Assembly (NCBI GenBank): GCA_028823235.1 | Contig: JAPKBW010000012.1 | Location: 1-64,000, forward strand | Source: Longimicrobiales bacterium | GTDB lineage: Bacteria; Gemmatimonadota; Gemmatimonadetes; Longimicrobiales; Gaopeijiaceae | Length of the DNA stretch: 64,000 nt | Direction of reading: 5' to 3' | Shown: in pieces, positions 1 through 64,000 of the stretch | Numbering within the stretch: position 1 is the first letter of the stretch | Layout: each line of letters begins with the position of its first letter | The notes under the pieces: model-generated | The model's database searches: none | What the model saw: only the letters and a program-made list of their open reading frames with translations | Told to the model about the DNA's origin: nothing | Program-made: the position numbers and the translations under genes

Positions 1-2577
1 CTTAGCCTTCTTTTTCGGTGCGGCCTTCTTGGCGGCCATCGACTTCTGGGTCGCGGGCTTCTTCGCCTTAGCCTTCTTCTTCCGTGCTGGCTTCTTCTTG
101 CCCGCTGCCTTGGCACTCGCCTTCCCCGCGGCGGACTTCTTCCTGGCCGGTGCCCCCTTTGTTTTCGCTTTTCGAGCCGTCGCAGGGCGGCCGGCTCCTG
201 CCGGCATGTCTCCGGTCAAAGCGACAGCAACCACGTCGTCCAGCGTCTCGGCCAGATGGAACGTGATGTGCTTCTGAACATCCGCTGGGATGTCTTCAAT
301 ATCTACTTCGTTGTCGATCGGAAGAATGATTTCTCGAATCCCTGCCCGAACGGCCCCCAGAACCTTCTCCTTCACTCCACCAATAGGCAGCACGCGTCCA
401 GTCAATGTCAGCTCGCCCGTCATCGACACATCGCGTCGGACCTTCCGCCCAGAGATGGCCGACACCAGTGCCGTTGCCATAGTGATTCCGGCCGAAGGAC
501 CGTCCTTCGGAATCGCCCCAGCCGGGACGTGAATGTGAACCTCGACCTTCTGTAACGAATCTTCGGGGATGCCGAGTCGCTCGGCGTTGGCCTTCGCGTA
601 CGATAGGGCCGCACGTGCCGACTCCTTCATGACGTCACCAAGCTGCCCGGTCAGTACGAAGCCACCCTCGCCTGGCATGACGCTAGCCTCGACGAACATG
701 ATGTCCCCGCCCATCGGGGTGTAGAACATGCCGGTTGCCACGCCACGTGTGTCGTGATCCGAGATCCGCTCCGGATGCACCCTCGGGCGCCCCAGAAGCT
801 CCGCCACGTCATCGGGCGACGCGTTGATCTTCTTGAGTTTTCCACCCGCAATCTGGCGCGCGACCTTGCGGGCAAATTTCCCAACTTCACGCTCTAGCTG
901 CCGAACGCCGGCCTCCCGCGTGTAACTCTGGATGATCGTGAGGAGGGCCTTGTCTTTCATCTTCAGCTCGGCATCGGTCAGGGCATTTTCCTTCCTCTGA
1001 CGACGGAGCAGATACCGCTTCGCGATCTCTAGCTTCTCGGCCTCGGTGTATCCGGCGAAGTCGACTCGTTCCATACGGTCGAGAAGCGGGCCCGGAATAC
1101 GATCCAGATAGTTCGCGGTCGCGACAAAGAGCACCTCAGAAAGATCGAACGGGATTCCGAGATAGTGATCGACGAACGTGGAGTTCTGAGCGGGGTCGAG
1201 CACCTCTAGGAGAGCAGAACTCGGGTCACCCTGATACGACTGACCGAGCTTGTCGACCTCGTCGAGCAGGAATACCGGATTCTTGCTCTTGGCCGATCTC
1301 ATCCCCTGGATGATCCGTCCAGGCATCGCACCCACATAGGTACGCCGATGACCTCGGATGTCGGCCTCGTCTCGGGCTCCACCAAGTGAAATCCGCACGT
1401 AATCACGACCAAGAGATCGCGCGATCGACTGAGCAATCGAGGTCTTTCCGACCCCAGGAGGTCCGACGAAGAGCAGAATAGGCCCGCGACCCGCACCACC
1501 GTCGCCAGCGCCGTCCGGCTCTTCATCACCGGCAGCCTCAGTAGACCGATCCATCGCGAGCTTCCGCACAGCCAGGAACTCGAGCACGCGATCCTTTACG
1601 TCCTCCAGCCCATAGTGATCATCGTGGAGGATCTCTTCGGCCAGACGGAGATCGATCTTCTCCTCACTTCGCTGGTTCCAAGGTAGCTCCGTGATCCACT
1701 CGAGAAACGTGCGAATGACCTGATACTCGGCCGACTGAGGGCTGGTACGCTCGAGGCGACGCAATTCACGATCGACCTCCGATCGTTGTTCCTCACTGAG
1801 CTCGAGCTCCTCGATCCGCTTCTGCATCTCTTCGATGTCGTCGCGTTCTTCCTCTTCTCCGAGCTCCTTCTGGATCGCCTTGAGTTGCTCACGCAGAAGC
1901 ATTTCGCGCTGTCGCTCGCCCAGCTCCGACTGGACCTTCGCCTGAATGTCTTCCTGTGCATCGATCCGCGCGAGCTCCCGCTCCACCGCCAAGAGACAGG
2001 CGCGCATGCGCTCTTCGTCGTCGAGTAGCTCCAGAAATCCCTGTTTGTCCGAAGTCTCAAGCTCAAGATAGAACGCTACGAGGTCAGCAAAGGGACCCGA
2101 TTCCTCCACGCCTTGAATAAGCTGATTCAGGGCCTCCGCTGGCACACCTCGACGGGTACCGAGTTCGGCAGCCCGGTCGCGCAGCTCCTGATCCAGTGCC
2201 TGAAACGCCGGATCCTCTGAATTTCGGGGCTCCACCGTGTCCATCTTGAGGAGCACCGCATTGAGCATGGATTGGCCCTCCTGCTCGTACGACAACGCCC
2301 GGGCTCGACCCTCTCCCTGCACGAGCAGCTGCACACCACCACGGACCCGATGGGTCTGGATGATGCGAACGACGGTCCCGACCGAGTACAGGTACTCGGG
2401 CGCAGCGTCGTCGACATTCTCTCGCTGTGCTACGGCAAACATTCGTCGGTCGCCGTCCAGCGCTTCCTGCACGGCCTCGACGGTTCCCGGGCGCCCTGCC
2501 GAAATCGGCACGGCGACGCCAGGATACACGACCGTATCACGAAGGGGCAGGACCGGCAGCGTGAATCTTTCAGCCAT
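1..2577 (-). CDS. lon: ATP-dependent protease Lon (3' end outside window)
   Basis: Cytosolic AAA+ serine protease for damaged and regulatory proteins. The visible 859 codons read in order: N-terminal substrate-binding domain (MAERFTLPVLPLRDTVVYPG), a long charged helical region, AAA+ module with Walker A GPPGVGKTS near residue 380, then the protease domain with the catalytic serine in PKDGPSAG and the dyad lysine in GGVKEK. The start at 2577 follows a GGAAAGGA-like ribosome site; an in-frame ATG at 2607 is possible. After the normal Lon end (about residue 795) the frame stays open for at least 65 codons of Lys/Ala/Pro/Arg-rich sequence, like a histone H1 tail, up to the window edge. No stop is visible, so the true C-terminus is unknown. 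Confidence 0.95.
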   Translation of the reverse strand, partial: MAERFTLPVLPLRDTVVYPGVAVPISAGRPGTVEAVQEALDGDRRMFAVAQRENVDDAAPEYLYSVGTVVRIIQTHRVRGGVQLLVQGEGRARALSYEQEGQSMLNAVLLKMDTVEPRNSEDPAFQALDQELRDRAAELGTRRGVPAEALNQLIQGVEESGPFADLVAFYLELETSDKQGFLELLDDEERMRACLLAVERELARIDAQEDIQAKVQSELGERQREMLLREQLKAIQKELGEEEERDDIEEMQKRIEELELSEEQRSEVDRELRRLERTSPQSAEYQVIRTFLEWITELPWNQRSEEKIDLRLAEEILHDDHYGLEDVKDRVLEFLAVRKLAMDRSTEAAGDEEPDGAGDGGAGRGPILLFVGPPGVGKTSIAQSIARSLGRDYVRISLGGARDEADIRGHRRTYVGAMPGRIIQGMRSAKSKNPVFLLDEVDKLGQSYQGDPSSALLEVLDPAQNSTFVDHYLGIPFDLSEVLFVATANYLDRIPGPLLDRMERVDFAGYTEAEKLEIAKRYLLRRQRKENALTDAELKMKDKALLTIIQSYTREAGVRQLEREVGKFARKVARQIAGGKLKKINASPDDVAELLGRPRVHPERISDHDTRGVATGMFYTPMGGDIMFVEASVMPGEGGFVLTGQLGDVMKESARAALSYAKANAERLGIPEDSLQKVEVHIHVPAGAIPKDGPSAGITMATALVSAISGRKVRRDVSMTGELTLTGRVLPIGGVKEKVLGAVRAGIREIILPIDNEVDIEDIPADVQKHITFHLAETLDDVVAVALTGDMPAGAGRPATARKAKTKGAPARKKSAAGKASAKAAGKKKPARKKKAKAKKPATQKSMAAKKAAPKKKAK

Positions 2578-2895
2578 CGGATCTTCGGTGTCCTTTCCCC
2601 CGGTCATCTTCGGATCGGGGGTCGGTGTCTTGTCAGACAGAGTAGATGCTCCGGCGTTCGTTGATTCGTCTGTAATGGGTGGGCCCAAGAGCCCTGTCAC
2701 TCACTCATCGCTCGCCAGTCGTAGCTTCGATTGCACGATCCTTGCCACGAATATGACCCAAATTCCTGCCCGGATCGCATGGCCTTATGCCAATCTGGCG
2801 GTTATCGGTATGCCGGACATGCCACTTTTTTGGGCCGAGAGCGGCGGTTAGGTTGGCACCTCCTCACTTCTCGCGCCACCGGACATCGTTCCATC
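2578..2895. other. Intergenic region between divergent lon and MBL relic
   Basis: About 318 bases without a credible gene. It must contain the lon promoter on the minus strand. I see no convincing heat-shock or sigma-70 pair, no terminator and no structured RNA. Long open frames crossing it on the plus strand are antisense extensions over lon. Confidence 0.5.
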
Positions 2896-3512
2896 ATGAG
2901 CGATTCACTTGAGGGCATCACATGGTTTCGCGGCTCCTCCGTTCGAATCAGAAGGAAGGGCTTGGAGACCCACATGGACCCACATGGCGTGGACAAGGAT
3001 TCCGAGGCGGATTTCGCGCTCCTCACGTATCTGCAAAACGACAATTTTTCGGAAGACGACATCGCCCGGGTACGAGGCGAGAAAACGGCACTGATCGCGT
3101 CCACCTCCATGAAAAAACAGCTGGACAGCGCATATCACTTCGTGCGCCCCGGGGACACGCTCCAACTCGACGGCTTCGATATTCTCGCGGTCCCCGCTCA
3201 CAACGTGGACAAGAAGCACCACGCGCCGGAGCAGGGTTGGCTCGGCTACGTCTTTACGATCCCCGGCACACCTACTATCACGCCGGTGACACCGCCTTCC
3301 TCCCGTCGATGTTCGGGATCCGATGTGATGTCGGGTTTCTCCCCGTCGGTGGTCACTACACCACGGGTGTTGAGGATGAGGCCCGGGCCGGTGAGCCCTG
3401 CGGAGTCGAGGTGATCCTGCCGATCCATTGGGAGGAGCCGCAGGGCACGGAGAAAGACATCGCTCATCTGGGAGAACTATTCTCCCGAGACGTGCTCGAG
3501 AGAGAGGCCTGA
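2896..3512 (+). pseudogene. Decayed UlaG-like MBL-fold metal-dependent hydrolase
   Basis: Reads as a metallo-beta-lactamase-fold hydrolase of the UlaG-like type: an ITWF...SSVRI start, then SEDDIARV, LDGFDILAVPAHN, and finally TYYHAGDTAF and LPVGGHYT. The second half (from about 3270) is in a different frame from the first; one base appears lost between GYVFTIPGT and TYYHAGDT. The zinc motif expected as THLHNDH reads TYLQNDN, so all three histidines are substituted, and the early GH of the family reads RG. Later metal positions (HAGDT, GGHYT) persist. Probably a pseudogene; a sequencing indel could explain the frameshift but not the histidine losses. Confidence 0.75.
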
Positions 3513-3604
3513 CCCTCGCTTCAACGAGCTTCGGCGCCGACATTCTCGGCCCCTCTCAATTCTTGGTGTCAGGGTGATGTCCACAACCAAGCACAGGTGA
3601 CCCG

Positions 3605-5278
3605 ATGCGTCCCATCATACCTATCATCACTCTCGCCCTCGCGGCCCAGCCACTGACCGCCCAAATGACTTCCCGGATGACAGGGCCGGTAACGAGCCCC
3701 GCGACCTATTCAGGTCGCTCGACTGTCTACGCGCCAAACGGCGTGGCGGCGACCAGTCAGCCTCTCGCGACAACGACAGCTCTCGAAATACTCAACAGCG
3801 GCGGAAACGCGATCGACGCAGCTGTCGCTGCGGCCGCAGTGCTGAACGTCACCGAGCCACACATGACAGGTATGGGCGGAGACATGTTCGCGATTCTCTG
3901 GTCAGCCTCGGAGGGTCGGCTGGTTGGTCTTGATGCGAGCGGAAGGTCGGGCTCAAAGACCGACGTCGCAGCACTGGTAGCAGAGGGCGCAGAGCGGGTC
4001 CCTGGAAACGGTGCGCGTTCGGTTACTGTGCCCGGCGCGCTGTCAGGATGGAGCGCCTTGGTTGAAACATACGGCAACTTGACGCTGGCCGAGGTGCTCG
4101 CGCCTGCGATCCGCCTCGCCGAAGAGGGGTTCCCCGTGTCACCGATCATTGCTCAGGACTGGGCCGGATCAGTGAACGGTCTCCGGCGTAACCCGGGTGC
4201 GGCCGCAACGTTTCTGATCAACGACGAGGCGCCCAAAGCGGGTGACTGGTTCAGCAATCCAGACCTGTCGCGAACGTTTCAGCGGGTCGCAGACCAGGGA
4301 CCCGAGAGCTTCTATGGTGGAGAACTGGGCCAGGAGTTCATCGATGGTCTCGACGAACTCGGTGGCTACCTGACGATCGAAGACCTGGCAAACCACGAAA
4401 TCCGCTGGGTCGAGCCGATGAGCGTCGACTACAAGGAGTACACGCTCTACGAACTACCCCCAGCAGGTCAGGGCATCGCAGCGCTCCAGATGCTGAAGAT
4501 GCTGGAGGGCGTGGATTTCGCTTCAATGGAACACAACTCAGCTGAGTACCTCCACGTGTTGATCGAGGCGAAGAAGCTGGCCCATGCGGACCTCGCCCGG
4601 TATGTGGCCGACCCCGATCACATGCAGGTGCAGCCCGAGACTCTCCTCGATCCAGACTACCTCACGGGTCGTGCCGGATTGATCGATCACACGCGGGCAG
4701 CGGACAGGCCCGATCCCGGTCGCCTAGTGACGGACTCGGAGACGATTTACCTGACCGTCGCTGATCGTGACGGCAACATGATCTCCTTCATCAACTCGAT
4801 CTACGGGTACTTCGGCTCCCGAGTCGTCATCCCGGGAACGGGCGTGGTGCTCCAGAACCGGGGGTCGGGATTTACCATGGAGGAGGGCCATCCAAATCAG
4901 ATCGCCGCGAACAAGCGACCCTTCCATACCATTATCCCTGCCTTCGCTACGAAGGATGGATCGCCCTGGCTCTCATTTGGCGTCATGGGCGGCTCCATGC
5001 AGCCGCAGGGTCATGTCCAGGTCATGCTCAACCTGATCGAGTACGGAATGGACCCGCAGGAGGCGATCGACGCGGCGCGATTCCGCCACTTCAGCGGGAC
5101 CACTGTTGCGATCGAGAATCTCGACCCGGAGGTCGGAAGCGCGCTCGAAGCGATGGGCCACGAACTGCGAAGCCCCGACGGAGTCGCGTTTGGAGGTGGG
5201 CAAGCGATCCTTAAATTATCTCGAGGATGGGCCGCCGCCTCCGATCCACGAAAAGACGGTATGGCAGCTGGAAATTGA
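3605..5278 (+). CDS. ggt: Gamma-glutamyltransferase, secreted
   Basis: 557 residues. Hydrolyses or transfers the gamma-glutamyl group of glutathione and related amides in the periplasm. A signal peptide is visible (MRPIIPIITLALAAQPLTAQ). The N-terminal part carries GGNAIDAAVAAAAVLNVTEPH and the GMGGDMFA loop; the autocatalytic threonine starting the small subunit is about T380 in SETIYLTVAD, followed by FGSRVVIPGTGVVLQNRGSGF. The threonine sits in a TIY context rather than the TTH of E. coli Ggt, a variant I associate with the YwrD/GgtA-type branch. Length is typical. A NUDIX gene follows after seven bases, so the two are probably cotranscribed. Confidence 0.93.
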   Translation: MRPIIPIITLALAAQPLTAQMTSRMTGPVTSPATYSGRSTVYAPNGVAATSQPLATTTALEILNSGGNAIDAAVAAAAVLNVTEPHMTGMGGDMFAILWSASEGRLVGLDASGRSGSKTDVAALVAEGAERVPGNGARSVTVPGALSGWSALVETYGNLTLAEVLAPAIRLAEEGFPVSPIIAQDWAGSVNGLRRNPGAAATFLINDEAPKAGDWFSNPDLSRTFQRVADQGPESFYGGELGQEFIDGLDELGGYLTIEDLANHEIRWVEPMSVDYKEYTLYELPPAGQGIAALQMLKMLEGVDFASMEHNSAEYLHVLIEAKKLAHADLARYVADPDHMQVQPETLLDPDYLTGRAGLIDHTRAADRPDPGRLVTDSETIYLTVADRDGNMISFINSIYGYFGSRVVIPGTGVVLQNRGSGFTMEEGHPNQIAANKRPFHTIIPAFATKDGSPWLSFGVMGGSMQPQGHVQVMLNLIEYGMDPQEAIDAARFRHFSGTTVAIENLDPEVGSALEAMGHELRSPDGVAFGGGQAILKLSRGWAAASDPRKDGMAAGN

Positions 5279-5285
5279 AGAACCT

Positions 5286-6134
5286 GTGAGCGATCCCGAT
5301 TCGGTAATCCCTTTCGACCGTCTACCCGACAACTTCGCGGCGAGTATCGGGAACCCGTCTGGGGTGCCGGCTGCACCGAGGCCAGCTGCCACCATCGTGC
5401 TTCTACGCGATGCACCCACAGGGATGGAGCTTCTTCTTATGCGGAGAAGCAGGAGCGCCGGCTTCGTCCCAGGCGCCTACGTCTTTCCGGGTGGCCGAGT
5501 CGACGGAACCGATGCGATGCCCGCGGTCATCGAGCGACTCGACGACCTGACGGTCGACGGCGCTGAGTCGAGGCTTGTCTTGCCCAGGGCTGAGCCTCCT
5601 GCGATCGCATATTATCTCGCGGCGCTGAGGGAGGCCTTCGAAGAGACTGGCATCCTTGTGGGGATCCGCTCCGATGGATCCGCCCCTCCGACAGCCGCGG
5701 AGGACGCCAATGTAGATCGAGTACGGAACCAGCTCATGAACGATGACATCTCGTTCGCAGACGCAATCGCACGACTTCAGTGCCGTATTGCCGGTGATGC
5801 GATCGAATACATCGCTCACTGGATCACACCCCTGCCCGAGCCGCGACGCTACGACACACGGTTCTTCGCGGCAAAAGTGCGTTCTGGTGCCACGCCGATC
5901 GTCGACCCACGAGAGATGACGGACGCAGTCTGGGTCGGGCCGCAGGAAGCCCTCGACCGCTGTGACCTTGGCGAGCTGCCGATGGTTTTTCCGACCATCA
6001 AGACAATTGAGCAACTCACTCTGTACGAGAGTGCGGACGAGGCCCTCGACGGCTTTGCCGGCAAGCCAGTGCGGACAATCCTGCCGACCCTCGTCATCAC
6101 ATCGACTGGTGTTGGCCTCCAGATCGAGGAGTAG
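5286..6134 (+). CDS. NUDIX hydrolase, NUDT19/CoA-diphosphatase-like
   Basis: About 282 residues from a GTG start just after the ggt stop; the reading frame extends further upstream but only as overlap with ggt. Hydrolyses nucleoside diphosphate-linked substrates. FVPGAYVFPGGRVD is followed about 55 residues later by the NUDIX helix ALREAFEETGI, the split arrangement of the NUDT7/NUDT19 group. The C-terminal part (HWITPLPEPRRYDTRFF) also fits that group, whose known members cleave acyl-CoA or CoA. Substrate here is inferred. A G+C-poor T-run at 6171-6178 lies inside a GGGCAAG/CTTGCCC inverted repeat 40 bases downstream and may end the transcript. Confidence 0.85.
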   Translation: MSDPDSVIPFDRLPDNFAASIGNPSGVPAAPRPAATIVLLRDAPTGMELLLMRRSRSAGFVPGAYVFPGGRVDGTDAMPAVIERLDDLTVDGAESRLVLPRAEPPAIAYYLAALREAFEETGILVGIRSDGSAPPTAAEDANVDRVRNQLMNDDISFADAIARLQCRIAGDAIEYIAHWITPLPEPRRYDTRFFAAKVRSGATPIVDPREMTDAVWVGPQEALDRCDLGELPMVFPTIKTIEQLTLYESADEALDGFAGKPVRTILPTLVITSTGVGLQIEE

Positions 6135-6328
6135 CGGTCTGCGTCCGGGTTCGGGCAAGGGTTCGTCGACCTTTTTTCTTGCCCATGCGGTATCAGCCGA
6201 GAGAGTTAGCCCGAGAATCAAGGGATCTGACACAATCGATCCGCCTTCTGAACACCCTCAGCCTTTCCAGCAGCAATGAATCGTTCTTCGATCGCAAACC
6301 TCTCTTCGCCACCGCTGCGTTCAGTTTC

Positions 6329-6641
6329 GCGAATGCCCTGGCCGCCCAAGGAAATACCGCGCCGCTCGAAGACGCCGCGATAGCGATTCGGGGCAATGAG
6401 ATTCTGATCTTAGCGAGCCGGATCGAGCTGCTTTTCGACCCCGACGCGCCACGCGACGCGATCGTGACCAAACCTTGGGGCTGGATATGTCATTCCCGGC
6501 CTGATTGACGCGCATGTCCACCTCGTGCCGGTACCCAATCGCGATCGTGCGGAGGCCGAGTTGTACCGCCTGCTCTACTCGGGCGTGATCGCGGTGCGGG
6601 ACATGGCCAACTACCCGCGCGCCGAAGAGCCGGGCAACTAA
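6329..6641 (+). pseudogene. Amidohydrolase N-terminal relic
   Basis: Two short stretches in different frames match the start of a secreted metal-dependent amidohydrolase. One reads APLEDAAIAIRGNEI; the other, after a frame change near 6475, reads GYVIPGLIDAHVHL and then YSGVIAVRDMANYP before a TAA at 6639-6641. The first contains the beta-sandwich entry and the second the DxHxH metal motif. Only about 100 of the roughly 400-500 residues of the family remain and there is no ribosome site. A dead fragment; intact relatives occur at 41793-43340 and 61548-63251. Confidence 0.65.
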
Positions 6642-6687
6642 CCTCCAGCTACATTGGGCGCCCAGTCCTCGAGTCACCAGGTTCACC

Positions 6688-7227
6688 TTGAGACGTCTTT
6701 GCCCTGCTCTTCTTCTCGCCGCCAGCTTCTCGGCCTGCGTGCCGTCGGCACGCATCGACGACGACTCTGCTGCTCGAAAAGCTGAAATAACGATCCGTTC
6801 GCTCATGGCCGCCCGGGAGCGCGGTGACGTAACACTCGTCGAAGACCTCTTCTGGCCCGAGGCCACCTATGACGACTTTCCGAACCAGCATACGTATCAG
6901 GGCTTCCAGGAGATCATAGGGTACGTGACCGCATTGCACGCCTGGGCAGACGATGTCTACTGGAGCGTCGGAGCGGTTCACATCACGGAAACGGGCGCCA
7001 TAGCGGAGTGGATTTTCTCAGCCACGCAGGCGCGGCCGATCGGCACGCAGGTCCCGGTCGCCACGGGCCGCGAAGTGATGACCAACGGGGTAACCCTCAT
7101 CCAGATCGAGAACGGTCGGATCGTCCGTGCAGCGGACTACATGGACACCACTCCGATGATGCTTCAGCTCGGCGGGCGTCTCCAGATGCCAGGTGGGTCG
7201 GTGATCACGCTCGAGGATGGCCGCTGA
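6688..7227 (+). CDS. SnoaL/NTF2-like lipoprotein
   Basis: 179 residues from a TTG start. The N-terminus is a lipoprotein signal (LLLAASFSAC), so the mature protein is probably membrane anchored. The remainder looks like the cone-shaped SnoaL/NTF2 fold: IRSLMAARERGDVTLVEDLF, then FWPEATYDDFPNQHTYQGFQ, and late strands GVTLIQIENGRIVRAADYMD. Such proteins include ester cyclases and small isomerases, but I see no residue set that assigns a reaction. No operon partner is obvious: a relic lies upstream and a convergent gene downstream. Confidence 0.75.
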   Translation: MRRLCPALLLAASFSACVPSARIDDDSAARKAEITIRSLMAARERGDVTLVEDLFWPEATYDDFPNQHTYQGFQEIIGYVTALHAWADDVYWSVGAVHITETGAIAEWIFSATQARPIGTQVPVATGREVMTNGVTLIQIENGRIVRAADYMDTTPMMLQLGGRLQMPGGSVITLEDGR

Positions 7228-7389
7228 CGCGCCGCAGCGATGGCCGATCGTCGGAGCTCGTCTGTGGCATTCGCAGGGAGCGCCTCGCGGCTGATCCGCA
7301 GCAGTCGATCACTCGCGTGAACTTCATCGCTGACCCGGTCGCATCGACCCCGCGATCACGCTGAGGCGCGAGTAGCGCCCCCACCCGGT

Positions 7390-9075
7390 CTACATCTGCC
7401 GGTACGCGGGTCCGCTGCCGCCTTCACGCGGCGTCCATCTTGGGCCCAGAACATCGGTCGCCTTGCAGTCAATGCAATTCGGTGCGTTGACGACCAACTT
7501 GTCACCATCGCGTTCGTAGACGCCCGCGGGACAGAGGTGGACATACATCTCGGCTGCTTCCGCACTCACGTCCTCCCCGATCACGAGATGTGACGGGATG
7601 TCGTCGCGCGTCTGATTGCCGGACTTGTAGACGGCGTCGACCTTCGAGAACGTGAGCTTGCCATCGGGTACGACCTTCGACGGTTCGGACGCGAGCCGCT
7701 TCGTCTCAGCCGCGTCCTCCTCGATCGAGATCTTTCCACCAGGAAAGGCTCCTCCGGTAACCGTCATGAGGCCGGCCTTCACGCCACCTGAGTAGAATCC
7801 ACTCTTGAACGCCAGGCGCATGTTCCGCGTGGCCTTCAGGTCCTTCATGATCACGCTCTGGTCGACGGCCGTCGTGTAGCCGGCGAGCGCCTCGCGAGAA
7901 GTGTCACCCTTCTTGAGGGCATCGAAGATCTGACGTGCGGCCATGATCCCGGAATGCATCGCGTAGTGGATGCCCTTCAAAGACGAGACTTCGACGTACC
8001 CGGCAGCATCCCCGACAATGATCAGCCCATCGCCATGCCGCTCCTTTGGGACGGAGTAATAACCACCCTCTGGAATCGTTTTGGCGCCCCACTCGACCAA
8101 CTCTCCGCCTTCGAGCACCTCACGGAAGAGCGGATGCAGCTTCATCCGCTGCAGGGAGTCGTGGACGTCAAAGCGTGCGTCGGCATAGTCTAGACCGACG
8201 ACCAGTCCAACGGCGACAGTGCTGTCAGACATCGGATACATGAAACTGCCGCCGAAGGCATCTTTCGGGAGCGGCCACGCCATCGTGTGAATGATCCGGT
8301 CGAGCGGCTTTTTGACCTCCCAGATCTCCTTCACACCCAGCGCAAAGATTTGCGGATTCTCGGACGTGATGCCCTTCCAGTCGAGCCACGCCTGCGACAG
8401 TGATCCTCGCGTCCCCTCTGAGAGAACGGTCACGCGTGCGGTGAGGTCGACCGCGGGCATTGCATCAGCACTCGCGGGCTCACCATCACGGCCTAACCCC
8501 GACGGAGTCGTCCGCACCCCGATGACGTTGTCTTCCTCAATGAGGAGTGCATCCACGGGGAAGCCGGGAAAGACGTTCACCCCCAGTCCCTCGGCCTGCT
8601 CACCCATCCAGCGCACGATCTCCGAGATCGATGCGATCCAGTTGCCGTGATTCTTCATCGTAGGAGGCGTCGGGATCCGATAGGAATTCGACTCGGTCAG
8701 TACATAGACCGCCTCCTTGGTAACCGGCCGACGAAGGGGCAGGTCGTCCATGAGGAGCTCAGGAAACAACTCCTTGAACGCGCTCGGATTCACGACCGCA
8801 CCGGAGAGATTGTGCTCGCCGAGCTGGCCGGCCTTTTCAAGCACAGCGATCTCGACCTCCCCAACCCCGTCGCCTGATTCGTTGTCCTTCCGCACCAGAC
8901 GAGCCAGCTCGATCGCACCGGCCAGACCGGCGGGGCCACCTCCAACAAACACGACATCCATGGGAAGCGCTTCGTCATCCGGCTGATCGGCGACGATGAA
9001 CCGATCACGCGGAAGCGGCGGCTGATCATCGAGTGAACAGATCGACGTGCGGAGAACGCTGGTGCCCTCGGCCAT
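7390..9075 (-). CDS. Electron transfer flavoprotein-ubiquinone oxidoreductase
   Basis: 561 residues from the ATG at 9075, which has GGAG seven bases upstream; an in-frame ATG lies at 9099. Passes electrons from reduced ETF to membrane quinone. FAD-binding VFVGGGPAGLAGAIEL is at the N-terminus; the middle carries the family signatures LGEHNLSGAVV and SLKGIHYAMHSG. The C-terminal ferredoxin-like domain keeps HLCPAGVY and NCIDCKATDV: three cysteines, but the fourth cluster ligand of the mitochondrial enzyme (CxxCxxC) is a threonine, so cluster binding is uncertain. ETF subunits are not in this window. Confidence 0.9.
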   Translation of the reverse strand: MAEGTSVLRTSICSLDDQPPLPRDRFIVADQPDDEALPMDVVFVGGGPAGLAGAIELARLVRKDNESGDGVGEVEIAVLEKAGQLGEHNLSGAVVNPSAFKELFPELLMDDLPLRRPVTKEAVYVLTESNSYRIPTPPTMKNHGNWIASISEIVRWMGEQAEGLGVNVFPGFPVDALLIEEDNVIGVRTTPSGLGRDGEPASADAMPAVDLTARVTVLSEGTRGSLSQAWLDWKGITSENPQIFALGVKEIWEVKKPLDRIIHTMAWPLPKDAFGGSFMYPMSDSTVAVGLVVGLDYADARFDVHDSLQRMKLHPLFREVLEGGELVEWGAKTIPEGGYYSVPKERHGDGLIIVGDAAGYVEVSSLKGIHYAMHSGIMAARQIFDALKKGDTSREALAGYTTAVDQSVIMKDLKATRNMRLAFKSGFYSGGVKAGLMTVTGGAFPGGKISIEEDAAETKRLASEPSKVVPDGKLTFSKVDAVYKSGNQTRDDIPSHLVIGEDVSAEAAEMYVHLCPAGVYERDGDKLVVNAPNCIDCKATDVLGPRWTPREGGSGPAYRQM

Positions 9076-9163
9076 GGGGAAGCTCCGGTGCTGGTTCATT
9101 GGGGGATCCGCGTCGAGCGACGCGTGTACGGATTCGACCCCAAAGATAACGGAGCCCTTCCGC
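9076..9163. promoter_or_regulatory. Divergent promoter region, ETF-QO / MoxR ATPase
   Basis: The 88 bases between two divergent start codons must hold promoters or at least the leaders of both transcripts. The GGAG site of the minus-strand gene lies at its left edge. No clear -35/-10 pair was identified, and the plus-strand start at 9164 has no strong Shine-Dalgarno sequence. Confidence 0.35.
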
Positions 9164-10633
9164 ATGACCCACGATCGCGCCCGAACTCTCGGTGACCTCA
9201 AGTCGAACGGCTACGTAAGCCGCTCTGTGAAGGACGAGATGCGGAACAACCTCATCCGGAAGCTGAAGACCGGCGATGAGCTGTTCCCAGGCGTGCAGGG
9301 CTATAACGACACTGTCGTGCCTCAGATCATCAACGCGGTCCTCGCTCGACACGATTTTATCCTCCTCGGCCTCCGTGGGCAGGCGAAGAGTCGGATCCTG
9401 CGTCAGCTTGCCCTCCTCATGGACGACGAGGTACCGGTCATTGCGGGTAGTGAAGTCAACGACGATCCCGTTTCTCCGATCTCCAAGTACGCGAAAGAAC
9501 TAATCGCGGAGCACGGGGACGACACACCCATCGCCTGGATCGATCGGGACGCCCGCTACGTCGAGAAACTGGCCACTCCGGACGTCACCATTGCAGACAT
9601 GATCGGGGACGTAGACCCGATCAAGGCGGCCCGAGGCGGGCATATTCTCGGGGACGAGCTGACGATCCACTACGGCCTGATGCCCAGAGCCAACCGGGGT
9701 GTCTTCGCGATCAACGAGCTCCCTGACCTGGCCGGGAAAATCCAGGTCGGGCTGTTCAATATCCTCCAAGAGGGGGATGTGCAGGTGAAGGGCTACCCCC
9801 TTCGCCTAGCACTCGACCTGATGATGGTCTTCACCGCAAATCCTGAGGATTACACGGCGCGCGGAAAAATCATTACCCCGCTCAAGGACCGGATCGGCGC
9901 CGAGATCAGGACACACTATCCGGCAGAAGTGGAAACCGGCATCGAGATCACCCGCCAAGAGGCATGGGTGGGCCGCGAGGGTGCATGCATCGAGGTGCCA
10001 GACTTCCTCGAGGAGACGGTCGAGCGCATCGCTTTCATCGCTCGCGGCGACAAGCGGATCGACCAGCGATCGGGTGTCAGCCAACGAATGCCGATCACGG
10101 TCATGGAGACCGCGGTTTCCAACGCTGAGCGAAGAGCACTCCGTCACAACGAAGAGGTCGCAGTACCTCGCGTCTCCGATCTGTTCGCTGCACTTCCAGC
10201 GATCACGGGAAAGATGGAGCTCGAGTACGAGGGCGAGATGCACGGTGGCGATCGAATCGCGCGCGAGCTGATTCAGCAAAGTTGCTCGCAGACGTTCGAC
10301 GTACGCGCTGCCGGCGCCGACGTCGACGACATCGTCGAGTATTTCGAAACGGGAGGGGCAATCCAGGTGGGGCAGAACTCGTCAGGGTCCGCTTGCGTTC
10401 TAGGCTTCCAGACAGTTCCGGGGCTCCTGGATCTGGTGCGCATGGTCGGACTCGTGTCCGATTCTGCCGGGGACGGGCACCGGGCGGCGGCGTGCGAGCT
10501 GGTACTGGAGGCCCTGGTTGCGCAGAAGCGGATCAGTCGAAACCATGCGGGATACAGTCGAGTTCCGCACCATGGCCCGACTCAGGGAAAGGGATACGAG
10601 GGGTTCGACCCGATGGGCGGGATGAACGCCTGA
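9164..10633 (+). CDS. MoxR/magnesium-chelatase-type AAA+ ATPase
   Basis: 489 residues. A helix-2-insert AAA+ ATPase of the MoxR/ChlI class, generally a chaperone-like motor working with a VWA-domain protein on client assembly or metal insertion. Visible: HDFILLGLRGQAKS as a variant Walker A, GVFAINELPDLAGKIQVGL as Walker B region, LMMVFTANPEDYTARGKI as sensor 1, and an arginine-rich C-terminal lid. The P-loop lacks the canonical second glycine (GQAKS rather than GxGKS), probably a subfamily trait. The likely partner VWA protein is at 13240-14532, same strand, separated by three antisense genes. Client unknown. Confidence 0.85.
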   Translation: MTHDRARTLGDLKSNGYVSRSVKDEMRNNLIRKLKTGDELFPGVQGYNDTVVPQIINAVLARHDFILLGLRGQAKSRILRQLALLMDDEVPVIAGSEVNDDPVSPISKYAKELIAEHGDDTPIAWIDRDARYVEKLATPDVTIADMIGDVDPIKAARGGHILGDELTIHYGLMPRANRGVFAINELPDLAGKIQVGLFNILQEGDVQVKGYPLRLALDLMMVFTANPEDYTARGKIITPLKDRIGAEIRTHYPAEVETGIEITRQEAWVGREGACIEVPDFLEETVERIAFIARGDKRIDQRSGVSQRMPITVMETAVSNAERRALRHNEEVAVPRVSDLFAALPAITGKMELEYEGEMHGGDRIARELIQQSCSQTFDVRAAGADVDDIVEYFETGGAIQVGQNSSGSACVLGFQTVPGLLDLVRMVGLVSDSAGDGHRAAACELVLEALVAQKRISRNHAGYSRVPHHGPTQGKGYEGFDPMGGMNA

Positions 10634-10651
10634 GTCTCAGAGGAACCTCGC

Positions 10652-11410
10652 CTACTTCCCGCCATCCACCGGCAGCACGACCCCGCTGATCCAGCCCGCA
10701 TTCTCTGACGCCAAGAAAAGCACCGCATGCGCTATGTCCGCGGGCGTACCTAGACGTCGGAGTGCGATTCCATCCAGCAGGTCGGCCTGCCCTTCAGGCC
10801 CATACGCTTTCCACTGACGCTCGGTAGCGTGGTTCGATAGCACGAAGCCAGGGGCAACGTTGTTCACGGTGATTCCGTAGGGCCCGAGCTCGTGCGCTAG
10901 CTGGCGGGTCAGGCCGATCTGGCCCGCCTTTGCCGTAGCATACGCCTGAATTCCCGTCTTGCTGATGGTCAGGCCGGCACCGCTAGAGATGTTGATGATC
11001 CGGCCTTGGCAAGCCTCCTTCATACAGCGCGCAACGGCCTGCGAGGCCCAGAATACAGCAGTTTGGTTGACCGCGACAACAGCCTCCCAATCCTGGATAG
11101 TCACCTCTTCCAGCGGCCGCCCCACCTGCCCTAGCACACCCCCGGCGTTGTTCACCAGGACATCGACACGGCCGGTCTGCGCGAGAGCAGACTGCACCCA
11201 CGCATCTACTGCGAAGCGGTCGGTCACATCGACGATCGTTCCGTAGCAGGCGTCGCCAATGATCTCCAGAGTTTTCTGTAACTCATCCTCGACGACATCG
11301 CACACGAACACGGTGGCCCCACGTGTCGCGAAGGAGCCCGCGATCGCCCTGCCGAAGCCGTGAGCTCCGCCGGTCACCAGAACGGTCTGGCCTGAAAAGT
11401 CGTAGCTCAT
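10652..11410 (-). CDS. Short-chain dehydrogenase/reductase
   Basis: 252 residues, classical SDR. Nucleotide-binding TGGAHGFGRAIA follows the first strand, the structural VNNAGG is present, and the catalytic set is Ser in INISSGAG with YATAK. The final part (PVDGGK at the C-terminus) is typical. Start chosen at 11410 because its ATG overlaps the TGA of the creatininase gene (ATGA), implying translational coupling; an ATG six bases upstream is possible. Substrate cannot be read from sequence. Last gene of a mutY-creatininase-SDR operon and convergent with the MoxR ATPase gene, 18 bases away. Confidence 0.9.
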   Translation of the reverse strand: MSYDFSGQTVLVTGGAHGFGRAIAGSFATRGATVFVCDVVEDELQKTLEIIGDACYGTIVDVTDRFAVDAWVQSALAQTGRVDVLVNNAGGVLGQVGRPLEEVTIQDWEAVVAVNQTAVFWASQAVARCMKEACQGRIINISSGAGLTISKTGIQAYATAKAGQIGLTRQLAHELGPYGITVNNVAPGFVLSNHATERQWKAYGPEGQADLLDGIALRRLGTPADIAHAVLFLASENAGWISGVVLPVDGGK

Positions 11411-12108
11411 GCCCATCCCTCGGTCAGCCGTGCCCGTGTCTCTTCGACTGCGATTCCCCAGATCTCGTTCATCTCGTCCTCACTCCGCTCGTACCAGCCT
11501 CCGAAAGAGCCGTCACCCATCGCTTCTCGCAGACGCTCAGGAGACAACTGGTCACGGTCGGATAAACCAAGTGGCGGCTTATGCGCGTCCGGTAGATCCA
11601 CTCCAGCCACCCGTGTCCATGGGAACGTCTCCATCCACGATGCATGGGACGCATCTGGGTCGATTGCATCGATAGCGGACCGCACGGCAGGCGCCTTCCA
11701 CCAATCGTGCCATCTGACCTCGACTCCTTCGCGACCGGTCGCCCACGCCTCGACAGCCGGACGCGCCAGACTGTTCCCACCGTGCCCGTTCACCACAAGA
11801 ATCCTCATGAACCCGTGACGGCGGAGGCTCGCGAGGATTTCAGTTAACACTCTCTCGTAGGTCGCCTGCGACAGCGTGACAGTGCCCGGATAGCCCATGA
11901 AGTAAGGCGTCAGTCCGTAATGCTGAGCGGGGAACACCGGAATTCCTAGCGGATCCGCCGCCGCAGACGCCACGCGTTCTGCGAGGATGCTGTCCGTGGC
12001 CAGACTGATGAATGCGTGCTGCTCCGTACTGCCGAGCGGTAACACACACCTGTCATCAGTCTCCAGGTAGGACTCTACCTGTTGCCAGTTCATCTTCGAA
12101 ATCTTCAC
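11407..12108 (-). CDS. Creatininase-family amidohydrolase
   Basis: 233 residues from a GTG at 12108 whose last bases overlap the mutY stop (GTGA). Creatininase-fold metal-dependent amidases open cyclic amides or formamides. The ligand motifs are readable: LPLGSTEQHAF with Glu and His, ATD a few residues on, NGHGGN in the middle, and ASHASWMET supplying the late Glu. The true substrate is not determinable; creatinine, formylated pterins and mycofactocin precursors are all handled by this family. Coupling to the downstream SDR suggests a short catabolic pair. Confidence 0.87.
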   Translation of the reverse strand: MKISKMNWQQVESYLETDDRCVLPLGSTEQHAFISLATDSILAERVASAAADPLGIPVFPAQHYGLTPYFMGYPGTVTLSQATYERVLTEILASLRRHGFMRILVVNGHGGNSLARPAVEAWATGREGVEVRWHDWWKAPAVRSAIDAIDPDASHASWMETFPWTRVAGVDLPDAHKPPLGLSDRDQLSPERLREAMGDGSFGGWYERSEDEMNEIWGIAVEETRARLTEGWA

Positions 12109-13205
12109 TGACCTGCTCCGGCCTGTTCGGCCATCCATGAGTCCAAAATCTTCCGCTGCGCGACAGGTATCGCATAGTCGGTCGTGTCCGCGGGATTGAT
12201 CCAGGCATGTTCTCCGAGGGTAGCGGCAGGGCTATTAGTCGGCGCCACTCGGCACGACCCCGGCCTGTACGTCATGTCGATGTGTGTGAATTTGTGCCGG
12301 ACCTCGGGGAGCACCATGGCCTCCCCGACAGGGCTCAATCCAGACTCCCTGGCGAACGAGAAAAGGTCGGTATGCGTCGATGCCTCCACTGTCTCTAACG
12401 ACGGCAGTTCGGGAAACGCCCACATCCCGCCCAGCAGTCCGTCATCTGGTCGGCGCACGAGCAGGACGCGATGACCGTCGTGAAAGACTCCAACGGCGAC
12501 ACTTTCGGTACGCACTGCAGCTCGCGTGCGGCGGCCAGGTCGCTCAAGCTGGGTGCCCATTTCCTTGGCCTGACACCAGGACTGGACCGGACACTCTGAG
12601 CACTTCGGGCGCCGAGGTGTGCAGATCGTTGCTCCAAGCTCCATCAAGGCCTGGTTCCAGTCTCCCGGTCGCTCCGGATCGACGAGTCGCTCCGCCGCAC
12701 GCTTGAGCCACGGCGGTCTGGGGTCTACCTCGTCGCAAACACGGGCCAGCACTCGCTTCACATTCCCGTCGACCGCAGGCACGACCTCACCGAACGCAAT
12801 GCTCGCAATCGCTCCAGCGGTGTATGCTCCCACCCCTGGGAGTTTGGACAAATCATCGTGGGTCGCTGGAAAGACACCGCCGTGCTCATGGACGATCATT
12901 ACAGCGGCTTTACGCAGATTCTTCGCTCGGCGGTAATAGCCCATGCCCTCCCACGCCTTCAGGACGTCATCCTCTTCGGCCGAGGCCAGTGACTGGAGGT
13001 CGGGGAACCGCTCGAGCCAGGCGTCGTAGTACCTCTCCACTGTCGCAACACGCGTCTGTTGCAGCATGAACTCCGAAATAAGCACTCGGTACGGGTCGGT
13101 GCTCTCCCGCCAGGGTAGATCTCGACCGAATCGGTCGTAGTGAGTCAGGAGCGCGTGTCGGAGATCGGGAACAACCGCAGGCTCCATCGCGAGGGGCTTG
13201 TTCAT
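12105..13205 (-). CDS. mutY: Adenine DNA glycosylase MutY
   Basis: 366 residues. Removes adenine mispaired with 8-oxoguanine. The helix-hairpin-helix core reads LPGVGAYTAGAI, the catalytic Glu lies in SEFMLQQTRV and the catalytic Asp in VDGNVKRVLAR. The four iron-sulfur cysteines are spaced CTPRRPKCSECPVQSWC (C-x6-C-x2-C-x5-C). A NUDIX-like recognition domain follows (GGMWAFPELP). Start at 13205 was preferred to the longer frame beginning at 13241, which would overlap the divergent VWA start. First gene of a three-gene overlapping operon, so a repair gene appears to lead a metabolic pair. Confidence 0.95.
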   Translation of the reverse strand: MNKPLAMEPAVVPDLRHALLTHYDRFGRDLPWRESTDPYRVLISEFMLQQTRVATVERYYDAWLERFPDLQSLASAEEDDVLKAWEGMGYYRRAKNLRKAAVMIVHEHGGVFPATHDDLSKLPGVGAYTAGAIASIAFGEVVPAVDGNVKRVLARVCDEVDPRPPWLKRAAERLVDPERPGDWNQALMELGATICTPRRPKCSECPVQSWCQAKEMGTQLERPGRRTRAAVRTESVAVGVFHDGHRVLLVRRPDDGLLGGMWAFPELPSLETVEASTHTDLFSFARESGLSPVGEAMVLPEVRHKFTHIDMTYRPGSCRVAPTNSPAATLGEHAWINPADTTDYAIPVAQRKILDSWMAEQAGAGQ

Positions 13206-13239
13206 AGCGGGAAGGTATCCCGCCCAATAGCATGGTGTC

Positions 13240-14532
13240 ATGCGCTTTACGACCTACTCCAAGTACAAGGGCAAATGGCTGGACGCCCTGAACCTCGAGT
13301 CTCTGCTCGAGCATCTGTCCGACTTTCTCATGGACGGAGGCTTCGCAGGGGGAGCTCACCATCATCCCTACTGGGGCTGGTCAGGTGACGAGGACGTGAA
13401 CTCCGCGGATTCCCTCAAGGACGCTCTGTTGAAGGCGCTCATCGAGAGCGGGCAGCTCACATCCGAGATGATCGAAGAGCTGAGAGGCGAGGGTCAGGGA
13501 GACGACGCCATCCGTGAGAAGATCGCTGAACTTCTTGATGATCTGATCGCCCGGATGGCCGACGAAGGCTTCATCGACCTCGAGTCAGGCAATCCTCAGA
13601 TCCCGGGCGCGACTTACGATGTCACGGGTCAGGGGAAGATCGACGATGCGAAGCAGGCCGCACAGCAGGTTAACTTCAGCCTCACCCAGAAAGGGATGGA
13701 CTTCCTGGGCTATCGTGCGCTCAAGGGCTTACTAGGGGCTCTCGGGAAGTCGAGCGCCGGGTCTCATGACACACCACATCTGTCGACTGGCATCGAGGCG
13801 GAGGCAGCCTCACGTCCTTACGAGTTCGGCGACACGATGAACCTCGATATCCCCGCCACACTAACGAAGGCGATCGAGCGGGAGGGACTGAAAGTCCCGC
13901 TCAACCTCGAGTACGGGGACCTGATGGTGCACCAGTCCGAGTACCGGTCATCGTGCGCCACGGTGCTGCTACTCGACATCAGTCATTCGATGGTGCTCTA
14001 CGGGGAAGATCGTTTTGCCCCTGCGAAGCGAGTGGCTCTCGCGATGTCACACATGATCCGAACGCAGTTCCCCGGCGACTCACTACGAGTCGTCACGTTC
14101 GGTGACCGTGCTCAAGAGATCCCCCTCTCACAGCTGGGGAAGGCCCAGGTTGGACCGTTTCACACCAACACAGCAGAAGGCCTTGAGATCGCGCGCCGGA
14201 TCCTCACGTCGCAGAAGAAAGACATGCGACAGATCGTGATGATCACCGACGGCAAACCGAGCGCTATGACACTCCCGGACGGGCGCGTCTACACGAACTC
14301 GGGTGGACTCGATCCGGTGATTCTGAAGCGCACATACCAAGAGGTGTCTGCGTGCCGCAAGAGCGGGATCCTGATCAACACATTCATGCTCGCAGACGAC
14401 CCCTATCTGGTTCAGTTCGTTCAAAAGGTGTCGGAGATCGCTCGAGGAAAAGCGTACTTCACGAGTACGATGACACTTGGTCAGCACATCATGACGGACT
14501 TTATGAAGAACAAGCGGCGGCGGGCGGGGTGA
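13240..14532 (+). CDS. VWA-domain protein, MoxR partner
   Basis: 430 residues. The N-terminal 200 residues are mostly helical and acidic; the C-terminal half is a von Willebrand factor A domain with the metal-ion-dependent adhesion site LLDISHSM (DxSxS), then [10 protein letters not shown] and [15 protein letters not shown] proteins of this type work with MoxR ATPases. The ATPase at 9164-10633 is the obvious partner, although a 2.6-kb antisense operon now lies between them. Start at 13240, 34 bases from the divergent mutY start. A terminator hairpin follows 40 bases after the stop. Confidence 0.88.
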
Positions 14533-14571
14533 GGAAGCGGCTCGAAAAGGGATAGAACCAACGCGGCGCCT

Positions 14572-14593
14572 GGCGGTGATCGCCGCCATTTTT
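14572..14593 (+). terminator. Intrinsic terminator after VWA gene
   Basis: GGCGGTGA and TCGCCGCC form an eight-pair inverted repeat (one T-G wobble; in practice five or six pairs and a short loop) followed at once by ATTTTT. Confidence 0.7.
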
Positions 14594-14791
14594 GAGCGTT
14601 GCGTGTGCGACCAAGGCACGGCCTAGGCGCACGGGTGAGACCGGCCTTGAGGATGCCCAATAGGAATCCCAAAACGGCACCCGACAAGAACGTGGAACTT
14701 GGCCGCGAGCTGCTTAAGCGCATCTACATCCCGCCGTCCAGACGATGGCCGCTCAAGGGACCACCTCGTTGAGCAGGAGATTCGACGGGAC

Positions 14792-14820
14792 TTGCCCGAG
14801 CGCCACAGACCGGGTTATCC
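14792..14820 (+). promoter_or_regulatory. Candidate promoter of the btuB riboswitch transcript
   Basis: TTGCCC and TTATCC are 17 bases apart, and the implied start of transcription near 14827 lies about ten bases before the first riboswitch stem. Position supports it more than sequence. Confidence 0.4.
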
Positions 14821-14837
14821 ATCCGGCAACGAAGTAT

Positions 14838-15000
14838 GACGGAGGGGCTCTCGGAAGTTCGGTTAAATGCCGGCGCGGCCCCGCCACTGTAAGAGGCACT
14901 CGGAGTTCCGGCTCCGGAAACACCACTCATTTGTGCCACTGGGCGTGATGCCCGGGAAGGCGAGCGGTGCTGCCTTGAGCCAGGAGACCTCTCCTCCGTC
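14838..15000 (+). promoter_or_regulatory. Cobalamin riboswitch (left arm)
   Basis: The B12-box region is readable: GAAGTTCGGTTAAATGCCGG, then the core CCGCCACTGTAA, and the closing AGCCAGGAGACC. The closing stem P1 pairs GACGGAGG at 14838-14845 with CCTCCGTC at 14993-15000. An intrinsic terminator follows at 15076-15100, so the expression platform is probably transcriptional: bound cobalamin favours termination before the TonB receptor gene. The other 300 bases between the VWA stop and this element hold only the terminator and promoter listed. Confidence 0.93.
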
Positions 15001-15075
15001 TTGACCATGTACCCTCGCGGGAGGGGAACGGGGTCCAGCAGCGGTCCGAAATCCGTCGCTGCTCCCGGTCTTCTA

Positions 15076-15100
15076 CCCGTCTAATGGCGGGAATTTTTTT
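15076..15100 (+). terminator. Riboswitch-controlled terminator
   Basis: CCCGTC and GGCGGG form a six-pair stem (one T-G) around loop TAAT, followed by AATTTTTTT. It lies between the riboswitch closing stem and the receptor gene, the position of a ligand-dependent attenuator. An anti-terminator pairing with the 15001-15070 linker is expected but I did not resolve it. Confidence 0.75.
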
Positions 15101-15154
15101 GTGTTTGCGGAGTATCGACGATCCGGCCGGCGGAAGCCGCGACCCTCCACATGC

Positions 15155-17329
15155 GTGTCTTCACCCGTTCAGGCGCGCGCGCGTATCGGCGGAGCTATCG
15201 TACTTGCGTGTTCGCTGCTCGTCGTCCTTTGTGAAGAGGGATCTGCCCAGGTCAACTCCGTCATCAAAGTGCGGGTGACGAGCCTCGTGGACGGAATGCC
15301 TATTGCAGGGGCCGACGTCTCCATCGATGAGGAGGGGCTCTTGGCAACCACGGACGGCCTCGGACGGGCCGTCCTCCGTGGCTCGGCGCCGGATCGGCAT
15401 ACACTGAACGTCACGGCACTGGGGTATCTGCCACGCTCGACGCAGATCACAGCCCGCAACGGTCGCCCCGTCCTGGTGGACATCGCCCTGGAGCTGGACC
15501 CGATACGACTTCGAGCACTTGAGGTCTCTGTGGCCGCCACCACGGTCACTCTGGGTGCCCTCGCAGTGTCACTCGATAGCGTAGGCCCCACGCAGACGAG
15601 CCTGAGCGACGTACTCGAAAGCATCCCCGGCGTAACAGCGGTTCGGCGCGGTGGTCCTGGGGCACCAGCAACGCTGCAGATCCGAGGGTCGAGTGCCGAT
15701 CAGGTACTGGTGTTGCTCGACGGCGCACCCATCAACGATGCCATCTCGGGGGTGGCTGACCTTTCGTCGGTAGACGTCGCTTCCATCGATGAGGTCGTCG
15801 TGCTCACGGGTGCGGCAGCATCGCGATACGGGCCACGCGCACTCGGAGGGGTAGTCCTCTTGAGGAGCCGGTCCGACGTAGAATCTTCTGCACGCGCGAG
15901 CCTTGGAGCCGGATCCTGGGGCTCGCACGAGGGCGCGGCTTCTCTGTCTCTGGGGATCGACACCGGCCTCTCGGCTTCAGCCGCAGGACAGTGGGCCAAA
16001 TCTGACGGTGACTTCATGTATGCCGTACCCGCCTTTCGCGGTGGAGGCGTGGCCCCTCGCCTGAACGCAGCGTCGGACCGGATCGGTGGCCAGCTACGGC
16101 TGACCCACACGGGCACACTCGCCAGCTCACTGAGTTTCATGGCCAGCGCAATCGAGCGCGGTAGTCCCGGAGCCATCGCACAGCCATCTCTGACCGGTCA
16201 CCAGAGCCACGAGAGAGTCGTCGGGGCGGTCGAGATCGCGACCAAGGGCACGACTCGCGGAGCCTCAATGCGTATCGGAGGGCAGTGGCAAGACTCCGAC
16301 TACCGCGACTCGGTGCCCCCGTTCGGACAGGCGTACGAGCAGACGACCCGAGTCAGTCAGCCAAGTCTCGACGTACAGGGGTGGTACAAGGCCGGCCCAA
16401 TCAACCTGCGGGGGGGCGGAGGGCTCCGGGGATTCTCCGTCCAATCAGTCTCTCTCGACGCCGAGGACGTGATCTGGACCGAGGCAGGGGCGTGGACTCA
16501 GGTCGAGGCCACGCTCCTCGCCAAGGGGAACTCAAAACTGAGGGCGCTCGCGGTTATGCGCCTCGACCAACACGACCTTGTGCAGGGGTGGGTCGGCTCT
16601 CCCGGCGTCTCGCTGGCGTTCACGTGGCGAGACACCGAGGTCGCAGGGGGCATCCGCAACGGGTTTTCTCCTCCTTCGGTCGCCGACCTGTTCTTTCAAG
16701 AAGGAGTACTTGTTCGGCCCAACCCGGACCTCAGGCCCGAGCGTATCCGGGGGGAGCTGGACATCTCCCTTCGACAGCGGTTCCGTGTCGGCTCATCGCA
16801 GCTGAGCATCGAAGCCGCAGCGTACCAGGCGGACATCAATGACATGATTCTCTGGTTTCCAGACTTTCAGTTCGTCTGGAGCCCAGGGAACTTCAATATC
16901 CAGCGACAGGGCTTCGAGTTGAGCTCCGACGTGAGTGTTCCTCTCGGACGAGCCACCCACGGCGCGTCGATCCGTTGGGCTGAATCCACCGTCGCATACG
17001 ACGAAGAGACCCTCGCAGGTCAGGTCGCATACCGGCCGATTCGAGCAATCGACGCTGACCTTCAGTTCGATCTACTCTTCGCCTCACTCACCGCTCAGGC
17101 GAACCACGTCGGGGAGCGGCGCTCCCTGGCCGGAACTGATCTCAATAGCCTCCCGCCATACAATGTGCTCGACCTCGGTGTCTCCATTCCACTCAAATTG
17201 AGCGGCGAGGGTCAACTCGACGTCGTGCTCTCGAACGCCCTCAATGAGTCGGCCGCGCTCCTAGCCGACTACCCTATACCCGGACGTGGATGGTCCATTC
17301 GCGTCCGCCTCGCCCCTCCTCTTTTTTGA
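15155..17329 (+). CDS. btuB: TonB-dependent corrinoid receptor, BtuB-like
   Basis: About 724 residues from GTG at 15155, which gives a clean signal peptide (GGAIVLACSLLVVL). A GTG at 15101 is also in frame but directly abuts the terminator T-run and has no ribosome site. Order: carboxypeptidase-regulatory-like domain (VRVTSLVDGMPIAGADVSID...), TonB plug (TSLSDVLESIPGVTAVRRGG, LQIRGSSADQVLVLLDGAPI), then a 22-strand-type outer-membrane barrel with NPDLRPERI. Outer-membrane uptake of a large substrate. The substrate is assigned from the cobalamin riboswitch upstream and the btuFCD genes converging on it; no residue alone shows it. Confidence 0.87.
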   Translation: MSSPVQARARIGGAIVLACSLLVVLCEEGSAQVNSVIKVRVTSLVDGMPIAGADVSIDEEGLLATTDGLGRAVLRGSAPDRHTLNVTALGYLPRSTQITARNGRPVLVDIALELDPIRLRALEVSVAATTVTLGALAVSLDSVGPTQTSLSDVLESIPGVTAVRRGGPGAPATLQIRGSSADQVLVLLDGAPINDAISGVADLSSVDVASIDEVVVLTGAAASRYGPRALGGVVLLRSRSDVESSARASLGAGSWGSHEGAASLSLGIDTGLSASAAGQWAKSDGDFMYAVPAFRGGGVAPRLNAASDRIGGQLRLTHTGTLASSLSFMASAIERGSPGAIAQPSLTGHQSHERVVGAVEIATKGTTRGASMRIGGQWQDSDYRDSVPPFGQAYEQTTRVSQPSLDVQGWYKAGPINLRGGGGLRGFSVQSVSLDAEDVIWTEAGAWTQVEATLLAKGNSKLRALAVMRLDQHDLVQGWVGSPGVSLAFTWRDTEVAGGIRNGFSPPSVADLFFQEGVLVRPNPDLRPERIRGELDISLRQRFRVGSSQLSIEAAAYQADINDMILWFPDFQFVWSPGNFNIQRQGFELSSDVSVPLGRATHGASIRWAESTVAYDEETLAGQVAYRPIRAIDADLQFDLLFASLTAQANHVGERRSLAGTDLNSLPPYNVLDLGVSIPLKLSGEGQLDVVLSNALNESAALLADYPIPGRGWSIRVRLAPPLF

Positions 17330-17334
17330 CCTCC

Positions 17335-18741
17335 ATGGCTCTTCCCTCCGGAGACAATCCCTTGCCTCGCAGTATCTCCGCTCGACTCAGCACCTTAGCA
17401 CCTTTGCTGGTTCTTATGATTCTCCCGGCGTGTGGAGAAGACGACCCGACGGGCCCGAACGCACCCTCAGCCAGCATTGCAACTCCCATCACGGGAGAGA
17501 CGTACACCGAGGGAGCCGCCATACAGTTCACCGGATCTGGGACGGACCCTCAGGATGGGGCGCTCAGCGACGCTCAACTGGTCTGGACGAGTTCCATCGA
17601 CGGGGACATCGGGACAGGTGCATCAATCGACGTTTCGGCTCCTTCGATCGGCATCCACACTGTGACACTGACCGCGACGGACTCAGACAGGAATTCCGGG
17701 TCAGTGTCCGTGTCGATATCCGTTGGCAAGCTCGCGTTTATCGACGGTACGGTATCGAGCCCTGAGATTGGCGTGGTTGTGAACTCTACTGCCAACGCGC
17801 TACGGCTCTTCCAAGTGGGCGATCCAACCGACTTTCGCGAGATACCCCTTGGGGCCAGTAGCCAGGTCACGTCCACCGGTGTCTCTTTGCGGGGAGACAG
17901 GGGCATCGTCCCTCTCGGAAACGCAGCCTCTGTCGCTGTCCTCGACATGCGAAGTCAGCAGATCATGGGCTACTACCTCTTTGACTCTGGAAACGCGACC
18001 GGATCAGCCTTCGTCGACGACAAGACCGTGCTCTCCGCGAATCAGACCACGGACGAGGTCGGACGCTTCACAATCGGGCAAACTGACAACGCCATTTCGG
18101 ACAAGTTGTCAGTCACCCAATTCCCCAACGACGTCGTCGTTGTATCTAACTCGCTCGCACTCGTCGTGTCCGCGAACCTCGACGACGCTTATGCACCGAG
18201 CGGTGAGGGAATGGTCACCGCGATCGATCCCAGAACGATGACGGTCGTGGACACGGTTCGAACGGGTGGCACAAACCCACAATTCGGGTCCCTCGGCCCA
18301 GACGGACTTCTTTACGTCGTGAACACAGGGGACTACGTGAACCCAAGCAGCCTAGTGATCATCGACCCCACCACCATGACACAGGTCGACGTCGTCCCCG
18401 GCTTCCCAGCGGGCTCAGGGGATGTGCACGTCGGAGCAAACGGCCACGTCTTCGTGTCCGCGTTTTTCGTTGGGACCGTCGTCTGGGACTCCAACACGCG
18501 TGAGTTCGTGCGGGACATCGATGATCCGCTCTGCGCTCCACTGGCCGGGGGCCGGTGCCGCGGAGCCTTCAGCGCCACCACGGGGGCGGATGGGAGTGTA
18601 TACCAGGCGTTCTTCGGAAGTACATCTGAGGGACTGGACCCGTGGATCTTCCGCTACTCGCCCGATTCCCTCGCCCTCACGGACAGCATCGCTTCGGGCC
18701 TCGGGCCGGTCGCAGTCGAGGTCCACCGTTTCCGCAACTAG
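17335..18741 (+). CDS. BtuG-like beta-propeller surface lipoprotein
   Basis: 468 residues, starting five bases after the receptor stop. Lipoprotein signal ends at LILPAC. Residues about 40-130 form a PKD/cadherin-like Ig domain (ASIATPITGETYTEGA ... IHTVTLTATDSD). The rest repeats beta-propeller blades of the YncE/YVTN type: ANALRLFQVGD, AASVAVLDMRSQQ, GMVTAIDPRTMTVVDTVRTG, GLLYVVNTGDYVNPSSLVII, HVFVSAFFVGTVVWD. Cotranscribed with a TonB receptor behind a cobalamin riboswitch. In Bacteroides, BtuG is a propeller lipoprotein that captures B12 on top of BtuB; this has the same architecture class and context. Function is inference. Its TAG stop shares CTAG with the convergent btuD stop. Confidence 0.72.
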   Translation: MALPSGDNPLPRSISARLSTLAPLLVLMILPACGEDDPTGPNAPSASIATPITGETYTEGAAIQFTGSGTDPQDGALSDAQLVWTSSIDGDIGTGASIDVSAPSIGIHTVTLTATDSDRNSGSVSVSISVGKLAFIDGTVSSPEIGVVVNSTANALRLFQVGDPTDFREIPLGASSQVTSTGVSLRGDRGIVPLGNAASVAVLDMRSQQIMGYYLFDSGNATGSAFVDDKTVLSANQTTDEVGRFTIGQTDNAISDKLSVTQFPNDVVVVSNSLALVVSANLDDAYAPSGEGMVTAIDPRTMTVVDTVRTGGTNPQFGSLGPDGLLYVVNTGDYVNPSSLVIIDPTTMTQVDVVPGFPAGSGDVHVGANGHVFVSAFFVGTVVWDSNTREFVRDIDDPLCAPLAGGRCRGAFSATTGADGSVYQAFFGSTSEGLDPWIFRYSPDSLALTDSIASGLGPVAVEVHRFRN

Positions 18742-19553
18742 GCAACGCCGCGGGGCGGGGTAAGCGGAACGACCTGGGGCACCCCGGCATCGTGACCGGG
18801 ACCGGGGTGAGGGAGCACTGCGATCGGCCATCGGTACACCCTCTCGAGCGTATCCTTCGTAAACACATCCTGCGGGGAGCCAGCAGCCTCGACACGTCCC
18901 TCCGCCAACAAGAGCACATGTGACGCGTACCGTGCCGCAAGATTCAGGTTGTGCGTTGCGACAACGATCGTGAGGCTCTGATCCACGGTCAGTCGACGCA
19001 TGAGCTCGAATGTCTCCATCTCGAAGTGAAGGTCCAGCGCGGCCGTTGGCTCGTCGAGCACCAGGGTCAGCGGCTTCTGGGCAAGCGCGCGCGCGATCCG
19101 CGTACGCTGAAGCTCACCACCGGAAAGAGTGGTGATGGGGCGGGCAGCAAACGACGCGACACCGGCCACCTCCATCGCCTCTTCCACGGCCCTGCGGTCA
19201 TCCGGTCCCGCGCGACCGAGTGTGCCGATGTGAGGGTACCGACCCATCTCGACCAGCTCGCGCACCTTGAGTGGAAAGGCCAGAGGTTCGGACTGTGGGA
19301 CGAACGCAACCTGGGTGGCGATCTCACGACGTTTCCACTCGACAATCGGGCGCCCCCGGAAGCTCACGTGCCCCGAGGACGCTCGAGCCTCTCCCAGCAT
19401 CACCTGAAGTAAAGTGGACTTCCCGGAGCCGTTGGGCCCAAGTAGTGCGTGGAGTGACCCGGAGCCGACGGAAAGGTCAACACGGTGGAGGGCGTTCCGG
19501 TCTGCCCCGGGATATGAGTACGTGACTTCCTTGACCTCGAATTGGCAGGTCAT
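18738..19553 (-). CDS. btuD: Vitamin B12 ABC transporter ATPase
   Basis: 271 residues. Cytoplasmic ATPase of a FecCD-type importer. Walker A GPNGSGKST, Q-loop FVPQSEPLAF, signature LSGGELQRTRIARAL, Walker B LTLVLDEPTAALD and switch histidine in VVATHNLNLA are all present. Start at 19553 overlaps the btuC stop (ATGA), so it is translationally coupled; a longer frame to 19583 lies inside btuC. Last gene of btuF-btuC-btuD, under the right-arm riboswitch. FecE-type iron importers look alike, and the riboswitch decides the assignment. Confidence 0.9.
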   Translation of the reverse strand: MTCQFEVKEVTYSYPGADRNALHRVDLSVGSGSLHALLGPNGSGKSTLLQVMLGEARASSGHVSFRGRPIVEWKRREIATQVAFVPQSEPLAFPLKVRELVEMGRYPHIGTLGRAGPDDRRAVEEAMEVAGVASFAARPITTLSGGELQRTRIARALAQKPLTLVLDEPTAALDLHFEMETFELMRRLTVDQSLTIVVATHNLNLAARYASHVLLLAEGRVEAAGSPQDVFTKDTLERVYRWPIAVLPHPGPGHDAGVPQVVPLTPPRGVA

Positions 19554-20554
19554 GCGAGTCCATCCCGAGTTCGCAGCAGCCACAGAAACACGGGCACTCC
19601 GATCAGCGCCGTCACAACTCCAACGGGGAGTTCAGCCGGCGCGACAACGGTTCGCGCGATCGCATCCGCTCCGACCATGAAGGCCGCCCCAGCCATCGCA
19701 CAGCCCGGAAGTAGCCAGCGGTGATCGCTCCCCCCGATGAGTCGCAACGCATGCGGAACGACGAGGCCGACGAAGCCGATCGCCCCGGCCCCCGCGACGC
19801 ATGCTCCAACTATCAATGACGTCACAACGTAGAGGAAAATCTTCAGTCGCCGAACGTCCACGCCGAGGTGAAATGCGCTCTGTTCCCCGACAGACAGGAG
19901 ATTGAGTGGTCGAGCTACAACCATGAGGAGAAGGAGCGCAGGACCGACGTACAGGAGAAGCATGAATGCCGATTCGCGTGAGGCACCGGCGAAGGATCCC
20001 ATGATCCAGAGCATCGCTGCGCGGAATGTATCCGCGTCGGCGAAGTTGATGATGAGCAGAACGGTGGCGTTGAAGAACGCTCCGATCACAACCCCGGAGA
20101 GCAGCAGGACACGAGTGTCGAGACCTCGACCAGCGGTACCCGCCATGGCAAGCACCAGCACGATCGCAAGCACGGCGCCGAGAAACGCCGCAACCGGAAG
20201 TGCCAGGATTGACGTGGCAGTCAGGCCCAGGACCATGGCCGCGACGGCCCCCACCGCAGCTCCGCTCGACACGCCAAGAACATACGGCTCAGCCAAGGGA
20301 TTCCTTAGAAGGGCCTGGAACACGGCCCCACTCACCGCGAGCCCCGCACCGACTGAGGCCGCCAGGGCGATCCGAGGCACACGCAGGCTCACAACGATGG
20401 TGTATACCGTGGGATCCGCTCTTCCCCGAAAGATGAGAAGCACGTCCCCCAACGACACCTGAACGGGTCCCACCACCAAGGCGATGGCACACACGCCGAG
20501 CGTAAGGCCAAACAGCGCGAGCAGCCGAAGCTGTGCTCCAGTCTGTCGTGCCAT
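19550..20554 (-). CDS. btuC: Vitamin B12 ABC transporter permease
   Basis: 334 residues, FecCD family with about ten membrane segments. Family signatures include PRIALAASVGAGLAVSGAVFQ near residue 60, NPLAEPYVLGVSSGAAVGA, and GAIGFVGLVVPHALRLIGG followed by DHRWLLPGCAMAGAAFMVGAD. Begins one base after the btuF stop and overlaps btuD by four bases. Inner-membrane channel of the importer. Length is normal for the family. Confidence 0.92.
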   Translation of the reverse strand: MARQTGAQLRLLALFGLTLGVCAIALVVGPVQVSLGDVLLIFRGRADPTVYTIVVSLRVPRIALAASVGAGLAVSGAVFQALLRNPLAEPYVLGVSSGAAVGAVAAMVLGLTATSILALPVAAFLGAVLAIVLVLAMAGTAGRGLDTRVLLLSGVVIGAFFNATVLLIINFADADTFRAAMLWIMGSFAGASRESAFMLLLYVGPALLLLMVVARPLNLLSVGEQSAFHLGVDVRRLKIFLYVVTSLIVGACVAGAGAIGFVGLVVPHALRLIGGSDHRWLLPGCAMAGAAFMVGADAIARTVVAPAELPVGVVTALIGVPVFLWLLRTRDGLA

Positions 20555-20555
20555 C

Positions 20556-21473
20556 TCAGCGAGCGCCGGGGTGAAGTGCGTCCGCGAGTACCCGAGCCGC
20601 AGCAGCTACGTTTGACCCGGGTCGATTGAACAGGTTGGCATCTACAAACAGCACGTTCCCCGACTGCACCGCGGTGACTTCCTGCCAGCCCGCAGTCGTT
20701 CTCAGGCGATCCACATCAGTCCCTGCGACTTCGCCCCGTGGCCAGATCAGTACCTTCGGGGCACGATCCACGATCGACTCAAAGCCGACAACCGGCCACT
20801 CCATGGGCGAGTCGCTGAACACGTTCAGGCCGCCGGCGATTGCTATGACCTCGTCGATGTATGTGCCACCTCCAGCGGTCATAGGCGGGTCGCCCCAGAC
20901 CACGAACATGACCGGGACGGCGTCTCGGTCAGCAACAGATCCCCGCACCTGGTCCAACTCCGTCCGAATCGTGGACGACAGTTCCTGCGCAGACTCCTCG
21001 CGACCAAGGGCAACTCCAAGCCGCTCGGTCGCGGAGTAGAGGTGGGCAACGGTCTCTATCGGAAAACTCATGACACTCATGCCGAGCCGCTCGAGTTGGG
21101 CTTTGAGCGCCGGGGAGTCACGTCCCTCGGACATCAGTACCAGATCGATTTCGAACTCGACCATCGCTTCGAGACTGGGATCCAAGCCACCCCCCACCGA
21201 AGGAAGATCGGCGAGCGAGGGCTCGATATCGAAGTCAGTCCGGGCGACGAGTAGATCCGTGGCCCCGATCGACACCACGATCTCAGCGAGCGAAGGGACC
21301 AGAGCGACCACGCGCTGCGCTATCGGGGATTCCCCACCCCGGTCGACGGAACCCGCTACGCTGCGAGGTTCGGACCGGGTTGTATCTACACAGCCAGAGA
21401 GGGCAAGCACGGCGAGACCCCACAACCAGAAGTGGCGTGAGCGGCGACGAGTCAGGCGTTGATGAAGCGGCAT
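20556..21473 (-). CDS. btuF: Vitamin B12 substrate-binding lipoprotein
   Basis: 305 residues, a helical-backbone metal/corrinoid receptor (PF01497 type). Lipoprotein signal LWGLAVLALSGC anchors it to the inner membrane. The first lobe starts RVVALVPSLAEIVVSIGATD and the second carries PVMFVVWGDPPMTAGGGTYIDEVIAIAGG. Strong ribosome site GGGGAAGG before ATG at 21473, which lies inside a short CCTC/GAGG hairpin, so the upstream riboswitch probably acts on translation. Delivers the substrate to BtuCD. Confidence 0.9.
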   Translation of the reverse strand: MPLHQRLTRRRSRHFWLWGLAVLALSGCVDTTRSEPRSVAGSVDRGGESPIAQRVVALVPSLAEIVVSIGATDLLVARTDFDIEPSLADLPSVGGGLDPSLEAMVEFEIDLVLMSEGRDSPALKAQLERLGMSVMSFPIETVAHLYSATERLGVALGREESAQELSSTIRTELDQVRGSVADRDAVPVMFVVWGDPPMTAGGGTYIDEVIAIAGGLNVFSDSPMEWPVVGFESIVDRAPKVLIWPRGEVAGTDVDRLRTTAGWQEVTAVQSGNVLFVDANLFNRPGSNVAAAARVLADALHPGAR

Positions 21474-21513
21474 ACGACCTTCCCCTCAACCGGAGGATGA
21501 ACGCGAGAATTCA

Positions 21514-21665
21514 CGCGAACACAGGTCTACTGACTGAGGGCCGAATCACTCGCCTTCCCGGGAATCTTCCCAGTGGCGTATCGAGTGATCGTTTTCGGGT
21601 CTACCCGAGCCCAACACAGTGGCGGGACCGCGCCGGATTCACACCGGCTTCCGAGATGTGTCGCG
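21514..21665 (-). promoter_or_regulatory. Cobalamin riboswitch (right arm)
   Basis: Read on the minus strand: GGAAGCCGGTGTGAATCCGG, then the core GGTCCCGCCACTGTG, then GGGAAGGCGAGTGA and CAGTAGACCTGTG. The closing stem pairs CGCGACACA (21665-21657) with TGTGTTCGCG (21523-21514). It starts 12 bases after the stop of the last oxidase-operon gene and ends 40 bases before btuF. No T-run terminator follows; a small hairpin over the btuF ribosome site suggests translational control. Confidence 0.92.
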
Positions 21666-21676
21666 CAAAGAGGTTA

Positions 21677-21898
21677 CTACTCCGCGTCGTTCCCGTCGAG
21701 TTCACGCGACCGCTTTCGAATCCACAGTCCCGCTCCACCGACCATCCCCAAGGGAAGCAGGCTCAAAAACGCGGTCGTAGTGATAAAGGCCTGCCGGTTC
21801 TCATCGCTCGAGTCGAAGCACACCGGGCATGCATGAGCGACATCCGGGAAAATCGCCACCAAGACGAGGGCGAGAACAACCACGGTGAGTCGACTCAC
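21677..21898 (-). CDS. Small membrane protein with CPVCF motif
   Basis: 73 residues from a GTG overlapping the preceding subunit III stop (GTGA). A signal-like segment ends in HACPVCFDSSDENRQAF, then one membrane helix (FLSLLPLGMVGGAGLWI) and a charged tail. The CxxC pair would face the periplasm. Its coupling to the oxidase operon suggests a role in oxidase assembly or copper or thiol handling, but this is inference from context and I know no characterised homolog. Confidence 0.75.
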   Translation of the reverse strand: MSRLTVVVLALVLVAIFPDVAHACPVCFDSSDENRQAFITTTAFLSLLPLGMVGGAGLWIRKRSRELDGNDAE

Positions 21899-22497
21899 AA
21901 GTACACCTTCCAGTAAAGGACCGGCCAGACCAACACTACGAAGTACCAGAATGCAGAGACTGTCCCGAGCTGCGATGCCGTCAGCTTCCCCTGGTCGAGC
22001 TGTTTAAACGACCAGATCAAACCGAGCAACGCGGCGACGGCATGGAGCCCATGGGCCCCCACGATAAGGTAAAAGAACCCACCATACGTGCTCGACTGAA
22101 GCGTGAGTCCTTCGGCCAGAAGCGCCACCCATTCTTTGCCCTGGAACCCGATGAATACGACGCCCAGCAGAATGGAGATCAGTAGAGGTATCCGTGCGGC
22201 CGGCGCGGATTTTTTGTAGGCGAACCAGGCTAGCACCAAGACAACACCGCTCACGAGCAACGCCAACGAATTCAGGGCCGTCTGTTCGACCGGAAGGCGA
22301 GGCTGCCCGTAAGGTGGCCACATCTGGCCCGCTGTCTGAGACCGGACGATGGTGTGTGCAGAGATAAGTCCGGCGAAGAACATGACCTCCGTGAAGATGA
22401 AGATCAGCATGCCGAGCACACCACTAGGAATCAGCGTCTCCCCGCGCACAGGGGCCGGTCGTTGCTCGACCAGATATGTGGCTGACTTTACGCTCAT
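21895..22497 (-). CDS. Cytochrome c oxidase subunit III (second copy)
   Basis: 200 residues with five or more membrane helices. Reads as heme-copper oxidase subunit III: GMLIFIFTEVMFFAGLISAH, LVLAWFAYKKS, GFQGKEWVALLAEGLTL, and VGAHGLHAVAALLGLIW (the family HxxHV-like motif). Ends WPVLYWKVYL. It is distinct from the other subunit III at 23223-23801; two such genes in one oxidase operon are unusual but occur when the long mitochondrial-type subunit III is replaced by short paralogs. Lies two genes downstream of the first copy. Confidence 0.85.
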   Translation of the reverse strand: MSVKSATYLVEQRPAPVRGETLIPSGVLGMLIFIFTEVMFFAGLISAHTIVRSQTAGQMWPPYGQPRLPVEQTALNSLALLVSGVVLVLAWFAYKKSAPAARIPLLISILLGVVFIGFQGKEWVALLAEGLTLQSSTYGGFFYLIVGAHGLHAVAALLGLIWSFKQLDQGKLTASQLGTVSAFWYFVVLVWPVLYWKVYL

Positions 22498-22501
22498 TAC
22501 A

Positions 22502-23215
22502 CTACTGATTGGGCCGGAAATTCATCACGTAGTCGGCCATCTGTCCAAGCTGCTCTTCGTCATAGAGTGCCCCCCACGGAGCCATCAACGCAGAGGCACC
22601 CACGGCAACACCACCATCACGGATCGCGATCAGAACGCGGTCACGATCCCGTGTCTCCCAGAAGACGGGGTCAGTGAAGTTCGCCGGACTCGGGTCGAGT
22701 GCAGCGCCTGCTACTCCATCACCCAAGCCACCTGCCCCATGACACGTTGCGCAGATCATTCCGAAGGAAGCCTCAGCGCTGAAGCCGACTGGCTGAGCCT
22801 CAACGACCGTAACGACTTCACTTTCCTCGCCGTGATCATCCTCCAGCCCACGCTCCACGGCAGCCTGCGCCGCGAGGTTCACCCAGTTGTTGCCTTCATG
22901 GTTCATCACATCGGGAGCCACACCTGCCATCATGATGCCCAGCATAATCAGCGAAGCAGTGAGCATCCACTTCATGAGCCTCTTTTCCCACTTGAGGTGC
23001 ATGAAATTGTTGATCACCAGGCGCGCCTTGACGAGCGCGATACCGAACGCGGTAATCAGAGTGATCCAACGAAGACCGGTCGCCTCACCGACTTCTGGAC
23101 CCGCAACACTGATCAGAAAGAGAATGATCAGTGCAACGTAGATCTTGAAGTAAGGGACATCGTGGTGGCCTTCATCGTGACCGTGCTCATCGCTGCGTGT
23201 GTTTTTCTCGGACAT
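22502..23215 (-). CDS. COX subunit IV - cytochrome c fusion
   Basis: 237 residues. The first 110 are a bacterial caa3-type subunit IV: His-rich N-terminus (DEHGHDEGHHDVPYFKIY), two or three membrane helices, and ARLVINNFMHLKWEK. The C-terminal part after an acidic linker is a mono-heme cytochrome c: CATCHGAGGLGDG with a distal Met in SALMAPWGALYDEEQ and final helix MADYVMNF. The heme domain would lie outside the membrane beside the CuA site. In common caa3 oxidases the cytochrome is fused to subunit II instead; here subunit II has none. Confidence 0.87.
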   Translation of the reverse strand: MSEKNTRSDEHGHDEGHHDVPYFKIYVALIILFLISVAGPEVGEATGLRWITLITAFGIALVKARLVINNFMHLKWEKRLMKWMLTASLIMLGIMMAGVAPDVMNHEGNNWVNLAAQAAVERGLEDDHGEESEVVTVVEAQPVGFSAEASFGMICATCHGAGGLGDGVAGAALDPSPANFTDPVFWETRDRDRVLIAIRDGGVAVGASALMAPWGALYDEEQLGQMADYVMNFRPNQ

Positions 23216-23222
23216 GGCGCGC

Positions 23223-23801
23223 CTACTTCGCGATGTAGAGAAGCGGGAAGAGGAAAATCCAGACCACATCAACGAAGTGCCAATAGATCCCTATGATCTC
23301 GACTCGGTGCAGCTCTCGGCCCCGATACGCATCTATCGCCACGTAGCCCATGATAATGGCACCGGCGATGACGTGGAGCGCATGCAGCCCCGCTGCCGTG
23401 TAGTAAAACGACCAGAAGGTGTTCGCTGTGATCGTGTATCCGTGGGAGATCTCATTCGCCCACTCGAATGACTTGATAACGAGGAAGGTGCAAGCCCCGA
23501 GAATCGTAAAGCCAAGAAGCTTAGCGGCCTTTTTACCGTCACCCTTCTCTGCGGCCTGATGCGCGAGAACCGCTGTGAAGCTGGAGGTGAGCAGCACGAA
23601 GGTGTTGAGCGCCCCTACCCACGTTTGCGTGTGTGCAGCCGCAGCGGCCCACTCGGGATGCCCAAGGCGGTGCATGAGGTAAACGCTCAGTAGTCCGCCA
23701 AAGATCACGATCTCGGACGCCAGCACCCACCATATAGCCAAGCGCGCTGTCGGTATCCCCGTAGCGCTACGGGTCGTTGCTATCGGTCTTCCGTGTCCCA
23801 T
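23223..23801 (-). CDS. Cytochrome c oxidase subunit III
   Basis: 192 residues, five predicted helices. RLAIWWVLASEIVIFGGLLS, LNTFVLLTSSFTAVLAHQAA, FEWANEISHGYTITANTFWS, FYYTAAGLHALHVIAGAIIM and YWHFVDVVWIFLFPLLYI are the five-helix subunit III signatures, including the HxxHV pair. Start ATG at 23801 overlaps the subunit I stop (ATGA). Supports the catalytic core in proton-pumping oxidase. Confidence 0.92.
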   Translation of the reverse strand: MGHGRPIATTRSATGIPTARLAIWWVLASEIVIFGGLLSVYLMHRLGHPEWAAAAAHTQTWVGALNTFVLLTSSFTAVLAHQAAEKGDGKKAAKLLGFTILGACTFLVIKSFEWANEISHGYTITANTFWSFYYTAAGLHALHVIAGAIIMGYVAIDAYRGRELHRVEIIGIYWHFVDVVWIFLFPLLYIAK

Positions 23802-25498
23802 CAGCCTGGTTCGTTTTGGGGCCAGTAATCTGTTTCACGATCCGGATGGCCGTATTCGTAAGGGCCCCGATACACATTCGGCAGTCCCTCCGGCCAGTTG
23901 CCATGGGGTGGCGGCGACTCGGTTGTCCACTCGAGCGAGTTGGCCTCCCACGGATTCCTGCCTGCCTTCTCACCCTTGATCCAGCTAATGATGCAGTTGT
24001 AGAAGAACACCAACTGGAAGGCGAGCATGACAAGCAGCGCGATCGTCGCTACTTGGCGTAACAGATACATCTCCGGGCCGGCCAGCTCAGGGAAGTGCTG
24101 ATAGTTGTAGATGCGCCGATGCTGTCCGCCCATCCCAAGCACAAAGAGTGGGATGAAGATGAAGTTGAACGGAATCACCGTGCCCCAGAAATGAATCTTA
24201 CCCAGGGTGTCATTCATCATCTTCCCGAACATCTTCGGGAACCAGTATGTGAATCCACAGAACGTCCCGATGATCGCAATCGGGAAGAACGTGTAGTGGA
24301 AGTGGGCGAGCACGAAGTACGTGTCGTGGAAGTAGATGTCCGCGCCACTCGCGCCCAGGAAAATTCCCGTCACACCACCGACCAGGAACTCCGCCATAAA
24401 GGCGAGTGCCCATAGCATCGGAGTCTTGAGGCGAATGGACCCGCCGTACAGCGTGGCGATCACCACAAAGCACATCTCGGCGATCGGTACGGAGATCAGC
24501 AACGTCGTAACCGTGAAGACGTTTGCCATACGCGGATCTATGCCGGCGATGAACTGGTGATGCGCCCACACGAAGAAGCTCAGCACGCCCGTCGCTACAG
24601 CAGTGTAGAGAACAAGCTTGTAGCCAAAGATCTTTTTCCGGGAAAACGTAGCGATGACGTCGATCGTCATGCCGATCGCAGGCAACAGAACGACGTAGAC
24701 TTCGGGATGCCCAAAGAACCAGAACAGGTGCTGCCACAGAATTGGATCGCCACCACGGGCGGGATCATAGAAGCCGGTGCCCAGCGTCTGGTCCAAGAAC
24801 AGCATCGCCGCACCCGCAATGAGTGGCCCGACGGAAAGCATGAAGAGGATGCTCGCGATGACGATCATCCAGCAGACAAGCGGGATGTCATAAGCCTTCA
24901 TGCCAGGCGCTCGGGAGTTCATCAAGGTGGTAATAAAGTTGATACCACCCAGCAGGAACGCGATGAATTCGAGCGCTACCGCCAGCAACCACAAAGACGA
25001 GCCAAGGTCGGTCAGGTTGTACTGACTCATTGCAGACAGCGGCGGATACGACGTCCAGGCACCTCCGAATCCGCCGCCCTGCACGAAAAGTGAAGCCAGC
25101 AGGATCAGCGCAGATACAAGGAATATCTGGAACGAGAGTCGGTTGATCTTCGGGAAGACCATGTCATCCGCGCCGATCATCAGCGGGATGAGGTAATTCC
25201 CGAAGGCGGCGATCAGAACGGGCATCGCCACCCAGAAGATCATGATCGTGCCGTGATTCGTGACTAGCGCGTTGTACTCACCGGGCGATACCTGCCCAAA
25301 TCCCGGAACGGATATGCCCGGAAAGGCCAACTGCATCCGGAACACGTAGGCCATGTAACCGCCGATGATGGCCATGAACATGCCCGTGAACATGTACTGC
25401 ATGGCGATCATCTTGTGATCCGTCGACCAGATATACTTCAGGATCCCTGAAGGACCGTGATGCTCGTCGTGGTGGACGTCGACTAAAGTGTCTGCCAT
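23801..25498 (-). CDS. ctaD: Cytochrome c oxidase subunit I
   Basis: 565 residues with about 12 helices; the catalytic heme a / heme a3-CuB subunit. Heme a ligand region VTNHGTIMIFW, CuB/heme a3 region LFWFFGHPEVYVVLLPAIG (the Tyr next to the His is the cross-linked one in A-type oxidases), HHQFIAG, and distal pair FVLAHFHYTFF. Start MADTLVDV at 25498 was preferred to a longer frame reaching into subunit II. The gene ends ATGA into subunit III. Together with CuA subunit II this is a cytochrome-c-using oxidase. Confidence 0.96.
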   Translation of the reverse strand: MADTLVDVHHDEHHGPSGILKYIWSTDHKMIAMQYMFTGMFMAIIGGYMAYVFRMQLAFPGISVPGFGQVSPGEYNALVTNHGTIMIFWVAMPVLIAAFGNYLIPLMIGADDMVFPKINRLSFQIFLVSALILLASLFVQGGGFGGAWTSYPPLSAMSQYNLTDLGSSLWLLAVALEFIAFLLGGINFITTLMNSRAPGMKAYDIPLVCWMIVIASILFMLSVGPLIAGAAMLFLDQTLGTGFYDPARGGDPILWQHLFWFFGHPEVYVVLLPAIGMTIDVIATFSRKKIFGYKLVLYTAVATGVLSFFVWAHHQFIAGIDPRMANVFTVTTLLISVPIAEMCFVVIATLYGGSIRLKTPMLWALAFMAEFLVGGVTGIFLGASGADIYFHDTYFVLAHFHYTFFPIAIIGTFCGFTYWFPKMFGKMMNDTLGKIHFWGTVIPFNFIFIPLFVLGMGGQHRRIYNYQHFPELAGPEMYLLRQVATIALLVMLAFQLVFFYNCIISWIKGEKAGRNPWEANSLEWTTESPPPHGNWPEGLPNVYRGPYEYGHPDRETDYWPQNEPG

Positions 25499-25511
25499 CT
25501 GAATTCGCCCT

Positions 25512-26207
25512 CTACGGTGTGGTGGCTGCGGATGCCGCAGACATCCACGCCGCATGCTGGTTTGCGTCTTCGATATGGATCCGCGCGGCCATCACACCGT
25601 GGCCAATCCCGCAGATTTCCACGCACTGGACGAGGTGATCACCGGTCATGGTCGGCTGAAACCACCCTGTGATCGACCGGCCTGGGATCGCGTCCTGCTT
25701 CAGCCGAAAGACCGGCACCGAAAACGAATGCAGCACGTCTCGGGACTCGAGTCTGAAATGGTAGACCTTGTCCACTTCCACGTGCAGGTCATCGACAGTA
25801 AAGATGTCGTCGGACGTATCGAGCTCGTTGTCCGCACCCGGATGCTGGAAGGTCCACGCCCACTGCTGGCCGATGACCCGGATCGTCGTATCCGCTTCCG
25901 GCAGCCGCTGCTTGACGTTGTGCCAGACCATAACTGACCCCCACACAATGAAGATGTCGCAGATCAGCACGAGGCCGTGCGGGATGGTGATCCACCGTTT
26001 TACGTGCTTTTCCTTTCCTGTCAGGTACTGAGACTTCTGCCCTTCCTTGGCTCTGAATTTCCAGATCAGCCAGAAGAAAATTCCCTCCGCAGCCAAGAAC
26101 CAAACGAGAACAAGCAAGCCGACCCAGAAGATCAGCCCGTCGATTTGATGGGCATATGTCGAAGCCTGAACGAGATCAGGAAACAGCCAACTGAGATCAG
26201 GAACCAT
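25512..26207 (-). CDS. ctaC: Cytochrome c oxidase subunit II
   Basis: 231 residues: two N-terminal membrane helices (LIFWVGLLVLVWFLAAEGIF; HGLVLICDIFIVWGSVMVW), then a cupredoxin domain. QWAWTFQHPG is the aromatic electron-entry region, the first CuA His lies in DVLHSFSVP, and the remaining ligands are in VQCVEICGIGHGVM. It accepts electrons from cytochrome c. There is no C-terminal heme domain. The ATG shares its A with the TAA of the preceding small gene. Confidence 0.95.
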   Translation of the reverse strand: MVPDLSWLFPDLVQASTYAHQIDGLIFWVGLLVLVWFLAAEGIFFWLIWKFRAKEGQKSQYLTGKEKHVKRWITIPHGLVLICDIFIVWGSVMVWHNVKQRLPEADTTIRVIGQQWAWTFQHPGADNELDTSDDIFTVDDLHVEVDKVYHFRLESRDVLHSFSVPVFRLKQDAIPGRSITGWFQPTMTGDHLVQCVEICGIGHGVMAARIHIEDANQHAAWMSAASAATTP

Positions 26208-26383
26208 TAGCCACCCATCCTCGTGCGCAGGATGATGGCGAGGGAAGCGAGTCCAAACAGGATCGCGCCGATAACGGTGATCTTAAAAGTCTTCCCCGCG
26301 TCGACCAGCGCCTCATTTTCCGAGTCAGCCGCACGCGCAGGTGCGTCGGACGCCTGAGTCTCGCGCATTGTATTATCTGACAT
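26207..26383 (-). CDS. Small single-helix protein of the oxidase operon
   Basis: 58 residues: an acidic, Ala-rich N-terminus (SDNTMRETQASDAPARAADS), then one membrane helix (ITVIGAILFGLASLAIIL) and a basic end. Its TAA overlaps the subunit II ATG (TAATG) and it sits ten bases after the cytochrome gene, so it is in the operon and likely translated. Probably an accessory oxidase or assembly subunit; no family recognised. Confidence 0.65.
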   Translation of the reverse strand: MSDNTMRETQASDAPARAADSENEALVDAGKTFKITVIGAILFGLASLAIILRTRMGG

Positions 26384-26393
26384 AGTGATCGTC

Positions 26394-27044
26394 CTACCTG
26401 AGCGACTGCACGTAGGCGATGACGTCTTCCATCGCCTGATCGTCCAGAACCAGTGAGTTCACACGCATCGTTAGGCCCCAAGTGTCGCCGTCACGCGCAC
26501 CACGAACACCGCTCTTGAAATTCTGAAGCTGGGTGAGGAGATACCAGTCGTCGAGCTGCACGATCGGCGGCGCGTGCAGGGCCGGATTTCCGAGACCATC
26601 CGCACCGTGGCATGTCGCACAGAGCACGTAGGAATCCGCACCCGCACCAGCATTGCCATGCAGAGTGCTCACAGGAAAAGTGGCGGAGAGGGAAGCGACG
26701 TACTCAGCCACCGACTCGATGTCACCCTCGCGATCTCCAGCGTTGAGCGTAAGGGCCATGGGGCGCATGCGCAGTCCGGGGAGGTCGCGCGCATGCTTGC
26801 CCCTGAAACCAGCCTGGAACCCACGAAGTTGTTCCTCGACGTACCACTGCGGAAGCCCGCCAATTGCGGGAGCAGCGATCTCAGAATCTCCAGCGGCGGC
26901 GTCACCGTGACACGGCGCGCAGGTCTGGAAAAGCTCAGCTCCGCGTTCCATGCCGACCGGAGGAGGGGTGTTGTCACACGCCGCAGCTCCCATGATCAAA
27001 AGCGGAAGCCAAGTCCTGATAACCGTCCGAAGTCGTACCATCAT
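26394..27044 (-). CDS. Di-heme cytochrome c lipoprotein, c4-like
   Basis: 216 residues. Lipoprotein signal (IMGAAAC), then two homologous cytochrome c domains, each with CxxCH: CAPCHGDAAAGD near residue 42 and CATCHGADGLGN near 142, and distal Met candidates MRPMALTLN and LTMRVNSLVL. The repeat PxIxxLxxWYxxxQLxxFxxGxRG is characteristic of c4-type diheme proteins. Likely electron donor to the oxidase encoded downstream in the same operon. Overlaps the Trm112-like stop by four bases. Confidence 0.9.
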   Translation of the reverse strand: MMVRLRTVIRTWLPLLIMGAAACDNTPPPVGMERGAELFQTCAPCHGDAAAGDSEIAAPAIGGLPQWYVEEQLRGFQAGFRGKHARDLPGLRMRPMALTLNAGDREGDIESVAEYVASLSATFPVSTLHGNAGAGADSYVLCATCHGADGLGNPALHAPPIVQLDDWYLLTQLQNFKSGVRGARDGDTWGLTMRVNSLVLDDQAMEDVIAYVQSLR

Positions 27045-27298
27045 GCCTGTAGGGGTAATGGAATCGACTCGTCGATCAGCATGATCGGGATGTCGTCCCG
27101 TACCGGATAGAGCACTCTACCGTCCTCGCGAACGAGCGCTTCCTCCATACCTGCCGTAACAGCCACGCCGCCACGGTTGGTCACGGAACCCTGGTCGATC
27201 GACACGTTCACGCGGCTCAACAAGGCATCGTCCGCAACACGAAGCGGCTGCTTCGTTTCGGGACAGACAAGTATGTCCAGTAGTTTGTGATCGATCAT
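27041..27298 (-). CDS. Trm112-family protein, zinc ligands reduced
   Basis: 85 residues. Reads MIDHKLLDILVCPETKQPL at the start and VLYPVRDDIPIMLIDESIP at the end, as in YcaR/Trm112 proteins, small partners that activate methyltransferases. The usual CPxC pair is CPET here, and a middle segment of about 25 residues is extra relative to E. coli YcaR. Start at 27298 preferred over upstream in-frame codons because MIDHKLL is the family start. First gene before the cytochrome and oxidase genes, four-base overlap. Confidence 0.8.
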   Translation of the reverse strand: MIDHKLLDILVCPETKQPLRVADDALLSRVNVSIDQGSVTNRGGVAVTAGMEEALVREDGRVLYPVRDDIPIMLIDESIPLPLQA

Positions 27299-27446
27299 TC
27301 GCAGGGTCTCGGTTTCTGACTGGAACAAGTCGCCGTGTGCGACCCTACCAGTCATGCTCGATTCCCATGAGGAGGAGAGACACCTCTGGGAACCGAAGCT
27401 GCGGGGCGTAAGTTATACTGGTCTTGGAACGAACGGGAGACTTCAT

Positions 27447-28007
27447 ATGGTACTTAGTGAACTTTGTCACAAGGCTGTGCGGCCCACTCGTGGGGCCGTT
27501 TTTGGGCTCCTCGAGCTTTGCGTCCTGGCGACCGGCTGCGCTGTGGCCGACGCGGTCCCCGCCAGTGCCCCCGGAGGGACTACCGACGCGGCCATAGTAG
27601 CCGTCTCCAGCCTCGACGCGGCGAACTTCCCACGGGCCGGGTTCGCATGGGTGATCCTTGGCTCAGACACGGTGGTGGCCGAGGTGGCTTCGACCGGGGA
27701 CGAGCGAGCCGAAGGGCTGATGTACCGCGACGAGGTCCCCGACGGAACAGGCATGCTGTTCGTCTTTCAAGACAGTCAACCGCGGGCATTCTGGATGGCG
27801 AACACATACGTGGCCCTCGACATCGCCTATATGAACCCGTCCTACCGAGTCGTCGACATCATTGCGATGGAACCGTTGATCACGGAGTCCTATCCGAGCA
27901 GCGCACCGGCAATGTTCGCTCTTGAAGTGCGACAGGGATGGTTCGCAGAGCAGGGTATCACTGTGGGCGCGCAGGCCCATGTCGTGTTCGGCGTCCAGGG
28001 GCGCTGA
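27447..28007 (+). CDS. DUF192 lipoprotein
   Basis: 186 residues from ATG at 27447 with GGGAGA upstream; a longer frame to 27354 lacks a site. Lipoprotein signal ends at VLATGCAVAD. The DUF192 domain reads ERAEGLMYRDEVPDGTGMLF, then RAFWMANTYVALDIAYMNPS and VRQGWFAEQGITVG. Domain function is not established. It stands alone between a divergent oxidase operon and a convergent aminotransferase. Confidence 0.87.
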   Translation: MVLSELCHKAVRPTRGAVFGLLELCVLATGCAVADAVPASAPGGTTDAAIVAVSSLDAANFPRAGFAWVILGSDTVVAEVASTGDERAEGLMYRDEVPDGTGMLFVFQDSQPRAFWMANTYVALDIAYMNPSYRVVDIIAMEPLITESYPSSAPAMFALEVRQGWFAEQGITVGAQAHVVFGVQGR

Positions 28008-28014
28008 AGAAGCC

Positions 28015-29178
28015 TCAGGCCACGGCGGCTTTCAGTACATCGTACAAGACACCGAGATCCTCACTGTCATTGTAGAGGTTCGGAGCGAGGCGCAAGGCCG
28101 TTCCTCTCAAGGAAGCCGAGACATTTCTCTCAGCTAGTGAACCCTTGAGCGCGGCCAAGTCGACCGACTCGGGCATTCTGAGCCCAAAGAGGTGATGCGA
28201 TCGCCAGGCCGGGTCCTCCACCGAATAGCCCAGTTCTCCGACCTCACCGAGAAATTCCCGCGTCAACTCCTCGCAGTAGTCCTGAATCCGGGTCGGCTGC
28301 CAGTCGAGAAGAAGGTCGATCGAGGTAGCGGCGATCGGCGCGAGGAAGAAGCTCGAGCGCTCGGCCATGTCGTAGCGCACCGCACCGGCCTGATAACCGT
28401 CCTGATAGTCGACGAGGTGCTGAAAATCGTTGCTTCGCTCCCGGGCGATCCACGTCTCTTCGAGTGGGTCGCCGTCGTTGAACCGCGGGCCGAACCACGC
28501 CAGCGACAGGGAGTATGGCCCAAGCAGCCACTTGTAGGTGGCGCAGATCAATACGTCCGGCTGGACACGTTCGAAGTCGAACTCCATCGCACCGATCGAC
28601 TGCGTAGCATCGACAACGAGCGCGGCTCCGACATCACGGCACCGCGCTCCAATGGCGGCAAGATCAAACCAGGTACCGTCCGTCCAGTGTACGTTCGGAA
28701 CGGCGACGACCGCCGTCCGCGCGTCAATCGACTCGAGCAAGCGCTCGTTCCAGCTCTTTCCGCGCTCAGGGCCCTCATCCGGCTCGACGGTACGGAGATC
28801 TGCACCGCTCTCGGCGGCCATTCGACGCCAAGAGTAGACGTTGCCGGGAAACTGCTCGTGCGTGATGACGATGTTCTCACCGGCACCGACCTTAAGATTT
28901 CGAGCCGCCGTCGCAACCCCATAAGAGACCCCCGGCTGGATCGCAACGCCCGCGGGACCAGGTGCCCCGACAAGTTTCGCGTACAGCTCCCGCAAGCGGT
29001 CGGTCTCCCAGAATGAGTCGGGGGGAATAATCCGTGTCGGGACTCGCTTCTTCCGGATGGCATCGAAGCCCGCCTCTTCAGACACGCGTGGGAGTGGCCC
29101 CATGTACGCACAGTTGAAGTAGTGGTGGTCCCGTGGGAGCTGGAATGCGTCGCGCTGACAACTCAGTCTCTCGGCCAT
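28015..29178 (-). CDS. Class V aminotransferase-fold PLP enzyme
   Basis: 387 residues, fold type I. HYFNCAYMGPLPR starts the family; the cofactor aspartate is in LVVDATQSIGAMEFD and the Schiff-base lysine in LICATYKWLLGPYSLS. Resembles kynureninase/cysteine-desulfurase-like proteins annotated only as class V aminotransferase. Reaction unknown: transamination, desulfuration or epimerisation are all possible. Start at 29178 is six bases after the microprotein gene, within a minus-strand operon. Confidence 0.85.
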   Translation of the reverse strand: MAERLSCQRDAFQLPRDHHYFNCAYMGPLPRVSEEAGFDAIRKKRVPTRIIPPDSFWETDRLRELYAKLVGAPGPAGVAIQPGVSYGVATAARNLKVGAGENIVITHEQFPGNVYSWRRMAAESGADLRTVEPDEGPERGKSWNERLLESIDARTAVVAVPNVHWTDGTWFDLAAIGARCRDVGAALVVDATQSIGAMEFDFERVQPDVLICATYKWLLGPYSLSLAWFGPRFNDGDPLEETWIARERSNDFQHLVDYQDGYQAGAVRYDMAERSSFFLAPIAATSIDLLLDWQPTRIQDYCEELTREFLGEVGELGYSVEDPAWRSHHLFGLRMPESVDLAALKGSLAERNVSASLRGTALRLAPNLYNDSEDLGVLYDVLKAAVA

Positions 29179-29184
29179 ACGGAG

Positions 29185-29286
29185 CTAATCCTCGTTCTTC
29201 GAACGGGCGTGGTTGGCGGCGTACATGATCAGCCAGAGGAAGCCGACACCGATCGCCACCAGAATCGCGATCTCCCAGATACTCAT
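29185..29286 (-). CDS. 33-residue single-helix membrane microprotein
   Basis: Too short for usual gene calling. Reads MSIWEIAILVAIGVGFLWLI, then MYAANHARSKNED and stop. One membrane helix with a charged tail; AGGGAA lies about eight bases before the ATG. It fits tightly between the MORN lipoprotein (35 bases upstream) and the aminotransferase (six bases downstream). Function unknown. Confidence 0.55.
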   Translation of the reverse strand: MSIWEIAILVAIGVGFLWLIMYAANHARSKNED

Positions 29287-29321
29287 CACAAGTTCCCTTG
29301 GGCTCACCGAGCCCGATCAGA

Positions 29322-29708
29322 TCAGGACGACCCGTCGCATGGCGGATAGAGTGCCATGGTTTCCATTTCGCGGATCAACGCCTGGTAGACACTTCCCAGA
29401 TCGACCGAATCGGTGTTCTCCGTCCACGCGCCACAACGTTCGCCCTGATAGAAGCTGCCCATGTACCGAATCCGTCCGTTTGGATGGTACACGGTAAGAT
29501 CGCCATGCCACGCTCCCTGGACTAGCGCCCCCTCGAGCTCGGTGCCTTCCACCTCTTCGAAGTCGCGGTACACCGGCCCCGTCCATTGAGAGCCAGTGAC
29601 CTCATCCACGTACACGCTGTCCATGACCGTCAGTTCGTTAAGATCGCGAGGGACTTCACCACAACCAGTGAGCACCCACATCAGAGGTGCCAGATGAGCG
29701 AACCTCAT
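29322..29708 (-). CDS. MORN-repeat-like lipoprotein
   Basis: 128 residues. Lipoprotein signal ends at WVLTGC. The middle reads WTGPVYRDF, GALVQGAWHGDLTVYHPNGR and RYMGSFYQGERCGAW: MORN/YwqK-like beta-hairpin repeats usually built as Y.G.....G.....Y..G. Likely a membrane-attached structural or binding protein. Six bases after the amidase stop. Confidence 0.75.
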   Translation of the reverse strand: MRFAHLAPLMWVLTGCGEVPRDLNELTVMDSVYVDEVTGSQWTGPVYRDFEEVEGTELEGALVQGAWHGDLTVYHPNGRIRYMGSFYQGERCGAWTENTDSVDLGSVYQALIREMETMALYPPCDGSS

Positions 29709-29714
29709 CGCGGC

Positions 29715-31640
29715 CTATCCGCCCACCACTAACGCCACCACCGCGGCACCGAAGGGGTGCTGGCGCGTGAGGACAATCATGTGCATATCACCGAGGTTGA
29801 GACTGCGGCGCTGAGGTTCAGAGAGGAGGACGGTCCCCTCGGACGTGAGGGCTCCCGGTCGCGACAGGAGGTGCACGATCTGCCAGTCCCCGTCTCCTTG
29901 AGGATATCGGAGAGCGACACCGGTGACATCGCCAGCCGCCACACCACTAATGGCCAGCGCGTATTCCAGGGCCCCGAGGTCCGAAGCAAATACGACCTCG
30001 GCGTTTAGGGTGACCAAATTGCCCGATGCAACGATGCCTTCCGGCACACCCGGGAGCGCGTTGACGCTTATGGCACCTGGCCGCTTTTCATTCACGAGAG
30101 GTGGTGTGCTCCAGGGCTCTCGCCGATGCTCTGTCCCCTGCTCGAAAGCGTATCCGATAGCCACCAGTCGAGTGTCTTCCAGAGTCCGCCCAATCATTTC
30201 CATTCCAATCGGCAGTCCCGACTCGGTGAAGCCCGCCTGAATGCTGAGTGAGGGCAATCCAGTGTTCGCACTAAGGCTGCAACTCGACCCGCGCTGAGGC
30301 TCTCCGAGCAGAGCGGGCACCGTGCGGACGGTTGGGAAGACGAACGCATCGAGGGAGTGCTCGTTCATCATCCCTTCGACCGCCGCGCGGAGAGGTCCGC
30401 GCTTCGCAAGCGCCGCACGGTACTCTTGTGAGTCTCGTTCCTGGCCAGAATCACGCGCTCGCATCCGCGGCATTAGCGCCTCGTGAATCAGGCCCCGATC
30501 GATCATCTCGGTGAGAGAGGAAACGGGCGCATCCGGTTGAGCCTCGAGGTAGTCGATAAGATCCCACTTGAACTCGTAATTGATGACACCGGACCCGGTA
30601 ATGAGCTCATCGAGTGTCTCCAATTCCACCGTTACGGTATCCGCGCCCAGTTCCACCATTCGCTCGATCGCCGCTCTTACCAGTCGGGCGGCCTCGACCT
30701 CTTCAGGACCTGAGCCAAAATATTGCTCAAAAATCCCGATGCGGGCCCCTCGCAGCGCTCTCTCGTCGAGGGCGCCCGTGAACCGAGGAAGGTCCCTGCC
30801 ACGCAGGATGTCGGTTGCCAGATCGCCGGGATCCGGTCCAACCGTGGCATCAAGCGCGATCGCGAGATCCCGAACGGTGCGCGCGAGTGGACCTCCCACG
30901 TCCTGAGTGTGGGATAGCGGGATGATGCCGTTAATGCTGGACAGGCCTTTCGTGGGGCGCAGCCCCACCAGGTCGTTCTGCGCAGCGGGAATCCGAATTG
31001 AGCCACACGTGTCGCTTCCCCACCCAACCGCGGCGAAGCTCGCGGCGATGGCCGCGCCCGTCCCACCGCTCGATCCACCCGGATTGCGGTCGAGAGCGTA
31101 GGGGTTGAGTGTCTGGCCGCCCATCGACGAAATGGTCGTGATGCCCGAAGCCAGCTCGTGCAGGTTCGCCTTCCCAACGATGACCGCGCCGGCTTCACGC
31201 AGCCTAGCAACCTGAAAGGCATCCTCCGCCGCCATGTTCCATGCCAGCGCAAGCGTCCCGGCCGTCGTCGGCATGTCTGTAGTGTTGTAGTTGTCTTTCA
31301 GGATGACCGGAATCCCGTGCATCGGACCACGCGGACCGGTTGTGGCTCTCTCCCGATCGAGAGCTGCTGCCTCTGCGACGGCACCCCCGTTCAGCCAGAC
31401 GATCGCGTTGATCGCGGGGCCAGACTGATCGTACGCGGCGATACGATCGAGGTACTGCTGTGTGATTCCGGCTGAAGTCGCCCGGCCGGAGGCCATCGCA
31501 GCCTGAAGCTCCAGGATCGTCGCACCAGTTACGTCGATCTGAGCCTGCGCCCCGGACGGGGAGACAGCCACGGCTGCGAGGAACGCAAACCACACCAAGC
31601 CCGTTGGAACGGAGCACTTCACATTGTAAAACATCGGCAC
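29715..31640 (-). CDS. Secreted amidase with C-terminal CHRD-like domain
   Basis: 641 residues, longer than the usual 450-500. Signal peptide (FAFLAAVAVSPSGAQA). Amidase-signature core: catalytic Lys in PVILKDNYNT, cis-Ser in NPGGSSGGTGAA, nucleophilic Ser in GSDTCGSIRIPA. The last 110 residues (FASDLGALEYALAISGVAAG, then VHLLSRPG, and LSEPQRRSLNLGDMHMIVL) look like a CHRD domain, an extracellular beta module. Hydrolyses amides outside the cytoplasm, perhaps peptidyl amides. Follows DUF5916 by 25 bases. Confidence 0.88.
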   Translation of the reverse strand: MPMFYNVKCSVPTGLVWFAFLAAVAVSPSGAQAQIDVTGATILELQAAMASGRATSAGITQQYLDRIAAYDQSGPAINAIVWLNGGAVAEAAALDRERATTGPRGPMHGIPVILKDNYNTTDMPTTAGTLALAWNMAAEDAFQVARLREAGAVIVGKANLHELASGITTISSMGGQTLNPYALDRNPGGSSGGTGAAIAASFAAVGWGSDTCGSIRIPAAQNDLVGLRPTKGLSSINGIIPLSHTQDVGGPLARTVRDLAIALDATVGPDPGDLATDILRGRDLPRFTGALDERALRGARIGIFEQYFGSGPEEVEAARLVRAAIERMVELGADTVTVELETLDELITGSGVINYEFKWDLIDYLEAQPDAPVSSLTEMIDRGLIHEALMPRMRARDSGQERDSQEYRAALAKRGPLRAAVEGMMNEHSLDAFVFPTVRTVPALLGEPQRGSSCSLSANTGLPSLSIQAGFTESGLPIGMEMIGRTLEDTRLVAIGYAFEQGTEHRREPWSTPPLVNEKRPGAISVNALPGVPEGIVASGNLVTLNAEVVFASDLGALEYALAISGVAAGDVTGVALRYPQGDGDWQIVHLLSRPGALTSEGTVLLSEPQRRSLNLGDMHMIVLTRQHPFGAAVVALVVGG

Positions 31641-31665
31641 AACGTAGGGCCGTTGAGCGGGAAGG

Positions 31666-34461
31666 CTACAGCCCCAACCAGTAGTTCACCTTGATGATGA
31701 AGCGATTCACCGCCGGTGCGCCGAACAGGGTCCCGATGTCGTCCTCAAAATTGAAATCGCCATTGGAGGCGCTTGCCGCCTGGTTCCGCTGCCAGACAAC
31801 AAAGATGGTGGAACCGGGTCGGTACTCCCATCTAACAACCGCGTTGCCCACGAGCGACTGGACATTGAAATCCCTGTCACCGAACGAATAGTCCGTTTGC
31901 CCATCCCCATCGAAGTCGACGTGCTGGGTTCCGTCGACCTCGCAGATCTCAGTCGAGCACATCACACCGGTCGTCTGCGTAGTCGCAACGCCTGGCTCGA
32001 AGTCGGTAAAGTCGTAGCTCTGGGAGAGCTCAAGCTGCTTGTACTGGGTGTAGTCACCAGAGGAAAGCAGGGGCTGGGCGAAGAGCTGGAGTGACAGGGC
32101 TGGGGTAAAGGTCCACTCCAGTCGTGTCTCCATCGCGACCGTTGTACGGTCGAGATCGGAAAAGAGGTATCGCCGGTCGTAGGTGGGGGCGTACGGCAAC
32201 GTGTTCGTCGACGTGACGTACTGCGCGCTCGCGCTCGCTATTTCGTATCGGGGGTTCAGTCGTAGGGAGACATTGTCGGAGGGGCGGAGATTCATGTCGA
32301 CCCCGATCTGCCGCCTACTTCCGGCACCGATGGCCTCCCAGCTCTGATCAACAGTGAGGCCCGCGTTAAAGGCTTTTCTGCGATCAGAATTGACTTTGAA
32401 GTTCCAGGCTGTTGACGCTGGCCCGACCATCATGGGCCCACCTCGCGTGGCGCGGCGGCTCATCTTCTGAGGCTGGTAGCGGAAGGTTCCACGGATGTTC
32501 CAGTAGTTGAGGAACTGCCCATTTGCGTTGAGCGAGTAGTTCCCGTTGGTCCGGGCATTGTGCCAGGAGTCAATCGACCATGTGTTGTCGAGGGCTTCGT
32601 GACTCCAGTTATGGAAACTGCTAACCGTAAGGTTGTAGTTCCGAAGCAAGCTTCCCGGCTGAATTTCTCGGTAGCCAAAGCGGAAACCACCATCGAGTCG
32701 CTCAGCGTTCGTGGAGAACCCGATGTCATTGACTTCAAAGGCCTTCGAGACCTCGGCGGCCCAAATTGATCCGGTCCAGTGCTGGCCGTTGCGCTTTTCC
32801 AACTGAACGCGCCAGTCGCGGCCAGCCAGAGAGGTGGCGTCCGGATCAAGATTGAAGCGCGTGGCGTCCGGTCGCTGCAGGTAGTGCGTCGAAGCGGTCT
32901 GGACCCTGTACATCGCCTCTTCGGACCCGCGCACGTAGCTCCCTGCAAAGAATGCCCACACGGCCCAGTCGCGGTCGGCCCACTGATGTTCGAAGCGCGC
33001 TCCGACATCAAAGGCGCTCGAACTGAGGTTGTTGAATGAGCCGTCCGAAGGCAGGTCGCGCTTCATAAAGGAGCCAAGGCCACGGAACTGGGTGATCCCT
33101 TCATTGAAGTCTTGGCCAATACTCAGAACACCAAACGTCGTCCGGGGCTCGACCAAGAAGTCACCCTCCGAGCCGTTCTCATAAAGACCCTGCCCGTATT
33201 CTTTACCCGTCACAGCTGCCAAGGCGCCTAGAGAGAGTCCCTCGGACGTCCGACCAGCGAGCTTCGCCGCCCCGAGAATCGTCGCGTTGTCAGGGATGTC
33301 AGAGAACAAGACATCCGATGGCGCGCGTCCGTGAGGCGAACGGCCTATTCGACGGCTGTAGAACAGGGAGTTCTTCCCACCCGAGAGACCGAAGTCAAAG
33401 ACCCGGGCGTCCTCGACGAAGAACGGACGCTGTTCGGGGAAAAAGGTCTCGAACGCCGAGAGGTTGATGACCGCCGGGTCCGCTTCGACCTGGCCGAAAT
33501 CCGGGTTGATGGTTGCGTCGAGGGTGAAGGCCGCTCCAAGGCCGTGGCTCATGTCCACTCCGAAGCGACCGCCGCCCGCAGTACCGTCGAAGAACGGATC
33601 GCCCGGTGTGGCCGGACCATTCGTCACGCTGCTGACCGCATAGGGAAGCAACTCGAGACGTCGGGAGGGACGAGACACCCGGACCTGATCCACGCGACCC
33701 ATCTGACTCACGATCCCACGGCGGGTCCGGGAGATCAGGGAGTAGTAGCTCCGCTCATTCGATGCGATCCGAAGGCGGTGGAAGTTGATGCCCCAGGTCT
33801 GCACATCATCGGACGCTTCGTACCGGATCTGCGACAGTGGAATCCGGATCTCAGCGGTCCAACCCTGCTCATCGACATTCACGGCTGAAGACCAGACCGC
33901 ATTCCACGCTTGGTCCATCTTGTCATCATTATAGAAGTACAGATCGCCCTGCACGTTTGCCGCCGAGACGCGAAAATTATAGCCGGTCAAGCCATCCAGA
34001 TTCGGATCGAGGTGCACGCTGAACTGGTCGTACGTGCCCATGTTGTCACGACGGGTCATCCTGCGATCGATCTGATCGGGATTCGAGTCCCACATCCGGG
34101 CGGCGATCCAGATCGCATCCTCGCCGAAGAGAACTCGCACCTCAGTGTCATTCTCAGCCGGACCACCCTCAACGGGCTCCCGTTGAGTGAAGCCGTTGAA
34201 GACCCGTGCGTTCTCCCAGTCTGCCTCGTTCAGGATGCCATCGATCTCGATGTCCTCCAGTTCCGCGGTGGAGTCAAGAATCGAGGGAAGGGCAGAGGAG
34301 ACTCGGTCACCCGAGCGCCTCTGAGAAGGGTTCACCAACACCGTCGAAGCGAGGCCGCTCGCACCCGGCTTCTCCTGCGCGGACAGGGGCGCCGAAATGA
34401 TCAAGAGGCCGAGACATCCGGCAACGAATATGAGGTAACGATTAGTCACGAACGCAAACAT
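31666..34461 (-). CDS. DUF5916 outer-membrane protein with CBM9-like N-terminus
   Basis: 931 residues with signal peptide (LGLLIISAPLSAQ). Residues about 65-240 are a carbohydrate-binding family-9-like domain (EIDGILNEADWENARVF, IWIAARMWDSNPDQIDRR, GWTAEIRIPLSQIRY). The rest is the DUF5916 barrel-like part: PYAVSSVTNG, FFPEQRPFFVEDARVF, GGKNSLFYSRRIGRSP, and many alternating strands ending in VNRFIIKVNYWLGL, a typical barrel end. Role unknown; abundant in Bacteroidota and Gemmatimonadota. Probably leads the operon with amidase, lipoprotein and aminotransferase. Confidence 0.88.
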   Translation of the reverse strand: MFAFVTNRYLIFVAGCLGLLIISAPLSAQEKPGASGLASTVLVNPSQRRSGDRVSSALPSILDSTAELEDIEIDGILNEADWENARVFNGFTQREPVEGGPAENDTEVRVLFGEDAIWIAARMWDSNPDQIDRRMTRRDNMGTYDQFSVHLDPNLDGLTGYNFRVSAANVQGDLYFYNDDKMDQAWNAVWSSAVNVDEQGWTAEIRIPLSQIRYEASDDVQTWGINFHRLRIASNERSYYSLISRTRRGIVSQMGRVDQVRVSRPSRRLELLPYAVSSVTNGPATPGDPFFDGTAGGGRFGVDMSHGLGAAFTLDATINPDFGQVEADPAVINLSAFETFFPEQRPFFVEDARVFDFGLSGGKNSLFYSRRIGRSPHGRAPSDVLFSDIPDNATILGAAKLAGRTSEGLSLGALAAVTGKEYGQGLYENGSEGDFLVEPRTTFGVLSIGQDFNEGITQFRGLGSFMKRDLPSDGSFNNLSSSAFDVGARFEHQWADRDWAVWAFFAGSYVRGSEEAMYRVQTASTHYLQRPDATRFNLDPDATSLAGRDWRVQLEKRNGQHWTGSIWAAEVSKAFEVNDIGFSTNAERLDGGFRFGYREIQPGSLLRNYNLTVSSFHNWSHEALDNTWSIDSWHNARTNGNYSLNANGQFLNYWNIRGTFRYQPQKMSRRATRGGPMMVGPASTAWNFKVNSDRRKAFNAGLTVDQSWEAIGAGSRRQIGVDMNLRPSDNVSLRLNPRYEIASASAQYVTSTNTLPYAPTYDRRYLFSDLDRTTVAMETRLEWTFTPALSLQLFAQPLLSSGDYTQYKQLELSQSYDFTDFEPGVATTQTTGVMCSTEICEVDGTQHVDFDGDGQTDYSFGDRDFNVQSLVGNAVVRWEYRPGSTIFVVWQRNQAASASNGDFNFEDDIGTLFGAPAVNRFIIKVNYWLGL

Positions 34462-34521
34462 GTGTTTAGCTGAGGGTTCGCATCAATAGTTCTCCCCGCG
34501 GCTCCCTGGAACTGCTTCAGG

Positions 34522-37425
34522 TTATCGCTGCGAGAGCCAACGCACAGCGGCCGCATGAAGCGGAATCGGAGCACTGATAAGACCTTCCAGATCGATCTGC
34601 TTCGCCATGTCGTGGACCTTTTCCAAGGATACACGATCCGTGTCAAAGATGTTGAGCAGTGTCAGGACCACCTCATCGTCCAGCGCCTCCATTGAGATCA
34701 CCCAGTTCATGACCGCGAGCGACTGAACGACCGCCTCGACTCCTGGGTAGGCGCCCGCCGGGATCTCTCCGGGGACATAATACGGGTGTTCAACGAGCAT
34801 TGCGGCAAGAACGTCGTCCTCAATCGAGAGCAGCCGCATGCTCCCGGTCGTCGTCGCCTCGAGAACGGAAGAGGCTGGGAACCCGACCGAGATGATCGCC
34901 GCGTCGATTGCACCGTCTCGCAAGGCCGCAGAGGATTCCGCAAAGGAAAGAAAGCGCGGTTCGATGTCATCGTAGGTCAGGTCGTGCGCCGACAGCACAT
35001 GCCGCGCCAGCTGCTCTGTCCCACTCCCAGCCGCTCCGACAGACACACGCATCCCGGCGAAGTCGGACACCGTCTGCGCCGACGACGAAGCCGGAACGAT
35101 GATGTGTGTCATGTTCGCATAAAGAGGTGCGATCGCCCGAAGCCCCGAGATCGCCGTTGTGAAATCACCCTCACCCTTCTGTGCCTGATAGACCGTCGAC
35201 GCGATCGCCATGGCGAGATCCATCTGACCTGACCCGAGCCGGTTCACGTTCTCCACCGAACCGCCGCTCACCTCGGCGGTGAACTGGCGATCGGGATCAG
35301 CGATCGACAAGCGGCTCGCGATCGCGCCGCCCAGCGGATAATAGATTCCGCCGGTTCCGGCCGTGCCCAGCGACAGGAACTCCTGTGGACCACCTCCACG
35401 CGTGGGGGCAGCAGCGACCTCAGGGGCGGAACCGTCTCTGGTCGAGCCAGTGGGTGGGTTCAGCATAAAGAAGCTCGCAACTACGCCGGCAGAAAGAGCC
35501 CCTCCAACCCAGCGAGTCCACGTCGCTACCTGGCCTTTCTCCGTCCGAAAGAAGACGAGCCCTACGCCGATGAGTCCAGCCACATCAGTCACGAAACCCG
35601 GATAGACGAGAAGGGTGGCTGCCATCACCGCGAGAGCTCGTTCCCAGACCAACAAATGGGTCCGCGCGAACCCCACCCCTCCCGCTGCCAACGTGGTGAC
35701 TCCGATCACAGCCGTCACGGTCGCAAGGAGGATACCAAGGAGCGAGCCGTCCAGGAGAAGCTCCGGCCCGTAGACGAACATGAAGGGCACGATGAACCCG
35801 GCGCCGGCGAGCATCGCTGCATAGAGTGCCGTCTTGATTGGTGGCGACCCTGCAATTCCTGCCGCAGCAAAAGCTGCGAGCGAAACCGGGGGCGTCACGT
35901 TCGAGATGCAGCCGAAGTAGAAAATGAAGAGGTGCGCAGAGAGAAGGGGCACGCCGAGATCGACCAGCGCGGGCGCGCCGAGCGCGGCCAACACCACATA
36001 TGCAGCAGTCGTGGGCAGTCCCATGCCTAGTACGACGGACCCGAGCGCGGTGAGAAGGAGTGCGGGGAAGAGTTGGCCGCCCGACAATGTGATGATGAGT
36101 TCGGACATTCTGAGTCCGATCCCCGTCAGCGAAGCCACACCCACAACGATCCCTGCAGCGGCACACGCAGCAGCCACCTGGACAGCGCCCCGCCCCGCCC
36201 GCTCCATGATCTCCTGCATCTGCGTCAGCGACGGACGGGTCGACGGCCTGACGGCAGCCATGATGAGCGCGGACGTGACACCCCAGAACGCGGCACGCAT
36301 AGGTGAGCGCCCCATCCCGAGCAGCAGCACGATGATGATCAGGGGCAACAGCAGGTGGAGGCGATCCACGATCGACTCCGACGCATCATCCTCCGCAGGC
36401 TCGATACCCATGAGGCCAGCACGGAAGTGGATCGCTGCCAGAAGAGCCGTATAGTAGAGGATGGCCGGAATGATCGCGGCCGCTGCGACCTGCAGATACG
36501 GAATGTTCGTCCAGGTCGCGAGGATGAACGCCCCTGCACCCATCACAGGCGGCATGAGCTGGCCGCCCGTGCTGGCCGCCGCCTCGATAGCACCCGCAAA
36601 GAACGGTCGGAAGCCCGCCCGCTTCATGAGCGGGATCGTAAACGTTCCGGTCGTCACAACGTTGGCTACGGCACTCCCGGACAACGAACCCATGAAGGCG
36701 CTCGCGACCGCGGCCGTCTTGGCGGGCCCACCACGGGTCTTCCCTGCAATCCGGTTGGCCATGGCGATGAGCAATGCGCCACCACCAGCCGTCTCGAGTA
36801 CCGCCCCGAAAAGAACGAAGAGGTACACAAAGTCTGCAGACACCTGGAGAGGAATTCCCCAAATGCCCTCGGTAGAGAGGTACAGATGCTCGATCAGTCG
36901 GACTGCCCCATAGCCCTTGTGAGCCAAGAACCCCGGCAGGTGTGGCCCCGCGAATGCGTAGCCGAGAGCAAGCAAACACACCGTGATGAGGCCCCAGCCG
37001 GTCGCCCGGCGCGCGAGCTCCAGCACGAGAAGAATCGCTATCGCACCCATCCACAGATCGGTGGACGTCGGACTCCCCGAGCGCCCAACAAGCTCCTGAT
37101 TCTCGAGTGCCAGGTAGGCACAGACCATGATCGCCAGACCGACCAGCACCCAGCTCCATCCGAGCTGAAGTCGCTCGACGGTCGTCAGCGGCAGCTTACC
37201 CCCTGTCTCCGCATCCGGCCGGGTCTCTTCGGACCGGCCCCGCCTTATTTTTCGCTGCACGCCAACGCCGAGAAAGCCGAGCGTGGCCATCAGAGCGAGA
37301 TGCACAGGGCGCTGGATCAGCGCCGTAAACGGCGAGAAGCCCGCCGCATACATATGGAAGATTGCGGCTAATCCGGACGCACACGCGATTACTGCTGCGG
37401 TGATTTTTCCACGCTGATCATTCAC
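34522..37425 (-). CDS. TRAP transporter fused permease and TAXI receptor
   Basis: 967 residues from GTG at 37425 (longer frames overlap the Yip1 gene). Residues about 1-640 are a 4TM/12TM fused TRAP permease: VFLFG-type segment VYLFVLFGAVLETAGGGALL, GSLSGSAVANVVTTGTFTIP, ASTGGQLMPPVMGAGAF, GMGLPTTAAYVVLAALGAPA and CISNVTPPVSLAAFA. After a last helix near residue 660 comes a complete TAXI-type solute receptor (LGTAGTGGIYYPLGGAIAS, VSGGSVENVNRLGSGQMDLA, RVSVGAAGSGTEQLA, VHDMAKQIDLEGLISAP). TAXI receptors are normally a separate secreted protein. The final helix would place it in the periplasm. Substrate unknown. Confidence 0.88.
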   Translation of the reverse strand: MNDQRGKITAAVIACASGLAAIFHMYAAGFSPFTALIQRPVHLALMATLGFLGVGVQRKIRRGRSEETRPDAETGGKLPLTTVERLQLGWSWVLVGLAIMVCAYLALENQELVGRSGSPTSTDLWMGAIAILLVLELARRATGWGLITVCLLALGYAFAGPHLPGFLAHKGYGAVRLIEHLYLSTEGIWGIPLQVSADFVYLFVLFGAVLETAGGGALLIAMANRIAGKTRGGPAKTAAVASAFMGSLSGSAVANVVTTGTFTIPLMKRAGFRPFFAGAIEAAASTGGQLMPPVMGAGAFILATWTNIPYLQVAAAAIIPAILYYTALLAAIHFRAGLMGIEPAEDDASESIVDRLHLLLPLIIIVLLLGMGRSPMRAAFWGVTSALIMAAVRPSTRPSLTQMQEIMERAGRGAVQVAAACAAAGIVVGVASLTGIGLRMSELIITLSGGQLFPALLLTALGSVVLGMGLPTTAAYVVLAALGAPALVDLGVPLLSAHLFIFYFGCISNVTPPVSLAAFAAAGIAGSPPIKTALYAAMLAGAGFIVPFMFVYGPELLLDGSLLGILLATVTAVIGVTTLAAGGVGFARTHLLVWERALAVMAATLLVYPGFVTDVAGLIGVGLVFFRTEKGQVATWTRWVGGALSAGVVASFFMLNPPTGSTRDGSAPEVAAAPTRGGGPQEFLSLGTAGTGGIYYPLGGAIASRLSIADPDRQFTAEVSGGSVENVNRLGSGQMDLAMAIASTVYQAQKGEGDFTTAISGLRAIAPLYANMTHIIVPASSSAQTVSDFAGMRVSVGAAGSGTEQLARHVLSAHDLTYDDIEPRFLSFAESSAALRDGAIDAAIISVGFPASSVLEATTTGSMRLLSIEDDVLAAMLVEHPYYVPGEIPAGAYPGVEAVVQSLAVMNWVISMEALDDEVVLTLLNIFDTDRVSLEKVHDMAKQIDLEGLISAPIPLHAAAVRWLSQR

Positions 37426-37435
37426 GACGCCGACC

Positions 37436-38170
37436 CTATATGAAGTTTGCCATGATCGCTGACACACCTACCAGCAACACAAGCAGTATCGTGGCGGCGC
37501 TCGCGAAGCTGCGTCGGCGATCGATGGCGTGAATGCCCTGAGCGATAACGAGCGAGGCCCATATCTGCGTGAGGTCGAGAAGTCGGAACAGGTTGCTGAA
37601 GTAGCCGTCCGGCAGGAAGGGGAGCAAGCTCCCAAGGTTGAGCGTCAGCTGCACATCACCTTGGGAAATGCGTAGCGGAGTGACCACCAAGCCGAACAGA
37701 ACGGCAATGAACCACGCATGAGATATCACCGCAAGGTACTGCTTATACGTGCCTTCATCGCCGAGGATAAACGCGAAGACCACTGTGTAGACACCCGCGA
37801 ATACGAAGGACATGACCGCGGTCATGATCACCGAGGTGGCCGGAATCACGATGCGCATCAAGGTGAGTGCAGCCTGCGGCATCTCTGGCATCTCTCGCCC
37901 GGCGTCGAGGGCGGCCTGGCGCTGGGCCTCCAGGATGATGTCCACAGGTACCAGCGCCATGGACAGGCCAACTACGAACGCCCCGACCAGCAGGGCTCCG
38001 ATCCACTTGGGCTCCTTGGCCAGCTGCTGCATGAGGTTGGCGGGGCTGACAAAAACGGATGCCAGCCGAGCGGGCAGACTCGGAAGGGTTGATGCGGGAG
38101 CAGCGTCGGCCTCGGTAGCAGAATGGGATTCAACCCGACCACCTGTGGCGTCTTCGATTCTCTCATCCAT
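37436..38170 (-). CDS. Yip1-domain membrane protein
   Basis: 244 residues. A soluble N-terminus rich in Ala/Pro/Ser, then PARLASVFVSPANLMQQLAK and five helices, with GTYKQYLAVISHAWFIAVLF typical of bacterial Yip1 domains. Role in bacteria is unknown. Its ATG shares a base with the preceding lipoprotein TAA and it precedes the TRAP gene by ten bases, so the three are probably cotranscribed. Confidence 0.83.
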   Translation of the reverse strand: MDERIEDATGGRVESHSATEADAAPASTLPSLPARLASVFVSPANLMQQLAKEPKWIGALLVGAFVVGLSMALVPVDIILEAQRQAALDAGREMPEMPQAALTLMRIVIPATSVIMTAVMSFVFAGVYTVVFAFILGDEGTYKQYLAVISHAWFIAVLFGLVVTPLRISQGDVQLTLNLGSLLPFLPDGYFSNLFRLLDLTQIWASLVIAQGIHAIDRRRSFASAATILLVLLVGVSAIMANFI

Positions 38171-39003
38171 TACATGCCCTCCAATCTCGTGTGCTGCGTG
38201 GAAACAACATCCATCGGAATCGCGGTTGGCATGATCGGCAGACTTAAGGTGCCTGATCCGGTCGCTACTCGATGGTGCTCGAACATGATGGACTCGTTGT
38301 GATCCCAGAGGACATACCCGAGTACTTCGGCTTCGGACTCCTGGTGAATGTCCATCCCTCCCATCTCAAGATCCTGCTCACTGGATGACGTGCCCGAGAA
38401 AGAGATTCTCAGGAGCGCACGCCCGGCGACTACGGTATCTCCCTCCACGACATACGTGAGGACGGAAGTCTCGGAACGCATGCCGGGGCCATCCTCGCCC
38501 TCGAAAGAAACGGTATCGACCCAGCTGTCGCCCATCATCGCGCCTATGCCGGGAAGGCCTGGGAAAAACATGTAGGCCAGGCTCAGGCCGGAGACCATCT
38601 GTGACGCCTCATCCGTGACCGCCGGCCTCTCTCCGATACTCACGGTGTTGCCGGTCCGTCCCATCACGAACGTCAGGTCGCCTTGCACCCCACTCTCATC
38701 GAGCTGAATCGGCGCGCCCACCGGCTGGGTAATCGAGGCCTCTAGGTCCTGGAGAGACATCGTCACCCCCACGCCGTCCGGAACCGAAGAGAACCCCACC
38801 GCGTAGGTGGCAACTCCAGACTGGTTCACTTCCATGCTCTGTCCCATGATCGATACGGAGACTGCCGTCGTGTCCCCGTGCTGGTATGTGAGCTTATTCG
38901 TGGCCTGACTTCCGTATGCCAGGGTGGGGGGACCCGGAGGGCCACCGCCGCAAGCGGCAAGAGAAAAGCAGAGCAGAAGAGCTGTAAAAATTCGGGTCTT
39001 CAT
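38170..39003 (-). CDS. Lipoprotein of unknown function
   Basis: 277 residues. ATG at 39003 has GGAG upstream. Lipoprotein signal LLLCFSLAACGGG. The mature part is beta-rich with repeated polar strands (TLAYGSQATNKLTYQHGDTT, MSLQDLEASITQPVGAPIQL, GMRSETSVLTYVVEGDTVVA). No family recognised; the strand pattern resembles lipocalin-like or DUF6263-like lipoproteins, but this is weak. Leads Yip1 and the TRAP-TAXI gene, so it may be a periplasmic companion of that transporter. Confidence 0.7.
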   Translation of the reverse strand: MKTRIFTALLLCFSLAACGGGPPGPPTLAYGSQATNKLTYQHGDTTAVSVSIMGQSMEVNQSGVATYAVGFSSVPDGVGVTMSLQDLEASITQPVGAPIQLDESGVQGDLTFVMGRTGNTVSIGERPAVTDEASQMVSGLSLAYMFFPGLPGIGAMMGDSWVDTVSFEGEDGPGMRSETSVLTYVVEGDTVVAGRALLRISFSGTSSSEQDLEMGGMDIHQESEAEVLGYVLWDHNESIMFEHHRVATGSGTLSLPIMPTAIPMDVVSTQHTRLEGM

Positions 39004-39110
39004 CGATGATCTCCAGAGGGCAGCGCACAAGGATAGTGAAGACAGACGCCTTTCGCCGCTCGCCCCGCCCACACTCACCCTTGGCCCCAAATGGGACGAC
39101 TGATATCCTG

Positions 39111-39138
39111 TTGCACTCCGTTTTAGGACCTGTACTAA
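39111..39138 (+). promoter_or_regulatory. Candidate promoter of the 39179 gene
   Basis: TTGCAC and TACTAA are 16 bases apart, 40 bases before the start codon. The surrounding 39004-39178 interval separates divergent genes. Weak match; no other element seen. Confidence 0.35.
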
Positions 39139-39178
39139 GATACGGAGCGATAGTGACATCCTTGGCAGCCAGGTTTTC

Positions 39179-39739
39179 ATGAGCTTACGTACGAATCCGG
39201 ACAGAATTCTCGACAACATCGACCGTGCCCGTAATCGGGATGCGGAGAGCGCCGCTTTCAACGTCGAACGCCAGGCAGCGGGGCGGGAACTCGATTCCCA
39301 GATGCCCGACCTCGATGCGACGAATACGGAGCGAGCGAAGCGAATCTTCTCGATTCTCGAACGTGCCTACACGAAGGCAGCACAGAGAGCCGAGCTCGGC
39401 CGACTGGCCTCCCGCTTTCAGGCCGTCGGAGATATTCATCACCACCACGCCCGTGGCGACGTGAGTATCTCGATCCAGTATATGGATCACGAGCGCTATG
39501 ACGACGTTGGAGTCTCCCCGTTCGAGATTCATCCGGTTGAAGTCACGGATGCCAAGAAGGAAACGAAGACCAGCCGGGCTGATGTGAACGCTCTCAAGGT
39601 TCTGAGAAAGGAACTCCGGGGTGGAATCTTGGCGGCCTACACCAAGCTCGAACCACGAGTGAAGGACGCGATTCGCGAGCGTGCGGATATGGGCGCGATC
39701 CAGGTCCAAGTCATGGTGGACCTCCGGCCGGGCGAGTAG
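39179..39739 (+). CDS. Hypothetical protein
   Basis: 186 residues, soluble, charged. N-terminal 70 residues are helical with many Arg/Glu (LDNIDRARNRDAESAAFNVE; AKRIFSILERAYTKAAQRAE), followed by GDIHHHHARGDVSISIQYMD and a basic region. No signal, membrane segment or recognised domain. Codon use looks like its neighbours and a candidate promoter lies upstream, so I accept it as a gene. Confidence 0.6.
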   Translation: MSLRTNPDRILDNIDRARNRDAESAAFNVERQAAGRELDSQMPDLDATNTERAKRIFSILERAYTKAAQRAELGRLASRFQAVGDIHHHHARGDVSISIQYMDHERYDDVGVSPFEIHPVEVTDAKKETKTSRADVNALKVLRKELRGGILAAYTKLEPRVKDAIRERADMGAIQVQVMVDLRPGE

Positions 39740-39758
39740 TCACTAGGTAGCACCTGCT

Positions 39759-39778
39759 CGACGTTCTCGAGAACGTCG
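39759..39778. repeat. Perfect 20-base palindrome
   Basis: CGACGTTCTC followed immediately by its exact complement GAGAACGTCG. Lies 20 bases after the stop of the hypothetical gene. No T-run follows. It could be a hairpin transcript end or a dimeric operator; the rest of 39740-39970 is GC-rich with no gene. Confidence 0.7.
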
Positions 39779-39970
39779 GCACCGGGCACACTAGGAACCT
39801 CTCGCGGCGCCGTAGCGGCGGGTCCCGGCGCGGGCCGCGCTTGCCTGACGTCGGACCTCTCTGATGTGTCAGCCTACCTGCTTGGAGCCGCCACCGGCTC
39901 CTGAGCGCGGGACAAAGGTGCCGTCCCAGACAGCCATCGCAGGGCCCAGCTCGGATACCGATCGTCGTGC

Positions 39971-40526
39971 ATGGCTCGAACCTCACGCATCATGGGACAG
40001 TTACTCATCGACGACGCCGGGGTTAATCCCCATGACGTCGAGACCGCACTGTCATCCGGCCGTCAGCCTGGCGAGCGCCTCGGCGACACGCTAGTCCGGA
40101 TGGGGGTCACAACACGTGATGCTGTGGCTCGCGCCCTCGCGTGCCAGTTGGGGCTCGACTTCACGGCGGGACCGCTGGAGCCGACCGAGACTGCGCGGAA
40201 GGCAATCTTCCCGAGTCTCATTAAGGCCCACCATCTTGTTCGCCTCGATATCGACAGCCGCCGGATACGGATTGCTCTCTTTGACCCGCTGAATGTCCGC
40301 GCCATCGATGACGTGCCGTTTCAGACGGGGTGTAGGGTCGAGTGCCTCGGAGGTCGCTCGCAGCGGCGTCGGCGTGTTGGAAGAACTCCTGGCCGATGAC
40401 CGCATGGTCACAGCTGTCGTCAAGAAGGCCCACTATCAACGACGCTACTTGGCGAGCCTGCGGGAGACCCTTGTTGCTCTGGACTCCTTAGTCGGTGCGC
40501 TTGCCAAGCTTGCAGAAGGTGAATGA
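39971..40526 (+). pseudogene. GspE/PilB N-terminal (MshEN) fragment, frameshifted
   Basis: The first 110 codons match the MshEN domain of type II secretion/type IV pilus ATPases: MGQLLIDDAGV, GERLGDTLVRMGVTTRDAVA, RALACQLGLDF, AIFPSLIKAHHLV and IRIALFDPLNVRAIDDVPFQ. From about 40340 homology moves to another frame (SEVARSGVGVLEELLADD) and ends at TGA 40524-40526. The ATPase core (Walker A and B) is absent. A matching C-terminal fragment is at 43457-43840. Intact ancestors are 550-600 residues. Probably a dead fragment; a frameshift error alone would not restore an ATPase. Confidence 0.72.
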
Positions 40527-40541
40527 CGCGAGGGCGGGGGC

Positions 40542-40656
40542 TCTCTAACAAGCGATTGCTACTGTCACGGGTTACCTGAATGGCAGCGGGCCACTCGCCT
40601 TCAGCTCGCGCCCCTTGTTAGCAAGGTGGCCGTGCAGCAGAATCGCGAGACGTTAG
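40542..40656. repeat. attC-like imperfect inverted repeat
   Basis: Left arm TCTAACAAGCGATTGCTACT continuing to GTCACGGGTTACCT; the right arm, complemented, reads GTCTAACGTCTCGCGATTCT continuing to GCTGCACGGCCACCT. Ends resemble integron core sites: CTCTAAC (one base off RYYYAAC) and GTTAGAC (matches GTTRRRY). A nested CTAACAAG/CTTGTTAG pair lies inside (40544-40551, 40614-40621). It starts 15 bases after the stop of a reading frame, as attC sites do. No integrase is in the window, so this is a structural resemblance only. Confidence 0.45.
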
Positions 40657-40750
40657 ACCGCAACGCGGATCGGTCCTTCGGGTCTCCGCTATGGTTCGTG
40701 AACTTCTCGTTATCAGACAGCTCTTTCCCGTCTTCACTCCTCGGGTATCG

Positions 40751-41779
40751 CTAACGCCGCGCAGACAACAGCAGGGAGAAGCTACCTAGGTCGTAGCGCT
40801 CGATCTCGCCATCGACCTGCCCCGTCAGCCTGCCCTCCCGCAACGCTGTGACCGCCTCGCGTAACTCAACGAGTCGGGATGGATCAACCACAGGAGTATT
40901 GTGCGCCGGGAAGACTCTCGTAAGGCGCGGAACCAGGTCAGCGAGGCGACGGACCGATTGCTCGTACCGCTCAAGATCGGTCTCCGGCGCGAAGAGCCAG
41001 ATCGGGCCTTCGTAGAACGAGTCTCCCGTCCATAGGTACCCGGCGTCGGTATCCAACAGCGCGATGGCGTCTGGCGTATGGCCGGGGATGTGGAGGACTT
41101 CGACCGTACGCCCACCGAGATCCACCCTGTGCCCGTCGCGGCCGACTTCGCTGATCGTCCAGGGTCGGGTGCGGTAACTGTCCTGACTGACTCCGGCGGG
41201 AAGTGGCCCGCACAAAGCTGCTGGCTCCAGCTCTTGTCGGACCTGCGCGTTAGCCAGCCCTTCCGCGCGGGCGCGAGTGAAATCGGTGTCCATCCCGAAG
41301 ATCGTAGAGAACTCGGCATTCCCTCCGATGTGATCGAGGTGTGTGTGCGAGTTGAGCACGATGACGGGTAATTCCGTCAGCTGATCGACGACGTCCGAGA
41401 TGGCAGCGATGCCCATCCCGGTGTCGAAGAGAAGCGCACGCTCGGTACCCAACACCAGGTATGAGATGACCTCTTGCCACTGCTTCGGCTCGTAGATCGC
41501 CAGCACTCCCTCACCTGCTTCCCACACCTCGAACCAATCAGACTCCACCGGCACACGGACCAAATCCGCGTAGGCCGCGCGGGGAAGGGCGGCACACCAA
41601 TCCACCGAGATCGCCTCGTCGGAAGTCTCGCTCACCTCCTCAAGACTTGGCGGACGCTCGCCCGCGCCAAGACACCCGCAAACGGCGAGGCAAATACCGA
41701 GCCCTGACCAGGCGCGAGTCGTGGGCCGGGCCACCGTTGGCGATAGCGGAGCTAGTCCGAGTCTTGATGTGCCAGACAT
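40751..41779 (-). CDS. MBL-fold hydrolase lipoprotein
   Basis: 342 residues. Lipoprotein-type signal ends at LAVCGC. Metal ligands are intact: NSHTHLDH, then HIPGHTPDAI, YLWTGDSF and RVFPAHNTP, giving a dinuclear metallo-beta-lactamase-fold hydrolase. Contrast with the decayed MBL at 2896-3512. Substrate unknown; the closest general class is glyoxalase II/lactonase-like. It precedes nothing in the same direction except the relic and lies 13 bases after the amidohydrolase stop, so the two form an operon. Confidence 0.87.
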   Translation of the reverse strand: MSGTSRLGLAPLSPTVARPTTRAWSGLGICLAVCGCLGAGERPPSLEEVSETSDEAISVDWCAALPRAAYADLVRVPVESDWFEVWEAGEGVLAIYEPKQWQEVISYLVLGTERALLFDTGMGIAAISDVVDQLTELPVIVLNSHTHLDHIGGNAEFSTIFGMDTDFTRARAEGLANAQVRQELEPAALCGPLPAGVSQDSYRTRPWTISEVGRDGHRVDLGGRTVEVLHIPGHTPDAIALLDTDAGYLWTGDSFYEGPIWLFAPETDLERYEQSVRRLADLVPRLTRVFPAHNTPVVDPSRLVELREAVTALREGRLTGQVDGEIERYDLGSFSLLLSARR

Positions 41780-41792
41780 GATATCCCGGGGT

Positions 41793-43340
41793 TCAACGTC
41801 GGTAGTAGCGTGGATCCGTCGGCAACGAGGCCGGGTCGATCACCACCCCGGCCTTCATCACTCTCCAGAGCCTGCGGATGTTGGAGATGTCGGCCAACGG
41901 ATCGGCGTCGAGGATCAGCAGATCTGCGATCTTCCCTGCCTCCACAGTTCCGACGCGGTCCAGGACTCCGGCTGCGGACGCTCCCGTCTTCGTAGCGGCG
42001 ACAATGGCCTCGCTTGGCGTCATTCCGAGTCCGACCAGCCCTTCGATCGCGAGGAGTGTCCCCGTGCCAGGGTCGGCGAAGAACGGCACCGACGCACCCG
42101 CACCGGCCAGTTCCGGAATGCCCGAAGGAGCGTTGTCCGTGGCGATGGCGATTCTGCAGCCACCGCGGATAAGACGATGGTGATTCTCGCGCTCTCCGAG
42201 CACCTGAGCCCGGAGGTCACGGCTAGGGTTCTCCCGCGCCCAGCGCTCGAGCAGTTCCCGGTACTCAGGGACCCGATCGCGGATGTTCCGATAGGGCCAC
42301 ATCTCCGAGATCAGTTCCTCGGGCGAAGGCTCGCCGGCGCTGGCTCCGCTTCCCCTCGCCAGGAAGGCATCCGCCAGTGGGCCCCAGGTCATGTGGGAGA
42401 AGATCGCGCAGACCGTTCCACGCTCCTTAAGTACACGAATCACGTCGTCCGGGATGAGTTGATCCCCGGGACTCCCGGCGTGGGTGATGATGTCCGCGCC
42501 CGCCTCCGCCGCGAGCAACAGCCCCTCCACGCTCGACGTGTGCACATCGACCTTGAGTCCTCGTCGGTGCGCCGTCTCGACGATCGTTCGCTGCACCCTC
42601 GGCGAGAAGACGATATGGACGGGTGGGTCGGTTCCATGCGTCGTTGCAGCGTACTTGATGAAGTCCGGCCCGAGGTCGATGTACCGATCAACTCGTTCTG
42701 CCACCTCAGCCGGCGACCGAGTCGTCAGGTCCACACCGAGGTCTGCCCATCCATGGAAGTATTCGTTGAAGAGCTTCTGTCTATCGGTCAGGGGCCCACG
42801 GTCATGATGTGGGCCACCCCATCCGATGATGTCACCAGCAACCATCAGACGCGGGCCCACGATGTCACCGGATGTAATGAGATCACGAATCTCGAGCAGC
42901 GGGGGCAGCGGCCCGTACGTGTCACGGACCGTGGTAACGCCCGACTTGAGCGCCATCTGTGCAGCTTCGACGGCGTAGCCAAACTCAAGGATCGGGTTCT
43001 CTACTCCATACAGGAGCAGAGGAAAGAGGTCCTCATGAAAGCCCTGGCCCGTGATATGATTGTTGAGGTCGATGAAGCCTGGCACCACGAAGCGGCCCTG
43101 TCCGTCGATGACCTCCGCGCCCACTGGAATCTGCACCTGTGCCCGGGGCCCCACGAGCAGGATCTCTCCATTCTGGACCAGGACAGTCAGATCGCGAAGT
43201 GGCTCGCCACCGTGGCCATCGATCACCGTTGCACCGACTATGGCCGAGGTCTGCGCACCGGCTGGAGTGGGCATCGCCAACGCGAGGCAAACCGCGGCCG
43301 CCGCTACAGCAATGATCCGGAGGCGAGGGCGCGGCTGCAC
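41793..43340 (-). CDS. Secreted metal-dependent amidohydrolase
   Basis: 515 residues from GTG at 43340, chosen because GGAG sits seven bases upstream and the signal peptide (IIAVAAAAVCLALAMPTPAG) then starts correctly. TIM-barrel amidohydrolase: AIVGATVIDGHGGEPLRDLT, metal motif VVPGFIDLNNHI, carboxylated Lys candidate in FIKYAATTHG, His in KVDVHTSS and DIITHAGS, Asp in IAIATDNAPSG. The usual DxHxH reads DLNNH, so the first His is Asn. Such exported enzymes act on imidazolones, peptides or similar amides. Followed by the MBL lipoprotein. Confidence 0.87.
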   Translation of the reverse strand: MQPRPRLRIIAVAAAAVCLALAMPTPAGAQTSAIVGATVIDGHGGEPLRDLTVLVQNGEILLVGPRAQVQIPVGAEVIDGQGRFVVPGFIDLNNHITGQGFHEDLFPLLLYGVENPILEFGYAVEAAQMALKSGVTTVRDTYGPLPPLLEIRDLITSGDIVGPRLMVAGDIIGWGGPHHDRGPLTDRQKLFNEYFHGWADLGVDLTTRSPAEVAERVDRYIDLGPDFIKYAATTHGTDPPVHIVFSPRVQRTIVETAHRRGLKVDVHTSSVEGLLLAAEAGADIITHAGSPGDQLIPDDVIRVLKERGTVCAIFSHMTWGPLADAFLARGSGASAGEPSPEELISEMWPYRNIRDRVPEYRELLERWARENPSRDLRAQVLGERENHHRLIRGGCRIAIATDNAPSGIPELAGAGASVPFFADPGTGTLLAIEGLVGLGMTPSEAIVAATKTGASAAGVLDRVGTVEAGKIADLLILDADPLADISNIRRLWRVMKAGVVIDPASLPTDPRYYRR

Positions 43341-43456
43341 GAAGGAACTCCAATCGAAGTCCAGTCGCACCTGACTAGCGGCTGGGAACGGGCGATGATG
43401 GGATACTGATAATCCAACACAGCGCAAGCTAGCTCCGCCCGGAGGGTGGCGCACTG

Positions 43457-43840
43457 AGGATCCTGGGGGACGGCACCGATGGAAGAACCGGCGTCTACCA
43501 GATGCTCACTATCTCGGATGAAATGAGAGACGAGATATCGGCCGGAGGTTCGGCATCCCGCCTCCGACGCCTGTCCAGGGAAGCCAGCACAGGAACCCTG
43601 GAGTCGGACGCTCGACGTGCAGTAGCGGCGGGGCTCACGCTGCCGCATGAAGTGTCGAGCCTTCTGCTCGCCGAGGCCTCTATCGGACTCCCCTGCTCTC
43701 ACTGCGAGGCGCGCGTCCCTTTCAGCGCGACCGGGTGCCCGCAATGTGGTCTCAGACGAGAGCGCAACTGCGTGTGCGGTCGACCGCTCGACAAGGGTTG
43801 GCGCTACTGCCCCTGGTGTATCCGCCTCGTGAGCAGGTGA
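43457..43840 (+). pseudogene. GspE/PilB C-terminal fragment with zinc ribbon
   Basis: The frame opens at 43433 without a start. From 43472 it reads GTDGRTGVYQMLTISDEMRD, the end of the secretion ATPase (GRTGIYE...TDE type), then SRLSREA-type helix and AAGLTLPHEVSSLLLAEAS. The tail is a double zinc ribbon: CSHCEARVPFSATGCPQCGL, CVCGRPLDKGWRYCPWC. An ATG at 43502 could start a 112-residue protein carrying the zinc ribbon. More likely the orphaned 3' part of the gene whose 5' part is at 39971. Confidence 0.65.
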
Positions 43841-43845
43841 CCACG

Positions 43846-43861
43846 CGGACTTACAAGTCCG
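43846..43861. terminator. Hairpin between convergent genes
   Basis: CGGACTT and AAGTCCG form a seven-pair repeat with a two-base centre between the zinc-ribbon fragment and the racemase gene. No T-run on either side, so termination is a guess. Confidence 0.25.
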
Positions 43862-43900
43862 GGCGCCACTATTGGGATCCAGTGCCCCACCGGAATCATA

Positions 43901-45004
43901 TCAGCCGAACGTCACCACCCGGGTGGTGAGCGACTCGATCCACTCTTCGTCGATCTCAACTCCGATACCAGGACCCGTCGGCACCTGCATCATCCCGTCG
44001 GACACCACGAACTCCGGGGACACGATATCACGAGCCCAGTACCGACTGCTAGCAGAGATGTCGCCAGGAAGAGTGAAGCCCGGCAGAGACGCCAGGGCCA
44101 CGTTGTGCGCGCGGCCAATCCCGGACTCGAGCATCCCACCACACCACACTGGGAGTCCGGCGTCCTGCATCATGTCGTGGATGCGCCGGCTAACGCCGAG
44201 TCCGCCGACGCGGCCCGGCTTGATGTTGATAATCCGACAGCTGCCAAGCTCAAGGGCCAGCTCCGTGTCACCCTCCGACTTAATCGACTCATCGAGGCAG
44301 ACGGGTGTCTCGATCTCTTCCTGGAGGCGCGCATGGTGCAGGAAGTCGTCATAGCGGAGAGGCTGCTCGATCATCGTGAGATCAAGTGCGTCGAGTTCAC
44401 GGAGCCGAGCGACGTCAGCAAGCGTGTACGCCGAGTTGGCGTCTGCCATGAACTTTACGTTGGGGTAGGCGGCTCGAAGGCCACCGAGCATCTCGATGTC
44501 GCGACCCGGTTTCACCTTGATCTTTACGCGGGCATAACCGTCTTCGATGAAGCCAGCGACCTGCTCGTGGAGCGCCTCGTCCGTTGACTTCAGCCCCACG
44601 CTCACACCGACCGAGACCGCTTCGCGCGTACCGCCAAGCTTCTGAGACAGCGACACGCCATCGGCTCGCGCGGCCATGTCCCAGCCTGCCATTTCGACCG
44701 CAGCCTTGGTCATTCCGTGCCCTCGAATCCAGGACACAGGATCAAGAATCTCCTCCGGGCCCTCGACTTCACGCCCGACGATATTGGGGAGAATGTAGTC
44801 GGTCAGGATATGCCACGAGGTATCTGTCGTCTCATAGGAGTAAGCCGGGTCCGGGCCCGAGACGCACTCGCTCCAACCAACCAGCCCCTCTCCCTCGAGT
44901 GTGAGGAGGAGGACCCTGCAGTCTTGCATCCCTCCGCTCGAAATCTCGAAAAACTCTTTGAGGCGAAGTGGGATTTCGCGAAGCGTAGCGCGCTCGATTT
45001 TCAT
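43901..45004 (-). CDS. o-Succinylbenzoate synthase / N-succinylamino-acid racemase
   Basis: 367 residues, enolase superfamily (MLE subgroup). Catalytic lysine in ARVKIKVKPG, metal ligands in FMADANSAY, MIEQPLRYDD and CLDESIKS, second lysine in INIKPGRVGG. OSBS and NSAR activities cannot be told apart by sequence. No menaquinone genes (menD, menB, menE) are nearby, while a GNAT transferase and an M20 deacylase are, which favours N-succinylamino-acid racemisation. Start overlaps the upstream flavoprotein stop (ATGA). Confidence 0.88.
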   Translation of the reverse strand: MKIERATLREIPLRLKEFFEISSGGMQDCRVLLLTLEGEGLVGWSECVSGPDPAYSYETTDTSWHILTDYILPNIVGREVEGPEEILDPVSWIRGHGMTKAAVEMAGWDMAARADGVSLSQKLGGTREAVSVGVSVGLKSTDEALHEQVAGFIEDGYARVKIKVKPGRDIEMLGGLRAAYPNVKFMADANSAYTLADVARLRELDALDLTMIEQPLRYDDFLHHARLQEEIETPVCLDESIKSEGDTELALELGSCRIINIKPGRVGGLGVSRRIHDMMQDAGLPVWCGGMLESGIGRAHNVALASLPGFTLPGDISASSRYWARDIVSPEFVVSDGMMQVPTGPGIGVEIDEEWIESLTTRVVTFG

Positions 45005-46227
45005 GTGGCTCCGTCCATGTGGACCGGTTTGTTTGGAAAAAGGGAGAACACCTCATCGACCTGGTCCCATCCGACGCGGAGGAGAAAGGTCGTGTTCCTG
45101 CCGTACGACTTGCTGCCAAGAATATAGAAGTTCGGCTCAGGATTTCTCAGAGTGTCCGCACCGTGGCTCTCTTGGGCCAGGCAGTCGGCCGACGAGTCCG
45201 AGAGAAGGGCGGAAGCTAACGTCATCGGGCCCGACGTAGCCCAGCACTCATGAACCTGAAGTTGCCGATACATCCTGTCGTCCCCGACCGACCCGGTCAG
45301 CGAGATAATGACATCCACGGTGACCATCTGATCGGCACCGAGGGACACGACGACGCCGTCAGTCGACGTGGTCAGCTCCTCGATTGAGCGGCCTAATCGT
45401 ACATCAAAGGGCGAATCGTCACCGACCGCGAGTGCGAGGGACGTGCGCACGAGCGTGCCACGTGATCCAAGGGGATCGTCCTCAATCGCACTGAATGTGG
45501 GCGACGGATTCCGAATGATCCATGTAACACGAGTCTCAGGTTCAGCCTCAACAATTTTCGCCAGTGAGATCGCCGCCGTCTGCGCCGAGTGCCCAGCCCC
45601 CACAAGGAGAATTCGCAGACCCGCCCAGCGGTCGGGAGAGTGAGAGACCGAGCCGGTGTCAAAATCCGGGAGCTGTCGGATGATGTGCTCGTCAGCAGCT
45701 TTCTCCCCTGGCGCCCCTACTCCGCCCTTGCCTAGCGCATTTGGTCGGTCGTACGTGCCGGTACAGTCGAGCACGACGTCAGCGAACTCGATACGCTCGC
45801 TGCCTTTCGAGTCGCGGATAAGCAATCGGAACGGAGGTGCCGCGCGTGCCGCGGTACCGATCTCGTCGCTCTTCAGCAGTCCCTCACGCCCGATTTCGAT
45901 GACCCTGCTGTCCGGACGCAAACACGGCCCGACGTCAGGCAACTCCGAGACGGGTCTCAACACCTGGTCGACAAGCTCAGTACCTGTCGGACACCTTTCC
46001 CCGGATGGAACCACTTGTCCCGAGTCCTCGAGAGCCTTCCGCATGCGCTCGGACACACTCATGTCCCAGTGCGTGAAGAGACGAACATGCCCCCACTGTC
46101 TCACATTGCTCGCAGCCTCCTGGCCCGCTTCGAAGATCCGAAACGATCGTCCGGCTGCGACGGCCGCGAGCGCCGCCTCGAGTCCGACAGGGCCGGCTCC
46201 CAGTATGGCGATCTCAGGATAACTCAC
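45001..46227 (-). CDS. FAD/NAD(P)-binding oxidoreductase
   Basis: 408 residues from GTG at 46227, overlapping the GNAT stop (GTGA); longer frames run into GNAT. Two Rossmann motifs: IAILGAGPVGLEAALAAVAA for FAD and GLRILLVGAGHSAQTAAISL for NAD(P), with a FADVVLDCTGTYDRP return strand. This resembles the TrkA/CzcO-like flavin monooxygenase group. Reaction unknown. Being coupled on both sides inside the racemase cluster, it may oxidise an amino-acid derivative; I have no residue evidence for that. Confidence 0.82.
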   Translation of the reverse strand: MSYPEIAILGAGPVGLEAALAAVAAGRSFRIFEAGQEAASNVRQWGHVRLFTHWDMSVSERMRKALEDSGQVVPSGERCPTGTELVDQVLRPVSELPDVGPCLRPDSRVIEIGREGLLKSDEIGTAARAAPPFRLLIRDSKGSERIEFADVVLDCTGTYDRPNALGKGGVGAPGEKAADEHIIRQLPDFDTGSVSHSPDRWAGLRILLVGAGHSAQTAAISLAKIVEAEPETRVTWIIRNPSPTFSAIEDDPLGSRGTLVRTSLALAVGDDSPFDVRLGRSIEELTTSTDGVVVSLGADQMVTVDVIISLTGSVGDDRMYRQLQVHECWATSGPMTLASALLSDSSADCLAQESHGADTLRNPEPNFYILGSKSYGRNTTFLLRVGWDQVDEVFSLFPNKPVHMDGAT

Positions 46228-47054
46228 TCGCACTCGGTTGAAGCAACCAGCACGTAGGTGGAGGCACGCTCTCCTCGCTCGAATTCTCTCACTTCGTAGC
46301 CACGACTCAGGTAGTACGTGAAAGCTGCGCGCGTAGCGTGCCGCCACTCGATCGCCAACTCGAGGTCATCTCGCATCAGAGCGGTGATGTCCGAAGGAAT
46401 CGCCACCGCGACGCTTTCGTTCCTCGACAGCTCGTTCCGCACCGGCCTCAGGCGACCATCCGTTTCGACGGCTTCAACCGCGAACGGAACCGGACCCGCC
46501 TCGACCGGAGCGAACGAAGACCGACCATCCAGTCGCCCCTCGACTCGCTCCGAAGAGAGTTCCCACAGGGCGATGAACCGATCAGTGCCGATGCCTCGAT
46601 GCAGCGGGGAGTCCGTATCCCCATACATGTTCTCTTCGTACTCCCGCACAACCGCACCCAGTCGGGTGAGGTTCAGGTGCGCATTTCGTGACTGGAGGGG
46701 GTCGAAGGTCCAGTACATCCTGTCGACGCCCACCTTCCTGACCCGATCTCTCTGATACGCCTTAAGTCGTCGCCCCAGCCCCGTGTCACGAAGCCCAGGC
46801 CGTACTGCAAGCATGTCCGACCAGTGCGCCAACTCCCCGCGACGCACACCCGTCATCCCGAACACAAAGCCCACCAGTTCGCCATGCGCATCGTAGGCGC
46901 CAGCAGCCACACCTCCGAGAATCTGGGCGACTTTCAGAATCGCTGGCGAGACCCTCTCCGAAAAACCGACACCCCACGTCGCCTCCTGAAGATCGACGCA
47001 GGCACAATATTCCTCGATCGAGGAAAAGTCGCGAATGGTATAGGGCTCCGTCAC
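46224..47054 (-). CDS. GNAT N-acyltransferase
   Basis: 276 residues from GTG at 47054, overlapping the preceding gene. N-terminal GNAT core: VAAGAYDAHGELVGFVFGMT, LAVRPGLRDTGLGRRLKAYQRD for acyl-CoA binding, and MYWTFDPLQSRNAHLNLTRLG, a signature of the COG3375 type. The C-terminal 100 residues form a second lobe. In Geobacillus, NSAR sits with a GNAT succinyltransferase and a deacylase in a D-to-L amino-acid conversion pathway; the same role is inferred here. Confidence 0.85.
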   Translation of the reverse strand: MTEPYTIRDFSSIEEYCACVDLQEATWGVGFSERVSPAILKVAQILGGVAAGAYDAHGELVGFVFGMTGVRRGELAHWSDMLAVRPGLRDTGLGRRLKAYQRDRVRKVGVDRMYWTFDPLQSRNAHLNLTRLGAVVREYEENMYGDTDSPLHRGIGTDRFIALWELSSERVEGRLDGRSSFAPVEAGPVPFAVEAVETDGRLRPVRNELSRNESVAVAIPSDITALMRDDLELAIEWRHATRAAFTYYLSRGYEVREFERGERASTYVLVASTECE

Positions 47055-47437
47055 TTGTCCCCTCTCGATCCGATCGCAGGCTCCAGCCGCCGATAAAGGC
47101 TCCCGGAGATGTCGAAAGGAATCTCTTCGCTAGTCGGAACGAAGGGTTTCATCCCCAGCCTGTGACCCTCGAACATCCCGTGGCCAAGGTGCCTGAGAGG
47201 CAGGAGGTCTTTCGAGAAACACGACTTCGAGGTCAGCGCCCCAAAGCAGCTTCCCCCTGTCACCGAAAGCATAAGCAGGTCTTCGCCGAGCTCCTCGTGC
47301 GTACCGGCGGCTTCGGGCGTGGCAAAACGCCGGGCGACGGCTCCGACAAGCATATCTCCCGCCATGGACATGCACATTGGTCCAGCGGCGAGCTCGAACT
47401 TCTCCGCCTCGCCGTCCCTCGGTAGCACCTCAACCAC
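47051..47437 (-). CDS. Hypothetical protein of racemase cluster
   Basis: 128 residues from GTG at 47437 with GGGAGA eight bases before it. Four-base overlap (GTGA) with GNAT supports translation. Sequence carries several methionines and cysteines (GPMCMSMAGDMLVG, LSVTGGSCFGALTSKSCF) and GHGMFEGHRLGMKPF. No known domain, signal or membrane helix seen. Starts the tightly coupled part of the operon, 105 bases after the M20 stop. Confidence 0.6.
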   Translation of the reverse strand: MVEVLPRDGEAEKFELAAGPMCMSMAGDMLVGAVARRFATPEAAGTHEELGEDLLMLSVTGGSCFGALTSKSCFSKDLLPLRHLGHGMFEGHRLGMKPFVPTSEEIPFDISGSLYRRLEPAIGSRGDK

Positions 47438-47542
47438 GGCTATAGTCTCCCGTCCCCCATGTCGCTCTCTCCACGGGTTCGTATGGGAAAGGTCAAGCTG
47501 GCAGCTCCGCGATGCGCGTTACCGAACCGAACAGAACCGGAC

Positions 47543-48757
47543 TCATGATTCGCCGTCCTCAGCCATAAATGCGGAGTTGTCGACCGGCGCCATAAGGAGC
47601 CGGGCCAAAATTGCGCATCGGTCGAGTGATGGATCGATGACGATGTGTTCGTGGTCAGCGTGCGCCCCATCCCCCACACAGCCGAGGCCATCGAGTGTGG
47701 CAGTAAAAAGGCTGGTCGTGTTCCCGTCGGAGCCTCCGCCTGCCAAGGTGTGATCCAGGTCAAATCCGAGGTCGGCTCCCGCCTCCTGAGCTAGCTCCCA
47801 AAGACGGATATTCCTCGCAGTCCGCTCCAGGGGAGCGATGCGGACGCCTCCACTGACTTCCAGACTGACGCCTGCTGTCACAGGTTCGGTCGCCTTGAGC
47901 AGCCGCTCAACCTCCCTGCCATCCTCCGACGTCACGACCCGCACATCCACCACGCAACGGGCGTCGGCGGCGACTACGTTGGGTCGAGTTCCGCCATCGA
48001 TCAGTCCGACGTTCAGCGTACGGCCAAGTTTCGGCGCATTCAGTGCGTTCACCTGCTGAATGACGTGTGAGAGCTCAAGTATTGCACTGGCGCCCGCCTC
48101 GGGATCAAGCCCAGCATGTGCCGCTCGGCCTCGGACGACAATCTCGAACTGACCCACGCCCTTTCGGGCCGTCTTGATAAGGCCCGACGGGCCCAGCGAG
48201 GGCTCTAGTACGAGGGCACGGCTCGCCTGACGCGCCAGGCGCCTGACATGTCGTTTTGAATCGGGGCTTCCCACTTCCTCGTCGGCGTTCACGAAGATCA
48301 CCGGGGAGAGCGAAGGCTCGACGCCAAGGTCCCGCAGCGCACGCAAGGCGAAGATGATCTGGGTCAGACCACCCTTCATGTCGAGCGTTCCTGGGCCGTA
48401 CAGCCTCCCTCCGTCAGTGTGGACGGGCATGCGCTCGAGCGTATGGAGCGGCCAGACAGTGTCACTATGCCCCATAAGGAGCTGGGTCGGAGCACCACGA
48501 CGCCGACGCTTCGGCACCGCAAGTAAGTGGTTTCCACTCACTCGTCCGGGCACGATACGCACGTCGAAACCCAACTCCTCGAAGGCAGGGCCAATCAGAG
48601 CGTGAACGTCGCCTTGAGTCTCCGGATGGTCCGTTGGTGACTCAACTCGACACAATGTGGTGAGAAAGTCGACGAATTCATCTCTCATCCCTCGAACCAG
48701 GTCGAGTGTCCGTTTTCCGTCTTCCGTCGCCCGCGCCGGGTCATGTAGGATGCTCAT
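47543..48757 (-). CDS. M20 family metallopeptidase / deacylase
   Basis: 404 residues from ATG at 48757 (another ATG at 48778). Dinuclear zinc hydrolase of the carboxypeptidase G2/ArgE/DapE group: LLMGHSDTVWPLH, GPGTLDMKGG, catalytic NADEEVGS, dimerisation domain with RGRAAHAGLDPE, and GGGSDGNTTS. Removes N-acyl groups from amino acids or cleaves C-terminal residues. As it leads the racemase operon, an N-succinyl amino-acid desuccinylase role is plausible. Begins 57 bases after the glcF stop, so it may also be read from the glycolate operon. Confidence 0.88.
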   Translation of the reverse strand: MSILHDPARATEDGKRTLDLVRGMRDEFVDFLTTLCRVESPTDHPETQGDVHALIGPAFEELGFDVRIVPGRVSGNHLLAVPKRRRRGAPTQLLMGHSDTVWPLHTLERMPVHTDGGRLYGPGTLDMKGGLTQIIFALRALRDLGVEPSLSPVIFVNADEEVGSPDSKRHVRRLARQASRALVLEPSLGPSGLIKTARKGVGQFEIVVRGRAAHAGLDPEAGASAILELSHVIQQVNALNAPKLGRTLNVGLIDGGTRPNVVAADARCVVDVRVVTSEDGREVERLLKATEPVTAGVSLEVSGGVRIAPLERTARNIRLWELAQEAGADLGFDLDHTLAGGGSDGNTTSLFTATLDGLGCVGDGAHADHEHIVIDPSLDRCAILARLLMAPVDNSAFMAEDGES

Positions 48758-48814
48758 GTCAGCGTGACCACCCACCATGGGAGGGGAAAGCAGGCGTCTC
48801 GATTTCTGTCATGC

Positions 48815-50164
48815 TCACTGATAATATCCTGCCTTTTCGTAGCTCTCGTCGAGAAGTTCGACTGGGTGCACGACAGCACCGGACTGTCCCTGGATGCGCA
48901 GGCCCGCCCCAATCTGCATCATGCAGCCCGGGTTCGGGGTGCAAGCGACATCCGCTTGCTCAGCACGGACTGCCTTAATTTTGTCTCCTCCGATCTGGCC
49001 GCCTAGGTCAGGATGAGTCATTCCATAGATGCCCGCCCCTCCGCAACACTCGTCAGCTTGCTGGACGACTCGCACCTCGACACCCGGGATCGCGGCAAGT
49101 ACGTCGAGAGGCGCCGACTCGACCCCCTGAGCGTGCAGCAGGTGGCAGGGGTGGTCGTACGCGACACTGCACAACACCTCCGCGCCCCGACGGGGCCCGG
49201 CCACCGCCAGCAGTTCGGTTACGTCGCGTACTCGCTCGCTGAATGCACGTGCACGAGAGGCGTACACAGCGTCTTGCTCGAGCAGCGTGCCGTACTCCTT
49301 CATCGCCGCACCGCAGCCGGCTGCATTCACCGCCACACGATCAGTCCCAGCGGCCTCGAAAGCATCGATGTTGCGACGAGCGAGCCGCCTCGCACCCTCG
49401 AGGTCACCCCCATGCGCATGCAAGGCTCCGCAGCAATCCTGCCCCAGAGCATCACAAATCACGTACCCATTCGCGTATAACGTACGCGCTGTCGCGTCGT
49501 TGACCCGGCCGTACAAGCCCGCTTGAACGCATCCATGCAGCACCGCGACCGAGCCCAACTCGGCACTCGCATCGGCTTCGCCATTCCTCGCAACCGGCGG
49601 AACCACCAGCCGGCTTGAGGCGGTCCTCGAGTCCTCGCTGGCCGCCAGCATAGCCAGTGCGAGGCGCACGGTACCGAGCGCTCCCTGACTAGGAAGGACA
49701 CGCACGCCGAAAGCGGCGAGCCCTGAGGCTCGCACCAGGCGACCTCCGAGAAAGAAGGGTCGTCGGATCCAGGCTGACCCCATAACCGTGAGGAGGGCCC
49801 GGGTCAGCACACTAGGGGGTTTCACATTAGTGGCGACGTCTCGAGCCAGCTCGAGAAGGGTCCCGTACTCGACCCCCGATGGGCACACGGGCTCGCAGGC
49901 GCGACACCCGAGACACCTGTCGATGTGCGTCTGAAAAGCTGTTGACGACGCATCGAGGCGCCCTTCCACGACAGCTTTCATCAGGTGTAAGCGGCCGCGC
50001 GGCGAGTCGTTTTCGTCCCCTAGACGATTATACGTCGGGCAAGCAGGGAGACAGAAGCCACAATGCACGCATGGCAGTAAACGCTCGCGTTGCGCGTCGA
50101 GTGCCACGGACAAGCGGTCAGCCGCGGACCCCGTTTCCGACGTGGTCTCGTGCGAGGCATTCAT
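48815..50164 (-). CDS. glcF: Glycolate oxidase iron-sulfur subunit
   Basis: 449 residues. Two 4Fe-4S ferredoxin motifs near the N-terminus: CVHCGFCLPACPTY and CLGCRACEPVCPSG, then two CCG-type domains (GQDCCGALHAHGG, ADECCGGAGIYGM) each preceded by a Cys-containing strand. Transfers electrons from GlcD/E flavins to the quinone pool. Start at 50164 overlaps the glcE stop (ATGA). A third Cys-rich site (ACTPNPGCMMQIGAGL) ends the protein as in the family. Confidence 0.94.
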   Translation of the reverse strand: MNASHETTSETGSAADRLSVALDAQRERLLPCVHCGFCLPACPTYNRLGDENDSPRGRLHLMKAVVEGRLDASSTAFQTHIDRCLGCRACEPVCPSGVEYGTLLELARDVATNVKPPSVLTRALLTVMGSAWIRRPFFLGGRLVRASGLAAFGVRVLPSQGALGTVRLALAMLAASEDSRTASSRLVVPPVARNGEADASAELGSVAVLHGCVQAGLYGRVNDATARTLYANGYVICDALGQDCCGALHAHGGDLEGARRLARRNIDAFEAAGTDRVAVNAAGCGAAMKEYGTLLEQDAVYASRARAFSERVRDVTELLAVAGPRRGAEVLCSVAYDHPCHLLHAQGVESAPLDVLAAIPGVEVRVVQQADECCGGAGIYGMTHPDLGGQIGGDKIKAVRAEQADVACTPNPGCMMQIGAGLRIQGQSGAVVHPVELLDESYEKAGYYQ

Positions 50165-51399
50165 GCGGAACGTTGCCCGCGAGCCGGCCACATGACACCG
50201 GCCGGATCGAACGCAGTCCTTAGCCGATCAGTCAAATCTGCCTCGTCTGGCGACAGGCCACTCCCTAAGCCTGCCGAGCCATGCGGTCCCTCGGCACGAA
50301 TAACTCGGAGCGCGCCCCCGAGGGCCTCCAGCTGCAGCGTGGCTCGGCCCAGGGCGTCGGGGTCGGTCCCGGCAAGCCCGATTCGCGCTCTGCCCGCATA
50401 GACGTCAACCAGAATCCCGACGGGGTCCAGCAAGCTCACCGCACCCAGGAGATCTGCGAGACGAGAAGGATAAGCCGAGACTTCGATACAGCACGGCGCA
50501 TCCGCACCCCGATCCCTGATGTCAGGGAGGAGCGCGTTGGGGGTGCTGACCTCTTCGAATAGCTGGCCAACATGTGCCTCGAGCGTCGCACGATCGGCCG
50601 CGACCGTGGAAGGCGCCCCATGAAGCCTCAAGACCAGGCCGGCCGATCCGGCGAGCTTGGACGTTCCGTCAACGAGAACAATGGATGCCGGCATGACAGG
50701 AGCGGTCGTAACCCGCTGCGCGGCTTCTGCCAGATCGTCGATGCTCGACGCGGTGAGCGCCAGCACAAGTTCCACCGCAGGCTCGGGGTACGCCCGCAGG
50801 CAGACGGATGTCATAACAGCTAGAGTGCCTGCGCTCCCCACCATGGGCTTGATGAGGTCGTAACCCGCAACATTTTTCACGACCCTGCCACCCAGTCTGA
50901 GGACTCGACCGTCGCCGGTGACGACGGTCATCCCGAGAACGTGATTGCGAAGCTCGCCATACCCCATCCATAGCGACCCTGATTCCCCCAGTGCGACGAG
51001 ACCGCCCAGAGATCGGTCCTCGACCCTGGGAGGATTGAACGGGGCCCATTGTCGGTTCTCGCGAAGCACTCGGTCTATTGTCGTGGAGGGAGTTCCGGCG
51101 CCCGCAGTGACGGTGAGGTCGGCTGCTTCATAGATCTCCACCCCCGACAGTCGGCTCGTGGACACTGCGACGTACGGATGATCCTCAGGCACCGCAGGCA
51201 AGCGGCTACCTCCACAGAACGGGAGCACGCCCACGGCTTCTCTGGAAGCCCACTTCATGATCTCTGCGACTTCGTCTGCTGAGGCCGGGGCAACCACGCT
51301 CATGGGCTCTGCGCTGAAGCTGGTCGCAGATGCCGCATCAGAGCCTGCTGTCACGGTTTCGGCCGACAGCGTGTTCTCCAGCGCCCGCACTCGCGTCAC
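50161..51399 (-). CDS. glcE: Glycolate oxidase FAD-binding subunit GlcE
   Basis: 412 residues from GTG at 51399, overlapping the glcD stop (GTGA). PCMH-type FAD domain (VLPFCGGSRLPAVPE, LTVTAGAGTPSTTIDRVL, RSLGGLVALGESG, RVVKNVAGYDLIKPMVGSAG) with a shorter C-terminal domain than GlcD. Works with GlcD and GlcF in glycolate oxidation at the inner membrane. Confidence 0.93.
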   Translation of the reverse strand: MTRVRALENTLSAETVTAGSDAASATSFSAEPMSVVAPASADEVAEIMKWASREAVGVLPFCGGSRLPAVPEDHPYVAVSTSRLSGVEIYEAADLTVTAGAGTPSTTIDRVLRENRQWAPFNPPRVEDRSLGGLVALGESGSLWMGYGELRNHVLGMTVVTGDGRVLRLGGRVVKNVAGYDLIKPMVGSAGTLAVMTSVCLRAYPEPAVELVLALTASSIDDLAEAAQRVTTAPVMPASIVLVDGTSKLAGSAGLVLRLHGAPSTVAADRATLEAHVGQLFEEVSTPNALLPDIRDRGADAPCCIEVSAYPSRLADLLGAVSLLDPVGILVDVYAGRARIGLAGTDPDALGRATLQLEALGGALRVIRAEGPHGSAGLGSGLSPDEADLTDRLRTAFDPAGVMWPARGQRSA

Positions 51400-52856
51400 G
51401 TGGTGACCTCCAACACGGAGGATCCAGAACCCACCTCTGCAAAGGGGGGGGCAGCCTCCACTTCATCCGGCAAGACCTTCCCCGGATTGAACAGACCATC
51501 GGGATCGAAGACACGCCGCACACGCCGCAGCATGGCAAGCTCCTGCTCGTTGTGGACAAGGTCCATGTAGACACGCTTGTCTACACCTACGCCGTGCTCC
51601 CCCGTGATCGTCCCGCCGACGTCGACACACAGCTGCATGATCGCTTTCGACGCGGCCTCGACACTCGCCAGCTCATCGGGATCGTGGCGGTCGAAGAGCA
51701 GGTTGGGGTGAAGGTTCCCATCACCAGCGTGGAAAACGTTTGCAATCTTCAGTTGGTACCTCTCCCCGATAGCCGCGATCTGTGCAAGGACCTCAGGGAG
51801 CCGTGTTCGAGGAACCGTGGCGTCCTGGACGAGCAGGTCCGGTGCGATCCGGCCCATCGCACCAAACGCTTTCTTCCGCCCCTTCCACAGGGCGACACGT
51901 TCGGCCTCGGACGTGGCCCTGCGTACTTCACGAGCTCCCGCATTGAGGCAGCAGGCAGCTGCACGATCTGCGTCATCACTGAGCCCTGCCTCGGTACCAT
52001 CGAACTCGATGACCAGAGCAGCGCCCGCATCAGTCGGGTAACCCGCGGCAAACACGCTAGCCTCTACCGCCTCGATTGTGGCACGGTCCACGATCTCGAC
52101 TGCAGCGGGCAGGAGGCCAGAAGCCATGATCTCAGTCACAGCATGGCCAGCCGCCTCCATGGTGTCGAAGATGCCGAGGAGCGTCCGAACGCCCTGGGCA
52201 ACCGGAAGCAATCGAACTTCGATCTCGGTCGCGATTCCAAAGCAGCCTTCGGAGCCGACGAACAGGCCAACCAGATCAAGTCCCCTTGCTGCGGCTCTAC
52301 CCGCGCCCCCCAACCTGACAACTCGACCGCCCGCGAGCACGATCGTCAGGCCCGTCACGTAGCGGGCTGTCACGCCGTACTTCAGGCAATGCGGACCACC
52401 GGAGTTCTCGGCCACGTTTCCGCCCAGCGTACAAGTACTTTGAGAGGACGGATCCGGCGCGTAGTAGAGCCCAAAAGGCTGTGTCGCCTCCGTCAGCCGC
52501 GCGTTAATCACGCCGGGCTGCACGCGCGCCAGACGATTGGCCGTATCGATGGTCTGGATCTGATTCATCCTAGCAGTTCCGACGATCACGCCGTCAGCGG
52601 TCGGCAGCGCTCCCCCCGACAACCCGGTCCCCGCACCTCGAGGCACGATCTCGATGCCCTCGACGTGAAGCAGGCGAACGACCGCTGCCACCTCTTCGGT
52701 GCTGGCAGGGAGCACAACGGCTCGGGGTGTCACCCGGTACTGAGTCAGCCCGTCTGATTCGTACACCATCAATCGGTCTGCATCAGTAATTACGTGATCC
52801 GCGCCCACGATTTCTCGGAGCGCCGCGACGATACTAGGAGCCAAGGGACAAGTCAT
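51396..52856 (-). CDS. glcD: Glycolate oxidase subunit GlcD
   Basis: 486 residues. PCMH FAD-binding domain with IVPRGAGTGLSGGALPTADG, RVQPGVINARL, STCTLGGNVAENSGGPHCLK and FVGSEGCFGIATEIEVRLLP, then FAD-oxidase C domain (NVFHAGDGNLHPNLLFD, TITGEHGVGVDKRVYM). The HxGDGNxH motif and the terminal GEHG are family hallmarks. Oxidises glycolate or D-lactate; the GlcD/E/F set favours glycolate. First of three coupled genes, 46 bases after an MBL gene. Confidence 0.94.
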   Translation of the reverse strand: MTCPLAPSIVAALREIVGADHVITDADRLMVYESDGLTQYRVTPRAVVLPASTEEVAAVVRLLHVEGIEIVPRGAGTGLSGGALPTADGVIVGTARMNQIQTIDTANRLARVQPGVINARLTEATQPFGLYYAPDPSSQSTCTLGGNVAENSGGPHCLKYGVTARYVTGLTIVLAGGRVVRLGGAGRAAARGLDLVGLFVGSEGCFGIATEIEVRLLPVAQGVRTLLGIFDTMEAAGHAVTEIMASGLLPAAVEIVDRATIEAVEASVFAAGYPTDAGAALVIEFDGTEAGLSDDADRAAACCLNAGAREVRRATSEAERVALWKGRKKAFGAMGRIAPDLLVQDATVPRTRLPEVLAQIAAIGERYQLKIANVFHAGDGNLHPNLLFDRHDPDELASVEAASKAIMQLCVDVGGTITGEHGVGVDKRVYMDLVHNEQELAMLRRVRRVFDPDGLFNPGKVLPDEVEAAPPFAEVGSGSSVLEVTT

Positions 52857-52902
52857 GACCGAGGATACGGTGGTGTAAAGCGGCAGGGCAACACGTGATG
52901 AC

Positions 52903-53652
52903 TCAGCGCCGGACCCCGTTCACGTAGTCAATCAACGCGAACAGAGAAAGTCGAGCGGCACCGCGAACCGCTGCGGGTAGCTCGTCACGGTATACGGTGT
53001 CGAGAAGCTGCTCGATGTCAGCGTGCGGAGCCCGCGTCATGGCCTGTTCCACCTGAGCGATCCGGTCTCTGCGGTGAGCAGCAAACCGGGCCAGAGCCTC
53101 ACCGGGATCCGTCAGCGGCGGACCATGAGTCGGGTAGAGCACATCCAGCTCTAAGGCGTGCAGCTTTTCGATCGATGCGAGGTAGTCGGCAACACAACCT
53201 GAATACTCCGCGACCCAGGTCGTATCTCCCTCACCCAAAACAAGATCCCCGGCGAAGAAGGCGCGCCGGACAGGCCAGTGGAAGCCCAGGTGGTCCTCCA
53301 TATGACCGGGCGTGTGCACGGCGACAAGCGAGCCGTGATCTGTCGACGCCACGAAGCCGTCCTCAATCGGGATTGTCACACCCTCGACGCCGGCAGGCCC
53401 GTAGATATCCGCACCTGTAACGACCCCGAGGCTTCCGGCCGCAGCCGAGTGATCTGCGTGCCCATGGGTTACGAGAATACGGAAACTGCGGACCCCCGCC
53501 GCTAGGGCCGCCAAAGCCCGAACGTGAGTATCCACGTCCGGGCCTGGGTCGATCACAACCAGATCATCACTTCCGACCAGGTAGCTTCGGGTGCCGTCCA
53601 GTGTGAACGGTCCGGAGTTCCCCGCGTTCAGGAAGTGAGGATGCTCCGTCAG
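52903..53652 (-). CDS. MBL-fold hydrolase, LACTB2-like, probable CTG start
   Basis: About 249 residues. The fold reads NSGPFTLDGTRSYLVGSDD, VIDPGPDVDTH, ILVTHGHADHSAAAG (metal motif), VHTPGHMEDHLGF, FFAGDLVL and YPTHGPPLTDP, then a helical C-terminal domain of the LACTB2/RNase-like group. No ATG or GTG lies before the essential first strands; CTG at 53652 is in frame, has GGGAG just upstream, and overlaps the previous TGA (CTGA) like the other couplings here. A GTG at 53556 would delete about 32 N-terminal residues. Confidence 0.85.
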   Translation of the reverse strand: MTEHPHFLNAGNSGPFTLDGTRSYLVGSDDLVVIDPGPDVDTHVRALAALAAGVRSFRILVTHGHADHSAAAGSLGVVTGADIYGPAGVEGVTIPIEDGFVASTDHGSLVAVHTPGHMEDHLGFHWPVRRAFFAGDLVLGEGDTTWVAEYSGCVADYLASIEKLHALELDVLYPTHGPPLTDPGEALARFAAHRRDRIAQVEQAMTRAPHADIEQLLDTVYRDELPAAVRGAARLSLFALIDYVNGVRR

Positions 53653-54134
53653 GGAGTCTCCCGTCGCTCCGCAGCCAGCTGCTCGGCCAGTTTGTCCGCC
53701 ACACTGATCAGGGCGAGCTCGTCGTCCTCAGTGAAGGCGGCCTTTGTCTCGGAATCGAGGTTGATCTGTCCGAGAATGTCATCGCCAGCACGGATCAGAA
53801 TGACCATTTCCGACTGGATATCCGGGTTGCACGCGAGGTAGTTCTCCTCAACGGACACATCCGGAACATTCAAGTTCGTGCGCTCGGCAACAGCTCGCCC
53901 GCAGATACCGCTACCTACAGGAATCTTAGCGTGATCGGTGGGCTCACCCACGTAGTTGTGCAGCCAGAGCTCCTCTTCCTTCAGCAGGTAGACCCCCGTC
54001 CATTCGAAGCGCTCATCTTCCGAAATCGAGCGCACTGCTTTGCGCAGGAGCGCGTCGGACAGATGCCCGCCGTCACGCATTTCCTGCAGTTCTCTGATAA
54101 GTGCTCCAGCGTCCACAAATAACTTCCAAATCAT
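53649..54134 (-). CDS. GAF-domain protein, free-Met-sulfoxide-reductase-like
   Basis: 161 residues from ATG at 54134; a GTG at 54173 is also in frame. One GAF domain: WTGVYLLKEEELWLHNYVGE, PVGSGICGRAVAERTNLNVP, ACNPDIQSEMVILI and GQINLDSETKAAFTEDDE. The Cys in GICG and the Cys in ACNPDIQSE align with two active-site cysteines of free methionine-R-sulfoxide reductase, so a redox role is possible; a resolving cysteine equivalent is less clear. Coupled to the MBL gene. Confidence 0.8.
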   Translation of the reverse strand: MIWKLFVDAGALIRELQEMRDGGHLSDALLRKAVRSISEDERFEWTGVYLLKEEELWLHNYVGEPTDHAKIPVGSGICGRAVAERTNLNVPDVSVEENYLACNPDIQSEMVILIRAGDDILGQINLDSETKAAFTEDDELALISVADKLAEQLAAERRETP

Positions 54135-54324
54135 GAGGTTACACTCGGCCGGCGCGGTCCCGTCCGAACTCACAGCATCGGGTCGCCTTTCTGGCGAGCT
54201 CCATCCCTATGGTCGGCGCCTCTCCGGACGAGAGGGCATCCGCGGTCCCGACCTGCAGGGGCACGAACGGTAGAGCAGGCGTCCAACAGCGTCAACGGAC
54301 CCCGAACGCCGAGAGCCGGAACCG

Positions 54325-55398
54325 CTACCGAGGAGTGAAATCGGTGCCAGGCCCGAGTTTGCGGACGAACGCCGCGATGAGGCTGGCCGTGTTGAAGAGA
54401 TCTTCGATATGAACGATCTCGTTCGGGGAATGCATGTACCGATTCGGCACGGACACGAGGCCTGTAGGGACGCCGGAGCGGGTGAGGTGAATTCCGTCCG
54501 CATCTGTCCGGGTTGCTTTCGGTGAGGCCTGAATCGTATAGGGAATACCTTCTTCCTCCGCGACCGTCGCCAGCATTTCAAACACCTGATTGTGGGCGGC
54601 CGACCCACGACTGAGGACGGGGCCACCACCGAGATCATGCTCTCCGAGTTCTTTCTTCTCGATGTCTGGGACATCGGTGCTGAAGGTGACATCGACGACG
54701 ATCGCCACGTCGGGGTTGACCGCGTAGGCACTCGTCCGTGCACCACCACCCTGATAGCCGATTTCTTCCTGGACCGTGGCCACCGCAGTCGCCGAAGCAC
54801 AGGGCGCCTGCTCGTCGACCGAGATCATCCGAATCGCTTCGAGCACCACGAAGGCTCCGACTCGATCGTCGATTGCCCTGCTCGCGATCAAGTCGCCCGC
54901 CAGGCGAACCATGTCCTGGGCGATAATCATGGGATCGCCAACCCGAATGCCGAGACCAGCTATAGCGTCACGGTCAGAGGCGCCAACATCCACCCACAGC
55001 TTTCGTATCTCTGACGCCTTCGACCGCTCTTCTGGCTGTAGGAGGTGGATGGCCTTCTTTCCAACCACGCCCGGGATATCGCCCCCTCGAGAAAGCACGG
55101 TGACCCGCTGGCCCACGAGAACCTGAGGATCCCAGCCTCCGATCTCATCGATGTAGAGGAAGCCCTGTTCGTCGATGTGGGTTATCTGAAGGCCGATCTC
55201 ATCGATGTGGCCCGCCAGCATGACAACAGGACCGTCCCCAGCGTTCACTGTCGCAAAGGAGTTGCCGCTGACGTCGACCCGTACGTCGTCCGCGAAGGTC
55301 TCAGCCTCCGCACGCCAGACCCGGGCCGCACGCGCCTCGAACCCCGACGGACCAGGGGCGTCCAGAAGCCGCTCCAGGAAGGAAATGTCTTTGCTCAT
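54325..55398 (-). CDS. M42 family aminopeptidase
   Basis: 357 residues. Tetrahedral dinuclear metallo-aminopeptidase (glutamyl/tetrahedral TET-type). LAGHIDEIGLQI gives the first His/Asp ligands, SRAIDDRVGAFVVLEAI the bridging Asp, VQEEIGYQGGGA the catalytic Glu, and YMHSPNEIVHIEDL the last His. The family length is typical. Degrades peptides in the cytosol. A 190-base gap separates it from the GAF gene. Confidence 0.92.
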   Translation of the reverse strand: MSKDISFLERLLDAPGPSGFEARAARVWRAEAETFADDVRVDVSGNSFATVNAGDGPVVMLAGHIDEIGLQITHIDEQGFLYIDEIGGWDPQVLVGQRVTVLSRGGDIPGVVGKKAIHLLQPEERSKASEIRKLWVDVGASDRDAIAGLGIRVGDPMIIAQDMVRLAGDLIASRAIDDRVGAFVVLEAIRMISVDEQAPCASATAVATVQEEIGYQGGGARTSAYAVNPDVAIVVDVTFSTDVPDIEKKELGEHDLGGGPVLSRGSAAHNQVFEMLATVAEEEGIPYTIQASPKATRTDADGIHLTRSGVPTGLVSVPNRYMHSPNEIVHIEDLFNTASLIAAFVRKLGPGTDFTPR

Positions 55399-55641
55399 GC
55401 CCAGAAGCTACCGAGTGGCAGGCGTCACTTCCATGCCGCATCGAGCCGGACTGAGACTCGACTGCGGCTCAGTTCGGGGCTTTCGCCGCAGCAGCGTGCA
55501 GCACTGTCGGGCCTGGTAAGCGTTTCGGCTGCCCCGGCTCTCTGGCCGCAGCCAGATAAAATTGTCGCAGTCTTTGAGGCGGCTGCGCTGCGATAGCTCG
55601 CGTTAAACCGCCGGCTGGAGATCTCGGCTTTGCCCCGTCAG

Positions 55642-56169
55642 CTACGCGTCGTCAGACTCGATTACGATGCCTTTCGACGGGTCCATTCCCGGTGGAGACG
55701 CGTCAGGAGGCCTTCGCTGAAAATCTTCAACACTACTCGCGCCGAACCCTCCCATTCCCCCGCCAAACGAGCCCATCGCCACAACCCTAACGGAGCCATC
55801 CGCAGCCTGCTTCTCCACGCTGGCCTGAATCCTCCGCTGTAGCCAGCGCCGGGTCGGCGGGAAGAGAAGAGAAAAGCCAGCGAAGTCCGTAAGGATGCCG
55901 GGAGTCAAAAGGAACGCTCCCCCGACCAGCACAGAAATTCCGTCGAGCATGGCTTGTCCGGGGAGCTTTCCAGTCGCGAGCTCTTTCTGGAACTGAAAGA
56001 ACACGCGCATGCCCTCCGCACGTGCGAGCCAGGCCCCGGCAACGCCGGTAAATAGAACCAGCGTCAACGTCGGCAGGAGGCCGAACACCTGCCCAACCTC
56101 GATGAGAAGCATCAGCTCGAGAATGGGCAGGATGACAAAAAGGAGTGCGAGGCGGCCAAGTAGATTCAT
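55642..56169 (-). CDS. FxsA family membrane protein
   Basis: 175 residues. Three or four helices with the family start RLALLFVILPILELMLLIEV, then GAWLARAEGMRVFFQFQKEL, and ISVLVGGAFLLTPGILTDFA. The tail is Gly-rich then Pro/Asp-rich. FxsA overproduction blocks phage T7 exclusion in E. coli; its normal role is unknown. Divergent from ispH with 100 bases between. The 55399-55641 gap behind it shows no feature. Confidence 0.87.
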   Translation of the reverse strand: MNLLGRLALLFVILPILELMLLIEVGQVFGLLPTLTLVLFTGVAGAWLARAEGMRVFFQFQKELATGKLPGQAMLDGISVLVGGAFLLTPGILTDFAGFSLLFPPTRRWLQRRIQASVEKQAADGSVRVVAMGSFGGGMGGFGASSVEDFQRRPPDASPPGMDPSKGIVIESDDA

Positions 56170-56269
56170 GACAATCCCTACCCTCAGATCGCGTCAGTGG
56201 GTTCAGTCATTCCATTCGCTAGCTACACACGACTTGAGTCAGGTCGGACTCCGCGTGAAATTCCCGACC

Positions 56270-57505
56270 ATGGAGCAGACCTACTTCAGGAAGGGCTTCG
56301 GGCTCAAGAAAGAGCTTCGCCCCTTGATCGACGCCGAGTATCAGTCGGCGCTGGTTGAACGCATTCGATCCCGCGGCTATACGGATTCGTTTGGAGACAT
56401 CACGGTCCGACTCGCTCAGGAGTTTGGGTTCTGCTACGGCGTCGACCGCGCAGTGGACTATGCGTATGAGACCGTCCACAAATTTCCGGACCGGCCGATA
56501 CACTTGGTCGGAGAAATCATCCACAATCCGCACGTGAATTCGCGGATGACCGAAATGGGAATCAGCTTCATTTATCCCCAGTCGGACGGGATGTTTGATT
56601 TCTCAGCGCTAACTCCCGAAGACGTGGTCATTCTTCCTGCGTTCGGTGTCACGCTCCACGACTTCGACGAATTGAAGAGTATCGGGTGCGTCCTCGTCGA
56701 CACGACATGCGGCTCGGTCCTCCACGTGTGGAAACGCGTCGAGAACTATGCGAAAGATGGCTTTACCGCCGTAATCCACGGGAAGTACACACACGAGGAA
56801 TCACGGGCCACCGCCTCACAGGTCAACAAATTCGAAGGCGGGAAATACATTATCGTCCGCGACATGGCCGAGGGCGGACTGCTCTTCGACTACATCGCAA
56901 AGCGTCCCGGACATCTCGGCCGTGAAGCTTTTATCGAACACTTCGCCGCCAAAGCGTCACCAGGCTTCGACCCCGACCGAGACCTCGCTCTCGTGGGTGT
57001 CGCAAACCAGACCACGATGCTGGCCAAAGAGTCGCTCGCCATTGGCTGGAAGGTCCACGAGGCGATGGTCGAGCACTTTGGAGAAGAACACGCCTCGACA
57101 CATTTTCGCTCCTTCGGCACGATTTGCTCGGCGACGCAGGAACGACAAGATGCCGTCGCCGAGATGATGGACGCGCCACCTGAAGTCATGCTGGTGATCG
57201 GTGGTTACAACTCGTCGAACACCAACCACCTGGCGCATCTCTGCCGACAGCATACGACGACCTTTCATGTGGAGGACGCGTCGTGCATTGACGTGGACAC
57301 GGGTGAGATCCGGCACAAGCCAGAGATCGACCCGACCACGCCTGAGGTGATTGCCAGCGACTGGATCCCTGAGGGTTCTTTCACACTGGGAATCACTGCG
57401 GGGGCGTCGACTCCAAACAACAAGATCGGCGAAGCAGTTCTGAGAATCCTAGAGATCCGGGGAATAGACGCGTCTCTCGAAACGCAGAAGGGGCAGCCCG
57501 CCTAA
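56270..57505 (+). CDS. ispH: 4-Hydroxy-3-methylbut-2-enyl diphosphate reductase, long form
   Basis: 411 residues, last step of the MEP isoprenoid pathway, making IPP and DMAPP. Three cluster cysteines: EFGFCYGVDRAVDYA, LVDTTCGSVLHVW, and FGTICSATQERQDA, plus HGKYTHEES and NSSNTNHLAHLC. Length and the N-terminal MEQTYFRKGFGL match the plant/cyanobacterial long form, not the 315-residue E. coli form. Start chosen at the family MEQ; the frame opens further upstream. A terminator-like hairpin overlaps its stop. Confidence 0.94.
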   Translation: MEQTYFRKGFGLKKELRPLIDAEYQSALVERIRSRGYTDSFGDITVRLAQEFGFCYGVDRAVDYAYETVHKFPDRPIHLVGEIIHNPHVNSRMTEMGISFIYPQSDGMFDFSALTPEDVVILPAFGVTLHDFDELKSIGCVLVDTTCGSVLHVWKRVENYAKDGFTAVIHGKYTHEESRATASQVNKFEGGKYIIVRDMAEGGLLFDYIAKRPGHLGREAFIEHFAAKASPGFDPDRDLALVGVANQTTMLAKESLAIGWKVHEAMVEHFGEEHASTHFRSFGTICSATQERQDAVAEMMDAPPEVMLVIGGYNSSNTNHLAHLCRQHTTTFHVEDASCIDVDTGEIRHKPEIDPTTPEVIASDWIPEGSFTLGITAGASTPNNKIGEAVLRILEIRGIDASLETQKGQPA

Positions 57506-57518
57506 GGGCCGCCCTTCT
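57486..57518 (+). terminator. Hairpin at the end of ispH
   Basis: AGAAGGGGC and GCCCTTCT pair (one bulged G), enclosing GCCC/GGGC and loop GCCTAA that contains the ispH stop. No T-run follows, so termination strength is uncertain. Confidence 0.4.
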
Positions 57519-57562
57519 ATTCATCCTAGAGAGCCGGACCTGGCCCTCGGACCCGCTTAGTC

Positions 57563-57727
57563 CTAGATCTTCAACGGGTCGATGAAATCCTTCTGCTCTT
57601 CTTCGGTAGGATCGCGCCCGAGGTGCTCGGCGTACGAAGGCGTGTCCGGGGACAATCTCAGCCACGAGGTCCCGGCCTGACCCAGGATCCTTCCCTTGTA
57701 GCGAATTCCTCTACATGTGGATGGCAC
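57563..57727 (-). CDS. Possible small protein after lpdA
   Basis: From GTG at 57727, overlapping the lpdA end by 17 bases, the frame encodes 54 residues ending RILGQAGTSWLRLSPDTPSY and AEHLGRDPTEEEQKDFIDPL. The composition (acidic, with a TEEEQKDFIDP end) is protein-like rather than GC-rich shadow. No homolog recalled. If real, it would be coupled to lpdA. Confidence 0.35.
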   Translation of the reverse strand: MPSTCRGIRYKGRILGQAGTSWLRLSPDTPSYAEHLGRDPTEEEQKDFIDPLKI

Positions 57728-59117
57728 GACCCAAGGCGGCAAGGGCTCCCTCGGCCACACCCTCGGACAAGGTCGGGTGTGGATGCATTGCCTTCTCGAG
57801 TTCTTCGACGGTCGACTCGAGGTGTCGCCCAACGACGAATTCGGCGATCAGCTCTGTCGCATGCGGTCCGACGATATGGGCTCCAAGAATCTCCGAATAC
57901 TTCTTGTCCCTGATGATCTTGATGAACCCGTCGGTGTGCCCCGCTGCCACGGCCCGACCGATGCCGGCCCAGGGGAACTTGCCGACCGCATAGTCGTGAC
58001 CAGCCTCCTTCGCCTGCTCCTCCGTCAACCCCACCGATGCTACCTCGGGGTGGCAGTACGTGCAGTTCGGGACGTTTGTGTAGTCGACGGTGTGGTGCCC
58101 CTGGCCTGCGATATGCTCAACACAGACGATCCCCTCGTGTGACGCCTTGTGCGCGAGCAGCTGCCGGCCGGCCACATCGCCGACCGCGTAGACGCTTGGC
58201 ACATTCGTCCGAAGCTGATCATCTACCAAGATAAAGCCGCGCTCGTCCGTCTTCACCCCGGCACTGTCGAGGCCGAGGTCTTCGGAGTTGGGCACGCGGC
58301 CAACCGCGGAGAGGACATAGTCCACGTCAAGCGTTTGGAACTCGCCCTTCTTGTCCTTGAACGTGACAGTGACACCGTCGGCCTTGATCTCGGCGGTCTG
58401 GAAGAAGGCCCCGGTGTGCACGTCGATCCCGCGCTTCTTGTACGTCCGCTCCATGAGCTTGGAGACCTCACCGTCTTCGAGCGGCAGAATCCGGTCGAGC
58501 GCTTCAACGACCGTGACCTTCGTGCCGAATGCGTCGTAGACGTCAGCGAACTCCATGCCGATGGCACCGGCGCCGACAATGAAAAGGGACTCAGGCGCCT
58601 TCGTCTGCATGAGAGCACCGGTCGATGACCAGATGCGCTCTTCATCAATTTTCAATACAGGGAGATCTCTCGGGCGAGAACCTGTCGCGATCAGTACGCT
58701 GGTGGCAGCATGCTCGGTCTTCGTGCCATCCGCAGCCGTTACTTCAATTTTTCCAACACCCTTAAGGCGGCCGCGGCCCATGAGGGGCGTGACCTTGTTC
58801 TTCTTGAAGAGGTGCGAGATCCCGTTGGTCATCTGCTTGACCACCCGGCGGCTACGCTCCTGCGCAGGTGCCAGATCGAACGTGACCTCCTTCGCCATGA
58901 TGCCATGTTGTTCGCCGTTCTTCATCTCGTTGACCAACAGCGCGCTGGTAAGCATGGCTTTCGTGGGGATACAACCAATGTTCAGACACACGCCACCAAG
59001 GTCTGCGTCTTCGACGCAGGCGACGTTGAGGCCCAGCTGCGCCGCGCGGATCGCCGCGACGTATCCACCAGGACCACTCCCTAGGACAATCAGATCAAAC
59101 GAGTCGTTGCCAGCCAA
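57711..59117 (-). CDS. lpdA: Dihydrolipoyl dehydrogenase
   Basis: 468 residues. E3 of 2-oxoacid dehydrogenase complexes; reoxidises lipoamide with NAD. FAD site LIVLGSGPGGYVAAIRAAQL, redox disulfide GGVCLNIGCIPTK, NAD site LFIVGAGAIGMEFADVYDAF, FAD-contacting VYAVGDVAG, and C-terminal HPHPTLSEG with the active-site His. Start ATG at 59117. An E2 gene enters at the right end of the window, 4.4 kb away on the same strand. Confidence 0.95.
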   Translation of the reverse strand: MAGNDSFDLIVLGSGPGGYVAAIRAAQLGLNVACVEDADLGGVCLNIGCIPTKAMLTSALLVNEMKNGEQHGIMAKEVTFDLAPAQERSRRVVKQMTNGISHLFKKNKVTPLMGRGRLKGVGKIEVTAADGTKTEHAATSVLIATGSRPRDLPVLKIDEERIWSSTGALMQTKAPESLFIVGAGAIGMEFADVYDAFGTKVTVVEALDRILPLEDGEVSKLMERTYKKRGIDVHTGAFFQTAEIKADGVTVTFKDKKGEFQTLDVDYVLSAVGRVPNSEDLGLDSAGVKTDERGFILVDDQLRTNVPSVYAVGDVAGRQLLAHKASHEGIVCVEHIAGQGHHTVDYTNVPNCTYCHPEVASVGLTEEQAKEAGHDYAVGKFPWAGIGRAVAAGHTDGFIKIIRDKKYSEILGAHIVGPHATELIAEFVVGRHLESTVEELEKAMHPHPTLSEGVAEGALAALGRAIHM

Positions 59118-59230
59118 CTGTGCCTCTCTTTATGGTCAGGATCCCAATGGATCCAGTCTTTCTTGAAGATTCGCGTCCACGAAGGTAGACGCGGGCTCAC
59201 AGACGGTAAAGATAACGCCGCGCTGCGGAG

Positions 59231-59246
59231 ACCATGATCTCATGGT
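59231..59246. repeat. Inverted repeat before glycosyltransferase
   Basis: ACCATGA and TCATGGT flank a two-base centre, 32 bases before the start codon. Also a GGATCC...GGATCC pair at 59142-59157. Possible operator; no independent support. Confidence 0.35.
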
Positions 59247-59277
59247 GCACACCTGACGCCAATGAGAACTTGTTAGT

Positions 59278-60393
59278 ATGCAATCACTAAACGTCGCTTT
59301 CGTGGTTCAGGGCGAGGGCCGCGGTCACATGACCCAGGCGCTGGCCCTCGCGGCCTTCTTGCGGGAGGCTGGACATGAGGTCTCGACGGTGATGGTAGGC
59401 CGCAGCCCGTGGCGGACCATCCCTGACTACTTCGTAGAAGGGATCGCGGCAGACATCGAGGAATTCGACGCGCCGACACAGGTGCCCGCGGCAGACGGTC
59501 GGGCCCTCTCAGTGCCTCGAACGATCGCGGATGTAGCTCTTCGGAGCCCTGGATTCATCCGTTCGGTCCTCCGCATCGCAGAAGTGACGCAGGGCGCCGA
59601 TGTCGTCGTAAATTTTCTCGACCTCATGGGTGGGGCTGCTCGAAAGCTATTCCCCAGCCGTGTCCCAGCCCTGGCGGTAGCCCACAACTTCGTCTTCCTG
59701 CACCCAGATCTCGCGGGTGCGCCAGGTCCAGATCCCCTACGGAGATCCGTGCTGGCCTACGCTCGCGCTACCGCGTCCGGTACCGACCGCCGGATCGCAC
59801 TCTCATTCGCACCGCTGGCCAATCGACCGGACCTAGGCCTCGAGGTCGCCCCTCCGCTCCTGAGGCCTGGCTGGGAGGATCTGCGGTCGTCGCCAGGGGA
59901 CTATCTGCTGGCATATGCCCTGAACGCTGGCTATGGGGCAGAGCTGTCCGCCTGGTCTGCAAAAAACCCGAACGTCGAGGTTCACTGTTACCTGCAGGAC
60001 GGCGAGGCTGCCCTCCCTGCCGGGAGTCCGGCCACATTCCACGCACACGGCCTAGATCAGACCGCGTTCCTGTCTCACCTAGCCGGATGCCGTGCGTATG
60101 TCGGGTCCGCCGGCTTCGAGTCGATATGTGAAGCACATCTGCTCGGGAAGCCGGTTCTCGCGGTTCCAACCGAAGGGCAATTCGAGCAAACCCTCAACGC
60201 GTGGGATGCGGAGAGGGTCGGCGTGGCCCGAGCGGGCTCGTATGCTGCCCTGGACGATTTTTGGCAATCTCCACCTACCCCTGGTCAGGAGGCGGTGGAC
60301 GGATTCCGCCGCTGGCTAGCGACCGCGCCAGATTTTTTCGTCGACGCAGTCCAGCGCACGTCCCATACTGCTGCCGGTGGTGGACCCGGATGA
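59278..60393 (+). CDS. Glycosyltransferase, GT28-like C-terminus
   Basis: 371 residues, GT-B fold. N-terminal NVAFVVQGEGRGHMTQALAL is the donor-lobe start of the MurG/UGT-like group (GxGxGHxxR type); the C-terminal lobe carries YLLAYALNAGYGAELSAWS, HGLDQTAFLSHLAGCRAYVG and SAGFESICEAHLLGKPVLAV, ending with the nucleotide-sugar pocket. Acceptor unknown. Overlaps the next gene by 17 bases. Confidence 0.85.
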   Translation: MQSLNVAFVVQGEGRGHMTQALALAAFLREAGHEVSTVMVGRSPWRTIPDYFVEGIAADIEEFDAPTQVPAADGRALSVPRTIADVALRSPGFIRSVLRIAEVTQGADVVVNFLDLMGGAARKLFPSRVPALAVAHNFVFLHPDLAGAPGPDPLRRSVLAYARATASGTDRRIALSFAPLANRPDLGLEVAPPLLRPGWEDLRSSPGDYLLAYALNAGYGAELSAWSAKNPNVEVHCYLQDGEAALPAGSPATFHAHGLDQTAFLSHLAGCRAYVGSAGFESICEAHLLGKPVLAVPTEGQFEQTLNAWDAERVGVARAGSYAALDDFWQSPPTPGQEAVDGFRRWLATAPDFFVDAVQRTSHTAAGGGPG

Positions 60394-61528
60394 GGCGGAA
60401 TGTGTGGCGTTGTTGATTTCAGAGCTGAGCGGTCGGCGTGGGACCGCACGATTCGTAGACGTTCCGTGGAAGATTCTCACCGACCAACCAAACTGGATCC
60501 CCCCGCTTCGGGCCGTGGTCCGTGACGGCCTCGATGATCGGAAAAACCCTTTCTACCGAAATGCCGACCGGGCGCTCTTCATTGCTGAGCGGGACGGAGT
60601 GCCTGTAGGCCGCATCGCCGCGATCGAGAATCGCGCACACAATCGTCACCACAAAGACCGGGTCGGATTCTTCGGGTTCTTCGACTGTGCGAACGACACT
60701 GAAGCGGCGACGGCACTGTTGGGCCGAGCAGAACAGTGGCTCGCTGCGCGGGGGCTCGACGCTGCGCGCGGCCCTGTCAGCCCCTCGATGAACCACGAGT
60801 CGGGCTTGCTCATTGATGGGTTCGATACGCCTCCCGTGCTCATGACCCCGTGGAACCCGGACTGGTGCGAGAACCTCATCGAGGGTGCGGGATATGTGCA
60901 AGCCCAGGACCTCCTCGGCTACTACATCCCCGCCGAGGGTGAACATTCGGTGCCGGATCGACTGCAACGTCTAGCCGAGCGAACAGCCAAGCGGACCGGC
61001 GTCACGTTCCGGACGCTCAATGTCGACGTGCTCGAGAAGGAGGCTCGTAAGGTCCTCGACCTCTACTGCGACGCGTGGTCCGGCAACTGGGGGTTCGTGC
61101 CACCCGCATGGGACGAGTTCTGGCATACGGCCAAGGACCTCAAGTCCGTGCTCATGCCCCAGTTCTCCTTCGTTGCCGAGGTCGACGGAGAAATGGTGGG
61201 CTTCATGATGCTGGCCCGTGACCTGAACAAGGTGCTCCAGACGATACCCTCCGGGCGGCTGTGGCCGACAAACATCGTCAAGCTCCTGCTCGGGCTCCCG
61301 AAGGTGCAGACAGGTCGAATCGTTCTCCTCGGCATGCGATCAGACTATCGCCACCGTGGACTGTTTCCGCTGTTCGCTTACGAAGCGGCCCGCCTGGCGC
61401 AGGAGATCGGATTCAAAGGAGCGGAAGCCTCATGGATCCTCGCCGACAATGACGCGCTCATCGCCCCGATGGAAGCGATGGGCATGAAAGCCTACAAGCG
61501 CTGGCGGATCTACGAGAAATCGTTGTAG
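60377..61528 (+). CDS. GNAT-like N-acyltransferase
   Basis: 383 residues from a GTG start inside the glycosyltransferase end. Starts TARFVDVPWKILTDQPNWIP, with PSMNHESGLLIDGFDTPPVL in the middle and FVAEVDGEMVGFMMLARDLN plus LLGMRSDYRHRGLFPLF as the GNAT-type acyl-CoA region. The two-lobe length matches a large GNAT family often annotated as dATP pyrophosphohydrolase-like. Coupled to the glycosyltransferase, so an envelope lipid or glycan modification is plausible. Confidence 0.75.
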   Translation: MVDPDEAECVALLISELSGRRGTARFVDVPWKILTDQPNWIPPLRAVVRDGLDDRKNPFYRNADRALFIAERDGVPVGRIAAIENRAHNRHHKDRVGFFGFFDCANDTEAATALLGRAEQWLAARGLDAARGPVSPSMNHESGLLIDGFDTPPVLMTPWNPDWCENLIEGAGYVQAQDLLGYYIPAEGEHSVPDRLQRLAERTAKRTGVTFRTLNVDVLEKEARKVLDLYCDAWSGNWGFVPPAWDEFWHTAKDLKSVLMPQFSFVAEVDGEMVGFMMLARDLNKVLQTIPSGRLWPTNIVKLLLGLPKVQTGRIVLLGMRSDYRHRGLFPLFAYEAARLAQEIGFKGAEASWILADNDALIAPMEAMGMKAYKRWRIYEKSL

Positions 61529-61547
61529 TGCCAATGCTCCGACTCGC

Positions 61548-63251
61548 CTAGCGCTCCCAGACAACCCGGCCACCCAGCATCGTCAAGTCGACCTCCATCG
61601 TCTCCAGGCAAGGGTCGGGACACGTCACGTAGTTCGCAGCCGTTACGACCAGGTCAGCAAGCATTCCCGGCACGAGCGTACCGCGAGTGTCTTCCGTGTA
61701 CGTGAGCCACGCGTATCCCTCAGCCATCGCGCGAAGCGCTTCTTCCCGGGTCACCCTTTGATCCGGACCCGATACACCGGCACTGATCGTGCCGCGGGTC
61801 GTAAAGTGATGGAGCACCCACCACGGGTCGTACGGTACCACTGGTGAGTCAGTCCCCAGTGACACCGGAATTTCTGCGTCGATATAGGCCCGCAGCGGTG
61901 TCGTCCACCCGGCCCGATCTGCACCCCAATACTCCACCAGACTCGGTGCCGCAAGGTAGAGATGGTCCTGGGCAGAAACCCCGACGCCAAGAGCCTTCAT
62001 TCGTGGAAAATGATCTTCTCGTGGAATAAACCCATGCTCGACAATCCATCGTTGGTCGGCGATCGACCGCTCGTCAGCTGCGATTTCATATGCATCGAGT
62101 ACCAGGTCGATCGCCGCGTCGCCGACAGCATGTGTCGCGACACGCCATCCGGCATCCTGCAGGGCAAGCACCGACTCGATGAAGGGCTCTCGGGGTACGG
62201 TCTGAAGTCCAAAAAAAGCGCCGCCCTCCCCCCATGGCTCCTCATACGCCTCCCGCATGAGGCCACCCTCGAAACCACCGTCGACACCGAGCTTCACCCC
62301 ACCTAGACGAAGCAATCCTGCCGCATCAATCTCATCAGAAGGCGGGGTCGCGGGTGGCGACGGCCAACTCGCCATGGCCTCTTCAAGAGCGCCCGGCGAT
62401 CCTGATCGTGGGGCGCGCAAGAGAAATTCGACACGCATTTCGAGGCGGCCTTCCGCCTCGAGTGATTCGATCATCTCGAACTGCTGGGGAGAGCCGCCGG
62501 GATGGCGGACGCTTGTCAGTCCCCGTCTGGAGAGAACGGCGTACTGGTCTACCAGCGCCACTTTCTGCTCCTCGACCGACAGTACTGGCGGCGACGGAAG
62601 TCGCACAGGGTCCTTCGCCCGATCAACGAGTTCTCCGTTCAGGCGCCCGTCCTCGTAGCGGCCGATCCGTCCGCCCGGGACATCCCGCGCATCGCGAGTG
62701 ATTCCCCACTTCTCCAGGGCACGACTGTTGAGGATGTACTCGTGACCTCCACGAACGACGACCAGCGGGTGGTCCGGTGCGGCACGGTCCAGCTCATCTC
62801 GGTACGGCAACCGTTGCTCCGCCAACTGGCCCTCGTGCCAGTCGGAGTTGGTTACCACCACCTCGCCGATGGGGGTCTCGGCAGCTCGAGTAGCAATCAG
62901 ATCATACACATCCTGAAGCGAGCGCGCCCTCGAGAGGTCGACGCCCAAACCGCCGCCGATGGAGTGCAGGTGGTTGTCAGTGAGGCCCGGCACCACCGAC
63001 CGGCCGTCGAGTTCAATGACGCGGGTCGCCGGGCCAATCCACTCGCCGACTTCGGCATCGGTTCCCAGTGCCACAACACGATCCCCGCGGACCGCGATCG
63101 CCTCGACTACCCCCTCCGCACCAAGGGACACCACAGCACCCCCAGCAAGAACAACGTCCGCGAAGCGCTCGTCGTTCGGCCCATCATTCGGCACACACGC
63201 GGTGGCCAGCACCAGTCCAAGGAGCAGTCGGGTGCGCAGGGTCGTGGTCAT
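61548..63251 (-). CDS. YtcJ-like amidohydrolase lipoprotein
   Basis: 567 residues from ATG at 63251. Lipoprotein signal LLLGLVLATAC. Amidohydro_3 family: VVLAGGAVVSLGAEGV, metal motif VPGLTDNHLHSIGG, WHEGQLAEQRLPYRDELD, LGGVKLGVDGGFEGG with the Lys, ATHAVGDAAIDLVLDAYE, IVEHGFIPRED and LGTDSPVVPYDPW. Hydrolyses cyclic amides, exo-imines or related bonds outside the cytoplasm. Neighbour genes give no substrate hint. The 294 bases behind it (63252-63545) show no gene. Confidence 0.88.
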   Translation of the reverse strand: MTTTLRTRLLLGLVLATACVPNDGPNDERFADVVLAGGAVVSLGAEGVVEAIAVRGDRVVALGTDAEVGEWIGPATRVIELDGRSVVPGLTDNHLHSIGGGLGVDLSRARSLQDVYDLIATRAAETPIGEVVVTNSDWHEGQLAEQRLPYRDELDRAAPDHPLVVVRGGHEYILNSRALEKWGITRDARDVPGGRIGRYEDGRLNGELVDRAKDPVRLPSPPVLSVEEQKVALVDQYAVLSRRGLTSVRHPGGSPQQFEMIESLEAEGRLEMRVEFLLRAPRSGSPGALEEAMASWPSPPATPPSDEIDAAGLLRLGGVKLGVDGGFEGGLMREAYEEPWGEGGAFFGLQTVPREPFIESVLALQDAGWRVATHAVGDAAIDLVLDAYEIAADERSIADQRWIVEHGFIPREDHFPRMKALGVGVSAQDHLYLAAPSLVEYWGADRAGWTTPLRAYIDAEIPVSLGTDSPVVPYDPWWVLHHFTTRGTISAGVSGPDQRVTREEALRAMAEGYAWLTYTEDTRGTLVPGMLADLVVTAANYVTCPDPCLETMEVDLTMLGGRVVWER

Positions 63252-63545
63252 TACATACCATCCACAGCGTTGGTGGAGCGTTTTTGATTCTTGTGAAGAT
63301 CTTCGTAATACAGAGGAATGGATAGGCAGGAAGCGGTGATGGGTATGGCGGTGGGATAATGATTCTGGCTCAGCCGGCTTCGGTCGACGCACAGGTTCAG
63401 GCCTCTGGCAGGAGGGTCCAGCGAGTTCAGCCAGTTGATCGGCATACGCCCGGACGAATCATGTCATGCCGACATGGAGCAAGAGGAACGGCAACCAGGC
63501 TGGACCGAGCAGGCCCAAAGGGTAGATATCGGAGTCCGGAAACGC

Positions 63546-64000
63546 CTACAGCAGAATCGCGGTCGGCTCCTCGAGCATTCCTTTCAGGGTCTGCAGGAAG
63601 CGCGAGCCCTGTGCCCCATCGATCACCCGATGATCACAGCTCATCGTGATACGCATCCGAGGACGAACGACAACCTCTCCATTCACGACTACGGGCATCT
63701 CTTCGATGCCGCCCACCGCAAGAATGGCGGACTCAGGCGGGTTGATGATTGCCGTGAACTCATGGATACCGAACATCCCCAGATTCGAGACCGAGAACGT
63801 CGCACCGGTGTACTCATCAGGCATGAGCTTCTTCTCCCTCGCACGACCAGCGAGCTCTTTTACCTCGGACCCGATCTGGGCTAGGCCCTTGAGGTGAGCG
63901 TTCCGCACGATCGGCGTGATCAGCCCGTCCTCTACAGCGACGGCGACGCCGATGTGAATCGCATTGAAGCGACGAATGAAACCGTCTTGCCACTGGGCAT
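63546..64000 (-). CDS. 2-Oxoacid dehydrogenase E2 (5' end outside window)
   Basis: The last 150 codons of an acyltransferase. Visible: FNAIHIGVAVAVEDGLITPI, KKLMPDEYTGATFSVSNLGM, and the catalytic SCDHRVIDGAQG (HxxxDG) near the end. The lipoyl and E1/E3-binding domains lie beyond 64000. Likely pyruvate dehydrogenase E2 given PTAILL at the C-terminus and nearby lpdA, but branched-chain or 2-oxoglutarate complexes cannot be excluded. Confidence 0.9.
   Translation of the reverse strand, partial: AQWQDGFIRRFNAIHIGVAVAVEDGLITPIVRNAHLKGLAQIGSEVKELAGRAREKKLMPDEYTGATFSVSNLGMFGIHEFTAIINPPESAILAVGGIEEMPVVVNGEVVVRPRMRITMSCDHRVIDGAQGSRFLQTLKGMLEEPTAILL

Follow-up and report, generated by a model that had tools for sequence, protein, structure and literature searches.

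A large share of the receptors of TAXI-type TRAP transporters are lipoproteins, and there are also reports of TAXI receptors anchored in the membrane (Roden 2023, cited through PMC11574862 and PMC12344293). The TAXI system of P. mirabilis, as relayed from Roden 2023 in the same two papers, has a membrane-held, non-soluble receptor that is a polypeptide of its own, and in VcGluP-VcGluQM the receptor is likewise separate from its QM permease (PMC11574862). Receptors joined to membrane components have also been described. In Lachnospiraceae, TAXI-GltS fusions join an N-terminal TAXI receptor to GltS, an elevator-type secondary transporter (PMC12344293); DctP-DctQ (P-Q) fusions, which are rare among TRAP transporters, join the receptor to a TRAP membrane subunit (PMC8276074); and in those ABC importers whose membrane subunit carries fused receptor domains, the receptor is covalently held at a fixed stoichiometry (PMC8276074). 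In the open-access literature searched, no TRAP fusion of a QM permease with a receptor (Q + M + TAXI) was found.

The window analysed here, a stretch of 64,000 nucleotides from the genome of a Longimicrobiales bacterium, was claimed in an earlier note to encode a TRAP permease and a TAXI receptor as one chain, and this was borne out by matches to TIGR02123 and TIGR02122, both above their cut-offs and in one frame (Table 1). The chain shares its QM permease and TAXI families with VcGluP-VcGluQM (8s4j, Z 35.4), from which it differs in that the receptor sits in the permease chain and that its pocket is without the amino-group ligands Q93 and E125. Unlike the P. mirabilis receptor as the citing papers describe it, the window receptor has an anchor that is continuous with the permease. 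The membrane part is a DctQM permease (DctM/TRAP_fused) and the receptor is C-terminal, which separates the chain from the TAXI-GltS fusions; it comprises Q, M and a TAXI receptor, joined after M, whereas P-Q fusions join only P and Q, and it thus belongs to neither class. The receptor-fused ABC importers differ further in being ATP-driven and of a different fold.

The earlier note put it too strongly in defining TRAP systems by a free periplasmic receptor, as lipoprotein and membrane-anchored TAXI receptors are published, although the covalent one-chain layout is real. Usually the receptor of a TAXI-TRAP system is a polypeptide of its own, either periplasmic or lipid-anchored, though this is arguably no strict definition of such systems; the fused chain lacks this trait, being one open frame in the window genome and in ten others of the genus. 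Membrane tethering is older than the fusion because the receptors of the closest unfused relatives carry a lipobox. As these receptors are already predicted from their sequences to be lipid-anchored, the new element is the permanent 1:1 covalent link between receptor and permease, and the fused chain has known parts, and probably the same transport principle, in a new covalent layout.

Table 1. Features of the fused transporter gene and its neighbours (positions in the window; residues in the 967-residue numbering).
Feature	Position	Strand	Basis
Whole fused TAXI-TRAP gene (permease + receptor)	34522..37425	-	967 aa, open frame; NCBIfam and Pfam; same-genus conservation
Fused DctQ-DctM permease, residues 1-625	35551..37425	-	TIGR02123, PF06808; AlphaFold2 model
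Predicted transmembrane tether, residues 636-654	35464..35520	-	Hydropathy; model helix; no lipobox cysteine
Flexible Pro/Gly/Ala/Ser-rich linker, residues 655-681	35383..35463	-	Low pLDDT; pN/pS 0.57; whole-codon gaps
TAXI-family receptor domain, residues 682-967	34525..35382	-	TIGR02122, PF16868; model alignment
Yip1-domain membrane protein, directly upstream	37436..38170	-	PF04893
Predicted lipoprotein (MKTRIFTALLLCFSLAAC)	38170..39003	-	Sequence
DUF5916 outer-membrane-type protein with CBM9-like domain, next downstream	31666..34461	-	PF19313, PF06452
Exported amidase, next after DUF5916	29715..31640	-	PF01425

The gene is a single open frame of 967 codons on the minus strand, lying between GTG 37425 and its stop at 34522. 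Because an alternative in-frame GTG at 37467, within the end of the Yip1 gene, is also open and would add 14 residues (981 codons), the start at GTG 37425 is only inferred, and the extent given in the earlier note (34522-37425, 967 residues in one chain) holds if translation begins there. Base shuffles of the gene (n = 300) gave a longest stop-free run of 437 codons, and codon-position GC was similar in the permease and receptor domains. In the numbering of the 981-residue form, TIGR02123 (TRAP_fused) was matched over residues 25-642 with 631.7 bits (cut-off 320.65) and TIGR02122 (TRAP_TAXI) over residues 690-978 with 257.3 bits (cut-off 84.35); Pfam matches were to DctM (144-572) and NMT1_3 (700-978). 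The permease part also has C-terminal helices of the sort that TAXI permeases typically carry.

Structure prediction, which had been proposed as a check, was performed with AlphaFold2, for which 47 window and locus proteins were aligned, and both domains of the resulting model (mean pLDDT 87.7, pTM 0.86) match solved TRAP and TAXI structures. The receptor half aligned with the TAXI structures 4ddd (Z 36.2) and 1us4 (Z 36.0) in addition to 8s4j, and the permease half with IseQM (9pym, Z 28.9) and the sialic acid permeases 8y4w (Z 27.5) and 8thj (SiaQM, Z 25.3). With Z scores of 22.9-28.9 against TRAP chains, the permease model was more distant from DASS proteins, for example VcINDY (6okz, Z 18.5); as modelled, it has the elevator-type fold common to DASS transporters. 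The permease was thus classified as a fused DctQM permease of TAXI type by its TIGR02123 score and its fold match to IseQM and SiaQM, and the C-terminal domain as a TAXI-family receptor by its TIGR02122 score and its fold match to 1us4, 8s4j and 4ddd.

As the window genome is a draft assembly of 90 contigs, the fusion might have been created by a sequencing or assembly error that deleted a stop codon, and the earlier note had suggested a read check near position 35400 for a missed stop. The question was answered through orthologues in the genus of the window genome, a genus of uncultured Gemmatimonadota for which 14 genomes, the window genome included, were searchable. The full fused frame is present in 9 of these 14 (G000, G001, G002, G003, G007, G008, G011, G012 and G013), so that eight other genomes keep the frame without a stop, and in two more (G009 and G010) tether and receptor lie in one frame on broken contigs. 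These 9 complete and 2 partial fused genes, from independent assemblies, also provide the confirmation in relatives that the earlier note had called for. The fused orthologues contain no stop in frame despite strong divergence at synonymous positions (pS about 0.64), and every junction gap in the protein alignment is a whole-codon one. The lost-stop artefact was rejected on the strength of this shared, uninterrupted frame, and its probability is considered negligible. Among the same-genus fused genes, pN/pS was 0.164 (permease) and 0.169 (receptor) in the two domains, compared with 0.37 (tether) and 0.57 (linker) at the join. Both halves are therefore kept by selection, at these ratios by purifying selection of similar strength, and the join is loosely constrained, as would be expected for a leash.

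Permease and receptor are separate genes, arranged in the same order, in three further genomes of the genus (G004, G005 and G006) and almost throughout the rest of the family; in most of these unfused relatives the two genes overlap or lie no more than about a hundred bases apart. In a protein tree built jointly from permease and receptor, with the join left out, the nine complete fused same-genus genes formed one supported clade nested inside two-gene relatives, and descent of the fused gene from a two-gene ancestor is shown at the level of sequence. A cysteine stands at the expected lipobox position in each of the 58 unfused receptors examined, in 55 of them by a strict pattern, whereas this cysteine is missing from 11 of 11 fused same-genus genes, whose receptors accordingly do not qualify as lipoprotein TAXI receptors. 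The unfused sisters also have a Shine-Dalgarno-like stretch ahead of the receptor start (for example CACGGAGGTCACATG in G005), which the fused genes have lost. By the same comparison, the fused clade no longer has a ribosome-binding site, a start codon or a lipobox cysteine for the receptor.

What is left at this place in the window gene is a hydrophobic stretch, WVGGALSAGVVASFFML, with basic residues ahead of it. Its hydropathy is moderate (1.28 over residues 639-657), with three K/R residues before and one after, and the AlphaFold2 model has a helix at 636-654, of low confidence (pLDDT about 55). This helix occupies the position of the former lipoprotein signal peptide of the receptor, a cleavable one that gave rise to the tether or was at least replaced by it; it looks as though a lipoprotein signal peptide has been converted to a membrane-crossing leash. 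The linker that follows is about 27 residues long, with pLDDT below 50 at 652-677.

The chain is probably a TAXI-type TRAP importer with receptor and permease in one polypeptide, the receptor being held by a leash in the periplasm, for the ion-driven uptake of an organic acid. In the proposed arrangement, the C-terminus of the permease would lie in the cytoplasm, and the single helix at 636-654, as predicted, would cross the membrane and let the receptor hang in the periplasm, a placement that topology reasoning and the signal peptides of the unfused sisters both favour; the linker would be long enough for docking and undocking. The receptor would bind an organic acid, dock on the permease scaffold and pass the solute across, and elevator-type movement powered by an ion gradient (H+ or Na+) would import it. 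The covalent link would set a fixed 1:1 ratio and a high local concentration, and apo and loaded receptors would therefore need no exchange with a free pool. It is plausible that the fusion would alter the transport mechanism as the earlier note proposed. We further consider it probable, if with somewhat less assurance, that this is a natural single-chain TRAP transporter in which a signal peptide became a membrane-spanning leash, forming a permanent 1:1 unit without receptor exchange, and that such chains arose through at least three in-frame fusions in one bacterial family by two routes, with the lipobox either lost or kept. The occurrence of the fused chain and its unfused sisters in one genus and one gene string offers a natural test of whether the receptor has to come and go. 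Structural studies of the receptor-bound state could also profit from the covalent link, which could further free transport from receptor dosage.

This arrangement presupposes that the chain stays uncut and that the receptor docks in cis, as we infer. It was also possible that the chain is made whole and then cleaved once inserted, with signal peptidase I or some other protease acting on the linker and leaving the receptor free or separately anchored. The apparent origin of the tether in, or its replacement of, a cleavable signal peptide would suit such processing, as would a linker that is disordered and the fastest-varying part of the chain, and three fusions outside the genus (G022, G336 and G039) retain a lipobox cysteine inside the frame. 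However, that cysteine is absent from all 11 fused same-genus genes, in none of which did a simple scan detect an A-x-A motif close behind the helix, and across many species the frame has been kept and the two-gene layout lost; cutting is accordingly regarded as unlikely. A start inside the fused gene could instead yield an additional, separate receptor, so that tethered and free forms coexist. Each fused gene does have in-frame GTG, TTG or ATG codons near the junction, but comparison of the junctions found no in-frame internal start at one position common to all fused genes, and the loss of the Shine-Dalgarno-like sequence of the two-gene sisters also argues against it, making coexistence of both forms quite improbable.

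The last alternative weighed was a sensor or scaffold assembled from TRAP parts, and no importer at all, a reading to which the upstream Yip1 protein and lipoprotein lend some colour. Against this, purifying selection on both domains is strong, both align along their length with solved transporters and receptors, and unfused relatives hold the identical place in the gene string. A sensor or scaffold is thus considered very improbable, and the leash-held importer is retained as the preferred reading.

Further in-frame permease-receptor fusions were found in the same family, in L064 (G022, 949 aa) and L111 (G336, 948 aa), and G039 (L068), from a different family of the order, has permease and receptor in one frame that is cut by the contig end. 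As all three retain the internal lipobox cysteine, cutting by lipoprotein signal peptidase is conceivable here: they may be genuine single chains, or the enzyme may mature them into a permease and a lipoprotein. A single origin of the G022, G336 and genus fusions was rejected (p-AU 1.4e-6) on a quick tree that has long branches for G022 and G336 and does not include G039; by this sequence comparison, the fusion appears to have arisen at least three times within the family of the window genome. The series from a lipid-anchored receptor, through overlapping or adjacent genes, to a fusion with the lipobox kept and then one with the lipobox lost, provides a route for such a change.

A sample of 1,160 genomes from five other phyla was also screened, using PF16868 matches and the length of their open frames. 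In the phyla of G405 (299 genomes), G408 (199) and G409 (218), where the strongest matches were listed and rarity holds for these only, and in those of G406 (247) and G407 (197), the listed matches contained no permease-TAXI frame. Long frames fetched from the other-phylum samples turned out to be shadow frames or tandem TAXI domains, and those in the Gemmatimonadota genomes G034, G146, G119, G277, G202 and G240 were overlapping shadow frames beside a normal separate receptor. L128 (G718) encodes at 2824-5373 an 850-residue chain of two TAXI/NMT1_3 domains in tandem, with one hydrophobic stretch near the N-terminus and another after the second domain, and L114 (G205) and L115 (G331) encode long single chains with tandem TAXI/NMT1_3 domains; none of the three has a TRAP permease within the fetched stretch.

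The receptor pocket was compared with that of VcGluP by alignment to the protein in PMC11574862. The carboxylate-contacting positions Y45, S75 and G156 are retained in the window receptor, whereas of the amino-group contacts, Q93 is replaced by I (the aligned set having mostly L, I or T here) and E125 by N (in 71 of 72 aligned). This pattern is common to fused and unfused members, the aligned receptor pocket being unaltered by the fusion. The conserved residues of the pocket suggest an organic acid, not glutamate, as the ligand, and judged from the aligned positions alone, a carboxylate without a free alpha-amino group is likely. Glutamate, by analogy with TtGluBP and VcGluP, was not favoured, given the replacement of Q93 and E125. 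The receptor of the fused chain was the one TAXI receptor found in the window genome, and the permease is therefore without an alternative partner.

On one strand of the window, the gene order is lipoprotein, Yip1, TRAP, DUF5916 and amidase. The end of the Yip1 gene and GTG 37425 are 10 bases apart, and the stop of the lipoprotein gene overlaps the Yip1 start (TAATG). Yip1 lies upstream of the transporter in every same-genus locus with enough flank and the lipoprotein in most same-genus loci, although the latter was not found in the L026-L028 subgroup when syntenic loci were compared. DUF5916 follows the transporter in L030-L034 and in every same-genus locus whose flank is long enough, and the Yip1-TRAP-DUF5916 string is kept in fused and unfused relatives. 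The suggestion that the lipoprotein, Yip1 and TRAP genes form one putative operon was supported by the conserved gene string (the lipoprotein in most members). The DUF5916 protein is perhaps an outer-membrane partner for the solute of the transporter, and the exported amidase is conserved in several syntenic loci.

Further upstream, an enolase-superfamily protein (43901-45004, minus strand) scored above the o-succinylbenzoate synthase cut-off (TIGR01928). Relatives retain its gene on the upstream side of the transporter genes, and exported amidase and amidohydrolase genes lie nearby in the window. Between the lipoprotein and enolase-superfamily genes are an amidohydrolase gene (41793-43454, minus strand) and a metallo-beta-lactamase-fold gene (40751-41779, minus strand), for both of which the syntenic loci of the examined relatives yielded no counterpart. 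Of a GspE/PilB-type ATPase, just the N- and C-terminal ends are present in the window (39959-40330 and 43472-43837, plus strand), the middle being missing and the metallo-beta-lactamase-fold and amidohydrolase genes lying between the two ends on the opposite strand. The same ATPase is intact in the relative L025, where it comprises 629 aa with a T2SSE domain.
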